From Pseudidiomarina taiwanensis (GTDB lineage: Bacteria; Pseudomonadota; Gammaproteobacteria; Enterobacterales; Alteromonadaceae), in NCBI RefSeq assembly GCF_003987435.1, contig NZ_PIQG01000002.1, positions 1 to 64,000 of the forward strand: a DNA stretch of 64,000 bases, read 5' to 3'. Position numbers and translations under genes: made by a program. Below are positions 1 to 64,000 of this stretch, in pieces. The first letter of the stretch is position 1. Every line of letters begins with the position of its first letter. The notes beneath the pieces are model-generated. The model saw only the letters and a list, made by a program, of their open reading frames with translations. It did no database searches and had not been told where the DNA came from.

Positions 1-3000
1 ACGCATTGTAGGTAAGCGTATTGCCGCCTCCTTGCAATAAATTGCCGTTCGCATCATAACTGTAAAAGGCCAGGCTGCTATCGGGTTTTACAATGCTACG
101 AACCGCATTGGGCCCCGCATTGGCATCACTGCGACTGGCATCGCCATAAACATAAAGTGAGGCGAAATCAGATTTACTGGTAAGGTTCCCAACCGCATCA
201 TAACTGTAAGTAATAGCGGGCTCACTGTGACTTATTCCATTAAAGCTACGGGTGCTTTGAGTGAGACGGTGCAGCGCATCATAGCTGTACGTCTCGATGG
301 ATGACTTCGCCCCGTTATCATAGGTCACAATCTGTTGCGCGAGATTTCCAAAGTTACCATATGTATAGGCGATATCATGCACATTCACTCCGGCCTGACT
401 GACCACGCCAATCCTATCGAGCTGACCTGATGTACTGTCATAACTCTTCGTTTCGGTCAACGTCCCATTGTTTTTCAGCGTCGTGACGGCATGACCAAAT
501 GCATCCGTTGCTGTAACCTGCTCGTAGATGTAGCCGGTGGCCGCATTCTTAGTCTGTGTTTGATACCCAAAATCATCATAGTCGTAGGCAAGGGTCAGTC
601 CATTTGGATAGCTCAGCGATTTCAGGCGGCCATAGTGGCTGTCATAAGCCATATTCAGTACGTAACTTTCACCGTCGATAACACGGGTTGAACTAATGGG
701 GCGCCCTAGCCCATCATATTGATAAGACTTACTAAAACTGCCACTTGATTCAAACACAAGTTGGCCAATGGCATGGCTGCCACTATCAAATGTAAACGTT
801 GCATCAACGACTTGATTAACGCGACGCTCGGTGACTCGGCCAAGCCCATCAAAGGTGTAACTAATGACATCCCCATTAGCATCAGTCTCCTGCTCCACTT
901 CACCAAAACTATTATAAGTGAAGCTTTTCAGCCCCATGTTCGGATCATCAACTTGCAGTTTTTGGGAAAATCCGTTGTAGCGTGCTTGAATGACCTCGCC
1001 ATTCGCATCCACGATTGCAATGGGGTTTCCCAGGGCATCATAGCCATAGCGCGTCACGCCACCTTGCGCATCGGTGGTTCGAATCAGCTGACCATCGGCA
1101 CCCAGCGTGCGACTCATCACCAACGTGGTGCCATCATCCACATCAATATCGACTTGATGCCGGTTATAGGTATAGACGGTCTCAATGGTGCCACCTTGGG
1201 CGCGATCGACCCATTTCTCAGTGAGTCGCCCTAAAGCATCGTATTGACGATAATGTGTTCCCTCGGTCACATTGGCATAAAAAGAAGGTATGGATTCAAA
1301 GGCTAACCGACCGAGTCCATCAAAGGTTTTACGTTGATAAATTGGAACACCCGCAAAACCCTGTGTTTCAACCATGATTTCGCGTTTTAATGCATCAAAA
1401 TACGCTCGCGTGGTCGGACTCCCCTCTTGTTGGCTGAAGGTATAGTATACCGCCGCTGTGGCTGGGCAATTAAGTTGGCACCATTGCATCCCTTGTTCAA
1501 TCGGCTTTTGTCCTGCAATGGTCGTTTGCACCAGTCGACCAAACGCATCGTACGTCATTTGAGTCGAAACGCCATTCGCATCGGTAACCTGTGTTGCTTG
1601 GCCATGCGCGGGAGCAATGTGAGAGCTTTGGATGTGCCCTTTATCATTCGTCGTTTGTGTAACAAAGTAACCATCCGCTGAGTAACTCATACTGGTGCTG
1701 CGCACCTGCTCTGAATTTGTCGTGCTGGCGCCCGTATTGGTGACGCTAGTCGGTAATCCAAAACTATTAAAGTCTGTTTGCAGCGTCTGCGATACGCCGG
1801 ATTGACTGGCCGAAGATGTCACTCGGTTTGGCTTGCGATAGCTCGGACCACCAATGTCATATTCAAGCTGTTTTATCTGCCAATGCACAGGGTCGTCACT
1901 GACCGCAACAGGCGCGGCTGTTGCGCTATCTCGACTTAAGGTTTGTGACGTTGTTTGAACTTGAGTCGGTTTTTGAATCCACCAATCCTGTACGTCACTG
2001 TAATCATATGTGGTCGCAATCACCTGCTCGACCCGTTGATAACCATTAAAGCGTTCAACTTTTTTGCGCAACACATTACCGTATGCATCAACATCACTTG
2101 GTGTGGTCCCAATTGATGTAATCGACTCACTTATGAGTGCCAAACGGTCCTCAAGAGCATACTGGCGCTTAACCGCTGAAATAGGGTAACTCCAATAGGT
2201 TGGCTGGGCAGTCGTCTGTTGGGTTCGATATGTATACATTTCTTCATGTAGCGGCGCCGTTTCACAAAGTTCATCAAGGTCGCTTATCAAACACGTCCGC
2301 ACGTGTTCAATTTGCCCAGCAAGTGGAAAAATCTGATGGAAGTCCGTCACCGCTCGCCGACCGCGGGCAATGTCATCCACGACAATCGTCCGAAAGCCCT
2401 GAAAGCCGCGCCCTTGACGATTATAAACGGCCTCTTGATAACTATATGCGGTCTGATTCAACCCTCCAATCCCATTATCTTGCAAACTTTCAGAAACAAC
2501 ATACATGGATGAGGTGAAATAAAAGTGTTCATTTTGACTGTCGCCAGCAACGTAGCGGTCATTCGGAATACGATAAAATGGCAAACCTCCGGCGCGCTCA
2601 GGCAGCGATTTAGAGAGCGGCGCATAACGCCATTCAAATACTTCACCGAAACCATTGTCCACCCGCTCGAGCGTGTCGACTAAGCGTCCGTCATCAGCGC
2701 CTAATCCAGCGAGGTTCTTCTGCTCGTAATACCCTCCCACAACCGCTGGACTCGCACTCGTGTGGGAAACATTTATATAGGCATAATAATAAGGGCTGCC
2801 CCCCACCATTAAATGCTGACCAAATCCCGCAGACTCAGAATGTTGCGCTAACACCGTATAGGTAAAATCAGTAAACCCATTGTTATCGACATCCTTAAGA
2901 CTCAAACCAGAGCTGCGGGCGCCACTTCGTACCGCAAAAGATGAATAGGGCGCATACACAACATCAGGTATCACTCGGTCAAGCGCAATACCCTGGGCAT

Positions 3001-5278
3001 CGGCGCGAGTGTCGAGCACACTCCAATAGAACCGACGCACGTCATAACGGCTCCAATCGATTGCAATTTCGATACCTGGATGACTAATGAGCTCTGCCTT
3101 ATCCTCATGTAAGGCATCATTACATACCGTCGTGTTGTATGGCTCAAAGCTTCCACTTTGATTGGGGTTCCCCCCAAACATCAGACATACATCATCATCA
3201 CTGTGAGTTGCGACTACAAGCTCATCTCGACCATCACTATCCATATCACCGATACGTAAAGCCCCCCAAAGGGCTTGCACCTTAAGATAAGGAAGACCAT
3301 CTCGGCGAAATAGCTCGGCTTCATGAATCCCCAAGCCACTGCCTAAAAGAGTGGGTACTTGGAAACTTCGATCGCCCCGATTTTCATAGACCACCCAGTG
3401 ATATTGACCTGAGATTTTATCCGCAACGATAAAATCACTTAACCCATCTCCGTTTAAATCAGCAAACGTGTATTGGTTATAAAAGACGTTGCTAGGGAGA
3501 CCTGTTTGCGATGCACTCAGTGTTTGCGTAATAAAATAGTCCCCTTGCGCCGTCACCGCCCCGAACGAGACGCGGACAATGGTGTTGGTCATCCCCGTTT
3601 GCCATGTGCGAACCAGATCCATGACACCATCACCATCGATATCTTGGTAATTGACCGATTCCCACACCGTACTGTTTGCAATTGAGCTACTTTGCAATGC
3701 ACTGAGCAACTGACGCGCCTCAAATTGAGGCTGCCCTGTGGCTTGATTCAGATGAAAGTAAATTGATTTATCCGTATCTGTGTAGACAACATCCTGATAT
3801 CCATCACCATTTAAATCAATGATTTCGAGACTTCCGGAAATAAGGTGAGGATAAGTCGCAGCAAGCGTTGGCAAGGTAATGTTGGTCGCAATCAAAGGCT
3901 GCACCACAAAATTTTGGTCAAACTGCAGCAAATTAATCTGTCCATTGCTGTCAACAATCAAAAAATCAGCGATGCCATCACTATTCAAATCACCTGAATC
4001 ATAAAAATAGATCCCATTGACGATCTCGTTCGATGCCGTCGTACCGTCATAAACCAACACGTATTCACCGGCATTCGGACCACTCGTTGCTTTCGTATAT
4101 ATGGCAACATCATACCCGGTCAGCTGCTGCTGACTGTTATAAGAGGAAATAAGATGAATCAACTCGGGCAGTCCATCGCCATTCAAATCACGCTGACGAA
4201 CTTGATCATGGTCCGAGGTTTGTCCCACAACCGGTGCCGCTCGATTTTGGGCGAGGCTAGAGTCTTTATCATCCCATTGTAAATTCGGCGTGTAATAGGA
4301 AAAATCGGTTAAGGGTAAACAGCTCTGTGCCGCACAAACTGTCGCTGAGCTTAAGACTGAGCGTTGCGTATACGGACTGATCTCGTAACTAAACTGATAG
4401 CGCCTTACTTGCGCAGATTGGACTGCCGTAACGATACTTTGTAGCCGATGTGCACCACTTAAAACACCACCTGCAAGATACGACCGAAAAGGATCGGGGC
4501 GTTGCTCATAGTTAAATTGAACAACGCGGTCACCATCTGTCGTTCCTACCCCGGTATAGCGAATTTCATCTAATAAATAGTCACCATTTCCTCGATCGCT
4601 GTAGTGGTAAGTTATCGAATTATTTGCAGGGTCAATTTCATAACTAATCGCCCATCGATTTGGAACAGTAGCTCCCGCTGGAGCCTGGCGACTCGAAGGA
4701 GAGCTGCCATAATATGCGGTGCGATTATTCTTATGTTTGACGACGAAGGAGGTATTGGCACCTAGCGCGCCGATCTGAGTGATTTCAGCGAATTGGTCTA
4801 ACTCTGTTCGATAAATCGTACCAGCGCTTCCATAGCTTCCAGATACCGCAATTAACCGCTTCCCATCGAAACATAACTTATCTTCTACATCTAAGCGTAC
4901 CGAACGAAAACCACCATCTTGGGCAGGGGTTGCCGTACAGCGATGAATACTTGAGCCTGCCACCAATTGCCAACCGACTCCAACGACCCCTCCACCACTT
5001 CGAGATGAGTAGCTCAACTGAACCTTTGGCTCCATATTGGCGCGCCCCGGGGGAAGCTCAATAGGAATGGTGTAGGTTGCCGCACCTCCCGAAACACCCG
5101 CAGAGCCTGGTAAAGCACCCACGCTTTCGTCATGCTGGAGTGTTGAAATGTAGCCGTTTTGTTGATCAAGAACACTACCACCCAGCGCCGCCCAGGGTGG
5201 TGGCGTCGATAACGAATAAGCAGATGTCGTAAAGAATAAGGCGGCGAGCGCAGAGCTCAACACACGTCCATGTTGCAT
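1..5278 (-). CDS. Secreted SpvB/TcdB-N/FG-GAP/RHS-repeat protein, C-terminus beyond left edge
   Basis: An open frame without any in-frame stop runs from an ATG at 5278 to base 1, at least 1,759 residues, and continues outside the window. AGGA at 5290-5287 lies 8 nt before this ATG; an in-frame ATG at 5287 has no room for a ribosome site. The N-terminus is a signal peptide (cleavage likely after residue 22, SAYS). Residues about 57-79 carry the SpvB signature (G-AATYTIPIELPPGR, then LSYSS and GVGWQL). Residues about 360-800 hold seven DxNxDG-type FG-GAP/VCBS calcium-loop motifs, e.g. DLNGDGLPE, DLNSDGIAD, DIDGDGVMD. From about residue 1150 RHS/YD repeats follow (YSYDAVGNL, YSYDANGNL near the left edge). 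The family includes SpvB-TcdB toxin-complex subunits and polymorphic RHS toxins, in which the repeats form a shell around a C-terminal toxin. That tip is not visible here, so toxin activity is inference. Confidence 0.9.
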   Translation of the reverse strand, partial: MQHGRVLSSALAALFFTTSAYSLSTPPPWAALGGSVLDQQNGYISTLQHDESVGALPGSAGVSGGAATYTIPIELPPGRANMEPKVQLSYSSRSGGGVVGVGWQLVAGSSIHRCTATPAQDGGFRSVRLDVEDKLCFDGKRLIAVSGSYGSAGTIYRTELDQFAEITQIGALGANTSFVVKHKNNRTAYYGSSPSSRQAPAGATVPNRWAISYEIDPANNSITYHYSDRGNGDYLLDEIRYTGVGTTDGDRVVQFNYEQRPDPFRSYLAGGVLSGAHRLQSIVTAVQSAQVRRYQFSYEISPYTQRSVLSSATVCAAQSCLPLTDFSYYTPNLQWDDKDSSLAQNRAAPVVGQTSDHDQVRQRDLNGDGLPELIHLISSYNSQQQLTGYDVAIYTKATSGPNAGEYVLVYDGTTASNEIVNGIYFYDSGDLNSDGIADFLIVDSNGQINLLQFDQNFVVQPLIATNITLPTLAATYPHLISGSLEIIDLNGDGYQDVVYTDTDKSIYFHLNQATGQPQFEARQLLSALQSSSIANSTVWESVNYQDIDGDGVMDLVRTWQTGMTNTIVRVSFGAVTAQGDYFITQTLSASQTGLPSNVFYNQYTFADLNGDGLSDFIVADKISGQYHWVVYENRGDRSFQVPTLLGSGLGIHEAELFRRDGLPYLKVQALWGALRIGDMDSDGRDELVVATHSDDDVCLMFGGNPNQSGSFEPYNTTVCNDALHEDKAELISHPGIEIAIDWSRYDVRRFYWSVLDTRADAQGIALDRVIPDVVYAPYSSFAVRSGARSSGLSLKDVDNNGFTDFTYTVLAQHSESAGFGQHLMVGGSPYYYAYINVSHTSASPAVVGGYYEQKNLAGLGADDGRLVDTLERVDNGFGEVFEWRYAPLSKSLPERAGGLPFYRIPNDRYVAGDSQNEHFYFTSSMYVVSESLQDNGIGGLNQTAYSYQEAVYNRQGRGFQGFRTIVVDDIARGRRAVTDFHQIFPLAGQIEHVRTCLISDLDELCETAPLHEEMYTYRTQQTTAQPTYWSYPISAVKRQYALEDRLALISESITSIGTTPSDVDAYGNVLRKKVERFNGYQRVEQVIATTYDYSDVQDWWIQKPTQVQTTSQTLSRDSATAAPVAVSDDPVHWQIKQLEYDIGGPSYRKPNRVTSSASQSGVSQTLQTDFNSFGLPTSVTNTGASTTNSEQVRSTSMSYSADGYFVTQTTNDKGHIQSSHIAPAHGQATQVTDANGVSTQMTYDAFGRLVQTTIAGQKPIEQGMQWCQLNCPATAAVYYTFSQQEGSPTTRAYFDALKREIMVETQGFAGVPIYQRKTFDGLGRLAFESIPSFYANVTEGTHYRQYDALGRLTEKWVDRAQGGTIETVYTYNRHQVDIDVDDGTTLVMSRTLGADGQLIRTTDAQGGVTRYGYDALGNPIAIVDANGEVIQARYNGFSQKLQVDDPNMGLKSFTYNSFGEVEQETDANGDVISYTFDGLGRVTERRVNQVVDATFTFDSGSHAIGQLVFESSGSFSKSYQYDGLGRPISSTRVIDGESYVLNMAYDSHYGRLKSLSYPNGLTLAYDYDDFGYQTQTKNAATGYIYEQVTATDAFGHAVTTLKNNGTLTETKSYDSTSGQLDRIGVVSQAGVNVHDIAYTYGNFGNLAQQIVTYDNGAKSSIETYSYDALHRLTQSTRSFNGISHSEPAITYSYDAVGNLTSKSDFASLYVYGDASRSDANAGPNAVRSIVKPDSSLAFYSYDANGNLLQGGGNTLTYNA

Positions 5279-5361
5279 GATAATCATCCTAAATTAATTT
5301 CACGGAAATACGTTAACTTCTGAAAACACATAAATCAACATTTTTTAAAATAAAATTATGC

Positions 5362-6174
5362 TTATTGGATGTGCTTTGCTAATTCAAGGTAGAGTGCTGG
5401 CCATACATTAGTGTCGTGATATTGCATCGCGGTAAACCGTGAGACAGGACGCCAAGTAAAGCCTTCGGCGTGAGCGCAAGTGGTCGTGGCATATAATCCA
5501 ATTGAGTGTTCTGGCGTACTTCCTAGCTGCCAAAGGCCATCGCTTCGAAGTTTTCCAAGCACCCGAAAATCAGCAATCTTGTGCCGCCACGGCAAGCGTT
5601 GATGAAGCTCATTTAATTCCGCTTCAGTCATTACCTGCTCAGCGGTCCAAACTAAATTATAAGAAGGAAAGCCTTGCTCCTCACGACAATAGCGCTCAGC
5701 GATCTCTGCGCTCAATGGGTATTCATCAACAAAACCAAGCCAATGACCTATTTCGTGTGCCAATAAACTCACATCAGCGCCTAGCGGCAATGAAATATGA
5801 CGGTTCTGACTGAAAGCTGTGGTTGTTCGGTGAAATAGAATATGGTGATCGTTGATTTGGGACGGGAGTAAGGGTAATTGGCAGTGTTGACGAAAGCGTT
5901 CGCCTTGACGGGTACAGCTTAAATCTGCGCTTCGATAGCGCTGCGTTTGCAAACAGCCAACAAATGGTCGAAGTGGATGCCGTTGCCAAGCGGCTAAAGT
6001 GCGGTTGAGCTGGCCCTGCTCTGCTTGACTCAACTCATAAGGTTGCCAGACCCATACCCGGCTTTGCTGACAAATTGGATCATAAGGTACTTGGGCTTGC
6101 GTGTGCGGTATTGAACTCAACAGCAGCAGTGCGAGTGCACTAAAGCCGATGAACTGTCTCCACATACTGAGCAT
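5362..6174 (-). CDS. Predicted secreted zinc metallopeptidase (HEIGHWLGFVDE motif), family unrecognised
   Basis: 270 residues. A hydrophobic N-terminal segment (about residues 8-27) ending in TQAQ looks like a signal peptide, so the product should act in the periplasm or outside. Residues 140-151 read HEIGHWLGFVDE, an HExxHxxGxxDE zinc-protease motif: His140 and His144 as ligands, Glu141 catalytic, Asp150 as possible third ligand. Met250 in TAMQYHD could be a metzincin-type Met-turn, which is inference. Six cysteines (35, 74, 87, 98, 163, 233) suit disulfides in an exported protein. I do not recognise the family; M64-like or another metzincin-like group is possible. It starts 15 bp after the nlpI stop, so the two are probably cotranscribed. 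ATG 6174 has only a weak ribosome site and ATG 6165 is an alternative. The RHS gene lies 83 bp downstream on the same strand. Confidence 0.75.
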   Translation of the reverse strand: MLSMWRQFIGFSALALLLLSSIPHTQAQVPYDPICQQSRVWVWQPYELSQAEQGQLNRTLAAWQRHPLRPFVGCLQTQRYRSADLSCTRQGERFRQHCQLPLLPSQINDHHILFHRTTTAFSQNRHISLPLGADVSLLAHEIGHWLGFVDEYPLSAEIAERYCREEQGFPSYNLVWTAEQVMTEAELNELHQRLPWRHKIADFRVLGKLRSDGLWQLGSTPEHSIGLYATTTCAHAEGFTWRPVSRFTAMQYHDTNVWPALYLELAKHIQ

Positions 6175-6189
6175 TTTGCCGACTAAACT

Positions 6190-7080
6190 TTAATAATAGT
6201 TATCAAAACTATCGTCGCGGTCAGGGCTGAGCGCCTCAAGTTCAAGCTTGGCAAACCGATGTTCTACAAACATATAGACATTGGTTGTCAGCGCCAAGCG
6301 AAAGTACACGGCAGCGCGCTTAGGATTTCCTTGAATCGCTTTTAATTTACCGAGGTAAAAATACACTTCACACATGCGCTCCGCTAAGGTCTCATCCTCA
6401 GCGAGTAACGCTTGGGCATAGCGTTCTAGGAACTCTTGCTCTGAGATAACCCCCAAAAACAAATCACTTAAATACCAAGCCCATTGTTCATTGGCAAACT
6501 CAACCCGTTGCTGCGCCAATTGACGACGTGCTTTATTCGGGTCCTCTTCAAGTGTCGCAAAATAAAGCCAAAGCGCACGATATGGATCATCCGGCTGTTG
6601 CTTAAAGTAAGCCTCAAAGTCATCCACCGCCAAATCATAGCGTTGATCATAGTAGGCTACTAAACCTCGATTGAGATAGACATAAGGGTGCTCAGGATCA
6701 AGCTCCAGCAGTGCTTCTAATGTTTCGTACGCACGCTCGAAATACCCCGCTTGAGCATACTGAAAACCAAGATAATTATAGGCATCAGCCAAGCGCGGAT
6801 TAAGTTCTAGCGCGTAGTTCAAATCTAACCTTGATAATGCCGTTAAGCCCATTGCGTCGAATAAGGTGGCGCGGCGATAATGTACTTGGGCAAGTTGCTC
6901 AGGTTCAAGATCAAACTGAGCACTGAGCATTTCATTGGCTCGTGCAACTTCGAGTTGATAACGAACATCAGGCTCTTGCGGTTCAACCACAATCAGCGCA
7001 TCGGCACTCTCATCAGAACGGCTCGCACACCCTCCTAACAGCATCATGGCAAGAACAACCAGCGCTAGTTTAAATCGCAT
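6190..7080 (-). CDS. nlpI: Outer-membrane TPR lipoprotein NlpI
   Basis: 296 residues, close to the roughly 294 of E. coli NlpI. The signal peptide ends in the lipobox LGGC, with Cys18 as the lipidated residue. TPR-type helix pairs follow from about residue 62 (HYRRATLFDAMG, AYNYLGFQYAQAG, VYLNRGLVAYYDQRYDLAVDDFEAYF). In E. coli NlpI is an outer-membrane adaptor that binds the protease Prc and peptidoglycan hydrolases such as MepS, and nlpI lies directly downstream of pnp, as it does here. The intrinsic terminator at 7142-7170 separates it from pnp, so it probably has its own promoter in the 7081-7141 spacer or depends on read-through. The protease gene directly behind it suggests a protease-adaptor pair (inference). 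Confidence 0.92.
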   Translation of the reverse strand: MRFKLALVVLAMMLLGGCASRSDESADALIVVEPQEPDVRYQLEVARANEMLSAQFDLEPEQLAQVHYRRATLFDAMGLTALSRLDLNYALELNPRLADAYNYLGFQYAQAGYFERAYETLEALLELDPEHPYVYLNRGLVAYYDQRYDLAVDDFEAYFKQQPDDPYRALWLYFATLEEDPNKARRQLAQQRVEFANEQWAWYLSDLFLGVISEQEFLERYAQALLAEDETLAERMCEVYFYLGKLKAIQGNPKRAAVYFRLALTTNVYMFVEHRFAKLELEALSPDRDDSFDNYY

Positions 7081-7141
7081 CTCGCTATACCTCTATTCGT
7101 TACTCTACTTTGCATCATAGCAAAGCCCTTAGCAAAAAAAC

Positions 7142-7170
7142 AAAAAAGGAGCGGTAACCGCTCCTTTTTT
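7142..7170 (-). terminator. Intrinsic terminator after pnp
   Basis: Palindrome GGAGCGGTAACCGCTCC at 7148-7164, flanked by A6 on one side and T6 on the other. On the minus strand it ends in a T-run shortly after the pnp stop at 7197. Because both flanks are homopolymeric it could act in either direction. Confidence 0.9.
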
Positions 7171-7196
7171 AGATTAGCTGCGCTTGCGCTGCCAGC

Positions 7197-9371
7197 TTAT
7201 TCTGCGTCTTTGCTCTCACTCGACGCCGTTTCAGCATTTTCTGCCGGAGTATCAGTGGCTTCTGCCGCTGGCTCAGCAGCTTCCGCTGGCTTTTCAGCCG
7301 CATCTTTCATGCTCAAGCGAACGCGACCCTGACGGTCAATTTCGAGTACCTTAACCGGCACAACATCACCAACTTTAAGGTATTCGTTAACGTCATTTAC
7401 ACGCTCTTCAGCGATTTGTGAAATGTGCACCAAGCCATCTTTACCCGGTAGGATAGTCACGAACGCACCGAAATCTACGATACGAGCAACTTTACCTTGA
7501 TAAATACGGCCAACTTCGACATCAGCAGTAATTTCTTCAATTCGTGCGATCGCTGCATCAGCAGAGGCTTGATCAGTCGCTGCAATGCGAACCGTACCAT
7601 CATCGTTGATTTCGATATTGGTATTGGTTGATTCGGTTAGCTCACGGATGACCGCACCACCTTTACCAATCACGTCACGAATCTTGTCTGGGTTAATCTT
7701 CATGGTGTGATAACGCGGTGCGTAGCTTGATAGCTCTTCACGTGCACCAGACATGGCCTCATCCATTACATTAAGGATATGCAAGCGCGCTGCTTTGGCT
7801 TGAGCAAGTGCGATTTCCATGATTTCACGGGTGATCCCGTCAATCTTGATATCCATTTGCAGTGCCGTCACGCCTTCTGCGGTACCGGCTACTTTAAAGT
7901 CCATATCACCGAGATGATCTTCATCACCAAGGATGTCAGAAAGTACAACAAACTTGTCGCCTTCTTTAACCAAGCCCATTGCGATACCTGCAACCGATGC
8001 TTTCAACGGTACGCCAGCGTCCATCAAGGCCAATGAAGTACCACACACCGAAGCCATTGAGCTTGAGCCGTTTGACTCAGTGATTTCTGATACCACACGA
8101 ATGGTGTACGGGAATTCTTCTTGGCTTGGCATAACCGCTTGCACACCACGCTTAGCTAACCGTCCATGACCGATTTCACGACGCTTAGGTGAGCCAACCA
8201 TACCGGTCTCACCAACTGAGTATGGAGGGAAGTTGTAATGCAACATAAAGCGGTTGCTAGTCGAACCGGTTAGGTCATCAACCATTTGCGCGTCACGCTC
8301 AGTCCCTAAAGTGGCAGCAACCAAAGCTTGCGTTTCACCACGGGTAAAGACAGCAGAGCCATGCACACGTGGCAATACGCCAGTGGCAATGTGTAAGGCG
8401 CGAACCATATCTGGGTCACGACCATCAATACGCTTCTCACCGGCGATGATGCGACCACGCACCACATCACTCTCGAGCGAGTGGAATAAATCACCGATTT
8501 CTTTCTCGCTGAGCGTTTCATCTTCAGCGGTTAATTTAGCAATCACATCGGCTTGCAATGCAGCAATTTGCTCATAACGCGCAGCTTTTTCAGTGATACG
8601 GTAGGCTTCACCGATACCTTCTTCAGCTAGCGCTTTAATTTTGTTCAACAATTCTTCGTTTGTTGCAGGAGCAGTCCATTCCCATTTTGGTTTACCCGCT
8701 TCGGCAACGAATTCGTTGATTGCATTGATCACGGTTTGCATTTGCTCGTGACCATAAACGACCGCGCCCAACATGGCGTCTTCAGACAATAATTGCGCTT
8801 CTGATTCAACCATCAATACGGCGTTATCGGTTCCTGCAACCACTAAATCAAGTTTTGATTCAGCTAATTCATCCATCGTTGGGTTCAGCACATACTCGTC
8901 ATTGATGACACCAACACGGGCCGCACCAATTGGACCTGAGAATGGCACACCTGAAATAGCAAGCGCTGCAGAGGTACCAATCAAGGCAACGATGTCAGGA
9001 GAAACTTGTGGGTTAACACTTACAACGGTCGCGATAACTTGAACTTCGTTTTTAAACCCTTCTGGGAATAATGGACGAATTGGACGGTCGATCAGACGTG
9101 AGGTTAAGGTTTCATTTTCTGATGGGCGGCCTTCACGCTTGAAGAAACCACCTGGAATTTTACCCGCGGCATAGGTCCGTTCTTGGTAGTTAACGGTTAA
9201 TGGGAAAAAGTCTTGCCCTTCTTTTGCTTCTTTTTTTGCAACAACAGTCACTAATACGGTGGTGTCATCCATGCTGGCCAATACAGCACCAGTCGCTTGA
9301 CGCGCCATCGCGCCTGTTTCTAGAGTGACGGTGTGTTGACCATATTGAAATTTCTTTGTAATCGGATTCAC
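7197..9371 (-). CDS. pnp: Polyribonucleotide nucleotidyltransferase (PNPase)
   Basis: 724 residues against about 711 in E. coli. It degrades RNA 3'-5' by phosphorolysis and is a degradosome component. Two RNase PH-like halves are visible: the N-terminal half begins [13 protein letters not shown] and the second contains [10 protein letters not shown] and [13 protein letters not shown] domain (about 560-615, [15 protein letters not shown]) and an S1 domain (about 625-690, [13 protein letters not shown]) follow. The extra length is an acidic Ala/Glu-rich tail after the S1 domain. The start is GTG at 9371, with AAGGA about 10 nt upstream. It lies downstream of rpsO as in E. coli, across a hairpin at 9432-9457 where read-through would be needed for cotranscription. 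In E. coli the pnp leader is cut by RNase III and autoregulated; no equivalent double-hairpin is obvious here. Confidence 0.97.
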
Positions 9372-9431
9372 GTTTTATTTTCCTTTACTCTTTCTCTTTT
9401 ACTTACATTTATCGTGTCATTTCGATCCATC

Positions 9432-9457
9432 AAAAAAGGGGCCGTGCGGCCCCTTTT
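9432..9457 (-). terminator. Intrinsic terminator between rpsO and pnp
   Basis: Eleven-base-pair inverted repeat (9434-9444 with 9447-9457) of G/C core with A/T flanks, followed on the minus strand by a T-run. It lies 12 bp after the rpsO stop codon, matching the position of the attenuating terminator between rpsO and pnp in E. coli. Confidence 0.88.
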
Positions 9458-9469
9458 CTTGAACAGTGC

Positions 9470-9739
9470 TTAGCGACGAATACCGAGTCGCTGAATCAGA
9501 GTTGCGTAACCCTGATTGTCTTTACGCTTAAGGTAGTCCAACAATTTACGACGCTGACTTACCATGCGCAACAAACCACGACGTGAGTGGTGGTCTTTAG
9601 CGTGTTCTTTAAAGTGGCTCTGTAATTCGTTGATGTTCGCAGTCAACAATGCGATTTGTACTTCGGTAGAACCGGTGTCGTTCTCGCTTTGACCAAACTC
9701 TTTAACGATTTCAGCTTTTTGTGCCGCAGTTAGTGACAT
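9470..9739 (-). CDS. rpsO: 30S ribosomal protein S15
   Basis: 89 residues, the usual length. It binds the central domain of 16S rRNA early in 30S assembly and forms a bridge to the 50S subunit. The sequence is canonical: [15 protein letters not shown] in the first half, [21 protein letters not shown] in the RNA-binding half, ending RLGIRR. AGGAG lies 6 nt before the ATG at 9739. It is the last gene before the terminator at 9432-9457 in the rimP-nusA-infB-rbfA-truB-rpsO series. The 110-bp spacer to truB may carry an rpsO promoter, as in E. coli, but no clear hexamers were identified. Confidence 0.98.
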
Positions 9740-9849
9740 ATCTTACTCCTGATAGATGAATAATGTTAGTGCCAATCACTAATTCAGCACTAACCCAATC
9801 GGCGTGCATTATACGGGCTTATACCTTGAAAGGCAATGCTTTAGCGCAA

Positions 9850-10830
9850 TCAAATCGGGGGGACATCAAGACACACGCGCTTCGGCCAAACTTTGCCATC
9901 GCGAATAAAACCGACGCCTAAAAATGCTTGGTCCTGGTCGCGTTTAGCGCGCACTAAAGCGCCCTCCTGCAACCCTTCATGGTGTTGATCATGGTCCTGC
10001 TGATGGGACAGATAGTCAGCTGGGTTACCGGCTTGAAACCGCGCGGCTCCTGCCGCATCAATATCAACCACTGGAAATTGCTGAATAATACAATCATGTG
10101 GCAGCAGTTGTTGCTCAATTGCGCTGTAATCAATCGCTAAATCGCGCTCATCATCAAAGCGCTCGGGGGCGAGTTGTTGTAATTGCTCGATGCTGACCAT
10201 TTCACCCTCAACCCCTTCAATCCAGGTGCGATGCAGAGCACTGACATGCGCACCACAACCGAGTGCTTGGCCGAAGTCATCGATCAAAGTACGAATATAG
10301 GTTCCTTTACTGCAGCGCACATCAAGCTCAAGATAGGGGGCTTGATAACCAAGTAACGTGATCTCTTTAATTTCGATTTCGCGGGTTTTCCGCGGGACCT
10401 CAATGCCTTCACGGGCATAGGCGTAAAGCGGCCGACCTTCGTGTTTTAGCGCAGAATACATCGAGGGAGATTGCAACTGCTTCCCCATAAACTGCGGCAA
10501 CAGTGCCCGAATTTGCGCCTCGTCAATGTCCACCTCATGTTCAGCAACGACCTCGCCTTCCGCATCACTGGTGGTCGTGCGAATGCCGAGGTGCGCGGTA
10601 ACGCGATAGCCTTTATCGGCCTCAAGTGAAAAATGCGATAGCTTAGTTGCTTCGCCAAAACAGAGCGGCAACAAGCCGGTCGCAAGGGGATCAAGTGCCC
10701 CGGTGTGCCCAGCTTTATTGGCATTGAAAAAACGCCGCACTTTTTGAAGTGCGGCGTTTGAACTCATGTGCAATGGTTTGTTGAGCAAAATCACGCCGTT
10801 GACGTTACGGCCAGACTTTCGACGCCCCAT
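9850..10830 (-). CDS. truB: tRNA pseudouridine-55 synthase
   Basis: 326 residues (E. coli 314). It isomerises U55 in the T-loop of nearly all tRNAs. The catalytic block is AGHTGALDPLATG, with Asp47 as the nucleophile, followed by LLPLCFGEATKLS; the motifs RPLYAYAREG and CSKGTYIRTLIDDFG are also typical. The C-terminal PUA-like part contains a His/Asp/Gln-rich insertion (HQQDHDQHH) that accounts for the extra length. The ATG at 10830 directly abuts the rbfA stop codon (10831), so translation is probably coupled. Part of the translation-factor operon. Confidence 0.97.
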   Translation of the reverse strand: MGRRKSGRNVNGVILLNKPLHMSSNAALQKVRRFFNANKAGHTGALDPLATGLLPLCFGEATKLSHFSLEADKGYRVTAHLGIRTTTSDAEGEVVAEHEVDIDEAQIRALLPQFMGKQLQSPSMYSALKHEGRPLYAYAREGIEVPRKTREIEIKEITLLGYQAPYLELDVRCSKGTYIRTLIDDFGQALGCGAHVSALHRTWIEGVEGEMVSIEQLQQLAPERFDDERDLAIDYSAIEQQLLPHDCIIQQFPVVDIDAAGAARFQAGNPADYLSHQQDHDQHHEGLQEGALVRAKRDQDQAFLGVGFIRDGKVWPKRVCLDVPPI

Positions 10831-11229
10831 TCACGACTCCTGTTCATCCGAATCTTGATCATTATCCTGACGATGATCACGTTGAATCGCTTCATCGACT
10901 AGGCGTGACATCCGAATACCTTCATTCAAGGACGGATCATGTACGAACCGTAGTTCAGGTGTCACCCGAGCGCGCACACGCTTACCAAGCAACGAGCGGA
11001 TAAAGCCAGCCGCATCGTTTAACACTTTAAGTCCGACTTTTACGGCCTCAGGATCATCTTGCAAGAAAGTAACAAATACTTTGGCGTAAGCAAGATCACG
11101 GGACACTTCAACGGCAGATACCGTGACCATGCTCACCCGCGGGTCTTTGATCTCACGCTGCAGAATCATTGCGATTTCGCGTTGGAACTGATGTCCAACG
11201 CGATCAGTACGACTAAAGTCTCTGCGCAT
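10831..11229 (-). CDS. rbfA: 30S ribosome-binding factor A
   Basis: 132 residues (E. coli 133). A KH-fold protein that binds immature 30S subunits and assists 16S 5'-end maturation, important in the cold. The start [20 protein letters not shown], the central [15 protein letters not shown] and [14 protein letters not shown] are family hallmarks. The C-terminus is a polar Asp/Gln tail. It sits 5 bp after infB and is fused end-to-start with truB, the standard gammaproteobacterial arrangement. Confidence 0.97.
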
Positions 11230-11234
11230 CTAAG

Positions 11235-13904
11235 TTACAGACTCCGCTCTACTTCGACCGTCTCGAACACTTCGATTTGGTCGCCGACTTTAACATCGTT
11301 GTAGTTCTTCACGCCGATACCACATTCCATACCGTTACGAACTTCTTGCACGTCATCTTTGAAACGACGCAGTGAGTCGAGCTCACCTTCGAAGATCACC
11401 ACGTTATCACGCAGAACGCGAATCGGAGCTGAACGCTTCACGATACCTTCGGTCACCATACAACCTGCGATAGCACCAATTTTCGGCGATTTAAAGACAT
11501 CCCGAACTTCGGCAAGACCAATAATCTCTTGCTTGAATTCAGGCGCTAACATACCGCCCATTGCTGCCTTCACTTCGTCGATTAGGTCGTAAATAACGCT
11601 GTAGTAACGCAAGTCGACACTTTCTTGTTCAACTTGGCGTTTCGCTGCGGCATCCGCACGAACGTTAAAGCCAACAATAATCGCGTTTGAAGCACTCGCC
11701 AAGCTGACGTCTGTCTCGGTGATTCCGCCGACACCGCTACCGATAATATTCACTTTCACTTCATCGGTAGACAATTTAGTCAATGAATCGGCAATCGCCT
11801 CAAGTGAACCTTGAACGTCAGACTTCAAGACCACGTTCAGTTCTTTCACATCGCCTTCTTGCATATTCGCGAACATGTTTTCTAGTTTCGCTTTTTGCTG
11901 TTTAGCGAGTTTCACTTCGCGATATTTGCCTTGGCGATAGTTGGCAACTTCACGTGCTTTACGCTCGTCTTTAACAACCGTCGCTTCATCACCGGCAGCA
12001 GGAACACCTGACAAGCCGAGGATCTCAACTGGAATCGATGGTCCAGCTTCGTTAACTTCATGACCATTTTCGTCACGCATGGCTCGAATCTTACCGTATT
12101 CAAGACCGCACAGAACGATATCGCCTTTGCGCAAGGTTCCTTCTTGCACCAAGATGGATGCAACTGGACCACGGCCTTTATCCAAGCGTGATTCAATCAC
12201 GATACCGTGGGCCATACCCGAAGCGACGGCTTTCAAATCAAGCAGTTCAGCTTGCAGCAATACCGCTTCAAGTAGGTTATCAATACCCTGACCTGTATGC
12301 GCAGACACTGGTACGAACTGCACGTCACCACCCCAGTCTTCTGGGATCACATCACGCTGGGCAAGTTCATTCTTGACCCGATCAGGATCGGCTTCTGGCT
12401 TATCCATCTTGTTGATAGCAACAACAATCGGTACGCCAGCTGCTTTCGCGTGCTGAATTGCTTCAAGCGTTTGCGGCATCACGCCGTCGTCTGAGGCAAC
12501 CACGAGGATAACAATATCCGTTGCACTCGCACCGCGAGCACGCATTGAGGTAAACGCAGCGTGACCAGGAGTATCAAGGAAGGTGATCATGCCATGACCG
12601 GTCTCAACGTGATATGCACCAATATGCTGAGTAATCCCGCCTGCTTCGCCCGAGGCAACTTTGGCTTTTCGGATGTAATCAAGCAATGAGGTTTTACCAT
12701 GGTCAACGTGACCCATAACCGTCACCACAGGGGCACGGTCGGTCTCGAGGCGTTCACTATCATCGTGACGATCAGAGAGAACTTCCTGCTCCAGCGCGTT
12801 ATCGCTTACGACAACCGCTTTATGTCCCATCTCTTCGACCACAAGCGTTGCAGTTTCTTGATCAAGAACTTGGTTAATCGTAACCATTTCACCCATTTTC
12901 ATCATGGTCTTGATCACTTCACCTGCTTTCACCGCCATGCGGTTCGCTAATTCACCAACGGTGATGGTTTCACCCAGTTTCACTTCGCGTTCAACCGGTG
13001 ATGCAGGTTTGGTAAAGGCTTGTTGCAGGCTTGAACGTTTACCGCCTTTACGACGTTTTTCGCGCCGTGGGGCTTCATCGCGCTCTTCGTCCGCTTTACG
13101 ACGCTTGCTCTTACGACGATTGCGACGCTCTTCACCCTCGTCCTGCTCGTCTTCTGCAGCTTGGGCATAAGTCGAGGTGGTAAAGTGCACGTCTTCTTGT
13201 TCCGCCGCTTTCCGCTTGGCTTCTTCTTCTTGCCAACGCGCTTCGTTTTCTTCTGCTAACTTCCGCGCTTCTTCCGCTTGACGCTCAGCTTCAGCTTCGG
13301 CCTTTTTGCGGGCTTCCTCTTCTTGAGCTTTACGCAAACGCTCTGCTTCGGCTTTGGCTTCATCCGCCTTCTGGCGCTCTTCAGGCGTCATCGCAGCACG
13401 TTTTTCAGCTTCAGCTTTCGCTTTAGCTTTCTCTTTTTCTTTGCGAGCAGCTTCTTGCTTAGCTTTTTCTTCGGCAGCTTTCTTCGCCGCTGCCGCCTTC
13501 GCTTCGGCCGCAGCTTTTGCTTCTTCTTCCTTGCGCTTCGCTTCCGCTTCAGCGCGCTCTTTCTCAAGCCGCTCCTGCTCTTCGCGCTGCTGCTCTTCAA
13601 GTGCAGAACGCTTTACATAGGTCCGCTTCTTGCGTACTTCCACTTGCACCGACTTGCCGCGACTACCGCCGCCACCAATGCTCAGCGTGCTTTTTTCTTT
13701 GCGCTTTAAGGTCATCTTGCTCGGCTCACTTGGGCCTGAACCACCATGCGCTTTGTTTAAATGAGTCAATAGCTTTTGTTTTTCGGCTTGGGTGACGGGA
13801 TCGCCTGCTTGCTTGGTCATGCCCGCCTCAGCGAACTGCTGTACCAAGCGATCAACTGTCGTACCGATATCTTTAGCTAGCTTGTCTAGCGTTACGTCTT
13901 CCAT
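11235..13904 (-). CDS. infB: Translation initiation factor IF-2
   Basis: 889 residues (E. coli 890). The GTPase that brings fMet-tRNA to the 30S subunit and promotes subunit joining. N-terminal IF2_N domain ([20 protein letters not shown]), a second small domain with [20 protein letters not shown], then a long Lys/Ala/Glu-rich linker (about residues 100-290) predicted to be helical. The G domain follows, with GHVDHGKTS near residue 400, DTPGHAAF and [10 protein letters not shown]. Domains II-IV end in [13 protein letters not shown]. coli makes shorter IF2 forms from internal starts; this was not resolved here. It lies between nusA (23 bp upstream) and rbfA. Confidence 0.98.
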
Positions 13905-13927
13905 ATTCTCTCGTACCCCCGTTGATC

Positions 13928-15430
13928 TTATGCTTCTTCGTCACCAAACCAGCAAATGTTACGTGCTTGCATGATAAGTTCACCCGCACGTTGCTCGTTT
14001 AGTTCTTCAATATCTGCCAAGTCATCGATACCCTGCTCAGCAAGGTCTTCGAGTGTCTTGATGCCTTTACTCGCCAAAACAAAAGCGAGGTGGCGATCAA
14101 GCCCTTCCAGATTCAATAGTGTTTCATCTGGCTCAGCATTTTCTAAATTCTCTTCGCTCGCCAATGCGCGAGTCGTTAATACGCCCCGTGCACGGTTGCG
14201 CAATTCTTCAACGATATCTTCGTCCATACCGTCGATATTCAATAGCTCTTCCATTGGTACGTAGGCGATTTCTTCCAGAGTTGAGAAACCTTCGTCTACC
14301 AATACCGAGGCAAAGTCTTCGTCGATATCAAGGTTTGAGGTGAACAAGTCAAGCACACGCTGTGCTTCAGCTTCGTTCTTCTCTGTGAACTCATCGACTG
14401 ACATCACGTTCAGCTGCCAACCGGTTAATTGGCTCGCAAGACGGACGTTCTGGCCAGCTTTACCAATCGCTTGCGCAAGGTTGCCCTCTTCTACCGCGAT
14501 ATCCATCGTATGCGCGTCTTCATCGACTACAATCGAAGCGACTTCAGCCGGCGCCATCGCGTTGATAACGAATTGCGCTGGGTTATCATCCCACAGCACG
14601 ATATCAACCCGCTCGCCACCTAATTCACCTGACACGGCTTGAACCCGCGCACCACGCATACCAACACACGCACCCACTGGGTCGATACGACGGTCGTTGC
14701 TCTTCACGGCGATTTTTGCACGTGAACCTGGGTCGCGTGCAGCGCCACGGATTTCGATCATCTCTTCGCCAATTTCTGGCACCTCAATGCGGAACAACTC
14801 CACCAAGAAGTCTGGGTGGGTGCGGCTGACAAACAGCTGCGCACCGCGTGCTTCTGGGCGAACTTCATACAACAAACCGCGCACACGGTCGCCTGCACGA
14901 ACTGATTCACGTGGGAGCATTTCTTCACGATAAATCATCGCTTCAGCATTATTGCCAAGGTCAAGGATCACATGCTCACGATTGGCGCGTTTTACAATTC
15001 CGCTCACTAAACTGCCGACTTGGTCTTCATACTCTTCGACAACTTTAGCCCGCTCTGCTTCGCGAACTTTCTGCACGATGACTTGCTTGGCAGTTTGCGT
15101 GGTGATGCGATCGAATTCGATTGATTCGATTTGCTCTTCTACGTAATCACCCGCATTCAGCTCTGGGTTTTCGTATTGCGCTGCAGCCAGACTAATCTCG
15201 CGATAAGGATGCTCAAGCGGTTGCTCTGAATCATCCACAATCAACCAACGCCGGAACGTATCGAACTCACCCGTGTGGCGATCGATACTGATCCGTACAT
15301 CAATGTCACCTTCGTATTTTTTCTTGGTGGCATGCGCAAGCGCTGATTCAAGCGCCTCAAAAATTTTCTCGCGCGGTACGTCTTTTTCGTTCGATACCGC
15401 TTCTGCAACTAATAAAATCTCTTTTGCCAT
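13928..15430 (-). CDS. nusA: Transcription termination/antitermination factor NusA
   Basis: 500 residues from ATG 15430 (E. coli 495). It binds RNA polymerase and modulates pausing, termination and antitermination. The start [16 protein letters not shown] matches the family; GAGG precedes this ATG by about 6 nt. A TTG seven codons earlier (15451) keeps the frame open but is unlikely to be used. Domains: N-terminal RNAP-binding domain, S1 (about 135-200), two KH domains ([15 protein letters not shown] and [17 protein letters not shown]) and two C-terminal acidic repeats ending [12 protein letters not shown]. It is preceded by rimP and followed by infB, the conserved order. Confidence 0.97.
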
Positions 15431-15454
15431 TGCTCTGCCTCGCCTACGCAATCC

Positions 15455-15913
15455 TTAGTCAAACTGAGGAATAAGATGGGCCTTTTTAATCGTCGAAAAT
15501 GCGACTGTTAGCGGCTCACCATCTATATCAAACTGAATTTGATCACCTTCTACTGCGGTGATCACGCCTTTAAATTTACGCTTATTTTGCTGCGCGAGGG
15601 TTAATTCAACCGCAGCAATTTCGCCAAGATATGTCGCAAATTGTTCCGCTTTAAAGAACGGACGCTCCATACCTGGTGAAGAAACTTCTAAGTAATATTC
15701 ACTTTTAATTGGGTCTTCGACATCTAAAATTGAGCTCACCTGGTGGCTCACATCAGCACAATCATCCACACTGATGCCGTCGTCTTTGTCGATATAAACT
15801 CGCAGGGTCGAATGTTTGCCTGCACGGACAAATTCGACACCCCATAATTCGAACCCTAACGCTGCAACAGCTGGTTCGATTAAGTCAGATAAACGCTGTT
15901 CAATTCGCGCCAA
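15455..15913 (-). CDS. rimP: Ribosome maturation factor RimP
   Basis: 152 residues from the TTG at 15913. It is needed for 30S maturation. Typical motifs: [33 protein letters not shown] and [12 protein letters not shown]. No ATG is available at the N-terminus. Two TTG codons are possible: the one at 15919 is 1 nt from AGGAG (15925-15921), too close, whereas 15913 is 7 nt away, so 15913 is chosen. It lies downstream of tRNA-fMet as in E. coli, but two intrinsic terminators separate them here, so rimP may depend on partial read-through or on its own promoter in 15952-16004. Confidence 0.95.
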
Positions 15914-15930
15914 AATCAAACTCCTAAAAC

Positions 15931-15951
15931 AAAAAAAGGGCGTAATCGCCC
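15931..15951 (-). terminator. Intrinsic terminator upstream of rimP
   Basis: Stem GGGCG/CGCCC with an ATTA loop (15938-15951), followed on the minus strand by seven T. It lies between tRNA-fMet and rimP, the second of two tandem terminators, and may act as an attenuator of the rimP-nusA operon. Confidence 0.75.
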
Positions 15952-16004
15952 AGTGTTATGGCCGCTCAGCCGAAGCTCACTTCGGTGCAGCACAGGTCAC
16001 ATAG

Positions 16005-16032
16005 TAAAAAGCCCCGTTCAGCGGCGGGGCTT
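16005..16032 (-). terminator. Intrinsic terminator after tRNA-fMet
   Basis: Eight-base-pair stem AAGCCCCG (16009-16016) with CGGGGCTT (16025-16032), 8-nt loop, then T5 on the minus strand. It begins 26 bp past the tRNA 3' end. A further small hairpin CCGAAG/CTTCGG without a T-run sits at 15970-15985. Confidence 0.82.
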
Positions 16033-16057
16033 AAAACACACTGGACCCTTTGTGAAT

Positions 16058-16134
<77 letters not shown>

Positions 16135-16197
16135 TCCGAAATCTGTTGCGTATTATACGGTAATACGCTTGGAAAGCAACCGTGACGGCTGCAAAAT

Positions 16198-16282
16198 TGG
16201 TGCCGAAGATGGGACTCGAACCCATACACCCGAAGGCACTACCCCCTCAAGATAGCGTGTCTACCAATTCCACCACTTCGGC
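16198..16282 (-). tRNA. tRNA-Leu (GAG)
   Basis: 85 nt with encoded CCA and a class II variable arm (TAGTGCCTTCGGGTGTA). The acceptor is GCCGAAG/CTTCGGC and the anticodon loop is TTGAGGG, giving GAG, which reads CUC/CUU. It lies immediately downstream of secG, as leuU does in E. coli, and 63 bp before tRNA-fMet. Confidence 0.97.
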
Positions 16283-16309
16283 ATTTAAGAGGTTGATATT
16301 CCTAGCGAA

Positions 16310-16642
16310 CTAGCCGCCGACCGGAACATCGCTGTTATTTGTTGCTGGAACTTCTTCCTCAAGCACTGGGACCGGCGCTTCGAGATTTTCGAAGTCGCTC
16401 TCTTGCTCACCGCTGCCGGACGCAAGATTACCAAGGATTAAGCTCAAAACAAAGAAAATAACCGCTAAAATTGCAGTGGTACGAGTTAAAAAGTTACCCG
16501 AACCGCTCGACCCAAACACAGTGTTCGATGCACCGGCACCAAAACTCGCGCCCATATCGGCACCTTTACCCTGTTGGATCATAATAAAGGCCACTAAAAC
16601 GATCGCAACGATCAAGTAAGCCACTAATAAAAATTCTTGCAT
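16310..16642 (-). CDS. secG: Protein translocase subunit SecG
   Basis: 110 residues from ATG 16642. A small inner-membrane subunit of the SecYEG channel that helps SecA-driven export. Two membrane segments are visible (about residues 2-22 and 52-73), with the signature QQGKGADMGASFGAGASNTV between them. GGAG lies 9 nt before this ATG. The frame is open 24 codons further upstream, but that extension overlaps tpiA and has no SecG similarity. The tail is acidic and Val/Pro-rich. The start lies 1 bp after the tpiA stop, so translation is probably coupled. Confidence 0.96.
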   Translation of the reverse strand: MQEFLLVAYLIVAIVLVAFIMIQQGKGADMGASFGAGASNTVFGSSGSGNFLTRTTAILAVIFFVLSLILGNLASGSGEQESDFENLEAPVPVLEEEVPATNNSDVPVGG

Positions 16643-16643
16643 A

Positions 16644-17402
16644 TCACTTGCTCCGGGTTGCTGCGGCTTTTGCAATCGCGATAAACGCGTCGACTTGCAA
16701 ACTGGCACCGCCAATCAAACCACCATCTATATCCTGCTGCGCGAATAAAGCTTCGGCATTTTCAGGTTTTACACTCCCACCATAGAGGAGTGCAACGTTA
16801 GCGGCCTCAGCACCAAACTTCTGGACTAACCAAGACCGAATAAATTCATGCACTTGCTGTGCTTGCTCAGGACTGGCTGTTAACCCAGTACCAATCGCCC
16901 AAACCGGCTCATAGGCGATAATCAATCGCTCTAAGCAATCACCTGTTTGCCCCTGCAAGGCCGTCTCAAGCTGCTCGGTAATCACCGCAAAGGTTTGCTC
17001 GGCTTGCCGTTCTGCTTCGCTTTCACCAACACACAAGACCACGGTCAATTGTGAGTTCGCCAAGGTTGCTGCAACTTTCGCCGCAACTCGCGCCATACTA
17101 TCGCCGTAAAACTGGCGCCGTTCGGAATGGCCGATTAGGGTGAATTCAGCACCAAAATTGCTAAGCAGCTCGGTACTATGTTCACCCGTGTGAGCTCCGC
17201 TTTGATGTTCGTTGACATCTTGCCCACCGATCATCAATTCAGTTTCGGCTGCTGCCTCGTTCAGGCTCGCCAGTAATACTGCCGGAGGACACACCCCTAC
17301 TTGCACTTGATTGAGCTCATCCGCATGCTCCCGTAGCGCTTCAGTTAGCGCTTGGGCCAACTCGCGATTACCGTTCATTTTCCAGTTGCCTATAACGAAC
17401 AT
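16644..17402 (-). CDS. tpiA: Triosephosphate isomerase
   Basis: 252 residues from ATG 17402 (E. coli 255). It interconverts glyceraldehyde-3-phosphate and dihydroxyacetone phosphate in glycolysis. Catalytic residues are visible: Lys8 in GNWKMN, His92 in IGHSERR and Glu165 in AYEPVWAIGTG; the phosphate-binding LLYGGSVKPEN is present. The frame is open 22 codons further upstream without similarity, so the ATG before FVIGNWKMNG is chosen. It is upstream of secG and separated from glmM by a 119-bp spacer that carries an inverted repeat. Confidence 0.97.
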   Translation of the reverse strand: MFVIGNWKMNGNRELAQALTEALREHADELNQVQVGVCPPAVLLASLNEAAAETELMIGGQDVNEHQSGAHTGEHSTELLSNFGAEFTLIGHSERRQFYGDSMARVAAKVAATLANSQLTVVLCVGESEAERQAEQTFAVITEQLETALQGQTGDCLERLIIAYEPVWAIGTGLTASPEQAQQVHEFIRSWLVQKFGAEAANVALLYGGSVKPENAEALFAQQDIDGGLIGGASLQVDAFIAIAKAAATRSK

Positions 17403-17424
17403 AGTGCCTCGCTTGCGTCCCTCA

Positions 17425-17464
17425 ATCTTGAGCGGCGTGATATTACATAACCTCGCCTCAAGAT
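17425..17464. repeat. Inverted repeat upstream of tpiA
   Basis: ATCTTGAG (17425-17432) and CTCAAGAT (17457-17464) form a perfect 8-bp inverted repeat, with a further GCG/CGC pair inside. It lies 23-62 bp before the tpiA start, so it would fold in the tpiA leader or act as an operator. No T-run follows. Confidence 0.55.
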
Positions 17465-17521
17465 ACAAGCAGGGAATGCATTGTTGTTGCTTATTCGGCT
17501 AAGAAATATACAGCCACCAAA

Positions 17522-18862
17522 TTAATCTGCGGCAGCACGAACCTCAACCGCGATATCTTCGGCAAAGCGGTGAACCAACTTCGCGTCCTTACCTTCAACC
17601 ATGACCCGAATCAATGGCTCAGTACCCGACTTACGTAACAGTACGCGGCCATTATTACCAAGCGCGCGCTCCACTTCAGCCTGGGCCGATGCGACATTCG
17701 CTGCGTCCAGTGGATTGCAATCGCCACTGTAGCGCACATTGACCAATGCTTGTGGGAATTTGTCAAAGCCTTTGAGCATTTCGTCCAGGGACTTCTGTTC
17801 GCGCAACATCGCCGCCAGAACTTGCAGGCCCGCGATAATGCCATCGCCGGTGGAGTGATACTGGCGGTTAATAATATGCCCTGAATTCTCCCCACCGATG
17901 CTCCAATCGCGTTTCACCAGCTCTTCCATAACGTAGCGATCGCCAACATTGGCTCGGATAAATGGAATTCGATGATCGTTAAAAAACTTCTCTAACGCGA
18001 AATTACTCATCAAGGTGCCAACGATGCCGCCTTGTAGTAAACCGTTTTGCTGGGCCGTGCGCGCCAACAAGTAAACGATATCATCGCCATCAATAATACG
18101 ACCACTGGCACTTACCAGCATCACCCGATCACCATCCCCATCTAGAGCAAAGCCAAGGTCAGCACCGCAATCGATCACTTTTTGCTGTAATGCATCAAGA
18201 TGGGTCGCACCGCATTTTTCGTTAATATTTGTCCCATCTGGACTGGTGCCAATTTCCCAAATATCGGCGCCCAATTCACGCAATACATCGGGGGCAATGT
18301 GGTAGGTCGCGCCATGCGCGCAGTCCACCACAATTTTTAATCCTTGCAGGGATAACTCACCGGGGAATACGCTCTTACAAAACTCGATGTAACGCCCTGG
18401 GGCATCATCAATTCGGCTGGCTCGCCCCATTTGCTCTGACGGCACACAAGCGATGGGTTCATCTAATAAACGTTCGATTTCGGCTTCAATAGCATCCGGC
18501 AATTTGCTGCCGCTATCCGAGAAGAACTTGATACCATTGTCGTAGTATGGGTTGTGCGAAGCACTAATAACAATGCCTGCCGCAGCGCGGAAGTTACGGG
18601 TTAAGTATGCAACTGCTGGGGTCGGCATCGGCCCCAAGAACTCGACGCTCACGCCAGCTGAGAGTAATCCTGCTTCAAGAGCTGATTCGAGCATATATCC
18701 TGAGATGCGGGTATCTTTGCCCATCAAAACACGGCGATTGCCTGCTTTCGATAAAACTGTTCCGGCAGCCCAGCCCAATTTCACGGCGAAATCTGGGGTG
18801 ATCGGGAAGGTCCCGACGCGCCCACGCACTCCATCAGTGCCAAAATACTTACGTTGACTCAA
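17522..18862 (-). CDS. glmM: Phosphoglucosamine mutase
   Basis: 446 residues. It converts glucosamine-6-phosphate to glucosamine-1-phosphate for UDP-GlcNAc, the precursor of peptidoglycan and LPS. The phosphoserine loop is [12 protein letters not shown] with Ser102; the Mg-binding loop is DGDGDR and the sugar loop [22 protein letters not shown] closes the protein. The start is TTG 18862 ([14 protein letters not shown] follows), with GGAGAG 5-6 nt upstream and no ATG available. TTG overlaps the folP stop (TTGA), so translation is coupled. The folP-glmM pairing is conserved in gammaproteobacteria. Confidence 0.97.
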
Positions 18863-19659
18863 CCTTTCTCTCCTTGCAAAGTGGCTTCCACGACTTTAAC
18901 CGCGTCAACCGTTTCCTTCACGTCATGAACTCGAATAATTTTTGCCCCATGCATCGCAGCGATAGTGGCCGCTGCAACACTGGCTGCTAACCGCTCGTCG
19001 ACCTCGCGCCCCGTCACAGCACCTAACATAGATTTGCGTGATAATCCGGCCAGCACTGGGAAGCCAAGCTCAACAATCTGCGGTAGCTGTTTTAATAACT
19101 GGTAATTATGCCCGACCTGTTTCCCAAAACCAAAGCCTGGATCCAAAATAATCCGGTTACGGTCGATACCATACTCTGCACATGCAGTAACTCGCTCCTG
19201 CAAAAACTCCGCCACGTCAGTGACAACCTCGGTATAAACCGGATTGACCTGCATCGTGCGTGGTTCACCTTGCATATGCATCAAGCACAACAGCACATCC
19301 TCAGCGCCAGCGACCGCCTCTAACGCGCCTTCGGCCTGCAACGCTTTAACATCGTTGATCATGTTCGCGCCGGCTGCGATAGACGCCTGCATTACTTCAG
19401 GTTTATTGGTATCCACCGAGAGCTTCACGGGAAATTCAGCACGCAGCGCCTCAAGCACTGGAATCACCCGCTCAAGTTCTTCCGCTAAACTCACCGCCCG
19501 AGCACCCGGGCGGGTTGATTCTCCACCAATATCGATCCATTGCGCACCTGCTTCAATCATTTGCGCGGCATGTTTTAATGCTTGGTCTTTATGCTGGTAA
19601 TGGCCACCATCAGAGAACGAATCTGGCGTGGTATTGAGAATACCCATCACTTCAATCAT
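18859..19659 (-). CDS. folP: Dihydropteroate synthase
   Basis: 266 residues. It condenses p-aminobenzoate with dihydropterin pyrophosphate in folate synthesis and is the sulfonamide target. Motifs: [15 protein letters not shown] at the N-terminus, [21 protein letters not shown], and SRKSMLG near residue 210. AGAAGG lies 8 nt before the ATG at 19659. The protein begins almost at the first beta strand and is about 14 residues shorter at the N-terminus than E. coli FolP. It overlaps glmM by 4 bp and is separated from ftsH by a strong terminator. Confidence 0.96.
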
Positions 19660-19694
19660 GCAGAAAACCTTCTGGTTTAATCTTAGCTACAATG

Positions 19695-19720
19695 AAAAAA
19701 GCCCCGTCGAAACGGGGCTT
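19695..19720 (-). terminator. Intrinsic terminator after ftsH
   Basis: Nine-base-pair stem AAGCCCCGT/ACGGGGCTT (19699-19707 with 19712-19720). Read on the minus strand it closes a TTCG tetraloop and is followed by a T-run. It lies 15 bp past the ftsH stop. Confidence 0.92.
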
Positions 19721-19734
19721 ACAGCGATTTTTCT

Positions 19735-21645
19735 TTAATTCGCCGGCGCGTCGCCCGGTTTGCCCGACGGAACTGAATCGTCGGCACTTGCGCTGGCACT
19801 GCCGCCGTCAGAGTTCGAGTCTGGCTTGCGCCAATCACGCGGTTCACGAACTTCGCGACGATTCATCAAATCATCAATCTGATCCGCATCAATCGTCTCG
19901 TACTTCATCAGCGCATCTTTCATGGTGTGAAGAATATCGACGTTTTCTTCGAGTATACGCTTGGCGCGCTCGTAGTTGCGATCGATTAATAGTTTGACCT
20001 CTTGGTCGATCGCCCGCACCGTCTCATCAGACATATGCTTGTGCTGTGTTACTGAGCGCCCAAGGAATACTTCGCCTTCGTCTTCAGCATACAGCAGCGG
20101 CCCCATCTTCTCTGATAAGCCCCATTGGGTGACCATCTTACGAGCAATCTGAGTTGCGCGCTCAATATCATTTGACGCACCCGTGGTGACCTTGTCATCA
20201 CCATAGATGATTTGCTCAGCCAAACGACCACCGTATAGGCTTGAAATCATACTCTCGAGGTGCTGCTTCGAATGGCTGACGCGATCCTGCTCAGGCAAGT
20301 ACATGGTCACCCCAAGCGCGCGTCCACGCGGAATAATCGAGACCTTATACACAGGGTCGTGCTCTGGCACCATACGCCCAACAATCGCATGCCCTGCTTC
20401 GTGATAAGCCGTCATTTCTTTTTCTTCGTTGGTCATCACCATCGAGCGCCGCTCAGCACCCATCATGATTTTATCTTTGGCCAACTCGAATTCTTCCATG
20501 CCGACGGTGCGACTATTACGACGCGCCGCAAACAAGGCGGCTTCGTTCACCAAATTGGCAAGGTCAGCACCAGAGAATCCCGGCGTCCCACGTGCAATCA
20601 CTGATGGCTCAACATCGCTACCCAGTGGTACTTTGCGCATGTGGACTTTCAAAATCTGTTCACGGCCGCGCACATCTGGCAAGCCCACGACCACTTGACG
20701 GTCGAATCGACCTGGGCGCAACAGCGCTGGGTCAAGAACATCAGGACGGTTGGTCGCAGCAATCACAATGATGCCCTCGTGACCTTCAAAACCATCCATT
20801 TCAACGAGCATCTGGTTTAAGGTTTGCTCACGCTCGTCGTGACCACCGCCTAGACCTGCGCCACGTTGACGTCCAACCGCATCGATTTCGTCGATAAAAA
20901 TAATACACGGCGCTGACTTTTTCGCTTGTTCAAACATGTCGCGCACGCGTGATGCACCGACACCGACAAACATTTCAACAAAGTCAGAACCTGAAATAGA
21001 GAAAAACGGAACGCGAGCTTCACCGGCAATCGCCTTGGCTAATAGGGTTTTACCGGTACCCGGTGGTCCCACCATCAATACCCCAGTCGGGATGCGTCCA
21101 CCGAGACGCTGGAAGCGCGATGGATCTTTAAGGTACTCAACTAACTCGCCAACTTCTTCTTTGGCTTCGTCACAACCAGCGACATCGGCAAACGTGGTTT
21201 TGATTTGGTCTTCACCCATCAACCGCGCTTTGCTTTTGCCAAAGGTCATTGCACCGCGACCGCCACCGCCTTGCATTTGGCGCATGAAGAAAATCCACAC
21301 ACCAATCAAGAGCAGCATCGGGAACCAGCTAATCAGAATTTGGGTCAGTAAGCTTGGCTCTTCTTCCGGCGTACCGAACACATCGGCGTTATTGGCAATC
21401 AGATCATCAAGCAATTTCGGATCATATGAAACCGGCATGATGGTCTTGATTGATTCGCCCGTACGGGTTTGCGCGGTAATATTGCGCCCGTCGATTTTCG
21501 CCTCGCGAATTCCGCCATTGTTAATCTGCTGCACGAACTCGGTATACGAAACCTGATTCGCCGCCGTGGTACCGGGGTTAAAGCTGTTGAATACCGTCAT
21601 CAGGACCACAGCTATGACTAACCATAAAATTAGATTTTTTGCCAT
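19735..21645 (-). CDS. ftsH: ATP-dependent zinc metalloprotease FtsH
   Basis: 636 residues from ATG 21645 (E. coli 644). A membrane AAA+ protease that degrades membrane proteins, LpxC and sigma-32. Two membrane segments (about 4-22 and 100-120, the latter [18 protein letters not shown]), Walker A GPPGTGKT, Walker B IIFIDEID, the pore loop FVGVGA, and the zinc site HEAGH near residue 415. A TTG three codons upstream also opens the frame, but [16 protein letters not shown] matches the family start. The C-terminal tail is Ser/Asp/Pro-rich. It follows rlmE by 46 bp; a heat-shock promoter upstream of rlmE would serve both. Confidence 0.98.
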
Positions 21646-21691
21646 ATCGCTCAAAGCTGACTACCTCTGTTAAATTTCGCCCTACAGATTA

Positions 21692-22318
21692 CTACAGTTT
21701 GTATCCTGTCGCCACCAAGTACACCTCGCGTGATCGTGCGCGAGACGAATCGGGTTTGCGACTTTTCACCGTGGTAAATGCTGCGCGAACATCCTTTAAA
21801 AACTCTTCGAATCCTTGCCCGTGGAATACTTTGACCACAAAGCTTCCCCCGGGCTTTAAAACTTGATGGCACATATCCAGTGCAAGCTCGACCAAATACA
21901 TCGAGCGCGGTTGGTCGACATTGTCGTTACCGCTCATGTTCGGTGCCATATCTGACAATACTACATCTACGTTTTTGCCGCCGATTCGGCTCAATAATGC
22001 ATTTAATACCGCCTCTTCACGGAAGTCACCCTCCAAGAAGTCGACTCCGGCAATCGGGTCCATAGGCAATATGTCGCAGCCAATCACCTCACACTGCCCT
22101 TGCAGTGTGTCCACCACGTATTGCGACCAGCCTCCCGGTGCAGCCCCGAGATCGACCACCGTTTGGCCCGGTTTTAAAATACGGTCCTTTGCTTGAATTT
22201 CTTCCAGCTTAAAGACCGCCCGCGAGCGCAGACCTTTCTTCTGCGCTTTTTGCACATAGTGATCATTAAAGTGTTCTTGTAGCCAACGAGTACTGCTCGC
22301 CGAACGTTTTTTAGCCAT
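21692..22318 (-). CDS. rlmE: 23S rRNA 2'-O-ribose methyltransferase RlmE (RrmJ/FtsJ)
   Basis: 208 residues, the family length. It methylates U2552 of 23S rRNA in the 50S A-site. The SAM motif is [16 protein letters not shown]. The catalytic tetrad is visible as Lys37, Asp123 ([10 protein letters not shown]), Lys163 (VVKVFHG) and Glu198 (SREVYLVA), one residue offset from E. coli. ATG 22318 is the only sensible start. It is the first gene of the rlmE-ftsH unit and is divergent from yhbY, as in E. coli. Confidence 0.97.
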
Positions 22319-22348
22319 GATGAACCTGCATTACTAGCGTCTGTTACC

Positions 22349-22378
22349 TAGATGGCGGTACAATAGACGAAATTCAAG
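22349..22378 (-). promoter_or_regulatory. Sigma-32 type promoter for rlmE-ftsH
   Basis: On the minus strand CTTGAA (22378-22373), a 15-bp spacer, then CGCCATCTA (22357-22349). The heat-shock consensus is CTTGAA-N13-15-CCCCATNTA; there is one mismatch in the -10 part. E. coli rrmJ-ftsH is also sigma-32 dependent, and the dnaK and grpE promoters in this window have the same form. Confidence 0.7.
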
Positions 22379-22398
22379 TATTAGGATGAGAATATTAC

Positions 22399-22707
22399 AT
22401 GGCAACGGCCGCAACTTTAAGCAATAAACAAAAACAGTTTCTAAAAGCGCAAGCGCATTCACTCAAACCTGTCGTGCTATTAGGCGCAAACGGTCTGACC
22501 GAAGGCGTATTAGCGGAGATAGAGCTCGCCCTTGAGCATCACGAGTTAATTAAGGTGAAAGTTCCTGAACCAGAACGCGACTTACGCGCCCAGATCATTG
22601 CGACCATCATCGCTCACACGGGTGCGGCTCAAGTTCAAGTCGTGGGTAAAATTGTTGTGCTTTACAAAGCAAGTGAAGCGCAGAAAATTAAACTTCCGCG
22701 CGGCTAG
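22399..22707 (+). CDS. yhbY: Ribosome assembly RNA-binding protein YhbY
   Basis: 102 residues; a CRM-domain (IF3-C like) protein that binds pre-50S particles. Motifs: LSNKQKQFLKAQAHSLKPVVLLGANGLTEGV in separate stretches, the GANG loop, and a basic C-terminus. It is divergent from rlmE, with about 80 bp between the two starts. A plus-strand TACAAT at 22359-22364 could be a -10 element but no convincing -35 was found. It ends 16 bp before the stop of the convergent regulator gene. Confidence 0.93.
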   Translation: MATAATLSNKQKQFLKAQAHSLKPVVLLGANGLTEGVLAEIELALEHHELIKVKVPEPERDLRAQIIATIIAHTGAAQVQVVGKIVVLYKASEAQKIKLPRG

Positions 22708-22723
22708 ATCAGCCCTATAAACG

Positions 22724-23185
22724 CTAAGATTGCGCCTGTGCTGAAGCCAGCGCACGCGCAACTTGGCGTAACACCAGCGAAACCGGTATCACATCGTGTT
22801 GATGCAGTAGCAAGGTTTCAACCAGTAAAGCTTTATTCTGTTCGGTCGCAGCAAGGTTAAACTCATTGAATAGCGGCTGCACCCGCTCTAATGCCTGCAA
22901 AGTCTCGGCAACTTTATCGGCATGACCATAACCACGTTGGCTATCTTGTAATTGCTGGTATTCACTCAAGCTCGGATAAGTCAAAGGCTGATATGGCAGT
23001 AAGAACCAATCGACTGACACACTGCGATTGAGCAGGCCGAGCACCAAAGTGTCATAGCTAATACTGGCCCGACGGCGCCAATTGGCGAGGGTATTATCTT
23101 TCCAACCAAACCACCTGGCCACCGCGCTATCACTTTGACAACCTGATAAATAACGAAGCTTTTCAATGCATTCGTCTACACTCAT
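22724..23185 (-). CDS. CI-repressor-type HTH regulator without peptidase domain
   Basis: 153 residues from ATG 23185. Residues about 5-65 match the phage CI-repressor helix-turn-helix type: SDSAVARWFGWKDNTLANWRRRASISYDTLV in parts, then SVDWFLL. The C-terminal half is Gln/Leu-rich and has no S24/LexA-type peptidase, so RecA-stimulated self-cleavage is not expected. The frame is open to about 23350; ATG 23245 is an alternative giving 173 residues. I prefer 23185 because the HTH usually starts within about 10 residues, and because a candidate -10 (TACAAT at 23254-23249) would put the RNA start beyond ATG 23245. It is divergent from a Ner-like gene across a repeat-rich spacer and convergent with yhbY. 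Function: probably autoregulatory repressor (inference). Confidence 0.75.
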   Translation of the reverse strand: MSVDECIEKLRYLSGCQSDSAVARWFGWKDNTLANWRRRASISYDTLVLGLLNRSVSVDWFLLPYQPLTYPSLSEYQQLQDSQRGYGHADKVAETLQALERVQPLFNEFNLAATEQNKALLVETLLLHQHDVIPVSLVLRQVARALASAQAQS

Positions 23186-23230
23186 CAGCTCTTGCTTGCT
23201 TTTAAAAGATCGCTGTGGTCTATTTTCAGT

Positions 23231-23333
23231 GGTGTCGTTTGGCATTATTATTGTACTCTTTGTGTCGTTTGACACAGTTTTGCGTTCATGTGAGTTCATT
23301 TTTGAATGTATTTGTGAACTCGCTTGTGAATTC
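23231..23333. promoter_or_regulatory. Candidate operator region between the two divergent regulators
   Basis: TGTGTCGTTTGACACA (23261-23276) is a perfect 6-bp inverted repeat with a 4-bp centre. A related copy, GTGTCGTTTGGCA (23232-23244), begins exactly 30 bp earlier. A second repeat type follows: TTGTGAACTC (23312-23321) and TTGTGAATTC (23324-23333), 12 bp apart, with an inverted GAGTTCA at 23292-23298. On the minus strand TACAAT (23254-23249) could be the -10 of the CI-like gene. Two repeat families suit two DNA-binding proteins. Confidence 0.6.
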
Positions 23334-23358
23334 ACTATCGTACCTAGCAATATACCTA

Positions 23359-23643
23359 ATGGACAATCAAAAAATCAAAAAGGAATTAGCGAAAAAAGGG
23401 TTTGATTACTCGATGATCGCCCAGGTGCTCGGGAAAAGCCCCTCGCTTGTTTCCAAGGTTGCGAATCGTAAAGCTCGCTCTAAGGCAGTGGCAGAGGCGC
23501 TTGCCAAGGCGCTGGGGTGTTCGCTTGATGAAGTGTTCCCTGACGTCGAAAGCTATCATCAGCAAGGCTCGAGTAGCCAGACCAAGAAACAAAAACAGCG
23601 CGAATTGGTCGCGCTGTTAAAAGGTCAAGCAAAAGACGATTAA
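23359..23643 (+). CDS. Small Ner/Nlp-like HTH DNA-binding protein
   Basis: 94 residues from ATG 23359. The N-terminal half resembles the Ner/Nlp winged helix-turn-helix of Mu-like phages: a lysine-rich first helix (KIKKELAKKG), then YSMIAQVLGKSPSLVSKVANRK, followed by AEALAKALGCSLDEVFPD. The rest is Gln/Lys-rich. The frame is open 48 codons upstream, but that extension is hydrophobic, lies in the operator region and lacks regulator similarity. No clear Shine-Dalgarno sequence precedes ATG 23359, so a leaderless or very short leader is possible. It is divergent from the CI-like gene and ends 1 bp before the greA stop on the other strand. Role inferred: partner regulator of a phage-type switch. 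Confidence 0.75.
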   Translation: MDNQKIKKELAKKGFDYSMIAQVLGKSPSLVSKVANRKARSKAVAEALAKALGCSLDEVFPDVESYHQQGSSSQTKKQKQRELVALLKGQAKDD

Positions 23644-23644
23644 G

Positions 23645-24121
23645 CTAGACGTATTCGACGTTCACGACTTCGTATTCAACCACGCCACCTGGTGTTGTAA
23701 CACTTACCGCGTCGTCAACTTCTTTACCGATAAGTGCACGTGCAATCGGTGAATTTACGCTAATGAGGTTTTGCTTAATGTTCGCCTCATCGTCACCGAC
23801 GATGCGATAGCTGACCTCTTTATCATCACCAACATTGTACAGGGTCACCGTCGCACCAAAAATCACCTTGCCCTGATTCGGAACTTTAGTGACATCGATG
23901 ATCTGCGCATTTGCAAGTTTGGCTTCAATTTCTTGAATCCGTCCTTCGCAGAACCCCTGCTGCTCGCGAGCGGCATGATACTCTGCGTTTTCCTTAAGAT
24001 CACCGTGTTCGCGCGCCTCGGCAATCGCCTGAATGATACGTGGCCGATCTTCCGTTTTAAGTTGTTTGAGTTCCGCACGGAGCAATTCTGCACCCCGTGT
24101 AGTCATCGGTATTTTGGTCAT
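23645..24121 (-). CDS. greA: Transcription elongation factor GreA
   Basis: 158 residues, identical in length to E. coli GreA. It rescues backtracked RNA polymerase by stimulating transcript cleavage. The N-terminal coiled coil carries the conserved [24 protein letters not shown], written here as two stretches; Asp41 and Glu44 of GDLKENAEY are at the tip. The C-terminal FKBP-like domain has [17 protein letters not shown] 24121 overlaps the carB stop (ATGA). No intrinsic terminator is visible after it; the convergent Ner-like gene ends 1 bp away. Confidence 0.97.
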
Positions 24122-27100
24122 GACTTGGCAATCCTTTTATGCAAATCTTGCAATGAATTTACCCGCGCACGGTCATCTGCCGCATAAGCACGGACGGTCG
24201 CAAAGGCTGCATTTAAAGTGGTGGTATAAATCACTTTATTCAAGAGTGCTTCGCGACGAATGTAGACTGAGTCCTCAATCGCCTGGCGCCCTTCAACCGT
24301 GTTAATAATATAACTGTACTCGCCATTCTTAACCGCATCAACGATATTCGGGCGGCCTTCTTGCAATTTATTCACCACCGAACAGGTGAGTCCCGCATCA
24401 TTCAGCATTTTTGCAGTACCACCCGTCGCTTCAAGCCGGAAGCCCAAGTCGGCCATGGCTTTGGCGAGCTCAAGTAAGCGTGGTTTATCCGCATCACGCA
24501 CAGATAACAAGGCTTTGCCTGCTTTCGCAAGGGCTTCACCAGCGCCAAGATTTGCTTTCGCGTAGGCCTCTTCAAAACTGTCGCCGACGCCCATCACTTC
24601 GCCTGTTGAGCGCATTTCTGGACCTCGAATCGGATCCACGCCTTGGAATTTAGCAAATGGAATCACCACCTCTTTCACTGAGTAATAAGGTGGGATGACT
24701 TCTTCAGTAAAGCCTTGCTCACGCAAGCTCTGCCCCACCATCACTCGGGCGGCAATTTTAGCAAGCTGTAAACCCGTTGCCTTCGATACAAACGGCACCG
24801 TTCGCGCAGCACGAGGGTTGACTTCGATCAGATAGATTTCATCTTCCTGAATCGCGAACTGAGCATTCATCAAGCCATTTACATTCAGCTCGAAAGCAAG
24901 TTTATGCATTTGCTCACGCAAGCGCTGTTGCACTGATTCGCTCAATGAATACGGCGGTAACGAACAGGCCGAATCACCTGAGTGGACCCCAGCTTGCTCA
25001 ATGTGCTGCATGATCCCACCAATTAGCACCGTCTCACCATCACAGATGGCATCGACATCGACCTCGATGGCATTATCTAAGAAATGGTCAAGCAGCACGG
25101 GCGCTGAATTCGAAACCTTGACTGCGTCAGTTAAGTAGCGACGTAAGTCCGCTTCGTCGTAAACAATTTCCATGGCTCGACCACCAAGTACATACGATGG
25201 CCGCACCACGAGCGGGTAACCAATTCGCTCAGCTTCACGCAGAGCATCTTCAACTTGCGTTACCGTGGCGTTCTCAGGTTGCTTCAAGCCGAGGCGATTT
25301 ACGGCCGCTTGGAAGCGCTCACGGTCCTCAGAACGGTCAATCGCATCCGGCGACGTACCGATAATCGGCACGCCATTTGCTTCCAGCTCACGCGCGAGTT
25401 TCAGTGGGGTTTGCCCACCGTACTGAACGATGACTCCGGTCGGCTGCTCGACACGGACGATCTCGAGCACATCTTCAAGCGTAATCGGCTCGAAATATAA
25501 GCGATCTGACGTATCGTAATCTGTTGAGACGGTTTCAGGGTTACAGTTCACCATAATCGTCTCATAACCATCATCGCGCAATGCAAGTGCAGCATGCACA
25601 CAGCAGTAGTCAAACTCAATCCCTTGCCCGATGCGATTTGGACCACCGCCAATCACCATGATTTTTTTGCGATCCGAAGGGGCCGCTTCGCACTCTTCGT
25701 CGTAGCAAGAATACATGTAGGCCGTATCTGATTTGAACTCCGCCGCACAGGTATCAACCCGCTTGTACACAGGAACAATGTTAAATTCGTGGCGACGGCG
25801 ACGAACTTCAGCTTCCGCAACATCAAGTAAGTCAGCAATGCGTTTATCCGCAAAACCTTTACGCTTCAGAATACGCAGCACGTCTGCCGTCAAACCGGCC
25901 ATGCCGAGTTTGATGATTTCAGCCTCAAGTAACACGATTTCTTCGATTTGAATTAAGTACCACTCATCGATACGCGTTAACTCAAATACCTCGTGCACTG
26001 TCATGCCCAAGCGGAACGCATCAGCAATGTAGAAAATTCGCTCAGCACCGGGTTCTTTTAACTCACGAATCACTTGCGCCCGCGCCATCGGGTCATTGAC
26101 GTCGACCATTGGGTCGAATCCAGCAACCCCAATTTCTAGTCCTCGTAAGGCCTTTTGCAATGATTCTTGCTGGTTGCGACCAATCGCCATAACCTCACCC
26201 ACTGACTTCATTTGGGTGGTTAAGCGGTCGTTACAACCGGCGAATTTTTCAAAGTTAAAACGTGGGATTTTGGTCACAACATAGTCAAGCGCAGGCTCGA
26301 ATGAAGCCGGAGTCACCCCGCCGGTGATTTCATTTTCGAGTTCGTCGAGGGTATACCCTACAGCCAATTTAGCGGCGACTTTCGCAATTGGGAATCCGGT
26401 CGCTTTTGATGCGAGCGCTGACGAGCGAGAAACCCGCGGGTTCATCTCGATAATGACCATGCGTCCAGTTTTTGGATCGATCCCGAACTGTACGTTCGAT
26501 CCACCCGTCTCAACGCCAATTTCACGCAACACAGCCATGGCTGCATCACGCATCAATTGATACTCTTTGTCTGTCAGTGTTTGCGCCGGCGCAACGGTAA
26601 TCGAATCACCGGTATGAATCCCCATAGGATCAAAGTTTTCAATCGCACAAACAATAATACAGTTGTCCTTTTTATCGCGGACAACTTCCATTTCGTATTC
26701 TTTCCAACCAATTAAGCTTTCATCGATCAGCAACTCATTGGTCGGCGATAAATCGAGACCGCGACGACAAATCTCTTCGAATTCTTCGCGGTTGTAAGCG
26801 ATCCCACCACCGCTTCCCCCCATGGTGAAGCTCGGTCGAATAATACAAGGGAAGCCAATCCGCTCGAGGATATCGAAGGCTTCATCCATGCTGTGGGCAA
26901 CTTCTGCATTGGGCGTTTCTAAACCAATCGCTTTCATTGCTTTATCGAAACGATCGCGGTCTTCTGCTTTATCAATTGCATCAGCGTTCGCGCCAATCAT
27001 TTCAACATTGTATTTTTCTAAAACCCCGTGCTTATCCAGCTCCAGCGCACAGTTAAGCGCAGTCTGACCGCCCATGGTCGGCAACACCGCATCAGGACGT

Positions 27101-27342
27101 TCAACTTCGATGATTTTAGCCACCACTTCCCAATGAATCGGCTCGATATAGGTCACATCAGCCATTTCTGGATCGGTCATAATGGTCGCTGGATTCGAGT
27201 TGACCAAAATCACGCGATAGCCTTCTTCACGCAGTGCTTTACATGCCTGCGCGCCAGAGTAGTCAAACTCACATGCTTGGCCGATCACAATCGGGCCAGC
27301 GCCGAGAATTAGAATGCTTTGAATATCGGTACGTTTTGGCAT
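24118..27342 (-). CDS. carB: Carbamoyl-phosphate synthase large subunit
   Basis: 1,074 residues (E. coli 1,073). It makes carbamoyl phosphate from bicarbonate, two ATP and ammonia channelled from CarA, feeding pyrimidine and arginine synthesis. Two homologous ATP-grasp halves are visible: [22 protein letters not shown] begins the first and [20 protein letters not shown] the second (each shown in part of the conserved block). The C-terminal MGS-like allosteric domain starts near residue 940 ([18 protein letters not shown]-like). The start is 3 bp after the carA stop; the stop overlaps greA. Confidence 0.98.
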
Positions 27343-27345
27343 GAT

Positions 27346-28485
27346 TTACTGACTCATTAGCTTGATGAAGTGATCGAATAACGGTGCGGCATCGTTTGGC
27401 CCCGGGCTCGCTTCAGGGTGACCTTGGAAACTAAACGCAGCAACATCAGTGCGCTCAATACCTTGCAAGCTACCATCGAATAACGATTTATGGGTGACTT
27501 CAAGGTGCGCTGGAAGACTCTCTTCGTCGACCGCAAAACCATGGTTTTGGCTGGTAATCATCACCTGTCCGGAGCGCAAATCTTGGACTGGGTGGTTGGC
27601 ACCATGATGACCAAACTTCATTTTCACCGTCTTGGCACCGCTCGCAAGCGCGAGCAACTGATGGCCAAGACAGATTCCGAAAATCGGTACCCCGGCAGCG
27701 ATAATGTCTTGGATTGCTTGAATTGCATAGTCGCACGGCTCTGGGTCACCTGGCCCATTGGATAAAAACACGCCATCTGGGTTCAGCGCGAGCACGTCTG
27801 CTGCTGGCGTCTGGGCCGGAACCAAAGTGATTTTGCAACCGCGATCAACCAGCATCCGCAAGATATTGCGCTTGCAACCGTAATCGTAGGCGACAACATG
27901 AAACTTCTCATCTTCAAGTTGCTGATAGCCTTGGCCAAGAGTCCAGCTTGAAGTGGTCCACTCCAGAGGCGTTTTAATCGTCACCTCTTTGGCTAAATCC
28001 ATCCCTTTCAGACCTGGGAATCCACGCGCTTGTTCAAGAGCTTGTTCAACATCGATATCGCCAGCCATGATACAGGCATTCTGCGCCCCTTTTTCACGCA
28101 AAATACGCGTTAACTTGCGGGTATCAATATCGGCAATGGCGATTACATTACGCTGCCGCAGATAGTCACTGAGTGATTGCTCGCTGCGGAAGTTGCTTGC
28201 CTTTAATGACATTTCGCGAATGACTAAGCCGCGGGCCCAGACTCGATTCGATTCTTCGTCTTCGTGGGTGGTGCCGTAATTGCCAATATGGGGATAAGTG
28301 AGGGTAACGATTTGTTCTGCGTAGGAAGGGTCGGTGAGAATTTCTTGGTAACCTGTCATGGCGGTATTAAAAACAATTTCGCCAACGGTCGTTCCACCTG
28401 CACCGACCGCGGTGCCATAAAATACTGTACCATCGGCAAGAGCTAAGATAGCTTTGCTTGCTGAATGGCTCGCTAGGATACTCAA
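27346..28485 (-). CDS. carA: Carbamoyl-phosphate synthase small (glutaminase) subunit
   Basis: 379 residues from TTG 28485 (E. coli 382). It hydrolyses glutamine and passes ammonia to CarB. Motifs: [15 protein letters not shown] at the N-terminus, [17 protein letters not shown], the nucleophile Cys in [13 protein letters not shown], and the catalytic His/Glu in [21 protein letters not shown] (in parts). The start is set by a perfect GGAGG 6 nt before the TTG. Longer GTG/ATG starts (28551, 28521, 28518) add 11-22 residues without similarity and lack ribosome sites. The 190-bp spacer to dapB must hold any separate car promoter; I saw no ArgR or PurR box there. Confidence 0.96.
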
Positions 28486-28675
28486 GGTCAACCTCCATAC
28501 ACAAAAAAACGGGTACATCATAAACTGACTTCCCCGTTGATTACCTTGCACCAGCTTGTGAGCAACCGTAATACGATGCCTCTGGCGTGCGCGTTTTCAG
28601 CTTGCCAAAAAGGTTCTGGCAAATTGGCGCTATGGTACTAAAAGTTGCCGTTTTCGTCTACCAAATTTTGCCTTA

Positions 28676-29335
28676 TTAGCGCAACATATCGGCCATGTGA
28701 TAAAAGCCCTGAGCCTGTTCACTTAACCATTTGGCAGCGCGCACTGCGCCACGGGCAAAAACCGCTCGCTCAGAGACTTTATGGGTAAACTCAAGGCGTT
28801 CACCTGGCAAGTTAAATAGTACCGTGTGTTCACCGATAATATCGCCAGCTCGAACCACCGCATACTCTATCTCAGTTTTTTCACCACGCCCCTGCTCGAC
28901 CGCTGCTGCGAGCCGCTTAGCGGTCCCTGATGGCGCATCGCGCTTATGCTTATGATGGAGATCGATAATATCAACGTCAGCCTCGCTCAACAGGCGGCTA
29001 GCTTGTTGGACTAAATCGGCAAGCAAAGCGATTCCAATACTGGTATTTTCTGCGTACAACACCGGTAGCTGCTGACCCAATTCAACCAGCCCTTGGCGTT
29101 GCTGCTCAGTAAGCCCCGTCGTGCACACCAGCAGTGGGCAATGCAGCCGTTTGGCCAGGGCCATATTGTCGGCCAAGGCCTGCGGTAATGAAAAATCAAC
29201 TAACACGTCAAGCTCAGTTACCACCGTCGCATGTGCGCGCGCAATCGGGACGCCTGTGTGTTCGGTTTCGTTCGCCAATACCTGCAACACCGCTTGTCCC
29301 ATTCGCCCCGTCGCACCAATTACTCCAATTTTCAC
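28676..29335 (-). CDS. dapB: 4-hydroxy-tetrahydrodipicolinate reductase, short form
   Basis: 219 residues, well below the roughly 270 of E. coli DapB. NAD(P)H-dependent step of the lysine/diaminopimelate pathway. The dinucleotide fold starts KIGVIGATGRMGQAV; the catalytic DLHHKHKRDAPSGTA (His127, His128, Lys131) is intact, as are VRAGDIIGEHTV and ARGAVRAAKWLS. The missing residues lie after the first beta-alpha unit (before VLVDFSLP) and in the loop after SGTA. The start is GTG 29335, with GAGG about 9 nt upstream. It follows the M48 protease by 14 bp, so it is in the dnaK-dnaJ unit. Confidence 0.93.
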   Translation of the reverse strand: MKIGVIGATGRMGQAVLQVLANETEHTGVPIARAHATVVTELDVLVDFSLPQALADNMALAKRLHCPLLVCTTGLTEQQRQGLVELGQQLPVLYAENTSIGIALLADLVQQASRLLSEADVDIIDLHHKHKRDAPSGTAKRLAAAVEQGRGEKTEIEYAVVRAGDIIGEHTVLFNLPGERLEFTHKVSERAVFARGAVRAAKWLSEQAQGFYHMADMLR

Positions 29336-29349
29336 AGCTTCAACCTCTA

Positions 29350-30162
29350 TTAGCCGGGTTTACGGCAGTTAGGCGCACCATTTTGCTGGAGCGCACGTTG
29401 ATAACTTGGCATGACGGTTTGGGCATAATTAGCAAGGGTTTGAATACGCGTGCTTGGTGAGGGGTGCGTTGACAAGAACTCTGGCACTTGCGCCCCGCCT
29501 TGCGCGCTCATATTACGCCACAGATTGGCTGCCTCTCGCGGGTCATATCCGGCCGCAGCTAGGTAGTCGACCCCAAGCTGGTCGGCTTCAGACTCGTGCG
29601 TACGCGAATAAGGTAATAACACCCCTAATTGCACCCCGACTCCTAACACGGCCATGACTGTCCCAGCAGTTTTCTCATCATACTCAGATGCCAGCACTGC
29701 GCCGCCAAGTTGCATGCCGATTCCCGCAGCCATTTGTGTCGACATCCGTTCATTACCATGTTGCGCAATCACGTGGGCAATCTCATGGCCAATGACCGCA
29801 GCAAGTTGCGCGGGGTTTTCAGTGACTTTTAACAGCCCAGTGTAAACACCGATGTTCTCACCGGGTAAAGCGAAAGCATTGACCGCTGGGTTGTCAAATA
29901 CCACAACGTCCCAGCTTTTGCTCTCATAGGGGGCGGGTAACACTGCGATTAAATCATCTGCGACACAGCGAACGTATTGATTCAGTGCCCGATCGGTACT
30001 GATTTTTTCTTGCTGCTTGAGGTCGGCAAAGCTGCTATCACCAAGCCGACTCATGTCGCTATCAGAATACATCATGAACTGGTTACGCCCAGTTGGCGAC
30101 TGCGTACAAGACATTGCCAGTAGCGCAAATAGCGCCGTAACGAGCGTTTTTAACCAGTCCAT
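29350..30162 (-). CDS. M48 family metalloprotease lipoprotein (LoiP/YcaL-like)
   Basis: 270 residues. The signal peptide ends in a lipobox-like LAMSC with Cys19, so the protein is probably a periplasm-facing lipoprotein. The zinc site is GHEIAHVIAQH with His126, Glu127 and His130; the third ligand Glu190 and Asp194 are in SRTHESEADQLG. DNPAVNAFALPG is also typical of the M48C group, which in E. coli includes LoiP and YcaL, envelope quality-control proteases. AAGGAG lies 6 nt before ATG 30162. It starts 18 bp after dnaJ and so may be induced with the chaperone genes; that is inference. Confidence 0.9.
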   Translation of the reverse strand: MDWLKTLVTALFALLAMSCTQSPTGRNQFMMYSDSDMSRLGDSSFADLKQQEKISTDRALNQYVRCVADDLIAVLPAPYESKSWDVVVFDNPAVNAFALPGENIGVYTGLLKVTENPAQLAAVIGHEIAHVIAQHGNERMSTQMAAGIGMQLGGAVLASEYDEKTAGTVMAVLGVGVQLGVLLPYSRTHESEADQLGVDYLAAAGYDPREAANLWRNMSAQGGAQVPEFLSTHPSPSTRIQTLANYAQTVMPSYQRALQQNGAPNCRKPG

Positions 30163-30179
30163 TTTGTGCTCCTTAAGCG

Positions 30180-31325
30180 TTAATTCCCCCGCAAATCATC
30201 AAAGAATTTCTTCACGCCATCAAAGAACCCTTGCTCTTTCGGCCGATATTTTGCCGCTTCTGCACCAGTTCCCATTGATTCTTGCAACTGCTGAAGTAAC
30301 TCTTTCTGTTGCTCCGATAAATTTACTGGGGTTTCAATCACAACCTTACAAATTAAGTCACCAACGGTCCCGCTACGCACTGAGCGCACCCCTTTACCGC
30401 GCATCCGGAACAACTTACCCGTTTGCGTTTCAGCCGGAATCTTCAGCTTCAATTTACCATCAAGGGTCGGTACCTCAATTTCGCCACCTAATGCTGCAGT
30501 GGTAAAACTGAGTGGCACTTCACAGTATAGGTTATTGCCATCACGTTGGAAAATGGCGTGCTCGCGAACATGCACTTGCACATACAAGTCACCCGCTGGA
30601 GCACCCATTTCGCCCGCTTCACCTTCGCCACTTAAGCGAATTCGGTCGCCGGTATCAACGCCCGCAGGAATTTTAACTGAGAGGGTTTTGGTTTTCTCAA
30701 CACGGCCTTCACCATGACACGTACGGCATGGGTTTTTAATGACTTTGCCACGACCTCGACAATGCGGGCAAGGCTGTTGTACCGCAAAGAAGCCCTGACG
30801 CATTTGAATATGCCCAGAACCATGACAATGCGAACACGTCTCCGCGCTACTTCCTTCAGCCGCGCCTGAGCCGTCACAATCGTCACAGGTACTTAATTTC
30901 GGAATTTTTAACTCAACTTCTTTACCGCGTACGGCCTCTTCTAACGAGAGTTCAAGGTTATAACGTAAATCTGCGCCGCGTTGAGCTTGTGCGCGACCGC
31001 CGCGACGCCCGCCGCCACCAAAGATATCGCCAAACACATCGCCGAAAATATCAGAAAAGTCCGCCGCACCGGCACCACCACCGAAGCCGCCTTGACCCTG
31101 CTCAAACGCCGCATGACCATACTGGTCGTAGGCAGCGCGCTTTTGCGGATCCATCAGCACTTCATAGGCGAGCTTGACCTCTTTAAACTTGTTTTCGAGT
31201 TCTTTGTCACCCTTGGTGCGATCGGGGTGATACTTCATTGCCAGACGTTTATACGCCTTTTTAATCGCACGCTCATCGGCGTCGCGACTCACCCCTAATA
31301 CTTCATAAAAATCTGCTTTTGCCAT
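30180..31325 (-). CDS. dnaJ: Chaperone protein DnaJ (Hsp40)
   Basis: 381 residues from ATG 31325. It delivers clients to DnaK and stimulates its ATPase. J-domain at residues 1-70 with His33-Pro34-Asp35; Gly/Phe-rich region ([20 protein letters not shown]); zinc domain with four CxxCxGxG motifs ([32 protein letters not shown]); then the client-binding C-terminal domains. The frame is open 10 codons upstream, but [12 protein letters not shown] is the family start. It lies 92 bp after dnaK across a hairpin without a T-run. Confidence 0.98.
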
Positions 31326-31352
31326 AATCTCGCTTCGTCTCTCTGATACGAA

Positions 31353-31386
31353 CACACGGAGGCCACCTTATGGCAACCCCCGTGCG
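31353..31386 (-). other. Hairpin in the dnaK-dnaJ spacer
   Basis: CACACGGAGG (31353-31362) pairs with CCCCCGTGCG (31377-31386) through ten base pairs counting G-U in RNA, and GCCA/TGGC forms an inner stem. No T-run follows, so it is not an intrinsic terminator. It could set the dnaK:dnaJ ratio by stabilising the dnaK mRNA 3' end (inference). Confidence 0.5.
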
Positions 31387-31417
31387 TGATGATTACAGAC
31401 ACCCGGTGGGCGAATGC

Positions 31418-33334
31418 TTATTTTTTGTCGTCTTTGACTTCTTCGAACTCAGCATCGACCACATCATCATCTGCTTTCGAGTTCGCTTGTCCTTCTGCAC
31501 CCGCTCCCTGCTGGGCTGCTTTTGCTTGCGCCGCTTCCATCAGCTTGCTTGAAGCTTCCATCAGAGCTTGTTGCTTCGCTTCGATGGCTTCTTTGTCGCT
31601 ACCTTTCAGAGCTTCTTCTAGCTCTTTGATGGCGCTTTCAATCGCTTCTTTATCACTTGCTTCAAGCGCATCACCCGCTTCATCTAGCTGCTTACGCGTT
31701 GCATGGACAATCGCATCCGCTTGGTTACGGGTTTGCACGAGTTCTTCAAACTTACGATCTTCCTCAGCATGCGCTTCGGCATCACGGACCATCTTTTCAA
31801 CTTCGTCGTCACTTAAGCCTGAAGACGCTTTAATGGTAATTTGTTGCTCTTTGCCGGTGTCTTTATCTTTTGCCGACACGTGCAAGATACCATCCGCATC
31901 GATGTCAAAAGTGACTTCAATTTGTGGTACACCGCGTGGCGCTGGACGAATCCCCTCAAGGTTAAACTGGCCGAGCGACTTGTTGTCTGCCGCACGTTTG
32001 CGCTCACCTTGAATAACATGCACGGTTACTGCTGCTTGGTTATCGTCTGCAGTTGAGAAGGTTTGCGATTGCTTAGTCGGAATCGTGGTGTTCTTCTCAA
32101 TCAGTTTGGTCATCACGCCGCCCATGGTTTCAATACCCAGCGACAGTGGGGTAACGTCAAGCAACAGGACGTCTTTCACATCACCTTGCAAGACCCCAGC
32201 TTGCACCGCAGCACCTACAGCAACCGCTTCATCTGGGTTCACGTCACGACGTGGCTCTTTACCGAAGAAATCGGTGACTGCAGCCTGCACTTTTGGCATC
32301 CGAGTTTGACCACCGACCATGATCACTTCGTTGATGTCACTGACCGACAAGTCGGCATCTTTCAATGCCTGCTTCACTGGCTCAAGCGATTTCATGATCA
32401 AATCTTCAACCAAAGACTCAAGTTTTGAACGCGTAACTTTAATCGCCAAGTGTTTCGGACCAGTGTTATCTGCCGTGATATACGGCAAGTTCACTTCGGT
32501 CTGTTGCGCTGATGACAACTCAATCTTGGCTTTTTCAGCCGCTTCTTTCAGACGCTGCATCGCCAATGGATCTTGGCGCAAGTCGATGCCTTGGTCATTT
32601 TTAAACTGGTCAACAAGGTAGTTGATCATACGGTTATCAAAGTCTTCACCACCGAGGTGAGTGTCACCATTGGTCGCAAGAACTTCAAAAGTGTGCTCGC
32701 CTTCAACTTCATCAATTTCGATGATTGAAATATCGAAGGTACCCCCGCCTAAATCGTATACCGCTACAACGTTATCGCCCGACTTCTTATCCATGCCATA
32801 GGCAAGGGCTGCAGCTGTTGGCTCGTTGATAATACGCTTCACTTCAAGACCCGCAATCTTACCGGCGTCTTTCGTCGCCTGACGCTGCGCATCGTTAAAG
32901 TAAGCAGGAACAGTAATAACCGCTTCGGTAACTTTTTCACCTAAGTAGTCTTCTGCAGTTTTCTTCATCTTCTTCAGAATTTCTGCAGAAATTTGCGGTG
33001 GCGCTTTACGGTCATCATTGATCTGGACCCAAGCATCGCCATTGTCCGCTTCGACAATTTTGTACGGCATAATGCTGATATCGCGCTGAACTTCTTCGTC
33101 TTTAAAACGACGACCAATCAGACGCTTAATCGCGAAAAGAGTTTTGTTTGGATTCGTGACTGCTTGGCGCTTGGCAGGTTGACCGACCAAAGTTTCGCCA
33201 TCGTCAGTGAAGGCCACAACTGAAGGAGTTGTGCGATCGCCCTCGGCGTTTTCAATAACACGCGCTTTGTCGCCATCAAGTACGGCAACACATGAATTGG
33301 TTGTACCTAAATCGATACCAATAATTTTACCCAT
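31418..33334 (-). CDS. dnaK: Molecular chaperone DnaK (Hsp70)
   Basis: 638 residues, exactly the E. coli length. ATP-driven chaperone for folding and disaggregation. The start is [17 protein letters not shown]; the nucleotide-binding domain carries [13 protein letters not shown] and [11 protein letters not shown]; the linker [15 protein letters not shown] precedes the substrate domain; the tail ends in EEVKDDKK, close to the EEVKDKK co-chaperone motif. A heat-shock promoter lies 47-74 bp upstream. grpE, its exchange factor, is 6 kb away beyond an accessory block. Confidence 0.99.
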
Positions 33335-33380
33335 GATTCGTCTCCAACTTCCAAATCTAATAACAGGTTCGTTATCTCTG

Positions 33381-33408
33381 ATATGGGGTATGAAATTTTA
33401 ATTTCAAC
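33381..33408 (-). promoter_or_regulatory. Sigma-32 promoter for dnaK-dnaJ
   Basis: On the minus strand GTTGAA (33408-33403), a 14-bp spacer and CCCCATAT (33388-33381). The -10 part matches the heat-shock consensus CCCCATNT and the -35 part matches CTTGAA at five of six positions. It lies about 47 bp before the dnaK ATG. Confidence 0.85.
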
Positions 33409-33488
33409 ACCCCAAACAGGGTTATTTAACGGATTGCCTAGTTAATGGGGGTCGAAAGTCAGAAAACAACCTTATGAGTAAATTTTTT

Positions 33489-35120
33489 TTAGCCCCAACC
33501 AACTGGTTTATAAGCCATTGGATATTGCGGCATGCCCAACACCCGGTTCAACCAAATATGGTGTGGTGGGAGCTTTTGCCGCGCCATTTGCAGGCGTTGG
33601 ATAATCGCTGGATGCACTTGCGTGGCGGGACGGTTCGGACCAAACCACTGCTCACTCTCTTCTTTCAAGAATTCCATCCCGAACAAAATACATTCGTAAC
33701 TTTCATGGTTCCACAGACCACCCGTATCAACTGCTGGGCGACGGTCATGGCTACATAAGTCGGCTGCTTGCGGCGCTTGACTCATGCCACTAAACCACTG
33801 GTCTTGGAAATCATGTGGGGTCGGCGGCTTGAAGCGCCAAAAATCAAACTTCGCTTGTAAGCGGTCGGTAATGTGTTCGCGCAACTGCACCGTTTTCCAA
33901 AACTCGGTATCGGTGCGCTTGGTCAAACAATAATGCATATTGATGAAATCAAGAATTTCATAAAAGCGATTCGACATAATGTGGTTATAACGCGAGGCAA
34001 GTTGCTCCATTCCGTCATCATGCCAAGGAAAATGCTCGGCAAGTAACACTGCTCCTAAATCACTTAGATATAGGCCGGTTGATTCGAGCGGCTCGATAAA
34101 GCCCCCAGCCAACCCAATCGCAATCACATTTTTAGACCAAATTTGTTTGCGCCGCCCTACTTTGAAATCAACAAAACGTGCAGGTAAGTCATCGGTGTTG
34201 CCACCTTGATAGGCGCGCATCTCACGTTCAGCGGCTTCTTTATCAATAAAGGCACTTGAATGAACATAACCAATCGAACGGCGGTCGTTTTGTGGGATAT
34301 CCCAAATCCAACCATTTGATAGCGCGGTTGCCGTAGTATACGGTCGGACCATACCAGGGAAATGAGTCTCATAAGGCAGATGCATGGTCACCGCGCGGTC
34401 ACACAACAAATATTGCGAGCAATCTTCGAAACCCACACCGATTTGTTGCTCAATCAGCTGAGCACTGAAACCCGTTGAATCAACAAACAAGTCGGCCTCT
34501 ATGGTCTCGCCTTTATCGGTGCGAACGGCAGCAATGTGACCATCATCACGCATCACCACATCAACCATATTCGCCAAGGTATGAACAACCCCGCGTGGGG
34601 TTGAGAAGTCGCGCAGATAATCAGCAAATTTTTGCGCATTCATATGGTAGGCATAATTCAGTGGCGCGCCCATATCCCATTTCCCCAGCATCACTGGAGC
34701 CAGCCCCCACTCGCACAAAATAGGTTGTACCGAGCAAGTTTCCATAAATGGAATCGATTGATCCGACATCAACCAATCCATCCCCGCGCGGTCGAGTGGT
34801 TGCCGGCGCATACTCGAAAATGGATGGTGATAAAACGACATGTCGTTATGCACCCAATTGGTGTAACGAATCGACTGTTTAAAACTCGCATTTGTCGACT
34901 TCATGAAATCTAGTTCATCTACGCCAACCACTGAGAGCAAGTGCCGCATCGAGGGAATCGTCGCTTCACCAACTGAGATCCGCGGCGTATCCGGCGACTC
35001 CAGTAATTGAATATCGACTCGAGGGCGCTCACCGCGCTGATTTAAGGCCCCATTCAAATAGGCTGCCGCCATCCAGCCAGCCGAGCCGCCACCAACGATC
35101 AGGACCTTTTTCTTCTGCAT
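33489..35120 (-). CDS. Flavin-dependent tryptophan-halogenase family protein
   Basis: 543 residues from ATG 35120, with GGTGA about 5 nt upstream; a GTG four codons earlier is less likely. FAD-binding VLIVGGGSAGWMAAAYL at the N-terminus, SVGEATIPSMRHLL, and the halogenase signature W-x-W-x-I-P in NGWIWDIPQNDRRSIGY are all present; LAGGFIEPLESTGL near residue 350 is also diagnostic. The lysine in NASFKQSIRY (Lys81 in this numbering) fits the position of the halogenating lysine of PrnA, an alignment made by eye. Such enzymes need FADH2 from a reductase, which is not encoded nearby. Substrate unknown. It follows the sulfotransferase-like gene by 27 bp. In Alteromonadales and Caulobacterales these genes often neighbour TonB receptors. 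Confidence 0.88.
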   Translation of the reverse strand: MQKKKVLIVGGGSAGWMAAAYLNGALNQRGERPRVDIQLLESPDTPRISVGEATIPSMRHLLSVVGVDELDFMKSTNASFKQSIRYTNWVHNDMSFYHHPFSSMRRQPLDRAGMDWLMSDQSIPFMETCSVQPILCEWGLAPVMLGKWDMGAPLNYAYHMNAQKFADYLRDFSTPRGVVHTLANMVDVVMRDDGHIAAVRTDKGETIEADLFVDSTGFSAQLIEQQIGVGFEDCSQYLLCDRAVTMHLPYETHFPGMVRPYTTATALSNGWIWDIPQNDRRSIGYVHSSAFIDKEAAEREMRAYQGGNTDDLPARFVDFKVGRRKQIWSKNVIAIGLAGGFIEPLESTGLYLSDLGAVLLAEHFPWHDDGMEQLASRYNHIMSNRFYEILDFINMHYCLTKRTDTEFWKTVQLREHITDRLQAKFDFWRFKPPTPHDFQDQWFSGMSQAPQAADLCSHDRRPAVDTGGLWNHESYECILFGMEFLKEESEQWFGPNRPATQVHPAIIQRLQMARQKLPPHHIWLNRVLGMPQYPMAYKPVGWG

Positions 35121-35147
35121 GTCGTTCACCACATCAATTTTTTATTG

Positions 35148-35942
35148 TTATTTTTCGTAACCTAAAACTTTACGTAACCCCGGCGCAGCAAAATCGACCA
35201 ATTGCTTTTGTTGCTGCGGAAGTTCATTTGGAACCTCTAACGCGAGGTTTTGCAGGTTATCCCGATATGTGCCGCTTTGCTCACGATCAGAGCCAAGTAA
35301 AACACGCTCGCGCCAATCGTCTGGCAAACCGCGACCCGCTAACACTGGCGCTAATAAATCAGCAAAATAATTTTCCGCCTCGTCACTTTCGAGCTGTTTC
35401 AACTGCGCGATCATATCTTCATAACGAACTAACTTCGCCCCAGTTCCAAGCCATGATACGCCGTTGTGGGTAAAGATCTCATTTAGGGTCGGCGCTTTTT
35501 GGTAGATTCCGAAAATCATCATATTCAGCACTTCTTCAATGGTCACCCGCCCACTTTTCAAGTTTTCCATGTTGCCTTGAAAGGTGTCTGATAAGAAGAA
35601 CCGAGCGCGCGCCAGCACCCAATCATAGGGATCACGCACCACCACGATATGTTCAGCATCATGTAGTGCCATCACAGATTCATCACTGAAGAGTAAGTGC
35701 CCCCAACTTAGCTTTGGCTGCAGCGGATTAAACACTTGTATGTGCTCACGTAGATTTGGCAGCTGCACGAACGTCTCGTGATATTGCTGCGCAACTGGGA
35801 CGAACATCCGAAAAATGTTTCGAATTAAGTGGGTGCCACACTTAGGCACAGAATTGAGAAAAACAGGTTTCACCAAAGGCGCGTGTTGGTAGTTTCCATT
35901 GATGTCATTCAAGGTATCGGGTTTGGCTATAATACGGGGCAT
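35148..35942 (-). CDS. Sulfotransferase-like P-loop protein
   Basis: 264 residues. The PAPS-binding signatures of sulfotransferases are recognisable: a 5'-phosphosulfate loop at residues 33-38 (PKCGTH, where the family has PKSGTT or similar) and a 3'-phosphate motif from Arg103 (VVVRDPYDWVLARARFFLS). LVRYEDM and SGTYRDNL near the C-terminus match the family's later motifs. No signal peptide, so cytoplasmic. It should transfer sulfate to a hydroxyl or amine, but the acceptor cannot be read. It probably forms a two-gene unit with the halogenase and lies downstream of the TonB receptor gene, beyond that gene's terminator. Confidence 0.75.
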   Translation of the reverse strand: MPRIIAKPDTLNDINGNYQHAPLVKPVFLNSVPKCGTHLIRNIFRMFVPVAQQYHETFVQLPNLREHIQVFNPLQPKLSWGHLLFSDESVMALHDAEHIVVVRDPYDWVLARARFFLSDTFQGNMENLKSGRVTIEEVLNMMIFGIYQKAPTLNEIFTHNGVSWLGTGAKLVRYEDMIAQLKQLESDEAENYFADLLAPVLAGRGLPDDWRERVLLGSDREQSGTYRDNLQNLALEVPNELPQQQKQLVDFAAPGLRKVLGYEK

Positions 35943-36014
35943 GAATTGGCTCTTTTATTTTTATCGTAAATTTCAGTCGCTAGACCTTAGCTAGAGTTCA
36001 GTATGCCAAAAATA

Positions 36015-36042
36015 AAAATGCCGACAAGCTTGTCGGCATTTT
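36015..36042 (-). terminator. Intrinsic terminator after the TonB receptor gene
   Basis: Perfect palindrome AAAATGCCGACAAG/CTTGTCGGCATTTT, followed on the minus strand by T-rich sequence. It lies 20 bp past the receptor stop and separates the receptor from the sulfotransferase/halogenase pair. Both flanks are A/T runs, so it may work in both directions. Confidence 0.92.
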
Positions 36043-36062
36043 CATTTGTTTTAGCAGTTCGC

Positions 36063-39038
36063 TTAGAAGGTGTATGACAAGTTCAAGAACACCCGACGAC
36101 CTAACCAGTCATACTGACTGTAGAAGGCCGTGTTACCCAAGCGTGATACCACACCACCACTGGTTTTTGGTGGCTCTTTATCAAACGCATTGGCAACCCC
36201 AAGAGTGACCTCGAAACCGTCGTCGCGGAACTCTTTAGTCGCTGCAAAGGCATGATAAATCACCGGCGAACTATCGATAGTGAGGTATACCTCGTCACCG
36301 TAGAAAGTTGTGATGTTATCACCGCTGAGACGACGGTTCGCGTTGTTGACTGCACCCACGTAACGTGCGGTCCAGTTAAACGTCCAGTCATCTTTTTGCA
36401 TTGCAACGCGGAAGTTACCTACGTGCTCTGGGCTTCCGAAGTTACCTACACGATCGATCGGCACACTGGTCTCGAACAATTGGCTTGAAGCTTCAAGTTG
36501 CATGGTGTGCTCATAAGTAATATCGAATTCAGCAAAGTCCGTGCTAAACGGATAGTTAAAATTGAAGTCGATACCACGGTTGATCTGGCTCGCGATGTTC
36601 AAGTAACCACCACGAACTTCTTCGATACGAAGGTCTGTTGCGTTACGGAAGAACTGATCACACAGTGGCTCAGTACTGAAGTTCTCAGAGTTGTAACACT
36701 GACCAACGATCTGTGCAGCTGAGAGCAAGGTTACTTCCCCATCGATTTCGATTTCGAAGTAATCCACACTCACACCAAGGTCAGACCAATCTGGCGTGTA
36801 GACAAAACCAAGTGTACGCGCAGTTGAAGTTTCTGCTTCAAGCGTACCTGCACCACCACCTGTGAAGACGGTTGCTGAGATTGCACCACCAGTGTAATCC
36901 TCTGGGATACCATCAGCCGCACAGTTATCGGCTAGGCGTTGAGTAATTGACTGATCAGCTAGGTTTGCGCCCCAGTTGATACATGGGTCAATTGAACGCT
37001 GACCGATAAAGCTAGTTTGGTTGTTCAGATAAAGTTCGTACAACGCTGGTGAGCGGAACGAAGTACCTTGTGACGCCCGCACGCGGAAACCATCAGATAC
37101 CAGCCAGTTCAAGCCAGCTTTATAGGTTGAATCGCTACCGTACGAAGATACGTCGGTATAACGCGCTGATACGGTCAAATCTAAACGCTCTGCGAATGGC
37201 ATGTCGGCCAATAATGGCACTTGCAATTCACCGAATACTGCACGCGTGTTCGATTTACCTGTGGTGATACCTGCAGAGGTTTGTCCCCAAGTATTGGCAC
37301 GAAGTGTTTCCGCTCCGGGAGTGTCAACGATTTCGTCTTGCTGATATTGCAAACCAAACGCTGCTCCCACAACGCCCGCTGGCATTTCGAACAAGTCGCC
37401 GGTGATCACACCTTCAAAAGTCCGCTGCTTGTAAACCGTGTTACCCGTTTCAGTACCGAACAAGAAGTTGCGCACATCATCCGAAATGTTGCCAGCAAGG
37501 AACTGCGGATCAAGCCATGGGATATCGATACAATCGACACCACGGACTGAAGTTTGCGTGCCCACACATGAGCCCGTTGCGAACCAACCATCTTGGATTG
37601 AGTCGTTATAGATAATCTTAGTTTGATAGTCACCATCGCTGCGGCTGTCTTGGACGTTAACGTCCCAGAACCAATCACCGATGTAGCCTTCCGCACCAAT
37701 CACGAAACGACGATAATCAACTGTGATTTCTGAACCTGAGTGGTCAGTAATTGGCGTTGGGCTCAACCATTGCGCACCGGTCCAGCCTTCACTCAACGAA
37801 CTACCTGCGAAGAAGTTTTCGTTGTAGATGTATGTCCAGAACTGGCGATAACCATTGGTGGTGGTTTTACGACGGTTCAATAACACTTCACCATAAAGGG
37901 TAACGTCATCGCTTAGCCACATTTCACCTTGACCATAAAGGGTGCCGATTTCCTGCTTCGGCGACAAGCTCTCGAGATCTTGGAATGGGTGGTCAGCGTT
38001 GGTTAGACCATCAGAGAGCTTGTCAAAGCTAACTGGATACCAACCTTCTGGTGTACGCATATCAAATGGATCGTTAGCCGTATCGTTAAAGCTCGGGACG
38101 TACTGGCCTAAGTTACCGTCGTAGTCGAACTGAGCAAGCTTACTGCCGCGTGATGGAAGTACGTTACTATCGCCAGTGATACCGTTGGCATAGTCATAAA
38201 TCCACACGTGACCCCATGGTAAGTCGTTACAATGGTAGTCACCGGTACGTGGATCAACGATATCGGCACGCTCACCAGTGGTCGTATCGAACACATAGTT
38301 TTGCGCACAGTTAAAGAAGTCACGGTCACCCATTGCCAATTCGTTGGCCCGGTTATAGTCCGCAACTAAACGGAATGAACCGTTATCGAAACTACGACCA
38401 AAAGTACCATTTACACGCAATGTTTCACCGCCCGACTCGGTCGGCTGGCTTAAGTTGACGTTAAAGTTACTCTCATCACCTTTCTTAGTGATGATGTTGA
38501 CAACCCCTGCAACAGCGTCAGAACCATACAAAGATGATGCACCATCTTTAAGGATTTCAATCTGTTCTACTGCAGCAAGTGGCATGATGTTCAAATCGAA
38601 CGCTGAGACCTGGCCACGGGTTCCCGCAGGACCAATCCGACGACCATTCAATAGCACCAAGGTACGGTTTGCGCCAAGACCACGCAGTGAGAGCGTCTCA
38701 GTACCGGTACCACCAGCAGTTACGAAAGCAGTTGAGGCTGCTGCAGTGACCTGGTTCGCACCAGCTGCAACAGTTGACGAGCGAAGTAGGTCACCTAGCG
38801 TCACCATACCTTGGCCGATAGCTTCATCAGCAAGGATAACTTCGACTGGAGCAGCTTGGTCTAAACCGTCGCTGCGAATACGCGAACCGAGGACCTGAAT
38901 ACGCTCTTGGGCTTCTTCAGCCTCAGGTTGCGTATCTTGGCTCTCATCTTGCGCTTGAGCAGTGAAGATACTCCCAGCAAACACACAGCCCATGGCCAGT
39001 GCTAACCGGTTTAGCTTCAATTCAGAAGAGGTTCTCAT
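36063..39038 (-). CDS. TonB-dependent outer-membrane receptor
   Basis: 991 residues from ATG 39038, with AAGGG 9 nt upstream; TTG 39062 is an in-frame alternative. Signal peptide to about residue 30 (AQAQ). The plug domain has ERIQVLGSRIRSDG, LSLRGLGANRTLVLLNGRR and EILKDGASSLYGSDAVAGVVNII in parts. A large beta-barrel follows and ends NLSYTF with the C-terminal Phe needed for outer-membrane insertion. No N-terminal signalling (STN) extension is evident. This long oligopeptide/carbohydrate-type receptor class is common in Alteromonadales. The ligand is unknown; the neighbouring halogenase and sulfotransferase suggest an aromatic or modified metabolite (inference). It has its own terminator. 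Confidence 0.93.
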   Translation of the reverse strand: MRTSSELKLNRLALAMGCVFAGSIFTAQAQDESQDTQPEAEEAQERIQVLGSRIRSDGLDQAAPVEVILADEAIGQGMVTLGDLLRSSTVAAGANQVTAAASTAFVTAGGTGTETLSLRGLGANRTLVLLNGRRIGPAGTRGQVSAFDLNIMPLAAVEQIEILKDGASSLYGSDAVAGVVNIITKKGDESNFNVNLSQPTESGGETLRVNGTFGRSFDNGSFRLVADYNRANELAMGDRDFFNCAQNYVFDTTTGERADIVDPRTGDYHCNDLPWGHVWIYDYANGITGDSNVLPSRGSKLAQFDYDGNLGQYVPSFNDTANDPFDMRTPEGWYPVSFDKLSDGLTNADHPFQDLESLSPKQEIGTLYGQGEMWLSDDVTLYGEVLLNRRKTTTNGYRQFWTYIYNENFFAGSSLSEGWTGAQWLSPTPITDHSGSEITVDYRRFVIGAEGYIGDWFWDVNVQDSRSDGDYQTKIIYNDSIQDGWFATGSCVGTQTSVRGVDCIDIPWLDPQFLAGNISDDVRNFLFGTETGNTVYKQRTFEGVITGDLFEMPAGVVGAAFGLQYQQDEIVDTPGAETLRANTWGQTSAGITTGKSNTRAVFGELQVPLLADMPFAERLDLTVSARYTDVSSYGSDSTYKAGLNWLVSDGFRVRASQGTSFRSPALYELYLNNQTSFIGQRSIDPCINWGANLADQSITQRLADNCAADGIPEDYTGGAISATVFTGGGAGTLEAETSTARTLGFVYTPDWSDLGVSVDYFEIEIDGEVTLLSAAQIVGQCYNSENFSTEPLCDQFFRNATDLRIEEVRGGYLNIASQINRGIDFNFNYPFSTDFAEFDITYEHTMQLEASSQLFETSVPIDRVGNFGSPEHVGNFRVAMQKDDWTFNWTARYVGAVNNANRRLSGDNITTFYGDEVYLTIDSSPVIYHAFAATKEFRDDGFEVTLGVANAFDKEPPKTSGGVVSRLGNTAFYSQYDWLGRRVFLNLSYTF

Positions 39039-39200
39039 AATTGTAAGCCCTTGATTAATCAATTGTTATAGTTTTTAATAGGCGTAACGCAGGGTCCGTT
39101 TCCTAGCACCTATCAAACTCATAATAACCAAGGACTTACAAATTACAAATTTATATTCCCTAATTGATTCCAAAAATCATTAGGTTAAAACGCATAGTTG

Positions 39201-39806
39201 TTAGTTTTTAACGACCATGACCATGGCTGGTCGCAACAATCGACCACTTAAGGTGTAGCCTTTTTGCATCACTGCCATAATGGTGTTGTTTTCTAACTCA
39301 GGGTTTGCCTGCATCGACATCGCTTGATGCAATTCTGGGTTGAAAGGCTCGCCCACTTCACCAACTGCTTCTACTGCAAACTTATTTAGAGTGCTTAATA
39401 AGGTTTTATGGGTCAGCTCAATCCCTTCTAGGAAGTTCGCATCGAGCGTTTCGTTCTGTCCGGCAATTTCGAGTGCTCGCTCAAGGTTGTCAACGCTTGT
39501 CAACAACTCGCCGGCAAACTTTTCTAACGCAAATTTGTGCGCTTTTTCGACATCTGCGGCAGCTCGACGCCGCACATTTTCCATCTCAGCAACGGCGCGA
39601 ACCGCGCGATCGTTGGCATCTTCTCTCGCCTGCTCAGCTTGCTGGAGGGCGAGCTCGAGTTCGGCAATACGCTCCAGTTGCAGATCCTGCTCTGGATTTT
39701 CTGCCACAGTTTCAGTCTCGACTTGCTCGACTTGCTCTACTTCGCTCTCGACCTGCTCAACATCTTGAGTCTCGGGGTTTTGCTTTTCGGTATCGCTGCT
39801 ACTCAT
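39201..39806 (-). CDS. grpE: Nucleotide exchange factor GrpE
   Basis: 201 residues (E. coli 197). It exchanges ADP for ATP on DnaK and acts as a thermosensor. The N-terminal 40 residues are an acidic Glu/Gln/Val repeat ([14 protein letters not shown]); then the long dimerising helix with [30 protein letters not shown], and the beta-wing HQAMSMQ to [15 protein letters not shown]. It is divergent from nadK, as in E. coli, and has overlapping sigma-32 and sigma-70 type promoters. The 162-bp spacer to the TonB receptor start holds no clear terminator. Confidence 0.97.
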
Positions 39807-39871
39807 TCTAATAACTCTTCTAAGCTTATCTTGTGAAAACCAAACAAATCACGCTAATCTGTCGGTAGTGT

Positions 39872-39901
39872 ATTATACCTTGTCTGCATAGATGGGGTCA
39901 G
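39872..39901 (-). promoter_or_regulatory. Possible sigma-70 promoter for grpE
   Basis: On the minus strand a perfect TATAAT (39877-39872) lies 18 bp from CTGACC (39901-39896), a weak -35. It overlaps the heat-shock promoter and would give basal expression. Confidence 0.5.
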
Positions 39902-39917
39902 CCGTATAGGATTCAAG
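39889..39917 (-). promoter_or_regulatory. Sigma-32 promoter for grpE
   Basis: On the minus strand CTTGAA (39917-39912), a 14-bp spacer, then CCCCATCTA (39897-39889): a full match to the heat-shock consensus. The -35 element lies just before the divergent nadK start codon at 39923. Confidence 0.9.
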
Positions 39918-39922
39918 TTCGG

Positions 39923-40825
39923 ATGAAAAAAAATATCACTGCGTCAACCTTACCTGCGTTTAAGCGGATTGCGCTACTTGGTAAAGTCAACCACAGCGCC
40001 ACCGAGAATACCTTGGCTGAACTCGAGCAGTTGCTCCTGCAAAGAGGATACCATGTTGTGCTCGAGGAGCGCACTGCTGAGCAACTCGCTCATTCAAGTT
40101 GCCCCACTTATCCACTGGCAGAGTTAGGTGAAGTCGCAGACCTTGCAGTAGTCGTCGGGGGGGACGGTAATATGCTGGGTGCAGCCCGCATTCTATCGGA
40201 GCAGAACCTACCGGTGATTGGTGTGAATCGCGGCAACTTGGGGTTTTTAACGGACCTTGATCCTGACCAAGTCGAGAGCCAACTGCTCGATGTCCTTGCC
40301 GGCCAATATCGACTGGAACGACGCTTCTTATTACAAGCAGAAATCTATCGTGGCGGGCACCATGAAAACGCCGGACGTGCAATTAATGAGATCGTACTGC
40401 ACTCGGACAAAGTGGCCCACATGATCGAGTTTGAAGTTTATGTCGACGACCAGTTTGTTTACAGCCAACGCTCGGATGGTTTAATTATCAGTACTCCCAC
40501 AGGCTCTACCGCCTATGCACTCTCCGCAGGTGGCTCAATTTTAACTCCGGGTATCGAAGCCATCAGTATTATTCCAATGTTCCCCCACACACTCAGCAGT
40601 CGGCCACTGACGCTTCCATCGAGTAGTAAGGTTTTACTGCGCGCAGCACCAAGTAATGAACCGCTCCAATTAAGTTGTGATGGCCATTTGCGCATGCACG
40701 TGGAACCCGGGGACGAAGTCATCATCAAGCGCTTTAGCCATGAGCTCGTATTAGTCCATCCGCTCGACTATTGCTATTACCGCGTCTTGCGTAACAAGCT
40801 GGGCTGGGGCAGCCGACTATTTTAA
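39923..40825 (+). CDS. nadK: NAD kinase
   Basis: 300 residues (E. coli 292). It phosphorylates NAD to [18 protein letters not shown] has the catalytic GGDGN (residues 79-83); [37 protein letters not shown] and [10 protein letters not shown] at the end are all canonical. Two glycine-rich ATP-NAD kinase halves are complete. The ribosome site before ATG 39923 is weak. It is divergent from grpE and followed by recN, the enterobacterial order. The grpE -35 element abuts its start, so the two may interfere. Confidence 0.97.
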
Positions 40826-40850
40826 GTCGGCTCACGATTGCCACTTGCAT

Positions 40851-40892
40851 TACTGTATAAATACTGTATAACTACTGTATATATTATCAGTT
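40851..40892 (+). promoter_or_regulatory. LexA (SOS) box and phased repeats upstream of recN
   Basis: TACTGTATATATTATCAGTT (40873-40892) matches the 20-bp E. coli LexA consensus at 16 positions, with CTG and CAG half-sites intact. The element TACTGTATA occurs three times (40851, 40862, 40873) with an exact 11-bp period, one helical turn, giving additional half-sites. E. coli recN also has multiple SOS boxes. Confidence 0.85.
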
Positions 40893-40904
40893 ATTGAGGT
40901 GGCC

Positions 40905-42584
40905 ATGCTGACTCATCTACAAATTCGAAATCTCGCTGTTGTGCGAAACTTGGATACTGATTTTAGTGCCGGAATGACTGCGATCACCGGTGAAACAGGA
41001 GCCGGTAAATCCATCGCTCTCGATGCTTTAGGTTTATGTTTAGGCGACCGCGCTGACGCTGACTTGGTTCGCGCTGGGCAAAGCAAAGCTGAAGTCATCG
41101 CTGAATTCGAACTCACCCCAACGAGCCCTGCTTTACAATGGTTAGAACAGCAAGAACTGAGTGACGAAAACCATCCTCATACCTGTATTATTCGGCGGAC
41201 GATCACTCAAGAAGGTCGCTCGCGAGCTTGGATTAACGGTGCGGTTGCGACGGTCACGCAATTACGTGAGTTAGCGCCATTTTTAGTCAATATTCACGGT
41301 CAACATGAACATCAACTGCTGAACCGAGCTGAGTATCAACAGCGCATCTTAGATGCTTACGCTGGACACAGCCAATTACTGCAGCAAGTTACTGAACACT
41401 ACCAGCACTGGCGTAAGTTGCATCAACAACAGAAGCAGTGGCAACAGCAGCAAGAAGAATTTGCTGCCCGACGTGAGTTACTTGAGTACCAAGTACAAGA
41501 GCTCGATGAATTTGGCCTAAGTGAAGGTGAGTTCGAGCAACTCGACCATGAATTTAAGCGAGCGGCTAATACTGCTGGCTTAAAGGAAGATGCTGAGTTT
41601 GCGCTCAACGTGTTATTTGAGGTTGAGCATAATAGCGCCCATGGTCTCGTTCAGGCGGCCCTCAGTCGACTGGAAAACCAGCTGGATAATGACCCGCAAC
41701 TTGCCGATACGGTAAAGCTACTGAGTGATGCGAAAGTGCAAATCGATGAGGCCTGTCGTGATTTACGTCATTATTATGACAATCTTGACGTCGATCCAGC
41801 GACCCTTGCGCAAATTGAACAGCGTGTCAGTCAAGCGGTTAAACTTGCGAAAAAACACCAAGTCGAAGCGGCGATGTTGCCACAAAAACATCAGCAGTTA
41901 AGCGAAGAGCTGGCGCAGCTTAGTGCAACAGAAAGCGATTTATCCGCGCTTGAGCAAAGTATTCAGCAAGCCAACCAAGCCTATCGACAAGCTGCGGCTG
42001 AGCTGAGCAAATCACGCCAACAAGCCGCCGCTAAATTAGCCAAAGCGATCACCGCTAGTATGCAGCAGTTAAGCATGCCTCATGGTCAGTTTGCGATTGA
42101 GGTTGAACACCATGCACAGCAGCCAGCAACTGCAATGGGAACCGATACTATTCAGTTTTTAGTCAGTGCCAATCCGGGCCAACCTCTTCAGGCTCTCGCA
42201 AAAACCGCGTCCGGTGGTGAGCTGTCGCGAATTAGTTTGGCTATTCAAGTCATCACCGCGAACCAATTAACCACTCCAACTTTGATGTTCGACGAGGTTG
42301 ATGTGGGAGTAAGTGGTGCAACTGCCGCGACGGTTGGTAAACTACTGCGTCAACTTGGCCAACAAGCCCAAGTGATCTGTGTAACTCACCTGCCCCAAGT
42401 CGCAGCATGTGCGCATCAACAACTGCAAGTGGCCAAAGTGACCGATGGGCGCAGTACCGAAACCTCGATGATTGCCCTCACAGAAGCTGAACGGGTGCTC
42501 GAAATAGCGCGCTTACTCGGCGGCGATAAAGTGACGGAATCTGCCAAAGCAAACGCAGCCGAATTACTCGCACATAGTGACTGA
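40905..42584 (+). CDS. recN: DNA repair protein RecN
   Basis: 559 residues from ATG 40905 (E. coli 553). An SMC-like ATPase for double-strand break repair, strongly SOS-induced. Walker A ITGETGAGKSIALDALGLCLG, the coiled-coil arms in the middle (Gln/Leu/Glu-rich, about 150-360), the ABC signature KTASGGELSRISLAIQVI and Walker B TLMFDEVDVGVSG are present (each a short part of a longer conserved stretch). GAGG lies 5 nt before the ATG; GTG 40899 two codons earlier is less likely. The LexA box ends 12 bp before the start. Confidence 0.97.
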   Translation: MLTHLQIRNLAVVRNLDTDFSAGMTAITGETGAGKSIALDALGLCLGDRADADLVRAGQSKAEVIAEFELTPTSPALQWLEQQELSDENHPHTCIIRRTITQEGRSRAWINGAVATVTQLRELAPFLVNIHGQHEHQLLNRAEYQQRILDAYAGHSQLLQQVTEHYQHWRKLHQQQKQWQQQQEEFAARRELLEYQVQELDEFGLSEGEFEQLDHEFKRAANTAGLKEDAEFALNVLFEVEHNSAHGLVQAALSRLENQLDNDPQLADTVKLLSDAKVQIDEACRDLRHYYDNLDVDPATLAQIEQRVSQAVKLAKKHQVEAAMLPQKHQQLSEELAQLSATESDLSALEQSIQQANQAYRQAAAELSKSRQQAAAKLAKAITASMQQLSMPHGQFAIEVEHHAQQPATAMGTDTIQFLVSANPGQPLQALAKTASGGELSRISLAIQVITANQLTTPTLMFDEVDVGVSGATAATVGKLLRQLGQQAQVICVTHLPQVAACAHQQLQVAKVTDGRSTETSMIALTEAERVLEIARLLGGDKVTESAKANAAELLAHSD

Positions 42585-42598
42585 ACTCTCCTAATTTA

Positions 42599-42641
42599 AT
42601 GCAGTCAATCATGACAATGGGCTAGTCATGAGAGACTGCAT
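42599..42641. repeat. Nested inverted repeat between recN and bamE
   Basis: ATGCAGTC (42599-42606) pairs with GACTGCAT (42634-42641), and inside them CATGAC (42610-42615) pairs with GTCATG (42625-42630). The two stems are separated by symmetric 3-nt internal loops and close a 9-nt loop. No T-run follows. It could end the recN mRNA without classical termination or bind a protein. Confidence 0.6.
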
Positions 42642-42707
42642 TGGCTATCATCGCAGTCTTAAGTGCTAAGACAAATGTCTACTGCTAATGCTAACTGAGT
42701 GAGTTCA

Positions 42708-43067
42708 ATGCAAAATATGAGAATTGTTGTCGCCGTCTGTTGTGGCTTAATTTTAAGTGGTTGTTCAGTATTCAACGGGTTGGTGTACCGGATCGATGTA
42801 CCGCAGGGTAATTATCTTGAGCAGCGCGATGTCGACCAACTTCGGGTCGGGATGAATAAGGCACAGGTTGAATATGTTTTAGGCGCGCCTGTAGCTGCAA
42901 GTGCGTTTAACAGTGATACATGGCATTATGTTTTCAGTATGAACTCAGGAACTGGCGCAGCAAGTTATACACAACACATTACCCTGCGCTTTGAGAATGA
43001 CCAGCTCGTATCTTACGAAGGTGATTTCGAGCGTCCTGAAAACTTCGATATTCCGCTGGAACAGTAA
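42708..43067 (+). CDS. bamE: Outer-membrane assembly lipoprotein BamE (SmpA)
   Basis: 119 residues from ATG 42708. It is part of the BAM complex that inserts beta-barrel proteins. Lipobox LSGC with Cys19; then VYRIDVPQGNYLEQRDVDQLRVGM, VLGAPVAA and WHYVF, the family pattern (E. coli: VYRPDINQGNYL, RVGM). GTG 42699 is an in-frame alternative start. It follows recN as in E. coli. The next gene's ribosome site (AAGGAG) lies 30 bp after its stop, so cotranscription is likely. Confidence 0.95.
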   Translation: MQNMRIVVAVCCGLILSGCSVFNGLVYRIDVPQGNYLEQRDVDQLRVGMNKAQVEYVLGAPVAASAFNSDTWHYVFSMNSGTGAASYTQHITLRFENDQLVSYEGDFERPENFDIPLEQ

Positions 43068-43107
43068 GCCGTCTGTCAACCAGCGTTCCAACACGATAAG
43101 GAGCGTC

Positions 43108-45882
43108 ATGGTGTCCCCTAGTCACGGCGGTGACAGTGTTGTCCACGCAACAGATATTATTCAAAGCCCAGCTGATCAGTGCCATTATCAGGCGCTGACC
43201 TTAGCTAATGGGCTGCGCTGTTGCTTGGTCCACTCGCCCGAGGCGCAGCACTCTGCCGCCGCTATGGCGGTTGCCACTGGTCATTTTGACGATCCCGAAG
43301 ACGCCCAAGGCTTAGCTCACTTCCTAGAGCACATGTTGTTCTTAGGAACCGAAGGCTATCCAGCCGCTGAAGATTACCAGAATTTTATTGCTAATCATGG
43401 CGGTGGCCATAACGCTTGGACCGGCACTGAACTCAGTAATTATTACTTTCACATTCTGCCAGAATACTTTGGCCAAGCACTTGACCGCTTTTGCCGATTT
43501 TTTTATCAGCCGTTATTGCATCCAGATTGGGTTGCTAAAGAACTCGAGTCCATTGACGCTGAATTTCATTTAAAGCGTCAAGACGAACTACGCCGACTGT
43601 ATCAAGTGCATAAATCGACAGTGAATCAAGCGCACCCTTTTGCTAAGTTCTCGGTTGGCAATCGCAATACTTTAAGTGATCGACCGGATCGCCCTTTGGC
43701 TCAGCAGTTACGAGATTTTTTCCAAAGCAACTACCAAGCACAATGGATGACCCTCGTCTTAGTGGGTCCGCATTCGCTGGCTGAATTGCAACAACTCGCG
43801 CTGCAATATGGCGAAGAAATTCCCGGACAGCCGGAGCGGGTAAAACCTGCTATTGACGTTCCATTGTACCTGCCCGAGCAGCTTGCAGCCCGCATTCAAA
43901 TGCGCCCTTTAAAAGACGTGCAGCGGCTCATTATCTCCTTTGCGCTGCCAAGTATTGATGCCGATTATGCGCATAAAACAACAAGTTTTATTGCCCATAT
44001 ACTCGGCTACGAGGGGCCTGGTAGTCTTTTTTCGCTGCTGCGCGAGCGCCAGTGGATTGTCTCCCTCGCCGCAGGCGGTGGAATCAGTGGCAGTAACTTC
44101 AAAGACTTCAACATCAATATGCAGTTAACCGACGAAGGTCTTGCGCACATTGACGATATCATCGCTGAAGTCCTCGCCTACATTCGCCTGATTGACGCAA
44201 TGGCAATTGAAGAATGGCGTTACCAAGAACGCCAAAACACGATTGCGCAGGCGTTTCGCTATCAAGAGCGCAGCCGCAGTAAAGATTTAGCACCAGCATT
44301 AGCCGTGAACCTGCAGCAATACAAACTCGAGGATGTGGTCTTTGGGGACTACCGCATGGATGGCTTAAACCATTCATTCGCCAGGCAGATACTGCAATTG
44401 ATGACACCTGATAATATGCGCACAACCGTCATTCATAAGCAGGTTGAAACGGATCAGATTGAACCCATTTATGGATCCGAATATAGCTTCTCGCCACTCT
44501 CAAATGACAGTCTTGCCCGTTTTCGCGCCATCAGCGCAAGTGATAGCCAAGCACGGTTGCCGCAAGCTAACCCATACACGGGTCAGTTGCGTCCGCTGCA
44601 TCCGGTCAAGCGGGTGCAAAGCGTACCGGAACTGACCGTCATTAATTCGAAGTTGCGCCATTGGCACTTACAAGAAGCAGAGTTTAGAGTTCCTCGCGCG
44701 CATCTATACCTTAGTTTTCGCTTACCCGCAGTCACGGCCACTGCGCGCAGTTTTGCGCTAGCACGATTATGGTGCGAGTTACTCCTCGACTACCTTAGCG
44801 AGTCCTGTTATGACGCTGAAGTTGCTGGGTTACATTACAATATTTATCCGCAACAACAAGGCATTACGATACATATATCGGGCCTATCCAGCGGCGTTGC
44901 GACGCTGAGTCAGCAACTACTGATCACCCTTCAAAACGCCACCTTTAGTCCGCACCGATTTCATGTTTTACGGCAAAAACTAGCGCAAAATTGGCGCTCT
45001 GCACTGGCCAGTCGTCCGCTTAATCTATTGTTTTCAAAATTTAATGTATTAGTGCAACCCAACACCTTTGCAGTCTGCCAGCTCGCCGAAGAACTGGCGG
45101 AGATCGATCTTGCCGACTATCAGCAGTGGCGCAGCCAACTGTTTAATGAAGTAGCCATCGAATCCTTTAGCTGCGGTGATATCATTACCGAGGAACTGCA
45201 CCCTGTGTTAGAGCAAATCCAGCAGCTCACCGCAGCAGCTAAACTTGCGCCACTGGCGCAGTTGGACGCTCGTGGTTTAGCAGAATTACAAGCACAAGAC
45301 TTCAAAGTATGCGAAGGGTTGCGGCAAACGCATCCGGATAGCGCGCTCATTTTAGCCATTCAAGGCGAACAAACCGAACTGCGCGAGCAAGCACTTTTCC
45401 TGTTATTTAACCATTTAGTCAATAGTGCATTTTTCCATCAGTTACGAACGGAAAAACAGTTAGGTTATTTAGTTGGAACCAGTTATTTACCCATTCAGCA
45501 ACGTCCGCATTTGCTATTTTACGTGCAGTCGTCAAATACTGACACCGAACAATTAACGACAGCGGTCGAACACTTCTTAGCTGATTTCCAGCTGCACCTG
45601 CAGCAATTCGACGCTGACCAGTTAGCCTCCGCACAACAGGCAATCCGCCTACAACTGCTTGAACCGGACACTAATCTGCGTTTGCGCGCACAGCGTTTCT
45701 GGAGCTCAATTACTCAAGCTGACACTGATTTTGCTCGTTTAAACCAACTTGCTGAGGCACTAGAACACCTCACACCCAAGGATTTACAGCAATTTTTTAA
45801 CACTGCTGTGTTGCAGACGACATCGCGCTTATACCTTAAAAGTGAACCGACTGCTTTGACAGCCGTGGCAGAACCTGATTAA
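43108..45882 (+). CDS. M16 family (pitrilysin/insulinase-like) zinc peptidase
   Basis: 924 residues from ATG 43108, with AAGGAG 5 nt upstream; the frame is open further up but overlaps bamE. Inverted zinc motif HFLEH (His71, Glu74, His75) with distal Glu152 in ELESIDAEF; GGHNAWTGTELSNYYFHI is the typical following block. The length and four-domain layout, including a late EKQLGYLVGT block, match protease III and insulin-degrading enzymes. Unlike E. coli PtrA it has no N-terminal signal peptide, so it is predicted to be cytoplasmic or non-classically located. It follows bamE and precedes the GGDEF/EAL gene by 41 bp. Confidence 0.93.
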   Translation: MVSPSHGGDSVVHATDIIQSPADQCHYQALTLANGLRCCLVHSPEAQHSAAAMAVATGHFDDPEDAQGLAHFLEHMLFLGTEGYPAAEDYQNFIANHGGGHNAWTGTELSNYYFHILPEYFGQALDRFCRFFYQPLLHPDWVAKELESIDAEFHLKRQDELRRLYQVHKSTVNQAHPFAKFSVGNRNTLSDRPDRPLAQQLRDFFQSNYQAQWMTLVLVGPHSLAELQQLALQYGEEIPGQPERVKPAIDVPLYLPEQLAARIQMRPLKDVQRLIISFALPSIDADYAHKTTSFIAHILGYEGPGSLFSLLRERQWIVSLAAGGGISGSNFKDFNINMQLTDEGLAHIDDIIAEVLAYIRLIDAMAIEEWRYQERQNTIAQAFRYQERSRSKDLAPALAVNLQQYKLEDVVFGDYRMDGLNHSFARQILQLMTPDNMRTTVIHKQVETDQIEPIYGSEYSFSPLSNDSLARFRAISASDSQARLPQANPYTGQLRPLHPVKRVQSVPELTVINSKLRHWHLQEAEFRVPRAHLYLSFRLPAVTATARSFALARLWCELLLDYLSESCYDAEVAGLHYNIYPQQQGITIHISGLSSGVATLSQQLLITLQNATFSPHRFHVLRQKLAQNWRSALASRPLNLLFSKFNVLVQPNTFAVCQLAEELAEIDLADYQQWRSQLFNEVAIESFSCGDIITEELHPVLEQIQQLTAAAKLAPLAQLDARGLAELQAQDFKVCEGLRQTHPDSALILAIQGEQTELREQALFLLFNHLVNSAFFHQLRTEKQLGYLVGTSYLPIQQRPHLLFYVQSSNTDTEQLTTAVEHFLADFQLHLQQFDADQLASAQQAIRLQLLEPDTNLRLRAQRFWSSITQADTDFARLNQLAEALEHLTPKDLQQFFNTAVLQTTSRLYLKSEPTALTAVAEPD

Positions 45883-45923
45883 CTTTAGTCATAGTCTATC
45901 GACCCTAGTTTGAGTATCCGAAC

Positions 45924-48536
45924 TTGAAGCACTTTTTATTGGCGGTTAGTTGCTTACTGGTAAGCTTACTAAGCGTGCCGGCGCAAGCATTCCAACCTAG
46001 CTACGATGAATGGCAAGTCGAATTGATCACCCTCCGTCTCGCCAATCAACCCATCGATGCGACCGCTTTAGATGCGCGTAATCGGCCTCAGTTATACAAT
46101 ACCGAAACCCTCTACCTACCTGAGATTGATAAGCCCTTCTCGATCGAATTTGGCGCACCCTACGCGCCCAACGCCAGTCAGCTGTATTATCGCTACAAAC
46201 TAGAGGGGGTCGATCAAGATTGGATCTTTACCGATGCAAGTTTTCGCCGTGCGACCTACACTAATCTCCCGTTTGGTCAGCATTCATTTCGTGTGAGCGC
46301 ATCAATTGACGGTCAACTCTGGCTCGGTGAACGCGCCATCATTCTCGATGTTGCCCGACCACTGTGGTTGAGTTATTGGGCTATCGCACTGTATCTAATG
46401 CTTGCGTTCGCAATCATTTATGTTGTCGTGGTGGCACTGCGGAGCAAACGTAAGGCCCTCAAACAATTACGCGATAGTGAAGAGCGTCTCAAGTTAAGTC
46501 TATGGGGAAGCGGTGATCTGTTGTGGGACTGGGATATGACCACTGAGCAACTCCATTGCCATAACAGTTGGCGTGATTTCCCTGAGTTTCCACTTGACCA
46601 AATTCGCCATAAAAATTCAGTTCATCCGACCCCAACTCAGCTGGGTGCGATTCACCCTAACGATCGCGAGCGGGTCCGCACCGAACTTGAAGCCTATCTC
46701 TACCACCAGAGTGAGAGTTACGAGAGCACCTACCGAGTGCGTGGCGCGAAAGGTTGGGTTTGGGTGTTAGACCGAGGCAAGATAGTCGCCCGTGACGAGC
46801 AACAGCGGCCACTGCGAATGACCGGCACCCTCAAAGATATTACCCCTTTGGTTGCCGCAGAAGAGCGACTGAAAATGCTCGCTGCTTCGATAACTAATAT
46901 TTCTGACGGGGTGTGTATCTACGATGAACAATTCAGAGTCGTCGAAACCAACCAATCATTTACTCGAATCACTGGCTATCAACGTGACGAAATCGTTGGT
47001 AGCCCGCTCACCTTTAAACTCTACAACCGTGATTACTTAGAACAAGTCAAAGCGATGCTAGCCTTGCATGGCACTTGGCATAGCGAGATAGAAGATTTGC
47101 GCAAAGATGGTCTGCAATACCAAATGGATTTAACCATCGATGCAATTCGCGATGATAGCGGCACCATTTCTCATTATGTTGCAACCTTCTCTGATATCAC
47201 TGACCGCAAACATAAAGAACGTGAACTCAGACGTTTAGCAAATACCGATACCCTGACTGGTCTGCCAAACCGCTCCTATTTTCAAGTGACGCACTCAAAC
47301 CTGGTGCGAAAACGTATCGCCCATGCCTTGCTGGTGTTCGACCTAGATGATTTTAAGAAGATTAATGACTCGTTAGGCCACGAAGTTGGTGATCACCTCT
47401 TGCTCCAAGCAGCCGAGCGCATTAGCGATGTCGCCCGCGCCCAAGATACTGTTTATCGTATCGGTGGCGATGAGTTCGCTCTATTGCTCGAAGATACCAC
47501 GAATATTCATACCATTACCCAAGCCGCAAATCGGATCCTCGATACCCTGCGTCTCCCCTTTAATATTCGCGGAGAAGATGTCGTGATCAGTGGCTCGATC
47601 GGTATTGTTGTCTATCCTGCGGATGGTGAGACCTCGCAAGAACTGCTGCAAAATGCTGATACCGCCATGTATCACACCAAAAGTCGGGGCGGCAATGCCT
47701 ATCACTTTTTCAACGAATCGATGAACCGCAATGCGGTGCGTCGCCTGCACGTTGAGAGCCAGCTGCGCCATGCCCTGAAGCACAACTATTTGCAGGTGCA
47801 TTACCAAGCTAAAGTCTCACTTAAAGATCATCGTTATGTCGGTCTCGAGGCGCTCGTTCGGCTCGATATTCCCGGAGCAGAGGTGATTAGTCCGGCCGAG
47901 TTTATCCCGCTTGCCGAGGAAACTGGACTGATTATTGATGTCGGTGAACGGGTCTTGCGTCAAACTTGTCGAGATATGCGTAACTGGATTGCGGCTGACC
48001 AAGTGACAGGCCGGGTTGCGGTCAACTTATCGGCAAGACAATTCTTACAACCGGATTTAACCCAGCGCATTAAGACCATTCTTGCCGAAGAGGGTTTACC
48101 TCCGCACTATTTAGAATTAGAAATTACCGAAGGTGTGGTCATGGAAAATCCGGAGCGTGCGATTCAGATCATGAGTGAATTACATCAAACCGGTATTCAC
48201 CTTGCCCTTGATGATTTTGGCACCGGCTATTCATCGCTTGCCTATTTAAAACGCTTCCCGATTCAGACCTTGAAAATCGATAAGGCGTTTATTGACGATA
48301 TTCACAGCGCTGAGCGTGACCGCAATATGGTGGCCTCAATTGTAGGGATGGCACATAATTTAGGGTTATCGGTGGTGGCAGAGGGCGTTGTGGATTATCA
48401 ACAGGCACAGATTTTAGCCGGATTAAACTGCGAGTACGCACAAGGTTATCTGTACGCCCAACCCCTTAGCGGTGAGAAGTTTCTAGAACATATTTCGACG
48501 CCTTTGCAGGCGCCGAAATCATACCTACTGAACTAA
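45924..48536 (+). CDS. Membrane Y_Y_Y-PAS-PAS-GGDEF-EAL cyclic-di-GMP protein
   Basis: 870 residues. The only usable start is TTG 45924, since an in-frame stop lies six codons upstream; a signal peptide follows (SVPAQA at about 17-22). Periplasmic Y_Y_Y-type sensor (YYRYKLEGVDQDWIFT, YTNLPFGQHSF), one membrane segment at about 149-171, two PAS domains (about 185-435), then GGDEF with intact RIGGDEFALLLE near 513 and EAL with GLEALVRL near 640, ELEITEG, DDFGTGYSSLAYLKRF and VAEGV. Both diguanylate cyclase and phosphodiesterase sites look intact. Most Y_Y_Y sensors follow a seven-bladed propeller, which is absent here. Role: surface/biofilm signalling, input unknown. Confidence 0.92.
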   Translation: MKHFLLAVSCLLVSLLSVPAQAFQPSYDEWQVELITLRLANQPIDATALDARNRPQLYNTETLYLPEIDKPFSIEFGAPYAPNASQLYYRYKLEGVDQDWIFTDASFRRATYTNLPFGQHSFRVSASIDGQLWLGERAIILDVARPLWLSYWAIALYLMLAFAIIYVVVVALRSKRKALKQLRDSEERLKLSLWGSGDLLWDWDMTTEQLHCHNSWRDFPEFPLDQIRHKNSVHPTPTQLGAIHPNDRERVRTELEAYLYHQSESYESTYRVRGAKGWVWVLDRGKIVARDEQQRPLRMTGTLKDITPLVAAEERLKMLAASITNISDGVCIYDEQFRVVETNQSFTRITGYQRDEIVGSPLTFKLYNRDYLEQVKAMLALHGTWHSEIEDLRKDGLQYQMDLTIDAIRDDSGTISHYVATFSDITDRKHKERELRRLANTDTLTGLPNRSYFQVTHSNLVRKRIAHALLVFDLDDFKKINDSLGHEVGDHLLLQAAERISDVARAQDTVYRIGGDEFALLLEDTTNIHTITQAANRILDTLRLPFNIRGEDVVISGSIGIVVYPADGETSQELLQNADTAMYHTKSRGGNAYHFFNESMNRNAVRRLHVESQLRHALKHNYLQVHYQAKVSLKDHRYVGLEALVRLDIPGAEVISPAEFIPLAEETGLIIDVGERVLRQTCRDMRNWIAADQVTGRVAVNLSARQFLQPDLTQRIKTILAEEGLPPHYLELEITEGVVMENPERAIQIMSELHQTGIHLALDDFGTGYSSLAYLKRFPIQTLKIDKAFIDDIHSAERDRNMVASIVGMAHNLGLSVVAEGVVDYQQAQILAGLNCEYAQGYLYAQPLSGEKFLEHISTPLQAPKSYLLN

Positions 48537-48730
48537 CGAACGTTCCAAATTACCCCGTTGCGACCTTGCGACTGCAATCGCTTAAGTCGCTTATGGGTGA
48601 CAAACATGGGCAACATGAAGGGCCCAAAAAGCAAGCCTAGAGCCCCCCACCGCTTCGCTCCCATGGCGTTTCGCAACGCCTGAATATAAAGTGTTAGCGC
48701 AGACAACAAACAACACAACGCAATAATCAC
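48533..48730 (-). CDS. Small membrane protein of unknown function
   Basis: 65 residues from GTG 48730, with GAGG 5 nt upstream, which supports real translation. One or two hydrophobic segments: residues 1-20 (IIALCCLLSALTLYIQAL) and 29-46 (GALGLLFGPFMLPMFV), ending with a basic, Arg/Lys-rich tail. I do not recognise a family. It lies 19 bp after the fadJ stop on the same strand, so it may be the last gene of fadI-fadJ. Its stop overlaps the end of the convergent GGDEF/EAL gene by 4 bp. Confidence 0.6.
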   Translation of the reverse strand: MIIALCCLLSALTLYIQALRNAMGAKRWGALGLLFGPFMLPMFVTHKRLKRLQSQGRNGVIWNVR

Positions 48731-48749
48731 AATAACCTCATTCGTTCAA

Positions 48750-50885
48750 TTAGTTCGGGTAAAACAACTGCTGTTGCTCAGCCATTTCGAGCAATAATGG
48801 TGCGGGTTTAAAGCGCTCACCAAATTGTTGCTCATAGCCTTGCAAACGCTTGACCACTTCGGCAATGCCAAGACTATCCATATAGCGGAACGGACCACCG
48901 CGGAATGGTGGGAAGCCGATACCAAAAATAGCACCGATATCGCCATCGCGTGGGCTGCGGATAATTCCTTCAGCCAGACAGTAAGCAGCTTCATTCAACA
49001 TCAACAGCACCGCTCGATCCGCCACCTCAGTGGCAGCCATCTGTCCCTTAGGTTGAATATCAAGCAAACGGTAAACACTTTCATCAACCGCTTTGCCCGG
49101 TTTCTTACCCTTATAGTCGTAAAATCCTTTTTTATTCTTTTTGCCTTTACGCTCATCATCAAGCAACTTACTGAATGCCGCAGGTGCAGCAAAGCGCTCA
49201 CCAAGCTCATTTTCCATGATCGGCGCAACCTTAGCGGCAACGTCAATACCTACCTCATCCATCAGTTTAATCGGACCGACTGGGAAGCCGCACTTAACCA
49301 ATGCGCGATCAACATTTTCAATCGGCTCGCCAGCAAGCACCATACGAGCAGCTTCATTCATGTAAGGAGCGAGAATCCGGTTCACGTAAAAACCGGCGCC
49401 ATCTTTCACTACAATTGGAGTTTTCCCTTGCCGCTTCGCCAATGCGACCGTGGTTGCAATGGTCTCGGCCGAGGTCCCTGGATGAGTAATGATTTCAGCA
49501 AGCGGCATTTTATCAACGGGTGAGAAATAATGCAGCCCGACCACCCGCTCCGGATGTTTGGCCTGCGCCGCAATTTGGGTAATTGGCAAGCTTGACGTGT
49601 TGGTCGCAAAAATTGCATTCGGCGCTTCACGCTCAATATCTGCCACCATTTGCTGCTTCAAGTTCAAGTCCTCAAACACCGCCTCAATCACCACATCAGC
49701 ATTTTTAAAGCCGCTGTAATCAAGGGTACCGCTTAACTTGAGCATGGTGCGTTCAAGTTCGCTGCGGCGCATGTGCTTGCGCTTCACTTTCTTATTCAGC
49801 AACTCATAACTATAACGCAGCGCATGGCTAATACCGGTCGGATTGATATCCTTGATGCGTGCCGGGATACCTGCTTTGGCAGCGGTCACGAAGGCAATCC
49901 CACCGCCCATTAAACCACCCCCTAAAACACCGACTTTATTCACTTTGGCAGGTTTCACATCACCCGCACCCGTCTCTTTTTTCATTTCAGTGGTGGCAAA
50001 AAAGATGCCGCGGAGTTGCTTTGATTGCGGCGTCATCGCCAGCTCAGCAAATTGTTTTGCTTCGTACGCTAAACCTTGCTCAATGCCATGCTCAACACCA
50101 AAGGCAATGGTATCGATAATTTTGTCGAGAGCAGGATAATTGCCCTGTGCTTTTGCTTGCGCTTGTTCGCGCGCTTTCTTGACGATGATACCGCGGCCAA
50201 AACCGGTGCCTTCGAGGATTTTATTCACAAATGAATGTTTGACCTTTTTAATCCGTGGCTTGCTGGTTTTAGCGAGCTCAATCGCCGCTTCCAATAAAAT
50301 GCTTGCGGGGACAATGTCATCGACAATCCCAAGCTTTTTCGCTTGTTTAGGGCGCAGCTGTTTACCGGTTAAGATCAACGGCAAAGCTTTTTGCATCCCA
50401 ATCACCCGCGGGAGTCGTTGGGTCCCACCTGAACCAGGAAGCAAGCCCAGCTGAACTTCGGGTAAGCCCAATACAGTTTTGCTCGAGTCCGTTGCAATCC
50501 GGTAATGACAAGCGAGTGCGAGTTCTAACCCACCGCCCAAACAGACACCATCAATGGCAGCCACCACAGGTACTTTGAGCTGTTCGATCCGATCAAACAT
50601 CGCTTGCCCTTGACGCGCCAAACTCTCGGTATCAGCCGCATTGCTTAAACCATCAATCATGCTGATATCCGCACCCGCGACAAATGAACCGGGTTTATCG
50701 CTGATGACGACCACCCCTTTGAGATCTTTTGCCTGTTCTAGGTTTTCAAGCACAGCGGTCACTTCATCGGCAAAACTGGCTTTGAGGGTATTCATCGAAT
50801 CGCCCGGTACATCAATGCGAATTAGGGCGATATGGTCATCACGCATCTCTAAGCGAAATGCTGGCTGTTGCGTTGTCGTCGTCAT
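48750..50885 (-). CDS. fadJ: Fatty-acid oxidation complex alpha subunit FadJ
   Basis: 711 residues from ATG 50885 (E. coli FadJ 714). Bifunctional enoyl-CoA hydratase / 3-hydroxyacyl-CoA dehydrogenase. Hydratase half: [12 protein letters not shown] and [21 protein letters not shown] in parts. Dehydrogenase half: the NAD fold [14 protein letters not shown] and [16 protein letters not shown] 16-codon open extension beyond the ATG overlaps fadI and is not used. The ATG shares a base with the fadI stop (TAATG), so translation is coupled. FadJ rather than FadB is favoured by the order thiolase-first and the pairing with fadI. Confidence 0.95.
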
Positions 50886-52198
50886 TATTCGCTCTCCACA
50901 ATCATTGCTGCACCAAGGCCACCCGCTGCACAAGCCGTAGTTAAGGCGGTGCCGCCGCCGCGGCGTTTAAGTTCATGTAATACTTGCGTCAACATCCGCG
51001 CGCCAGTAGCCGCAAATGGATGGCCGTAGGCAATTGAACCACCGAGGACGTTGAATTTATCCATATCAATTTCACCAATGGCCTCACTGCGCCCAAGCTT
51101 TTCTTGCGCAAAAGTCTTACTGGCAAACATTTTTACATTGGCCAGCGACTGCGCAGCGAATGCCTCATGCATATCGATTAAATCTAAATCACTCAGTTTC
51201 ATCCCAGCGCGATCAAGTGCGATTGGGGTGGCATACGAGGGCCCCATCAACATATCTTCCCAAACATCAATGGCGCTGAAAGCATAACTGCGAATATAGC
51301 CTAATACTTCATAGCCGAGTGCTTTCGCTTTGCTCTCGGTCATCAATAGCACCGCAGCAGCCCCATCAGTCAGCGGAGTACTATTGGCTGCAGTCACACT
51401 ACCGTGTTTGCGGTCAAACACTGGCTTAAGGCGGGCATAGCCAGCAAGGTCACTTGCTTCTCGGATGGTATTGTCACGGTCCAGAAAATCTTTATACGGC
51501 TCGGCGTAAGCAGTCATCACTTCAGCACTTAGTTTGCCCTGCTCCCACGCTTGATGCGCTAAAGTATGAGAACGATGCGCCAGCTCATCTTGTGCGGCCC
51601 GCGTAATACCATGACTTTTCGCCATTTGCTCCGCAGTATCGCCCATCGTTAAGCCCGTGCTGTATTCAGCAATCGCCGGCGGCACTGGCATCAGGTCTTT
51701 GAAGCGTAAGCGCTTTAAAATGGCAAGACGCTGACCTAAAGTGCGTGCTTTATTGAGGTCGACCAAGGCATGGCCGAGTTTACGTGAGACCGTAATGGGT
51801 AACACCGATGAGCTATCTGCCCCGCCGGCAATTCCGACTGAAATATTACCCGCTAGCATACTCTCCAGCACATTGGCGGTCGCTTGGAAGCTGGTCGCAC
51901 AAGCACGCGAAACACTGTATGCATCAGTGCTGACCGGAAGCTCGGTACCGAGCACAATTTCACGCGCAATATTCGGTGCCTTCGGCATTTGAATCACTTG
52001 CCCAAACACCAGCTGTTCAACTTCGTTTGGATCAAGTTGGGTGCGATTCAGCAGTTCTTGCACGACCATCTTACCGAGGTCAAGTGCAGGCACACCATGA
52101 TAATATGTCGCCTGCTTGGCAAATGGCGTGCGCAAGCCTGCCACAATCGCGATGCGATCACCTTGGCGGGTGGTTAAATTTTGTGTCGCCGTCCCCAT
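50885..52198 (-). CDS. fadI: 3-ketoacyl-CoA thiolase FadI
   Basis: 437 residues (E. coli 436). It cleaves 3-ketoacyl-CoA in beta-oxidation. The acyl-accepting Cys100 is in [42 protein letters not shown] and the terminal [17 protein letters not shown] with the second catalytic Cys are present. It is the first gene of fadI-fadJ. A GGTCNGACC palindrome lies about 40 bp upstream of the ATG and is a candidate site for a FadR-like repressor. Confidence 0.96.
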
Positions 52199-52230
52199 AG
52201 TCTTATCTCCAATGCTGGTGTTAGGGTTTG

Positions 52231-52314
52231 ATCTGGTCAGACCTCACATAAAGTTACAAATTTTAGCCGCATTCGCTCGAGAATTAAACCGTTGTTTTCG
52301 GTACAGTGAGGTCT
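52231..52314. promoter_or_regulatory. FadR-like palindrome and inverted repeat between fadI and moxR
   Basis: ATCTGGTCAGACCTCAC (52231-52247) contains the perfect palindrome GGTCAGACC and resembles the E. coli FadR site (core TGGTCNGACC). AGACCTCAC (52239-52247) recurs as its perfect 9-bp inverse GTGAGGTCT at 52306-52314, 58 bp apart. The pair flanks the promoter space of the divergent fadIJ and MoxR operons. The regulator's identity is inference. Confidence 0.6.
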
Positions 52315-52383
52315 TACAGTATGCGGAGTCGATAGGTTGACCGTCAGTATAGCCTGTTTGCAGTGAATCAACAGAGGATCCTC

Positions 52384-53343
52384 ATGAGCGCAGAACACTT
52401 TCAAGCCTTACGTAACTATCTTAATAACCAAGTTCTTGGACAAGAGCGCTTTATCGAAGGGTTGTTAATCGCCGTGCTGGCAGATGGGCACTTACTCGTA
52501 GAAGGCCCACCTGGGCTTGCAAAAACTCGCGCAGTGAATGCTCTTGCGAACGGCCTAGAGGGTGATTTTCACCGTATCCAGTTCACTCCTGATCTGCTGC
52601 CAGCCGATTTAACTGGAACCGACATTTATCGCCCCGAGGACGGCTCTTTTGTGTTTCAACAAGGTCCACTGTTTCACAATATTGTGCTCGCAGATGAAAT
52701 CAACCGTGCCCCAGCAAAAGTTCAGTCCGCTCTACTCGAGGCGATGGCAGAGCGACAAATTACGGTCGGGCAAACCTCGTATTCGCTGCCAGATATGTTC
52801 CTGGTTTTGGCAACCCAAAACCCGTTAGAGCAAGAAGGAACCTATCCGTTGCCCGAAGCTCAGCTTGACCGCTTTTTGATGCACTTGAAATTAACCTATC
52901 CTGAGGCCGCCACTGAGCGCGATATTTTACGCTTAACGCGTGGCGAGGATATCGCCGGACAACAAGCGAAAATGCCATCACCGCTGCAGCAAAAAGATAT
53001 TTTTGCGGCACGCAAAGAAGTCCTCAATATTTACATGAACGAAGAGGTCGAAAACTACTTGGTCGAGCTGGTTATAGCGACCCGCAATGCAGCGGCCTAT
53101 AGCGAAGACCTCGGGCGTTGGATCCATTATGGCGCAAGTCCACGGGCAACCATTGCACTTGACCGTTGTGCTCGCGCAAAAGCCTGGCTCGACAACCGCG
53201 ATTTTGTCACTCCTGATGATATTCAGGCGGTGTATCAAAATGTTCTGCGTCATCGCATTATACTCAGCTATCAAGCTGAGGCAGATGGGGTCGATGCCGA
53301 CCAAGTTCTCGCCACCCTTAGCAGTCTTGTTCCTGCGCCTTAG
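52384..53343 (+). CDS. MoxR family AAA+ ATPase
   Basis: 319 residues from ATG 52384, with GAGG 6 nt upstream; GTG 52363 is less likely. Walker A VEGPPGLAKT near residue 40, Walker B NIVLADEINRAP, and the sensor block ATQNPLEQEGTYPLPEAQLDRF (in part). MoxR ATPases act as chaperones with VWA-domain proteins encoded beside them. It heads the plus-strand operon MoxR-DUF58-DUF4381-VWA-VWA/TPR-BatD, which resembles the Bat (aerotolerance) loci of other bacteria. The promoter region is shared with fadI. Confidence 0.94.
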   Translation: MSAEHFQALRNYLNNQVLGQERFIEGLLIAVLADGHLLVEGPPGLAKTRAVNALANGLEGDFHRIQFTPDLLPADLTGTDIYRPEDGSFVFQQGPLFHNIVLADEINRAPAKVQSALLEAMAERQITVGQTSYSLPDMFLVLATQNPLEQEGTYPLPEAQLDRFLMHLKLTYPEAATERDILRLTRGEDIAGQQAKMPSPLQQKDIFAARKEVLNIYMNEEVENYLVELVIATRNAAAYSEDLGRWIHYGASPRATIALDRCARAKAWLDNRDFVTPDDIQAVYQNVLRHRIILSYQAEADGVDADQVLATLSSLVPAP

Positions 53344-53368
53344 GAACATAGAGCGGTAACCACAAGCG

Positions 53369-54331
53369 ATGAGTACAACAATCGAGCAATGGCTGAAACA
53401 TTGGCATAGTAACGGCACTCATGTTGAGTTAGCCGAGCTGATGTACTATCGCAGCAAAGTCGGCGCATTTATTAAACAACAACGTCAACAAAGGCAAACA
53501 CCAACGGGCGTTCTCCTTAGCAAACATAAAGGGCGCGGGATGGAATTTGACGAAGTTCGTCACTACCAACCCGGTGATGATATTCGCGCGATTGATTGGC
53601 GCGTCACGGCCCGCACTGGCTCTCCCCATACCAAGCTTTACCGCGAGGAGCGAGAGCGTCCGGTTATGGTAGTGGTCGACTTGGGTCAATCGATGCAGTT
53701 TGGCTCAACCCTGCTATTAAAATCAGTACAAGCCTGTCATCTCGCCAGTGCCATTGCTTGGGTCGCGAGTCATCAAGGTGATCGTATCGGAGGCTTACTC
53801 GGTGCTATCGAAGATCACGCTGAACTGAAACCTATGGCGCGGCAACACGGCGTCTTAAAACTGTTACAACAACTGGTGCGCGTGCAACACGAAGGGATTA
53901 ACCATTCTGTAGCGAATTGGCAGAACCAACACGCCTCAGCGCATCCGGTGTTAGCCGCCTTACTGCAACGAACTCTGCATGTTGCCAAGCCAGGCACCAT
54001 TGTCTATCTGGTCAGCGACTGGCTACATTTTGATGACGAGGCTAAACGTGCGCTCCAATTGCTGCAGCGACACTGCCAGGTCAGACCGATTCAAGTGTTC
54101 GATCCGTTTGAACAGCAGCTGCCCTTTAGCCAGCCTCGTCCTGAGTTAGCGGTGTATGACCAACAGCATGATTTAGCGCTCTCCAGCCGGGCTGCGTTAA
54201 AAGCCTATCAGACCGCGGCAAACACCCGCCAGCAGCAACTCCATGAGCAATTTCGCGAGCTCGGTTTGCAGTTACGGCAAGTGGACGCTAGTCGCCCCCT
54301 TGAGCAACAATGGGCTGAGGTAATGCAATGA
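53369..54331 (+). CDS. DUF58 domain protein of the MoxR operon
   Basis: 320 residues. The DUF58 signature is clear: KHKGRGMEFDEVRHYQPGDDIRAIDWRVTART in pieces, centred on residues 50-82, then a VWA-like fold (VMVVVDLGQSMQFG with DxGxS in place of the usual DxSxS). No signal peptide or membrane segment. It starts 26 bp after the MoxR stop with no obvious ribosome site and overlaps the next gene by 4 bp (ATGA). Molecular function unknown; it is an obligate neighbour of MoxR. Confidence 0.9.
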   Translation: MSTTIEQWLKHWHSNGTHVELAELMYYRSKVGAFIKQQRQQRQTPTGVLLSKHKGRGMEFDEVRHYQPGDDIRAIDWRVTARTGSPHTKLYREERERPVMVVVDLGQSMQFGSTLLLKSVQACHLASAIAWVASHQGDRIGGLLGAIEDHAELKPMARQHGVLKLLQQLVRVQHEGINHSVANWQNQHASAHPVLAALLQRTLHVAKPGTIVYLVSDWLHFDDEAKRALQLLQRHCQVRPIQVFDPFEQQLPFSQPRPELAVYDQQHDLALSSRAALKAYQTAANTRQQQLHEQFRELGLQLRQVDASRPLEQQWAEVMQ

Positions 54332-54819
54332 GGCTAGATCAGGTTCCGACTGAGCTACATGATATTGTTGCCGCGCCTGCGGCGAGCTGGTGGCCACTGG
54401 CACCAGGCTGGTATGCGCTGGTTGCGCTACTGACGCTCAGCCTCAGCGTTCTCGTAATTTGGTTGCATCGCTACTTGCGTAGCCGCCGAGTCCGTAATCA
54501 TATGCTCAAGCAGTTACGCCAACCTCAACCCAATTGTCAGCAGGTCACACTGCTCATTAAACAGGCCTGTCTCGGCTATTTACCCCGCCAAAGCATCAGT
54601 GAATTGAGTGGGGATGATTGGGTTAACTTTTTACTGACTCCTCTGTCGAGTAAGCAACAGCAACAATGGCAAGCATTATTGCGTACCGCGGTGCGTGAGA
54701 GCTATGTTGCTAGCACTGACCCCTCGACCGTCGCTGAATATCAAAAGTTCGCACGTTATTGGCTACACTTAAGCTTACCGAATAAAGTAAAACAGCTACA
54801 GGGGGCCGGCCATGTATGA
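54328..54819 (+). CDS. DUF4381 membrane protein
   Basis: 163 residues. A family-typical start (LHDIVAAPAASWWPLAPGWY), one membrane segment at about residues 28-46, then a soluble helical domain. It overlaps the DUF58 gene by 4 bp and the downstream VWA gene by 8 bp, indicating tight translational coupling. The position between DUF58 and the VWA genes is the standard place for DUF4381. Confidence 0.88.
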   Translation: MRLDQVPTELHDIVAAPAASWWPLAPGWYALVALLTLSLSVLVIWLHRYLRSRRVRNHMLKQLRQPQPNCQQVTLLIKQACLGYLPRQSISELSGDDWVNFLLTPLSSKQQQQWQALLRTAVRESYVASTDPSTVAEYQKFARYWLHLSLPNKVKQLQGAGHV

Positions 54820-55789
54820 ATTTAACTGGCCCTGGCTGGGCTTGATTTGGCCTGTTCCGCTGCTCCTTTGGTGGCTGCGCAAACCGTTTCAAGCTCAACT
54901 CCAACGCTTACGCGTGGCCACTGTGCCAGCGCATGCGGAGCAGTCGCTTAAGGCAGCCGATAGTCGCATCAGCTTACTCCTCGCGCTACTCATTTGGACG
55001 AGCCTAGTGCTTGCTGCGATGCAGCCCACTTGGTTTGGTGAACCCATAGCAACCCGCAACGAGGCGCGTGAAATGATGCTCGCCGTTGATTTATCGGGCA
55101 GTATGGAGATTGCCGATATGGAACTCAATGGTAATAAAGTCGATCGTTTGACCATGGTTAAAGCTGTTCTCAGTGACTTTATTGAGCGTCGCAACGGTGA
55201 TCGGCTCGGGCTAATTCTGTTTGCCGATACGGCTTATGTACAAGCGCCCATGACCTATGATCGAGAGACCGTAAAACAACTTCTCGATGAGTCGTCGCTA
55301 CGATTGATTGGCGAGCGAACCGCTATCGGCGATGCCGTGGCGCTAGCAGTCAAACGCTTCCAACAGCACGAAGATACGAATAACATTGTGATTCTATTGA
55401 CCGATGGGCAAAACACTGCGGGTGCCGTCTCGCCGGAGCAAGCATTGCAATTGGCACAATACAACGATGTCAAAATCTATGCGATCGGCGTCGGTGCCGA
55501 AGAAGTTATTGTCGATGGTTTTTTCGGTCAACGCCGAATTAACCCTAGCCGGGATCTGGACGAAGCCATGCTACAAGGATTTGCCGAGGCCACTGGCGGT
55601 CGCTACTTCCGCGCGCGCAGCACCACTGAACTGGCAGAAATCTATCAATTACTTGATGAATACGAACCCATTGCCGGGGATGAGCAAATGCAGCGGCCAC
55701 AGGTGAGTCTGTTTCATTGGCCACTCGCTTGTGCTTGGCTGCTGGCGTTGCTTTGGATGAGTTGGTTCGGGTTAAGGAGGCGGCGATGA
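54812..55789 (+). CDS. VWA domain membrane protein (BatA-like)
   Basis: 325 residues. Membrane segments near the N-terminus (about 8-22 and 53-71) and the C-terminus (about 300-320), with a von Willebrand A domain between. The metal-binding MIDAS motif is intact: Asp93-x-Ser95-x-Ser97 in AVDLSGSM, with a later LLTDGQN. Short family TM-VWA-TM layout. The stop overlaps the next start by 4 bp (ATGA). Confidence 0.92.
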   Translation: MYEFNWPWLGLIWPVPLLLWWLRKPFQAQLQRLRVATVPAHAEQSLKAADSRISLLLALLIWTSLVLAAMQPTWFGEPIATRNEAREMMLAVDLSGSMEIADMELNGNKVDRLTMVKAVLSDFIERRNGDRLGLILFADTAYVQAPMTYDRETVKQLLDESSLRLIGERTAIGDAVALAVKRFQQHEDTNNIVILLTDGQNTAGAVSPEQALQLAQYNDVKIYAIGVGAEEVIVDGFFGQRRINPSRDLDEAMLQGFAEATGGRYFRARSTTELAEIYQLLDEYEPIAGDEQMQRPQVSLFHWPLACAWLLALLWMSWFGLRRRR

Positions 55790-57564
55790 GTGAATTTCAT
55801 TTTATCCGTCCGTGGTGGTTACTGGGATTATTACCACTGGCTGTGCTCGCCTGGCAGTTTTGGCGCGTTAAGCGTAACCAAGGCGGTTGGCAAGGTGCCA
55901 TCGCACCACATTTATTACATTTATTACAACAGCAAAGTCAAAGCTCTCAGCGTGCTTGGGCACCGCTGAGCTTATTCCTTGCCATGACGCTCGCAACCCT
56001 CGCCTTGGCAGGGCCAAGTTGGGAGCGCTTGCCACAACCTGTGTACCAACTGAAAGCTGGAACCGTAGTGGTGATGGACATGTCACTGTCGATGCGAGCG
56101 ACCGATATTAGCCCCAATCGCCTTACCCAACAACGCTTCAAAGCAATAGATCTGGTCCAGGACTATCTCGATGGTGAAATTGGCTTAATAGCATATGCCG
56201 GTGATGCTCACATCATTAGCCCGCTCAGTACCGATAGTAAAAACTTAACCAATTTGATTCGTGCCTTAAGCCCTGAGATTATGCCCATCCGTGGCAGCAA
56301 TCCTGAGGCCGCAATTCGACTTGCCGACCGCTTACTGAGCGATGCGGGATATCTAGCCGGCGATATCATCTGGCTCACTGATGGTATCGACAGTCTCGAT
56401 CAACGCCTGATCATTGACTTTTTGCGGCAGACTGAGCATCGCGTATCGATCATGGCCGTTGGTACGCCAGCCGGAGCGCCAATTGAGCTAAGTGATGGCA
56501 GTTATTTGCGCGACCGTAACAACCAAGTCGTGATTCCGACCTACTCGCTTAATTTACTTGAAACAATCGCCACCACAAGCGCTGGCAACTTTGTCCAACT
56601 GCGAAACGATGCGCTTGACCTGGAACGCTTAACCCAGCTCAGCCCACTACAGGCGGATGGTGAAAAAACCGATAATGAAGCCGGTGACCAATGGGCGGAC
56701 CGCGGTGCATGGCTGTTATTACCCGTTTTAATCCTGGCTTTGCTGTTTGCGCAAAAACGTCGCCTCCCGCATATTCTAAGTGGCTTTGTGTTGGTATTGA
56801 GCTCTCTGATAGTGAGTCCACCTAGTTTTGCCCAACAAGACGAACCGCTTAACTGGACTGAGCAACTCTGGCAAACGCCCTATCAGCAGGCCGACCAAGC
56901 CTTGCAGCGCGGTGCTTTTGAACGCGCCCAAGGGATCAGTGAAGATGCCTGGCAACGCGGCACTGCGGCATATCGAGCGGGAAACTATGAAGCCGCTTTA
57001 GTGGACTTTTCGCAACGTGTTGATGCGGTAGGTTTCTATAATCAAGGCAATGCATTATTTCAGTTAGAGCGCTATCAAGAAGCTATCATGGCTTATGACG
57101 AGGCGCTGCGGCAGCGCCCTAATTGGCTTGAAGCAGAAGAGAATAAAGCACTTGCAGAACAGCGCCTAGCCGAACAACAAGCCCAGCAAGAGCAACAACA
57201 AGGCGAGTCGAGTGACGATCAGAATGGTCAGCAACAGCAACAAAGTTCAGAACAAAGCCAACAAGATGAACAGCAGCAAAGTGATGAGCAGCAAGGCGAC
57301 CAACAGCAGCAACAACAGCAACAAACTGAACAACAACAGGAAGCTGAAACTGCCGCTGAAGAAACTGAGGCAGAGCAACCACAAGAGAGCATGCCTGATG
57401 CAAACGCTGAAGCCTTGACCGAAGAACAGCGACAACAAATGGAACAATGGCTCAATCGCATCCAAGATGATCCTGCGATTTTGTTACGCAATAAAATGTT
57501 GCGAGAGGCGCAACGCCGTCAGCAACAAAACCGGCTACCCAAAGGAGTAGAGAAAGAGTGGTAA
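55786..57564 (+). CDS. VWA-TPR fusion membrane protein (BatB/BatC-like) with poly-Gln region
   Basis: 592 residues from ATG 55786, which has a perfect AAGGAGG 6 nt upstream. Membrane segments near residues 10-25 and 58-76; VWA domain with MIDAS Asp98-x-Ser100-x-Ser102 (VVMDMSLSM) and WLTDGIDS; two further hydrophobic segments near 310-350; then TPR repeats (GTAAYRAGNYEAALVDF, GNALFQLERYQEAIMAYDEAL). Residues about 485-545 are a Gln/Glu-rich low-complexity tract. In Bacteroidetes BatB (VWA) and BatC (TPR) are separate; here they are one protein. It ends just over the BatD start. Confidence 0.92.
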   Translation: MSEFHFIRPWWLLGLLPLAVLAWQFWRVKRNQGGWQGAIAPHLLHLLQQQSQSSQRAWAPLSLFLAMTLATLALAGPSWERLPQPVYQLKAGTVVVMDMSLSMRATDISPNRLTQQRFKAIDLVQDYLDGEIGLIAYAGDAHIISPLSTDSKNLTNLIRALSPEIMPIRGSNPEAAIRLADRLLSDAGYLAGDIIWLTDGIDSLDQRLIIDFLRQTEHRVSIMAVGTPAGAPIELSDGSYLRDRNNQVVIPTYSLNLLETIATTSAGNFVQLRNDALDLERLTQLSPLQADGEKTDNEAGDQWADRGAWLLLPVLILALLFAQKRRLPHILSGFVLVLSSLIVSPPSFAQQDEPLNWTEQLWQTPYQQADQALQRGAFERAQGISEDAWQRGTAAYRAGNYEAALVDFSQRVDAVGFYNQGNALFQLERYQEAIMAYDEALRQRPNWLEAEENKALAEQRLAEQQAQQEQQQGESSDDQNGQQQQQSSEQSQQDEQQQSDEQQGDQQQQQQQQTEQQQEAETAAEETEAEQPQESMPDANAEALTEEQRQQMEQWLNRIQDDPAILLRNKMLREAQRRQQQNRLPKGVEKEW

Positions 57565-59321
57565 AGCTGAGTCAAACTGTTATGAAAATCGGACTACTGC
57601 TGCTAGCCCTCGGCGTGGGGATAAGTCATGCGGCCAGTGAGTTGATTACCAGTATCGATAAAAACCCGGTGTTAATTGGGGATAGCCTTATTATTACCGT
57701 GACTATCGATGATGATGTTGCAAACGACAATTTTAATCCCGATCAATGGCTGGGCGATTCATTCGAGGTCTTGAATGTGCGCACAAACCGTCGTACCTCG
57801 ATGGTCAATAACCAATTTAACCGCACCACTAATTTCCTCGTCAGCGTCCGCGCACCACAACAACCGGGATATTATCGTATCCCCGCACTAAGCTTAGCCG
57901 GGGTGAGCTCTGATCCGATTGAAGTGAAGGTATTGCCATTATCTGAGGCTGAGCAAACGCAACAAAACCGTGATGCCTTTATTAAAGTTAGCTTGAGTGA
58001 TGACAGCGTCTACGTACAGCAACAAGTGACCTTAGTCGCGCGCTTATATCTCGCAACGAATTTGCAAAGTGGCAATATCATCGCCCCACAGCTCGCCGAT
58101 GCTGATATCGTGCAGCTGGGTAAGGATGAGGAAAGCTACGAGATCATCGACGGCAAACGCTTCCAAATCTTTCAGCGTAGTTACTTAATAACCCCACAGC
58201 GCTCGGGTCAAGTGATGATTCGCGGGCCAGTCTTCTCGGGACAAATTAGTGGTGATGACAGCACTGCTATTTTCTCCAGTTTTGCCACTGAAGCAGTCAC
58301 TACGGCAACGCAAGATATTCCGCTTGAAGTTAAGCCTATCCCAGCAAACTGGCAAGGAGATTGGGTTCCGGCAGAGTTAGTCACCTTATCCGCTGAAATA
58401 GTCTCGGAAAATGCCGCTGTCCCGAGCCAAATTGAACAAGGGCAACCCCTTACCCTGCGTTATCGCTTAACTGGACTTGGCATCAAACCAGAGCAACTGC
58501 CCACGGTCCGCTTACCTGACCTAGACGGCGTAAGTATTTACCCTGAGCAACCGCAATCATCGAGTATGTTGCGTAATGGCCAAGTGATTGCCCAAAAAAC
58601 CGTTGATATCACCATTATCCCGCGTCAAACCGGCCCGCTCAGCATCCCCGAAGTGCGTTTGCCTTGGTTCAACACGGCAATCGATAAAGGATCAGTTACC
58701 GCTAGTGAGAGCTTTAGCTTCACCGTAACCCCTGCGACCTCGCTGCAACCTGAGTTGCCGGCACAACCAGAACAACAGCAACCGGCTACATCAACAGCGA
58801 CTGACATGATCCCGTCAACACCACCAGCGGGAACCGATACGTCTGAGGCAACGACGCCGCAACACCTGTGGTTTATCCTAACGCTCGCTTTTGCAAGCTT
58901 GTGGTTGTTGACGCTTGGCTGGACATTATTCCTCCGGCGGAAGCGCACTGAGCAGATCGCTGTGGCAGGTGCGAGCACGACTCAAGCGTCCATTCCGCCA
59001 TCGTCAGCTGGCAAAGCCTGGCGACAGCTACAACAAGCTGCCAGCGCCAATCAAGCACGAGAAACCTTGGCGGCTATGCGCACTTGGACCGAACGCCAAT
59101 TCCAGACCGGTCACCTTAATTTGAGCGGCTTGCGTGAGTTTTTTGCCGATAGTCCAGTTGCAACTCAGCTCGATTACTTACTTGCTTGTCAATACGGTAC
59201 CAAGCCGAACGCTTGGCAAGAAGGGCGCGCTTTATTACGTGCTCTCAAAGCATTTCGGCAACAACAACCTGAACCGAAAGCAAGTGATATCCCAGAGCTA
59301 TATCCGCGTAACAACAACTAG
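57558..59321 (+). CDS. BatD-like membrane protein
   Basis: 587 residues from GTG 57558, which overlaps the previous stop; AAAGGAG lies about 10 nt upstream. ATG 57582 is an alternative and begins a cleaner signal peptide (KIGLLLLALGVGISHA). A large beta-rich periplasmic part with family motifs (ASVDKNPVLIGDSL-like start, RTTNFLVSVRAPQQPGYYRIP, FQIFQRSYLITPQRSG) is followed by a membrane segment near 437-460 and a cytoplasmic tail. Last gene of the operon, closed by a strong terminator. BatD is thought to work with the VWA proteins at the envelope; its biochemical role is unknown. Confidence 0.9.
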   Translation: MVKLSQTVMKIGLLLLALGVGISHAASELITSIDKNPVLIGDSLIITVTIDDDVANDNFNPDQWLGDSFEVLNVRTNRRTSMVNNQFNRTTNFLVSVRAPQQPGYYRIPALSLAGVSSDPIEVKVLPLSEAEQTQQNRDAFIKVSLSDDSVYVQQQVTLVARLYLATNLQSGNIIAPQLADADIVQLGKDEESYEIIDGKRFQIFQRSYLITPQRSGQVMIRGPVFSGQISGDDSTAIFSSFATEAVTTATQDIPLEVKPIPANWQGDWVPAELVTLSAEIVSENAAVPSQIEQGQPLTLRYRLTGLGIKPEQLPTVRLPDLDGVSIYPEQPQSSSMLRNGQVIAQKTVDITIIPRQTGPLSIPEVRLPWFNTAIDKGSVTASESFSFTVTPATSLQPELPAQPEQQQPATSTATDMIPSTPPAGTDTSEATTPQHLWFILTLAFASLWLLTLGWTLFLRRKRTEQIAVAGASTTQASIPPSSAGKAWRQLQQAASANQARETLAAMRTWTERQFQTGHLNLSGLREFFADSPVATQLDYLLACQYGTKPNAWQEGRALLRALKAFRQQQPEPKASDIPELYPRNNN

Positions 59322-59330
59322 CAGATATAA

Positions 59331-59357
59331 AAAAGGCCGCAACTATAGCGGCCTTTT
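59331..59357. terminator. Bidirectional intrinsic terminator between BatD gene and ppiD
   Basis: Perfect 10-bp stem AAAAGGCCGC/GCGGCCTTTT with a 7-nt loop, flanked by A and T runs on both sides. It serves the convergent BatD (+) and ppiD (-) genes, whose stops lie 10 and 33 bp away. Confidence 0.92.
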
Positions 59358-59389
59358 ATTGCACTTCTTATTGCGCTTCTTAAACCATG

Positions 59390-61255
59390 TTACTCAGCTT
59401 CACGACCAAGTTGTAACTCGATATCCGCCTGCGCTCGTAAACTCGCTAACAGGGCTGCATAAACTTGCTGCGATTGGCTGCCGCTTAACTGCTCACGTAG
59501 CTGCGGAGTAACCGATTCGTCAGCTGTTCCAGCAGCAACCTCACTGAGTACCACCAAGGCAACATCACCGTTACCAAGGTTAGTGACTTCGGTTGTGCTT
59601 AGGTCACTCATCGGCGCATTCAAATCAAATAGAGTACGCAATACCGCTGCCGGATAATCCGCATTTTGCCGCGTCGCCGCAGTAATCTCAGTTAACTCGA
59701 CTGTTTCACCGGCGAGCACCGCACTCGCTGCGTCTGCAGCGGCTTGTTCCGCAAGCTGCTGGGCCTTTTCTTGCAACAATGCCTGCTCAACCTGAGCCTG
59801 AACCTCAGCAAGTGGCTTCACCGTCTCGGCTTGATAGTCTGTGACACGCACTACAATCGACTGGGTATCACTCACTTCAATAAGATCGCTGTTCAAACCT
59901 TCCGCAATAAAATCTTGATCAAATACTTGCGCAAGCACCGCAGGGTGATTCAACGCAGTCGGCGCAGAGTTGCGGCTAAACCAATCGGCACTGCGCACCA
60001 CTAGGTCAGTATCTTCAGCAATCGGCGCAAAAGTGTCTGGGATTTCAAACGCCTGTTCAGCAACCTGTTGTTGAAGCTCGTAGTATTGCTGTTTCACTTC
60101 ACGATCGATCATATCGCTCATGATACTGTCACGAACTTCTTCAAACGGGGTCACTTCACCGGCAATGCGATCGGTTAACTGAATCAAATGAAAACCAAAG
60201 GTCGTTTCGACGATATCACTAACCTGACCAATCTCAGTCAGTGCGAATGCCGCTTCTTCAAAGTCAGGATCCATAGTGCCCTGCTCGATAAAGTCAAGAT
60301 CACCGCCCTGCTCTGCTGAGAAAGTATCATCCGAGTACTGTGCAGCAAGCGTAGCAAAATCAGCACCCGCAGCAAGTTGCTGCTGCACGTCTCGCGCCCG
60401 AGCCTCGGCATCGTCACCTTCAAACAGAATATGTGAGAAACGTGATTGGCTCGCAGTTTCGTAGTTGCCACGGTTGTTGTCGTACCATTCACGAATCCTC
60501 GCTTCATCAACTTCCACGGCTTCCGCTAACGCGCCAGCGTCGATTTCAACAAACTCAGCCTTTACTTGCTCTGGCACGACAAAACGGTTTTGATTCGCCA
60601 AATACCAGCTGTTGATCTCTTCTTCAGTTAATTCGACTTGGCCTTTGTAATCATCAAGCTTAAAGGTGACATAGCCACCAGAACGCGTTTGATTCAACAA
60701 AGCCTGAATTTGCTCGACTTCGTTGGCAAGCACGAATTCGCTTTCTAGAATTCCTTCAAGCGCGGTGCTGCGCGCCAAATCAGCACGAAGATTTTCCGCA
60801 AATTGGTCGACACTCAAACCATTCTGTGCCAATACCAAACGATAGGTATCGTTATCGAACTGACCCGCTACTTGGAATGCAGGATAGTCACGGATCGCCT
60901 GTTTAACTTGTTCATTCGACATCCGAATGCCACTGTCACGGGCAAATTGCTCCAACAGCTTTTGATTCACTAGACTATCTAATACTTGTTGCCGCAAACG
61001 TTGATTAAACGATGGGTCAGCAGCGAGGGTGGCGTAAAAGTCACCAAACTGCTGCTCTTGGCGCAATCGTTCATTCTCAACTGCCCGATCAAACTGAACT
61101 CGGCTCACCTCTTCACCGTTGACCAAAGCAACCGCAGGCTCGGGTTGATTGGTGACATAGCTGCCAATCCCGAACAATGCGAAGGTCAAAGCGAGAAAAA
61201 CCAGAATGGCTTTCACCACAAAACTTTGGGACCGCTCTCGAATACTGTCCAACAT
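59390..61255 (-). CDS. ppiD: Periplasmic chaperone PpiD (SurA-N/parvulin)
   Basis: 621 residues (E. coli 623). An inner-membrane anchored periplasmic chaperone at the Sec exit. It starts LDSIRERSQSFVVKAILVFLAL, with one membrane anchor (about 12-34). A SurA-N-like domain follows, then a single parvulin-type PPIC domain (about 265-365: FSHILFEGDDAEARAR, GGDLDFIEQGTMDPDFEEAAF, TTFGFHLIQL). It is convergent with the Bat operon. In E. coli the order lon-hupB-ppiD is the same; here tRNA-Asp with its terminator lies between hupB and ppiD. Confidence 0.95.
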   Translation of the reverse strand: MLDSIRERSQSFVVKAILVFLALTFALFGIGSYVTNQPEPAVALVNGEEVSRVQFDRAVENERLRQEQQFGDFYATLAADPSFNQRLRQQVLDSLVNQKLLEQFARDSGIRMSNEQVKQAIRDYPAFQVAGQFDNDTYRLVLAQNGLSVDQFAENLRADLARSTALEGILESEFVLANEVEQIQALLNQTRSGGYVTFKLDDYKGQVELTEEEINSWYLANQNRFVVPEQVKAEFVEIDAGALAEAVEVDEARIREWYDNNRGNYETASQSRFSHILFEGDDAEARARDVQQQLAAGADFATLAAQYSDDTFSAEQGGDLDFIEQGTMDPDFEEAAFALTEIGQVSDIVETTFGFHLIQLTDRIAGEVTPFEEVRDSIMSDMIDREVKQQYYELQQQVAEQAFEIPDTFAPIAEDTDLVVRSADWFSRNSAPTALNHPAVLAQVFDQDFIAEGLNSDLIEVSDTQSIVVRVTDYQAETVKPLAEVQAQVEQALLQEKAQQLAEQAAADAASAVLAGETVELTEITAATRQNADYPAAVLRTLFDLNAPMSDLSTTEVTNLGNGDVALVVLSEVAAGTADESVTPQLREQLSGSQSQQVYAALLASLRAQADIELQLGREAE

Positions 61256-61312
61256 GCTCGATTAAACCTCAAAATAAGCAAAAAAACTGGCCAAGAGTAT
61301 ACCTTGTTCTCG

Positions 61313-61347
61313 CCAAAAAAATAACCCGAAGCGAAGCTTCGGGTTAT
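61313..61347 (-). terminator. Intrinsic terminator after tRNA-Asp
   Basis: Perfect 12-bp stem ATAACCCGAAGC (61321-61332) with GCTTCGGGTTAT (61336-61347), a 3-nt loop, then T-rich sequence on the minus strand. It lies 13 bp beyond the tRNA 3' end. Confidence 0.9.
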
Positions 61348-61359
61348 AACTTTGTTAGT

Positions 61360-61436
61360 TGGCGGAACGGACGGGATTCGAACCCGCGACCCCCGGCGTG
61401 ACAGGCCGGTATTCTAACCAGCTGAACTACCGCTCC
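61360..61436 (-). tRNA. tRNA-Asp (GTC)
   Basis: 77 nt with encoded CCA. It starts GGAGCGGTAGTTCAG; the anticodon loop is CTGTCAC in the arm GGCCTGTCACGCC, giving GTC; the T-arm is GGGTTCGAATCCC. It is almost identical to E. coli tRNA-Asp. It lies 7 bp downstream of the hupB stop, so it is probably processed from, or coexpressed with, the hupB transcript. Confidence 0.98.
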
Positions 61437-61443
61437 GCGGGTA

Positions 61444-61716
61444 TTAGTTCACTGCGTCTTTAAGTGCTTTACCAGCTTTGAATGCTGGAACTTTAGCTGC
61501 AGCGATTTGAATTGTTTGGCCAGTTTGTGGGTTACGACCAGTGCGAGCAGAACGCTCACGAACACTGAACGTACCGAAACCGACAAGTGCTACTTGCTCA
61601 CCACTCTTCAATGCATCTGTTACTGCATCGATGAAAGAGTCTAAAGCACGACCAGCAGCAGCCTTCGAAATTTCTGCTCCATCTGCAATTTTGTCAACTA
61701 ACTGAGACTTATTCAC
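61444..61716 (-). CDS. hupB: DNA-binding protein HU-beta
   Basis: 90 residues, the E. coli length. A nucleoid-associated dimer that bends DNA without sequence specificity. [39 protein letters not shown] and the DNA-binding arm [14 protein letters not shown] are canonical (quoted in parts). The start is GTG 61716, as for E. coli hupB, with AAGGGG about 10 nt upstream. It lies downstream of lon, the conserved order; its promoter must lie in the 314-bp spacer 61717-62030. Confidence 0.97.
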
Positions 61717-61740
61717 AGTATCATCCCCTTAGATTATTAT
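61712..61740 (+). promoter_or_regulatory. Candidate plus-strand promoter at the hupB start
   Basis: TTCACA (61712-61717), a 17-bp spacer and TATTAT (61735-61740): each hexamer is one mismatch from the sigma-70 consensus and the spacing is ideal. It points away from hupB into the hupB-lon spacer. A/T-rich leaders give chance matches, so confidence is limited. Confidence 0.35.
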
Positions 61741-61746
61741 TATCAA

Positions 61747-62020
61747 ATTTGCATGGTTCCATATGCATGGGCCAGCGAAGTTTAATGCAAACGCCCCACT
61801 GTAAGGTTTGTTTGCTTCGGCGTTAGCGAGCGACTGCTATACGTTACCCTAACGCTAAAGTGTGGAGCCAAAACGTTTAGTTAGGTTTGTTCTGACCAAT
61901 CACTTTGACTCTAGGCTACCACAACAATTTCAGTTGAGAACCCTTTTTCTTAATTTTTTTCACGAAAGAATGCGGTCTGTAGCGATTTTAGCCGTCTGAA
62001 CCCCGCATTCTTTCGTTTTT
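61747..62020 (+). ncRNA. Candidate small RNA in the hupB-lon spacer
   Basis: No ORF, tRNA or known RNA family was recognised in the 314-bp spacer. The plus strand has a promoter-like element at 61712-61740 and, about 270 nt later, a long hairpin followed by T-runs, which together define a possible transcript. Minus-strand transcription of lon and hupB also crosses this region. This is inference from sequence signals only. Confidence 0.25.
61962..62020 (+). terminator. Large hairpin with T-runs on the plus strand, near the lon stop
   Basis: Perfect 14-bp inverted repeat ACGAAAGAATGCGG (61962-61975) and CCGCATTCTTTCGT (62003-62016) with a 27-nt loop. On the plus strand T6 follows directly and another T6 comes a few bases later. 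On the minus strand A-rich sequence follows, so it does not look like a normal lon terminator despite lying 14 bp past the lon stop. Confidence 0.6.
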
Positions 62021-62030
62021 TGGTTGTTTT

Positions 62031-64000
62031 TTAATCACTCACTCCGTGCTCAAGGGCGACTTGCAGCACTTCATCAATCCATTTAACTGGGCGAATATCG
62101 AGATCACCGATGACTTCAGAGCTGATTTCTTTCAAATCACGCTCATTATCTTTCGGAATCAGGACATGCTTAATACCGCCTCGGTGAGCTGCCAGCAGCT
62201 TCTCTTTCAAGCCACCAATGGCGAGTACTTCACCGCGCAGCGTGATCTCACCCGTCATCGCTACATCGGCACGCACAGGAATACCACTAAGGCTCGAGAC
62301 CATGGCTGTCACCATCGCAATACCGGCACTTGGGCCGTCTTTAGGCGTGGCGCCTTCTGGCACGTGGACGTGCAAATCGCGCTTCTCGTAAAAATCGGGT
62401 TCAATTCCAAGTTTTTCGGCGCGGCTGCGGACTACGGTTAACGCGGTTTGAATCGACTCTTGCATCACTTCGCCTAATGAACCGGTAGAGGTCACTTTGC
62501 CTTTACCCGGCACATTGGTCGCTTCAATAGTCAGCAAATCGCCGCCGACTTCGGTCCAGGCGAGACCTGTCACCTGCCCAACTTGATTCGTCTCTTCTGC
62601 TTTGCCGTAATCAAACCGCTGCACGCCAAGGAAATCACTCAAGTTCTTTTGATTGATTTCAACATGCTTGACGCGCTTATCGAGGACGATTTTCTTCACT
62701 GCTTTACGACACAGCCGTGAGATTTCGCGCTCAAGGTTACGCACCCCAGCTTCGCGGGTGTAATAGCGAATAATTCCGACAATTGCATCATCAGTAATAT
62801 TCACTTCTTTAGCTTTCAAACCGTTACGCTCAATTTGTTTTGGCAATAAATGGCGTTTCGCAATGTTCAGCTTTTCTTCTTCGGTATAACCCGACAACCG
62901 AATCACTTCCATCCGGTCGAGCAGCGGCCCAGGAATATTCATACTATTCGAGGTCGCAACGAACATTACATCTGACAGATCATAATCGACCTCAAGATAG
63001 TGGTCGTTAAAGTTGATATTTTGCTCTGGGTCTAAGACCTCGAGCAAAGCTGACGCCGGGTCACCCCGCATATCAGATGCCATCTTGTCGATTTCATCTA
63101 ATAAAAACAGCGGATTGCGCACCCCAACTTTAGCCATTTTCTGAATTAATTTGCCCGGCATTGAGCCGATATAAGTACGGCGATGTCCCCGAATTTCAGC
63201 CTCATCCCGCACCCCACCGAGGGCCATGCGAATATATTTACGCCCAGTCGCCTTGGCAATCGACTGTCCCAGTGAGGTTTTGCCCACTCCTGGCGGTCCA
63301 ACGAGACACAAAATAGCGCCACGAACTTTGCTAGTGCGCTGTTGTACCGCAAGATATTCGAGGATCCGCTCTTTAACTTTTTCTAAACCGTAATGGTCAG
63401 CATCCAAGATCTGCTCAGCTAAGGCCAAATCCTTTTTAATCCGTGAACGCTTTTTCCATGGCACCGAGACCATCCAATCAATGTAGCCACGCACGACTGT
63501 TGCTTCAGCTGACATCGGCGACATCATTTTCAGTTTCTGTAGTTCAGCCCGAGTTTTCTGCTCTGCCTCTTCTGGCATCTTGGCTTCGGCGATTTTGTTT
63601 TCGAGTGTTTCGAATTCATCTTGGCCATCTTCCATATCACCAAGTTCTTTTTGAATCGCTTTCATTTGCTCATTCAAATAGTACTCGCGCTGACTTTTCT
63701 CCATTTGCTTTTTAACGCGAGTGCGAATGCGCTTCTCGACCTGAAGCAGATCGATTTCACCTTCCATGAGCGCCATTAAATATTCAAGTCGCTCACGCAC
63801 ATCAATCAACTCAAGCACTTTTTGCTTGTCGTTCAGCTTCAATGGCATATGCGCAGCCATGGTATCCGCTAACCGATCCGCTTCATCGATCCCCGACAAT
63901 GAGGTCAGAACTTCTGGCGGGATCTTTTTATTTAGTTTGACGTAACCCTCAAATTGATTCACCGCCGAGCGAATCATGACCTCTTCTTCTTTGTCATCCA
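62031..64000 (-). CDS. lon: ATP-dependent protease Lon, N-terminus beyond right edge
   Basis: The frame is open to base 64000 and continues outside; 656 complete codons are visible against about 784 in E. coli, so roughly the first 130 residues are missing. The visible part starts at [22 protein letters not shown] in pieces, within the N-terminal domain. Walker [10 protein letters not shown], Walker [11 protein letters not shown], and the proteolytic Ser/Lys dyad in [11 protein letters not shown] and the later [14 protein letters not shown] are intact. It degrades misfolded and regulatory proteins. The promoter, probably heat-shock type, is off-window. The ATG at 63977 is internal, not the start. 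Confidence 0.98.

Follow-up and report, generated by a model that had tools for sequence, protein, structure and literature searches.

A TonB-dependent receptor and a sulfotransferase-fold protein form a conserved unit, often joined by a flavin-dependent halogenase

Three intact genes between grpE and dnaK

In the window, the 64,000-nucleotide stretch of Pseudidiomarina taiwanensis DNA analysed here (part of a 2.2 Mb genome, G000), three open, uninterrupted genes on the minus strand fill the grpE-dnaK interval: TBDR, a TonB-dependent receptor; SULT, a protein of sulfotransferase fold; and HAL, a flavin-dependent halogenase. A sequence-only reading of this DNA had placed a halogenase, sulfotransferase-like and TonB receptor block between dnaK and grpE, with no flavin reductase, SapC or cupin partner. 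Our analysis bears out both statements: all three frames are intact, and, because the block's immediate neighbours are dnaK and grpE, it has no flavin reductase, SapC or cupin gene on either side. Inspection by eye likewise finds no Cupin_8, DUF6445 or SapC gene beside the window HAL, which sits between SULT and dnaK. Elsewhere the genome carries one flavin-reductase-family gene and one APS kinase.

39201-39806: grpE, recognised by eye
36063..39038, minus strand: TBDR, 991 aa, with an N-terminal signal-peptide-like stretch (by eye) and Plug and beta-barrel Pfam matches
36015..36042, minus strand: terminator-like hairpin in the TBDR-SULT gap, with GCCGAC/GTCGGC as stem core, fold z-score -8.0
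35148..35942, minus strand: SULT, 264 aa, PAPS-type sulfotransferase fold from alignments and predicted fold, start not signal-like (by eye)
33489..35132, minus strand: HAL, tryptophan-type (PF04820), 547 aa if started at GTG, 543 aa if started at ATG 35120
31418-33334: dnaK, recognised by eye

TBDR matches both the Plug domain (E 3.5e-17, 63.3 bits, cut-off 23.9) and the beta-barrel (E 2.9e-25, 90.4 bits, cut-off 27). SULT and HAL lie 15 nt apart, or 27 nt if HAL begins at ATG 35120, the start to which its relatives point, and this closeness makes their cotranscription plausible. A strong hairpin with T-runs separates TBDR from SULT, so SULT and HAL are probably expressed by partial read-through or from a start of their own.

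The window SULT scores below the Pfam cut-off for Sulfotransfer_1 (PF00685; E 0.01, 15.7 bits, cut-off 22), 30 of 77 relatives match that family at E <= 0.01 (best 1.5e-7), and searches of PDB sequences with SULT return chance-like matches only. We aligned 16 SULT orthologues and then 77 sequences that share 55-75% identity with the window protein, and compared HAL with 74 module halogenases that are 51-81% identical to it (selected at >= 50%). The following motifs emerge.

35826..35855, minus strand: 5'-phosphosulfate loop NSVPKCGTHL of SULT, aa 30-39, K34 invariant in 77 sequences
35607..35639, minus strand: 3'-phosphate motif VRDPYDWVLAR of SULT, aa 102-112, R103 invariant in 77 sequences
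34878..34880, minus strand: catalytic Lys K85 of HAL, Lys in 72 of 74 module halogenases and Arg in 2
34293..34310, minus strand: WxWxIP motif WIWDIP of HAL, aa 275-280, with W275, W277 and P280 each kept by 97% or more of the 74
34080..34085, minus strand: Glu-Ser pair E350-S351 of HAL in EPLESTG, each in at least 97% of the 74

The PKxGT loop of SULT is present with its Lys; P33, K34, G36 and H38 are invariant across the 77 sequences and T37 nearly so, and H82 in SWGH, a candidate catalytic His, is also invariant. The residues that bind the 3'-phosphate in SULT1A1 we take to be R130 and S138; where that Ser is expected, the 77 sequences have an invariant Ala111 (an equivalence drawn by eye). 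The AF2 model built from the 77 sequences (pLDDT 92), which replaced a model built from 16 (pLDDT 67.7), has a predicted sulfotransferase fold, and Foldseek/VIA matches it to PAPS sulfotransferases, SULT7A1, Teg12 and StaL. The sequence-only reading had named a lack of PAPS binding as one thing that would refute it, and this did not come about: apart from the one expected Ser that is Ala, the main PAPS-binding motifs are kept, and the predicted fold matches that of PAPS-dependent enzymes. SULT shares the PF00685 fold with Teg12, Teg14, StaL and the cytosolic SULT1/2/7 enzymes, but in the aligned rows it is just 11-19% identical to them and, with the window member under the Pfam cut-off, forms a tight family of its own. 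RaxST of Xanthomonas is a bacterial tyrosine sulfotransferase that acts on a secreted peptide; as an enzyme that modifies a peptide before export it is likened to SULT by description, not by sequence.

HAL scores far above the cut-off for the Pfam family Trp_halogenase (PF04820; E 8.1e-126, 421 bits, cut-off 21) and matches 34 distinct PDB sequences at E <= 0.001, with 9lu2 the best and PrnA and RebH among them. The family score is joined by a glycine-rich FAD motif, by K85, whose catalytic role we take from family knowledge, and by the WxWxIP motif and Glu-Ser pair, the features of a flavin-dependent halogenase. In a weak alignment with RebH, whose substrate residues we take to be Y454, Y455, E461, F465, W466 and N470, the Tyr pair is not retained in HAL, the Glu faces an invariant Asp469, and opposite the Trp stands W474, a Trp in 61 of the 74. 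Both SULT and HAL carry the sequence hallmarks of active enzymes. The PDB relatives of HAL also include 6frl and 6y1w, presumably BrvH and Xcc4156, and HAL is likewise a PF04820 protein with the catalytic Lys, WxWxIP and Glu-Ser. For halogenases of this type a peptide hypothesis has been offered: a peptide might be the substrate of BrvH and Xcc4156, and MibH is named as a halogenase of a peptide (PMC7336383). The module differs from MibH in that no precursor peptide gene was recognised beside it, in a reading not aimed at small ORFs.

A receptor-sulfotransferase core with an optional halogenase

The sequence-only reading had left its three-gene unit to a search for co-occurrence, and when we ran this check, in 196 genomes of the family and in named loci (the best 80 of 167 SULT relatives), the three families did co-occur. 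A SULT orthologue is found in 16 of the 196 family genomes including the window's own, one copy each, at 55-71% identity, and TBDR adjoins it in all 16; G081 keeps only the TBDR end, at a contig border. A close HAL (E <= 1e-140; 56-78% identity apart from the window's own) occurs in nine, all of which also have SULT, with a Fisher P of 1e-11 (1.4e-10 without the window's own genome) that treats genomes as independent and ignores kinship. HAL is adjacent to SULT in eight of these genomes and on another contig in G040. The TBDR-SULT pair stands without a close HAL in seven family genomes, and one of the seven, G059, shows no PF04820 match anywhere in its genome. Because a close HAL is adjacent in just eight of the 16 SULT-bearing family genomes, TBDR and SULT are the core and HAL is optional. 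Of the unit as first proposed, the conserved linkage stands, with two corrections: HAL is optional, and a terminator-like hairpin lies between the receptor gene and SULT-HAL.

Within 6 kb of SULT, the 80 named loci, about ten of which are also in the family sample and many of which are cut by contig ends, contain a TBDR relative in 73 cases and HAL in 60; the next most frequent families reach nine. SULT itself, for which the loci were selected, is counted in 77 by ORF clustering, where L106 and L110 score as misses because the ORF caller kept none. HAL varies in place (downstream, upstream or on the other strand) and can be present twice, so the gene link survives rearrangement. The hosts include Pseudidiomarina, Arsukibacterium, Rheinheimera, Kangiella, Marinicella, Woeseia and Porticoccaceae, together with the alphaproteobacterial Hyphomonadaceae and Robiginitomaculum. 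In a class-wide draw of 274 genomes the SULT profile found the window's own genome and one weak match (E 8.5e-4); by this draw SULT is rare overall. Two loci depart from the pairing: near the SULT of L084 all receptors are distant ones (24-33%), none carrying the signature loops described below, and in L139 SULT adjoins a distant receptor (36%) without loop 1, a signature receptor lying one gene further. The distances of TBDR, SULT and HAL correlate across 56 loci (r 0.69-0.82; 0 of 2000 permutations as high), a correlation that shared species history alone could explain.

In nine Pseudidiomarina/Idiomarina loci the block has grpE and dnaK as neighbours, and a different common neighbourhood surrounds it in eight to nine loci of Arsukibacterium, Rheinheimera, Alishewanella and, partly, Alkalimonas. 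In all four examined genomes of the same genus without SULT, and also in two genomes of another genus, dnaK directly adjoins grpE. Across lineages the module keeps together as a conserved functional unit while its position in the genome differs.

Two tandem HAL paralogues adjoin one TBDR-SULT pair in L079, L082, L086, L095 and L097 (Kangiella, Pleionea, Marinicella) and likewise in L101, L107, L108 and L112 of the Woeseia group, suggesting two halogenation sites or two substrates. Single genes are split into two open frames in L076 (HAL), L085 (TBDR) and L133 (SULT), through decay or sequencing error.

The hairpin between TBDR and SULT was called on the plus strand by our scan, and a T-run follows on the minus strand too (by eye). 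A hairpin with a T-run is present in 63 of 66 TBDR-SULT gaps. Among 73 receptors with an identity of 44% or more, 52 are followed by the GCCGRC core, against none of 15 less similar ones. Because some of these 15 are SULT-linked alphaproteobacterial receptors with a different stem, the core does not go with SULT as such. Inspection by eye also finds no core behind any of the 14 receptor paralogues that lack a linked SULT. Across 1.44 Mb of loci, the core hairpin occurs in 45 of 68 TBDR-SULT gaps. Outside these gaps it recurs 20 times, two of them intergenic and both directly behind a receptor of the TBDR family; the exact GCCGAC form is confined to two places in the genome of the window. We base the hairpin on its fold z-score and conservation rather than on scan counts: promoter sites, of which we propose none, were no more numerous than in shuffles, and terminator-like sites showed no excess (5 found vs 7.4 in shuffles), a scan of 39400-59000 serving as comparison only. 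The element is possibly a conserved 3' RNA element of the TBDR family. Its GCCGRC stem core is kept across genera (gaps of L062-L141) and is rare elsewhere in the loci.

What the two enzymes might modify

From the gene content, conservation, linkage, predicted fold and motifs displayed by these sequences, we infer an activity, a cytosolic place, a substrate, an order of steps and a link to import. Our preferred reading, advanced tentatively, is that the enzymes tailor aromatic groups on the molecule with which this receptor works, sulfation being constant and halogenation an addition. The core would be a dedicated TBDR and a cytosolic, PAPS-dependent SULT, often joined by a cytosolic flavin-dependent HAL. 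SULT would sulfate a phenol-like OH with PAPS as donor, and HAL would place Cl or Br onto an electron-rich aromatic ring. The target, a peptide, peptide-like or other aromatic compound, would be modified in the cytosol and be functionally tied to the receptor, with PAPS and reduced flavin supplied by genes elsewhere in the genome. Cytosolic action of both enzymes is suggested by their starts, neither of which is signal-like.

A compound that is made, released and recaptured is the usual idea for such a receptor, and general knowledge favours it. The gene content does not favour it here, because genes for biosynthesis, export or uptake would be needed unless they lie elsewhere, and none recurs across lineages in the clusters of the 80 loci (mostly judged by eye, few scanned). 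Transporters near the module are lineage-bound only: symporter-like in five loci and LysE-like in eight. A peptide setting is hinted at by S9-peptidase and beta-hydroxylase genes near some loci; the S9-peptidase clusters occur in 9 and 5 of the 80 loci and the beta-hydroxylase clusters in 4 each, and one member of each cluster was domain-scanned.

Receptor residues that track the sulfotransferase

Among named organisms, those closest to the window TBDR in the receptor tree are Pseudidiomarina species, P. aestuarii first of all. The receptor belongs to a subfamily with eight near-invariant Cys (columns at least 97% conserved, 74 aligned receptors) and two signature loops.

38190..38249, minus strand: signature loop 1 of TBDR, aa 264-283, with C270, W275, W279, Y281, D282 and Y283 (WGHVWIYDY)
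37761..37838, minus strand: signature loop 2 of TBDR, aa 401-426, with W401, Y403, Y405, W424 and S426

With four candidates scored per genome, TBDR relatives at E <= 1e-100 were found in 27 of the 196 family genomes (33 rows). Sixteen rows are SULT-linked, which leaves 17 paralogues (48-53% identity), 14 with an aligned locus and three without a locus. Twelve of the 14 lie in genomes without SULT and two in genomes whose single SULT lies elsewhere (G126, G184). We compared these 14 unlinked paralogues with 75 SULT-linked receptors, namely those of at least 40% identity in SULT loci, second copies counted. W275 is found in 74 of the 75 and in none of the 14, Y403 and Y405 each in 72 and none, W424 in 68 and one, and Y281 in all 75 and five. 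Among the 240 columns conserved in at least 90% of the SULT-linked receptors, the unlinked clade departs at nine (W275, T366, N388, Y403, Y405, W424, S426, P749, F761). Tyr or Trp occupies four of these nine diagnostic columns against 23 of the 240 conserved ones (P 0.006 in a post hoc test).

In a rooted tree of 43 rows, the seven unlinked paralogues included form one clade (100/100) inside the SULT-linked receptors, with forks above it at 100/98, 100/98 and 95/82; the outgroup is eight distant receptors on long branches, one being the distant receptor of L139. A fuller unrooted tree of 89 rows, made with a quick method, places all 14 in one clade. Because the unlinked paralogues nest inside the SULT-linked receptors, one receptor lineage apparently lost SULT.

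These residues bear on a possible, if unlikely, alternative: that the enzymes modify the nascent receptor itself before its inner-membrane export, SULT acting on the candidate tyrosines Y281, Y283, Y403 and Y405 and HAL, where present, on tryptophans. The near-invariance of W275, Y403, Y405 and W424 in SULT-linked receptors and their near-absence from a lineage nested among them argue for this, as does the enrichment of Tyr and Trp in the diagnostic columns. The TBDR-SULT link in 16 of 16 family genomes fits as well, the terminator after TBDR could hold the receptor high and the enzymes low, and no ligand-making genes recur across lineages. The change is a single event on one branch, however, and could be a change of ligand. 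Moreover, L080 has SULT yet replaces both Y403 and Y405 (by F and L), L134 and L137 have F403, and L077 has L405; the SULT-adjacent receptor of L139 is without loop 1, and no receptor with the signature lies near the SULT of L084. Receptors without HAL keep their Trp and Tyr, including that of G059 with its lack of any PF04820 match, and we know of no case of a sulfated outer-membrane receptor. The fuller claim that the receptor is decorated by the enzymes of its adjoining genes, SULT sulfating loop tyrosines and HAL, in many lineages, halogenating aromatics, with the residues mostly lost along with SULT, we consider distinctly doubtful.

Other observations also count against our preferred reading, the tailoring of a molecule with which the receptor works. 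No Arg or Lys is found among the SULT-tracking receptor columns, though a sulfate-binding site would suggest them. In addition, 'cheater' receptors are common for siderophores, and no signature receptor without SULT was seen among the 30 of 33 rows with a locus.

We also looked for receptor change driven by HAL and rejected it: 58 HAL-plus receptors differ from 16 HAL-minus ones, whose fetched locus has no HAL, in a single column (I720), and as no Trp or Tyr column differs, the presence of HAL leaves no trace on the receptor aromatics. Among the 12 genomes behind 13 HAL-less loci, four have HAL relatives elsewhere; among the 16, L102, L104 and L135 fall under this.

Improbable, in our judgement, is action on an imported nutrient or signal after receptor uptake, for trapping, detoxification or signalling. 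SULT is constantly linked to the receptor in the family, S9-peptidase genes lie near some loci and an S9-like gene stands beside one unlinked paralogue, all of which would suit such a role. TonB-dependent receptors, however, deliver to the periplasm only, and no inner-membrane transporter recurs across lineages in the 80-locus clusters.

Flavin-dependent halogenases beside TonB receptors are already known, and the SULT-bearing genomes contain others. In eight sampled loci of such PF04820 halogenases, a PF00593 receptor lies beside four, as one does beside HAL; the 10 neighbour proteins scanned comprise these four receptors, one Cupin_8 and two DUF6445 proteins. The partners differ, with DUF6445 in two of these loci, Cupin_8 in one of the two and SULT beside HAL. 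That the window is an ordinary receptor-halogenase locus with SULT as an incidental or inactive passenger gains some colour from these neighbours but is quite improbable, since the constant partner of the receptor subfamily is SULT rather than HAL, the SULT motifs are invariant across the 77 sequences, and the 25 other halogenases fetched from these genomes are just 31-40% identical to HAL in the main alignment (more than 100 further rows lie outside this comparison).

The idea that the system is undescribed has held so far: in the literature searched, which was covered in part, we found no description of the unit, no paper joining a TonB receptor and a halogenase with a sulfotransferase or SapC, and none joining a halogenase with SapC. 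What appears new is SULT as a constant core partner and a receptor subfamily with signature loops. If our preferred reading is true, the module would lead to a new sulfated, halogenated metabolite or peptide together with its receptor; if instead the receptor is the substrate, it would reveal sulfation or halogenation of an outer-membrane receptor. The system is tractable, with two or three genes and a single-copy SULT that is present or absent within one genus, and receptors with and without SULT, together with a short residue list, make the substrate question testable.

Several neighbouring genes merit mention. S9 prolyl-oligopeptidase-family genes lie between HAL and TBDR in L118, L119, L120 and L123, and S9-family genes lie near the module in L080, L086, L126, L134 and L137 and also in L079, L082, L097, L115 and L131. 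A large protein beside SULT in L125 (7559-9607) combines Asp/Asn beta-hydroxylase and TPR domains, and its N-terminus resembles a sulfotransferase P-loop (HKTGGQS, by eye); its cluster also includes L113, L129 and L133. SULT-free receptor paralogues have other neighbours, among them the S9-like gene in L185 and a DUF4953 Met-zincin in L188. DUF6445 (PF20043) adjoins other halogenases in L038, which also has Cupin_8, and in L034, and this uncharacterised halogenase-locus partner is worth a study of its own.
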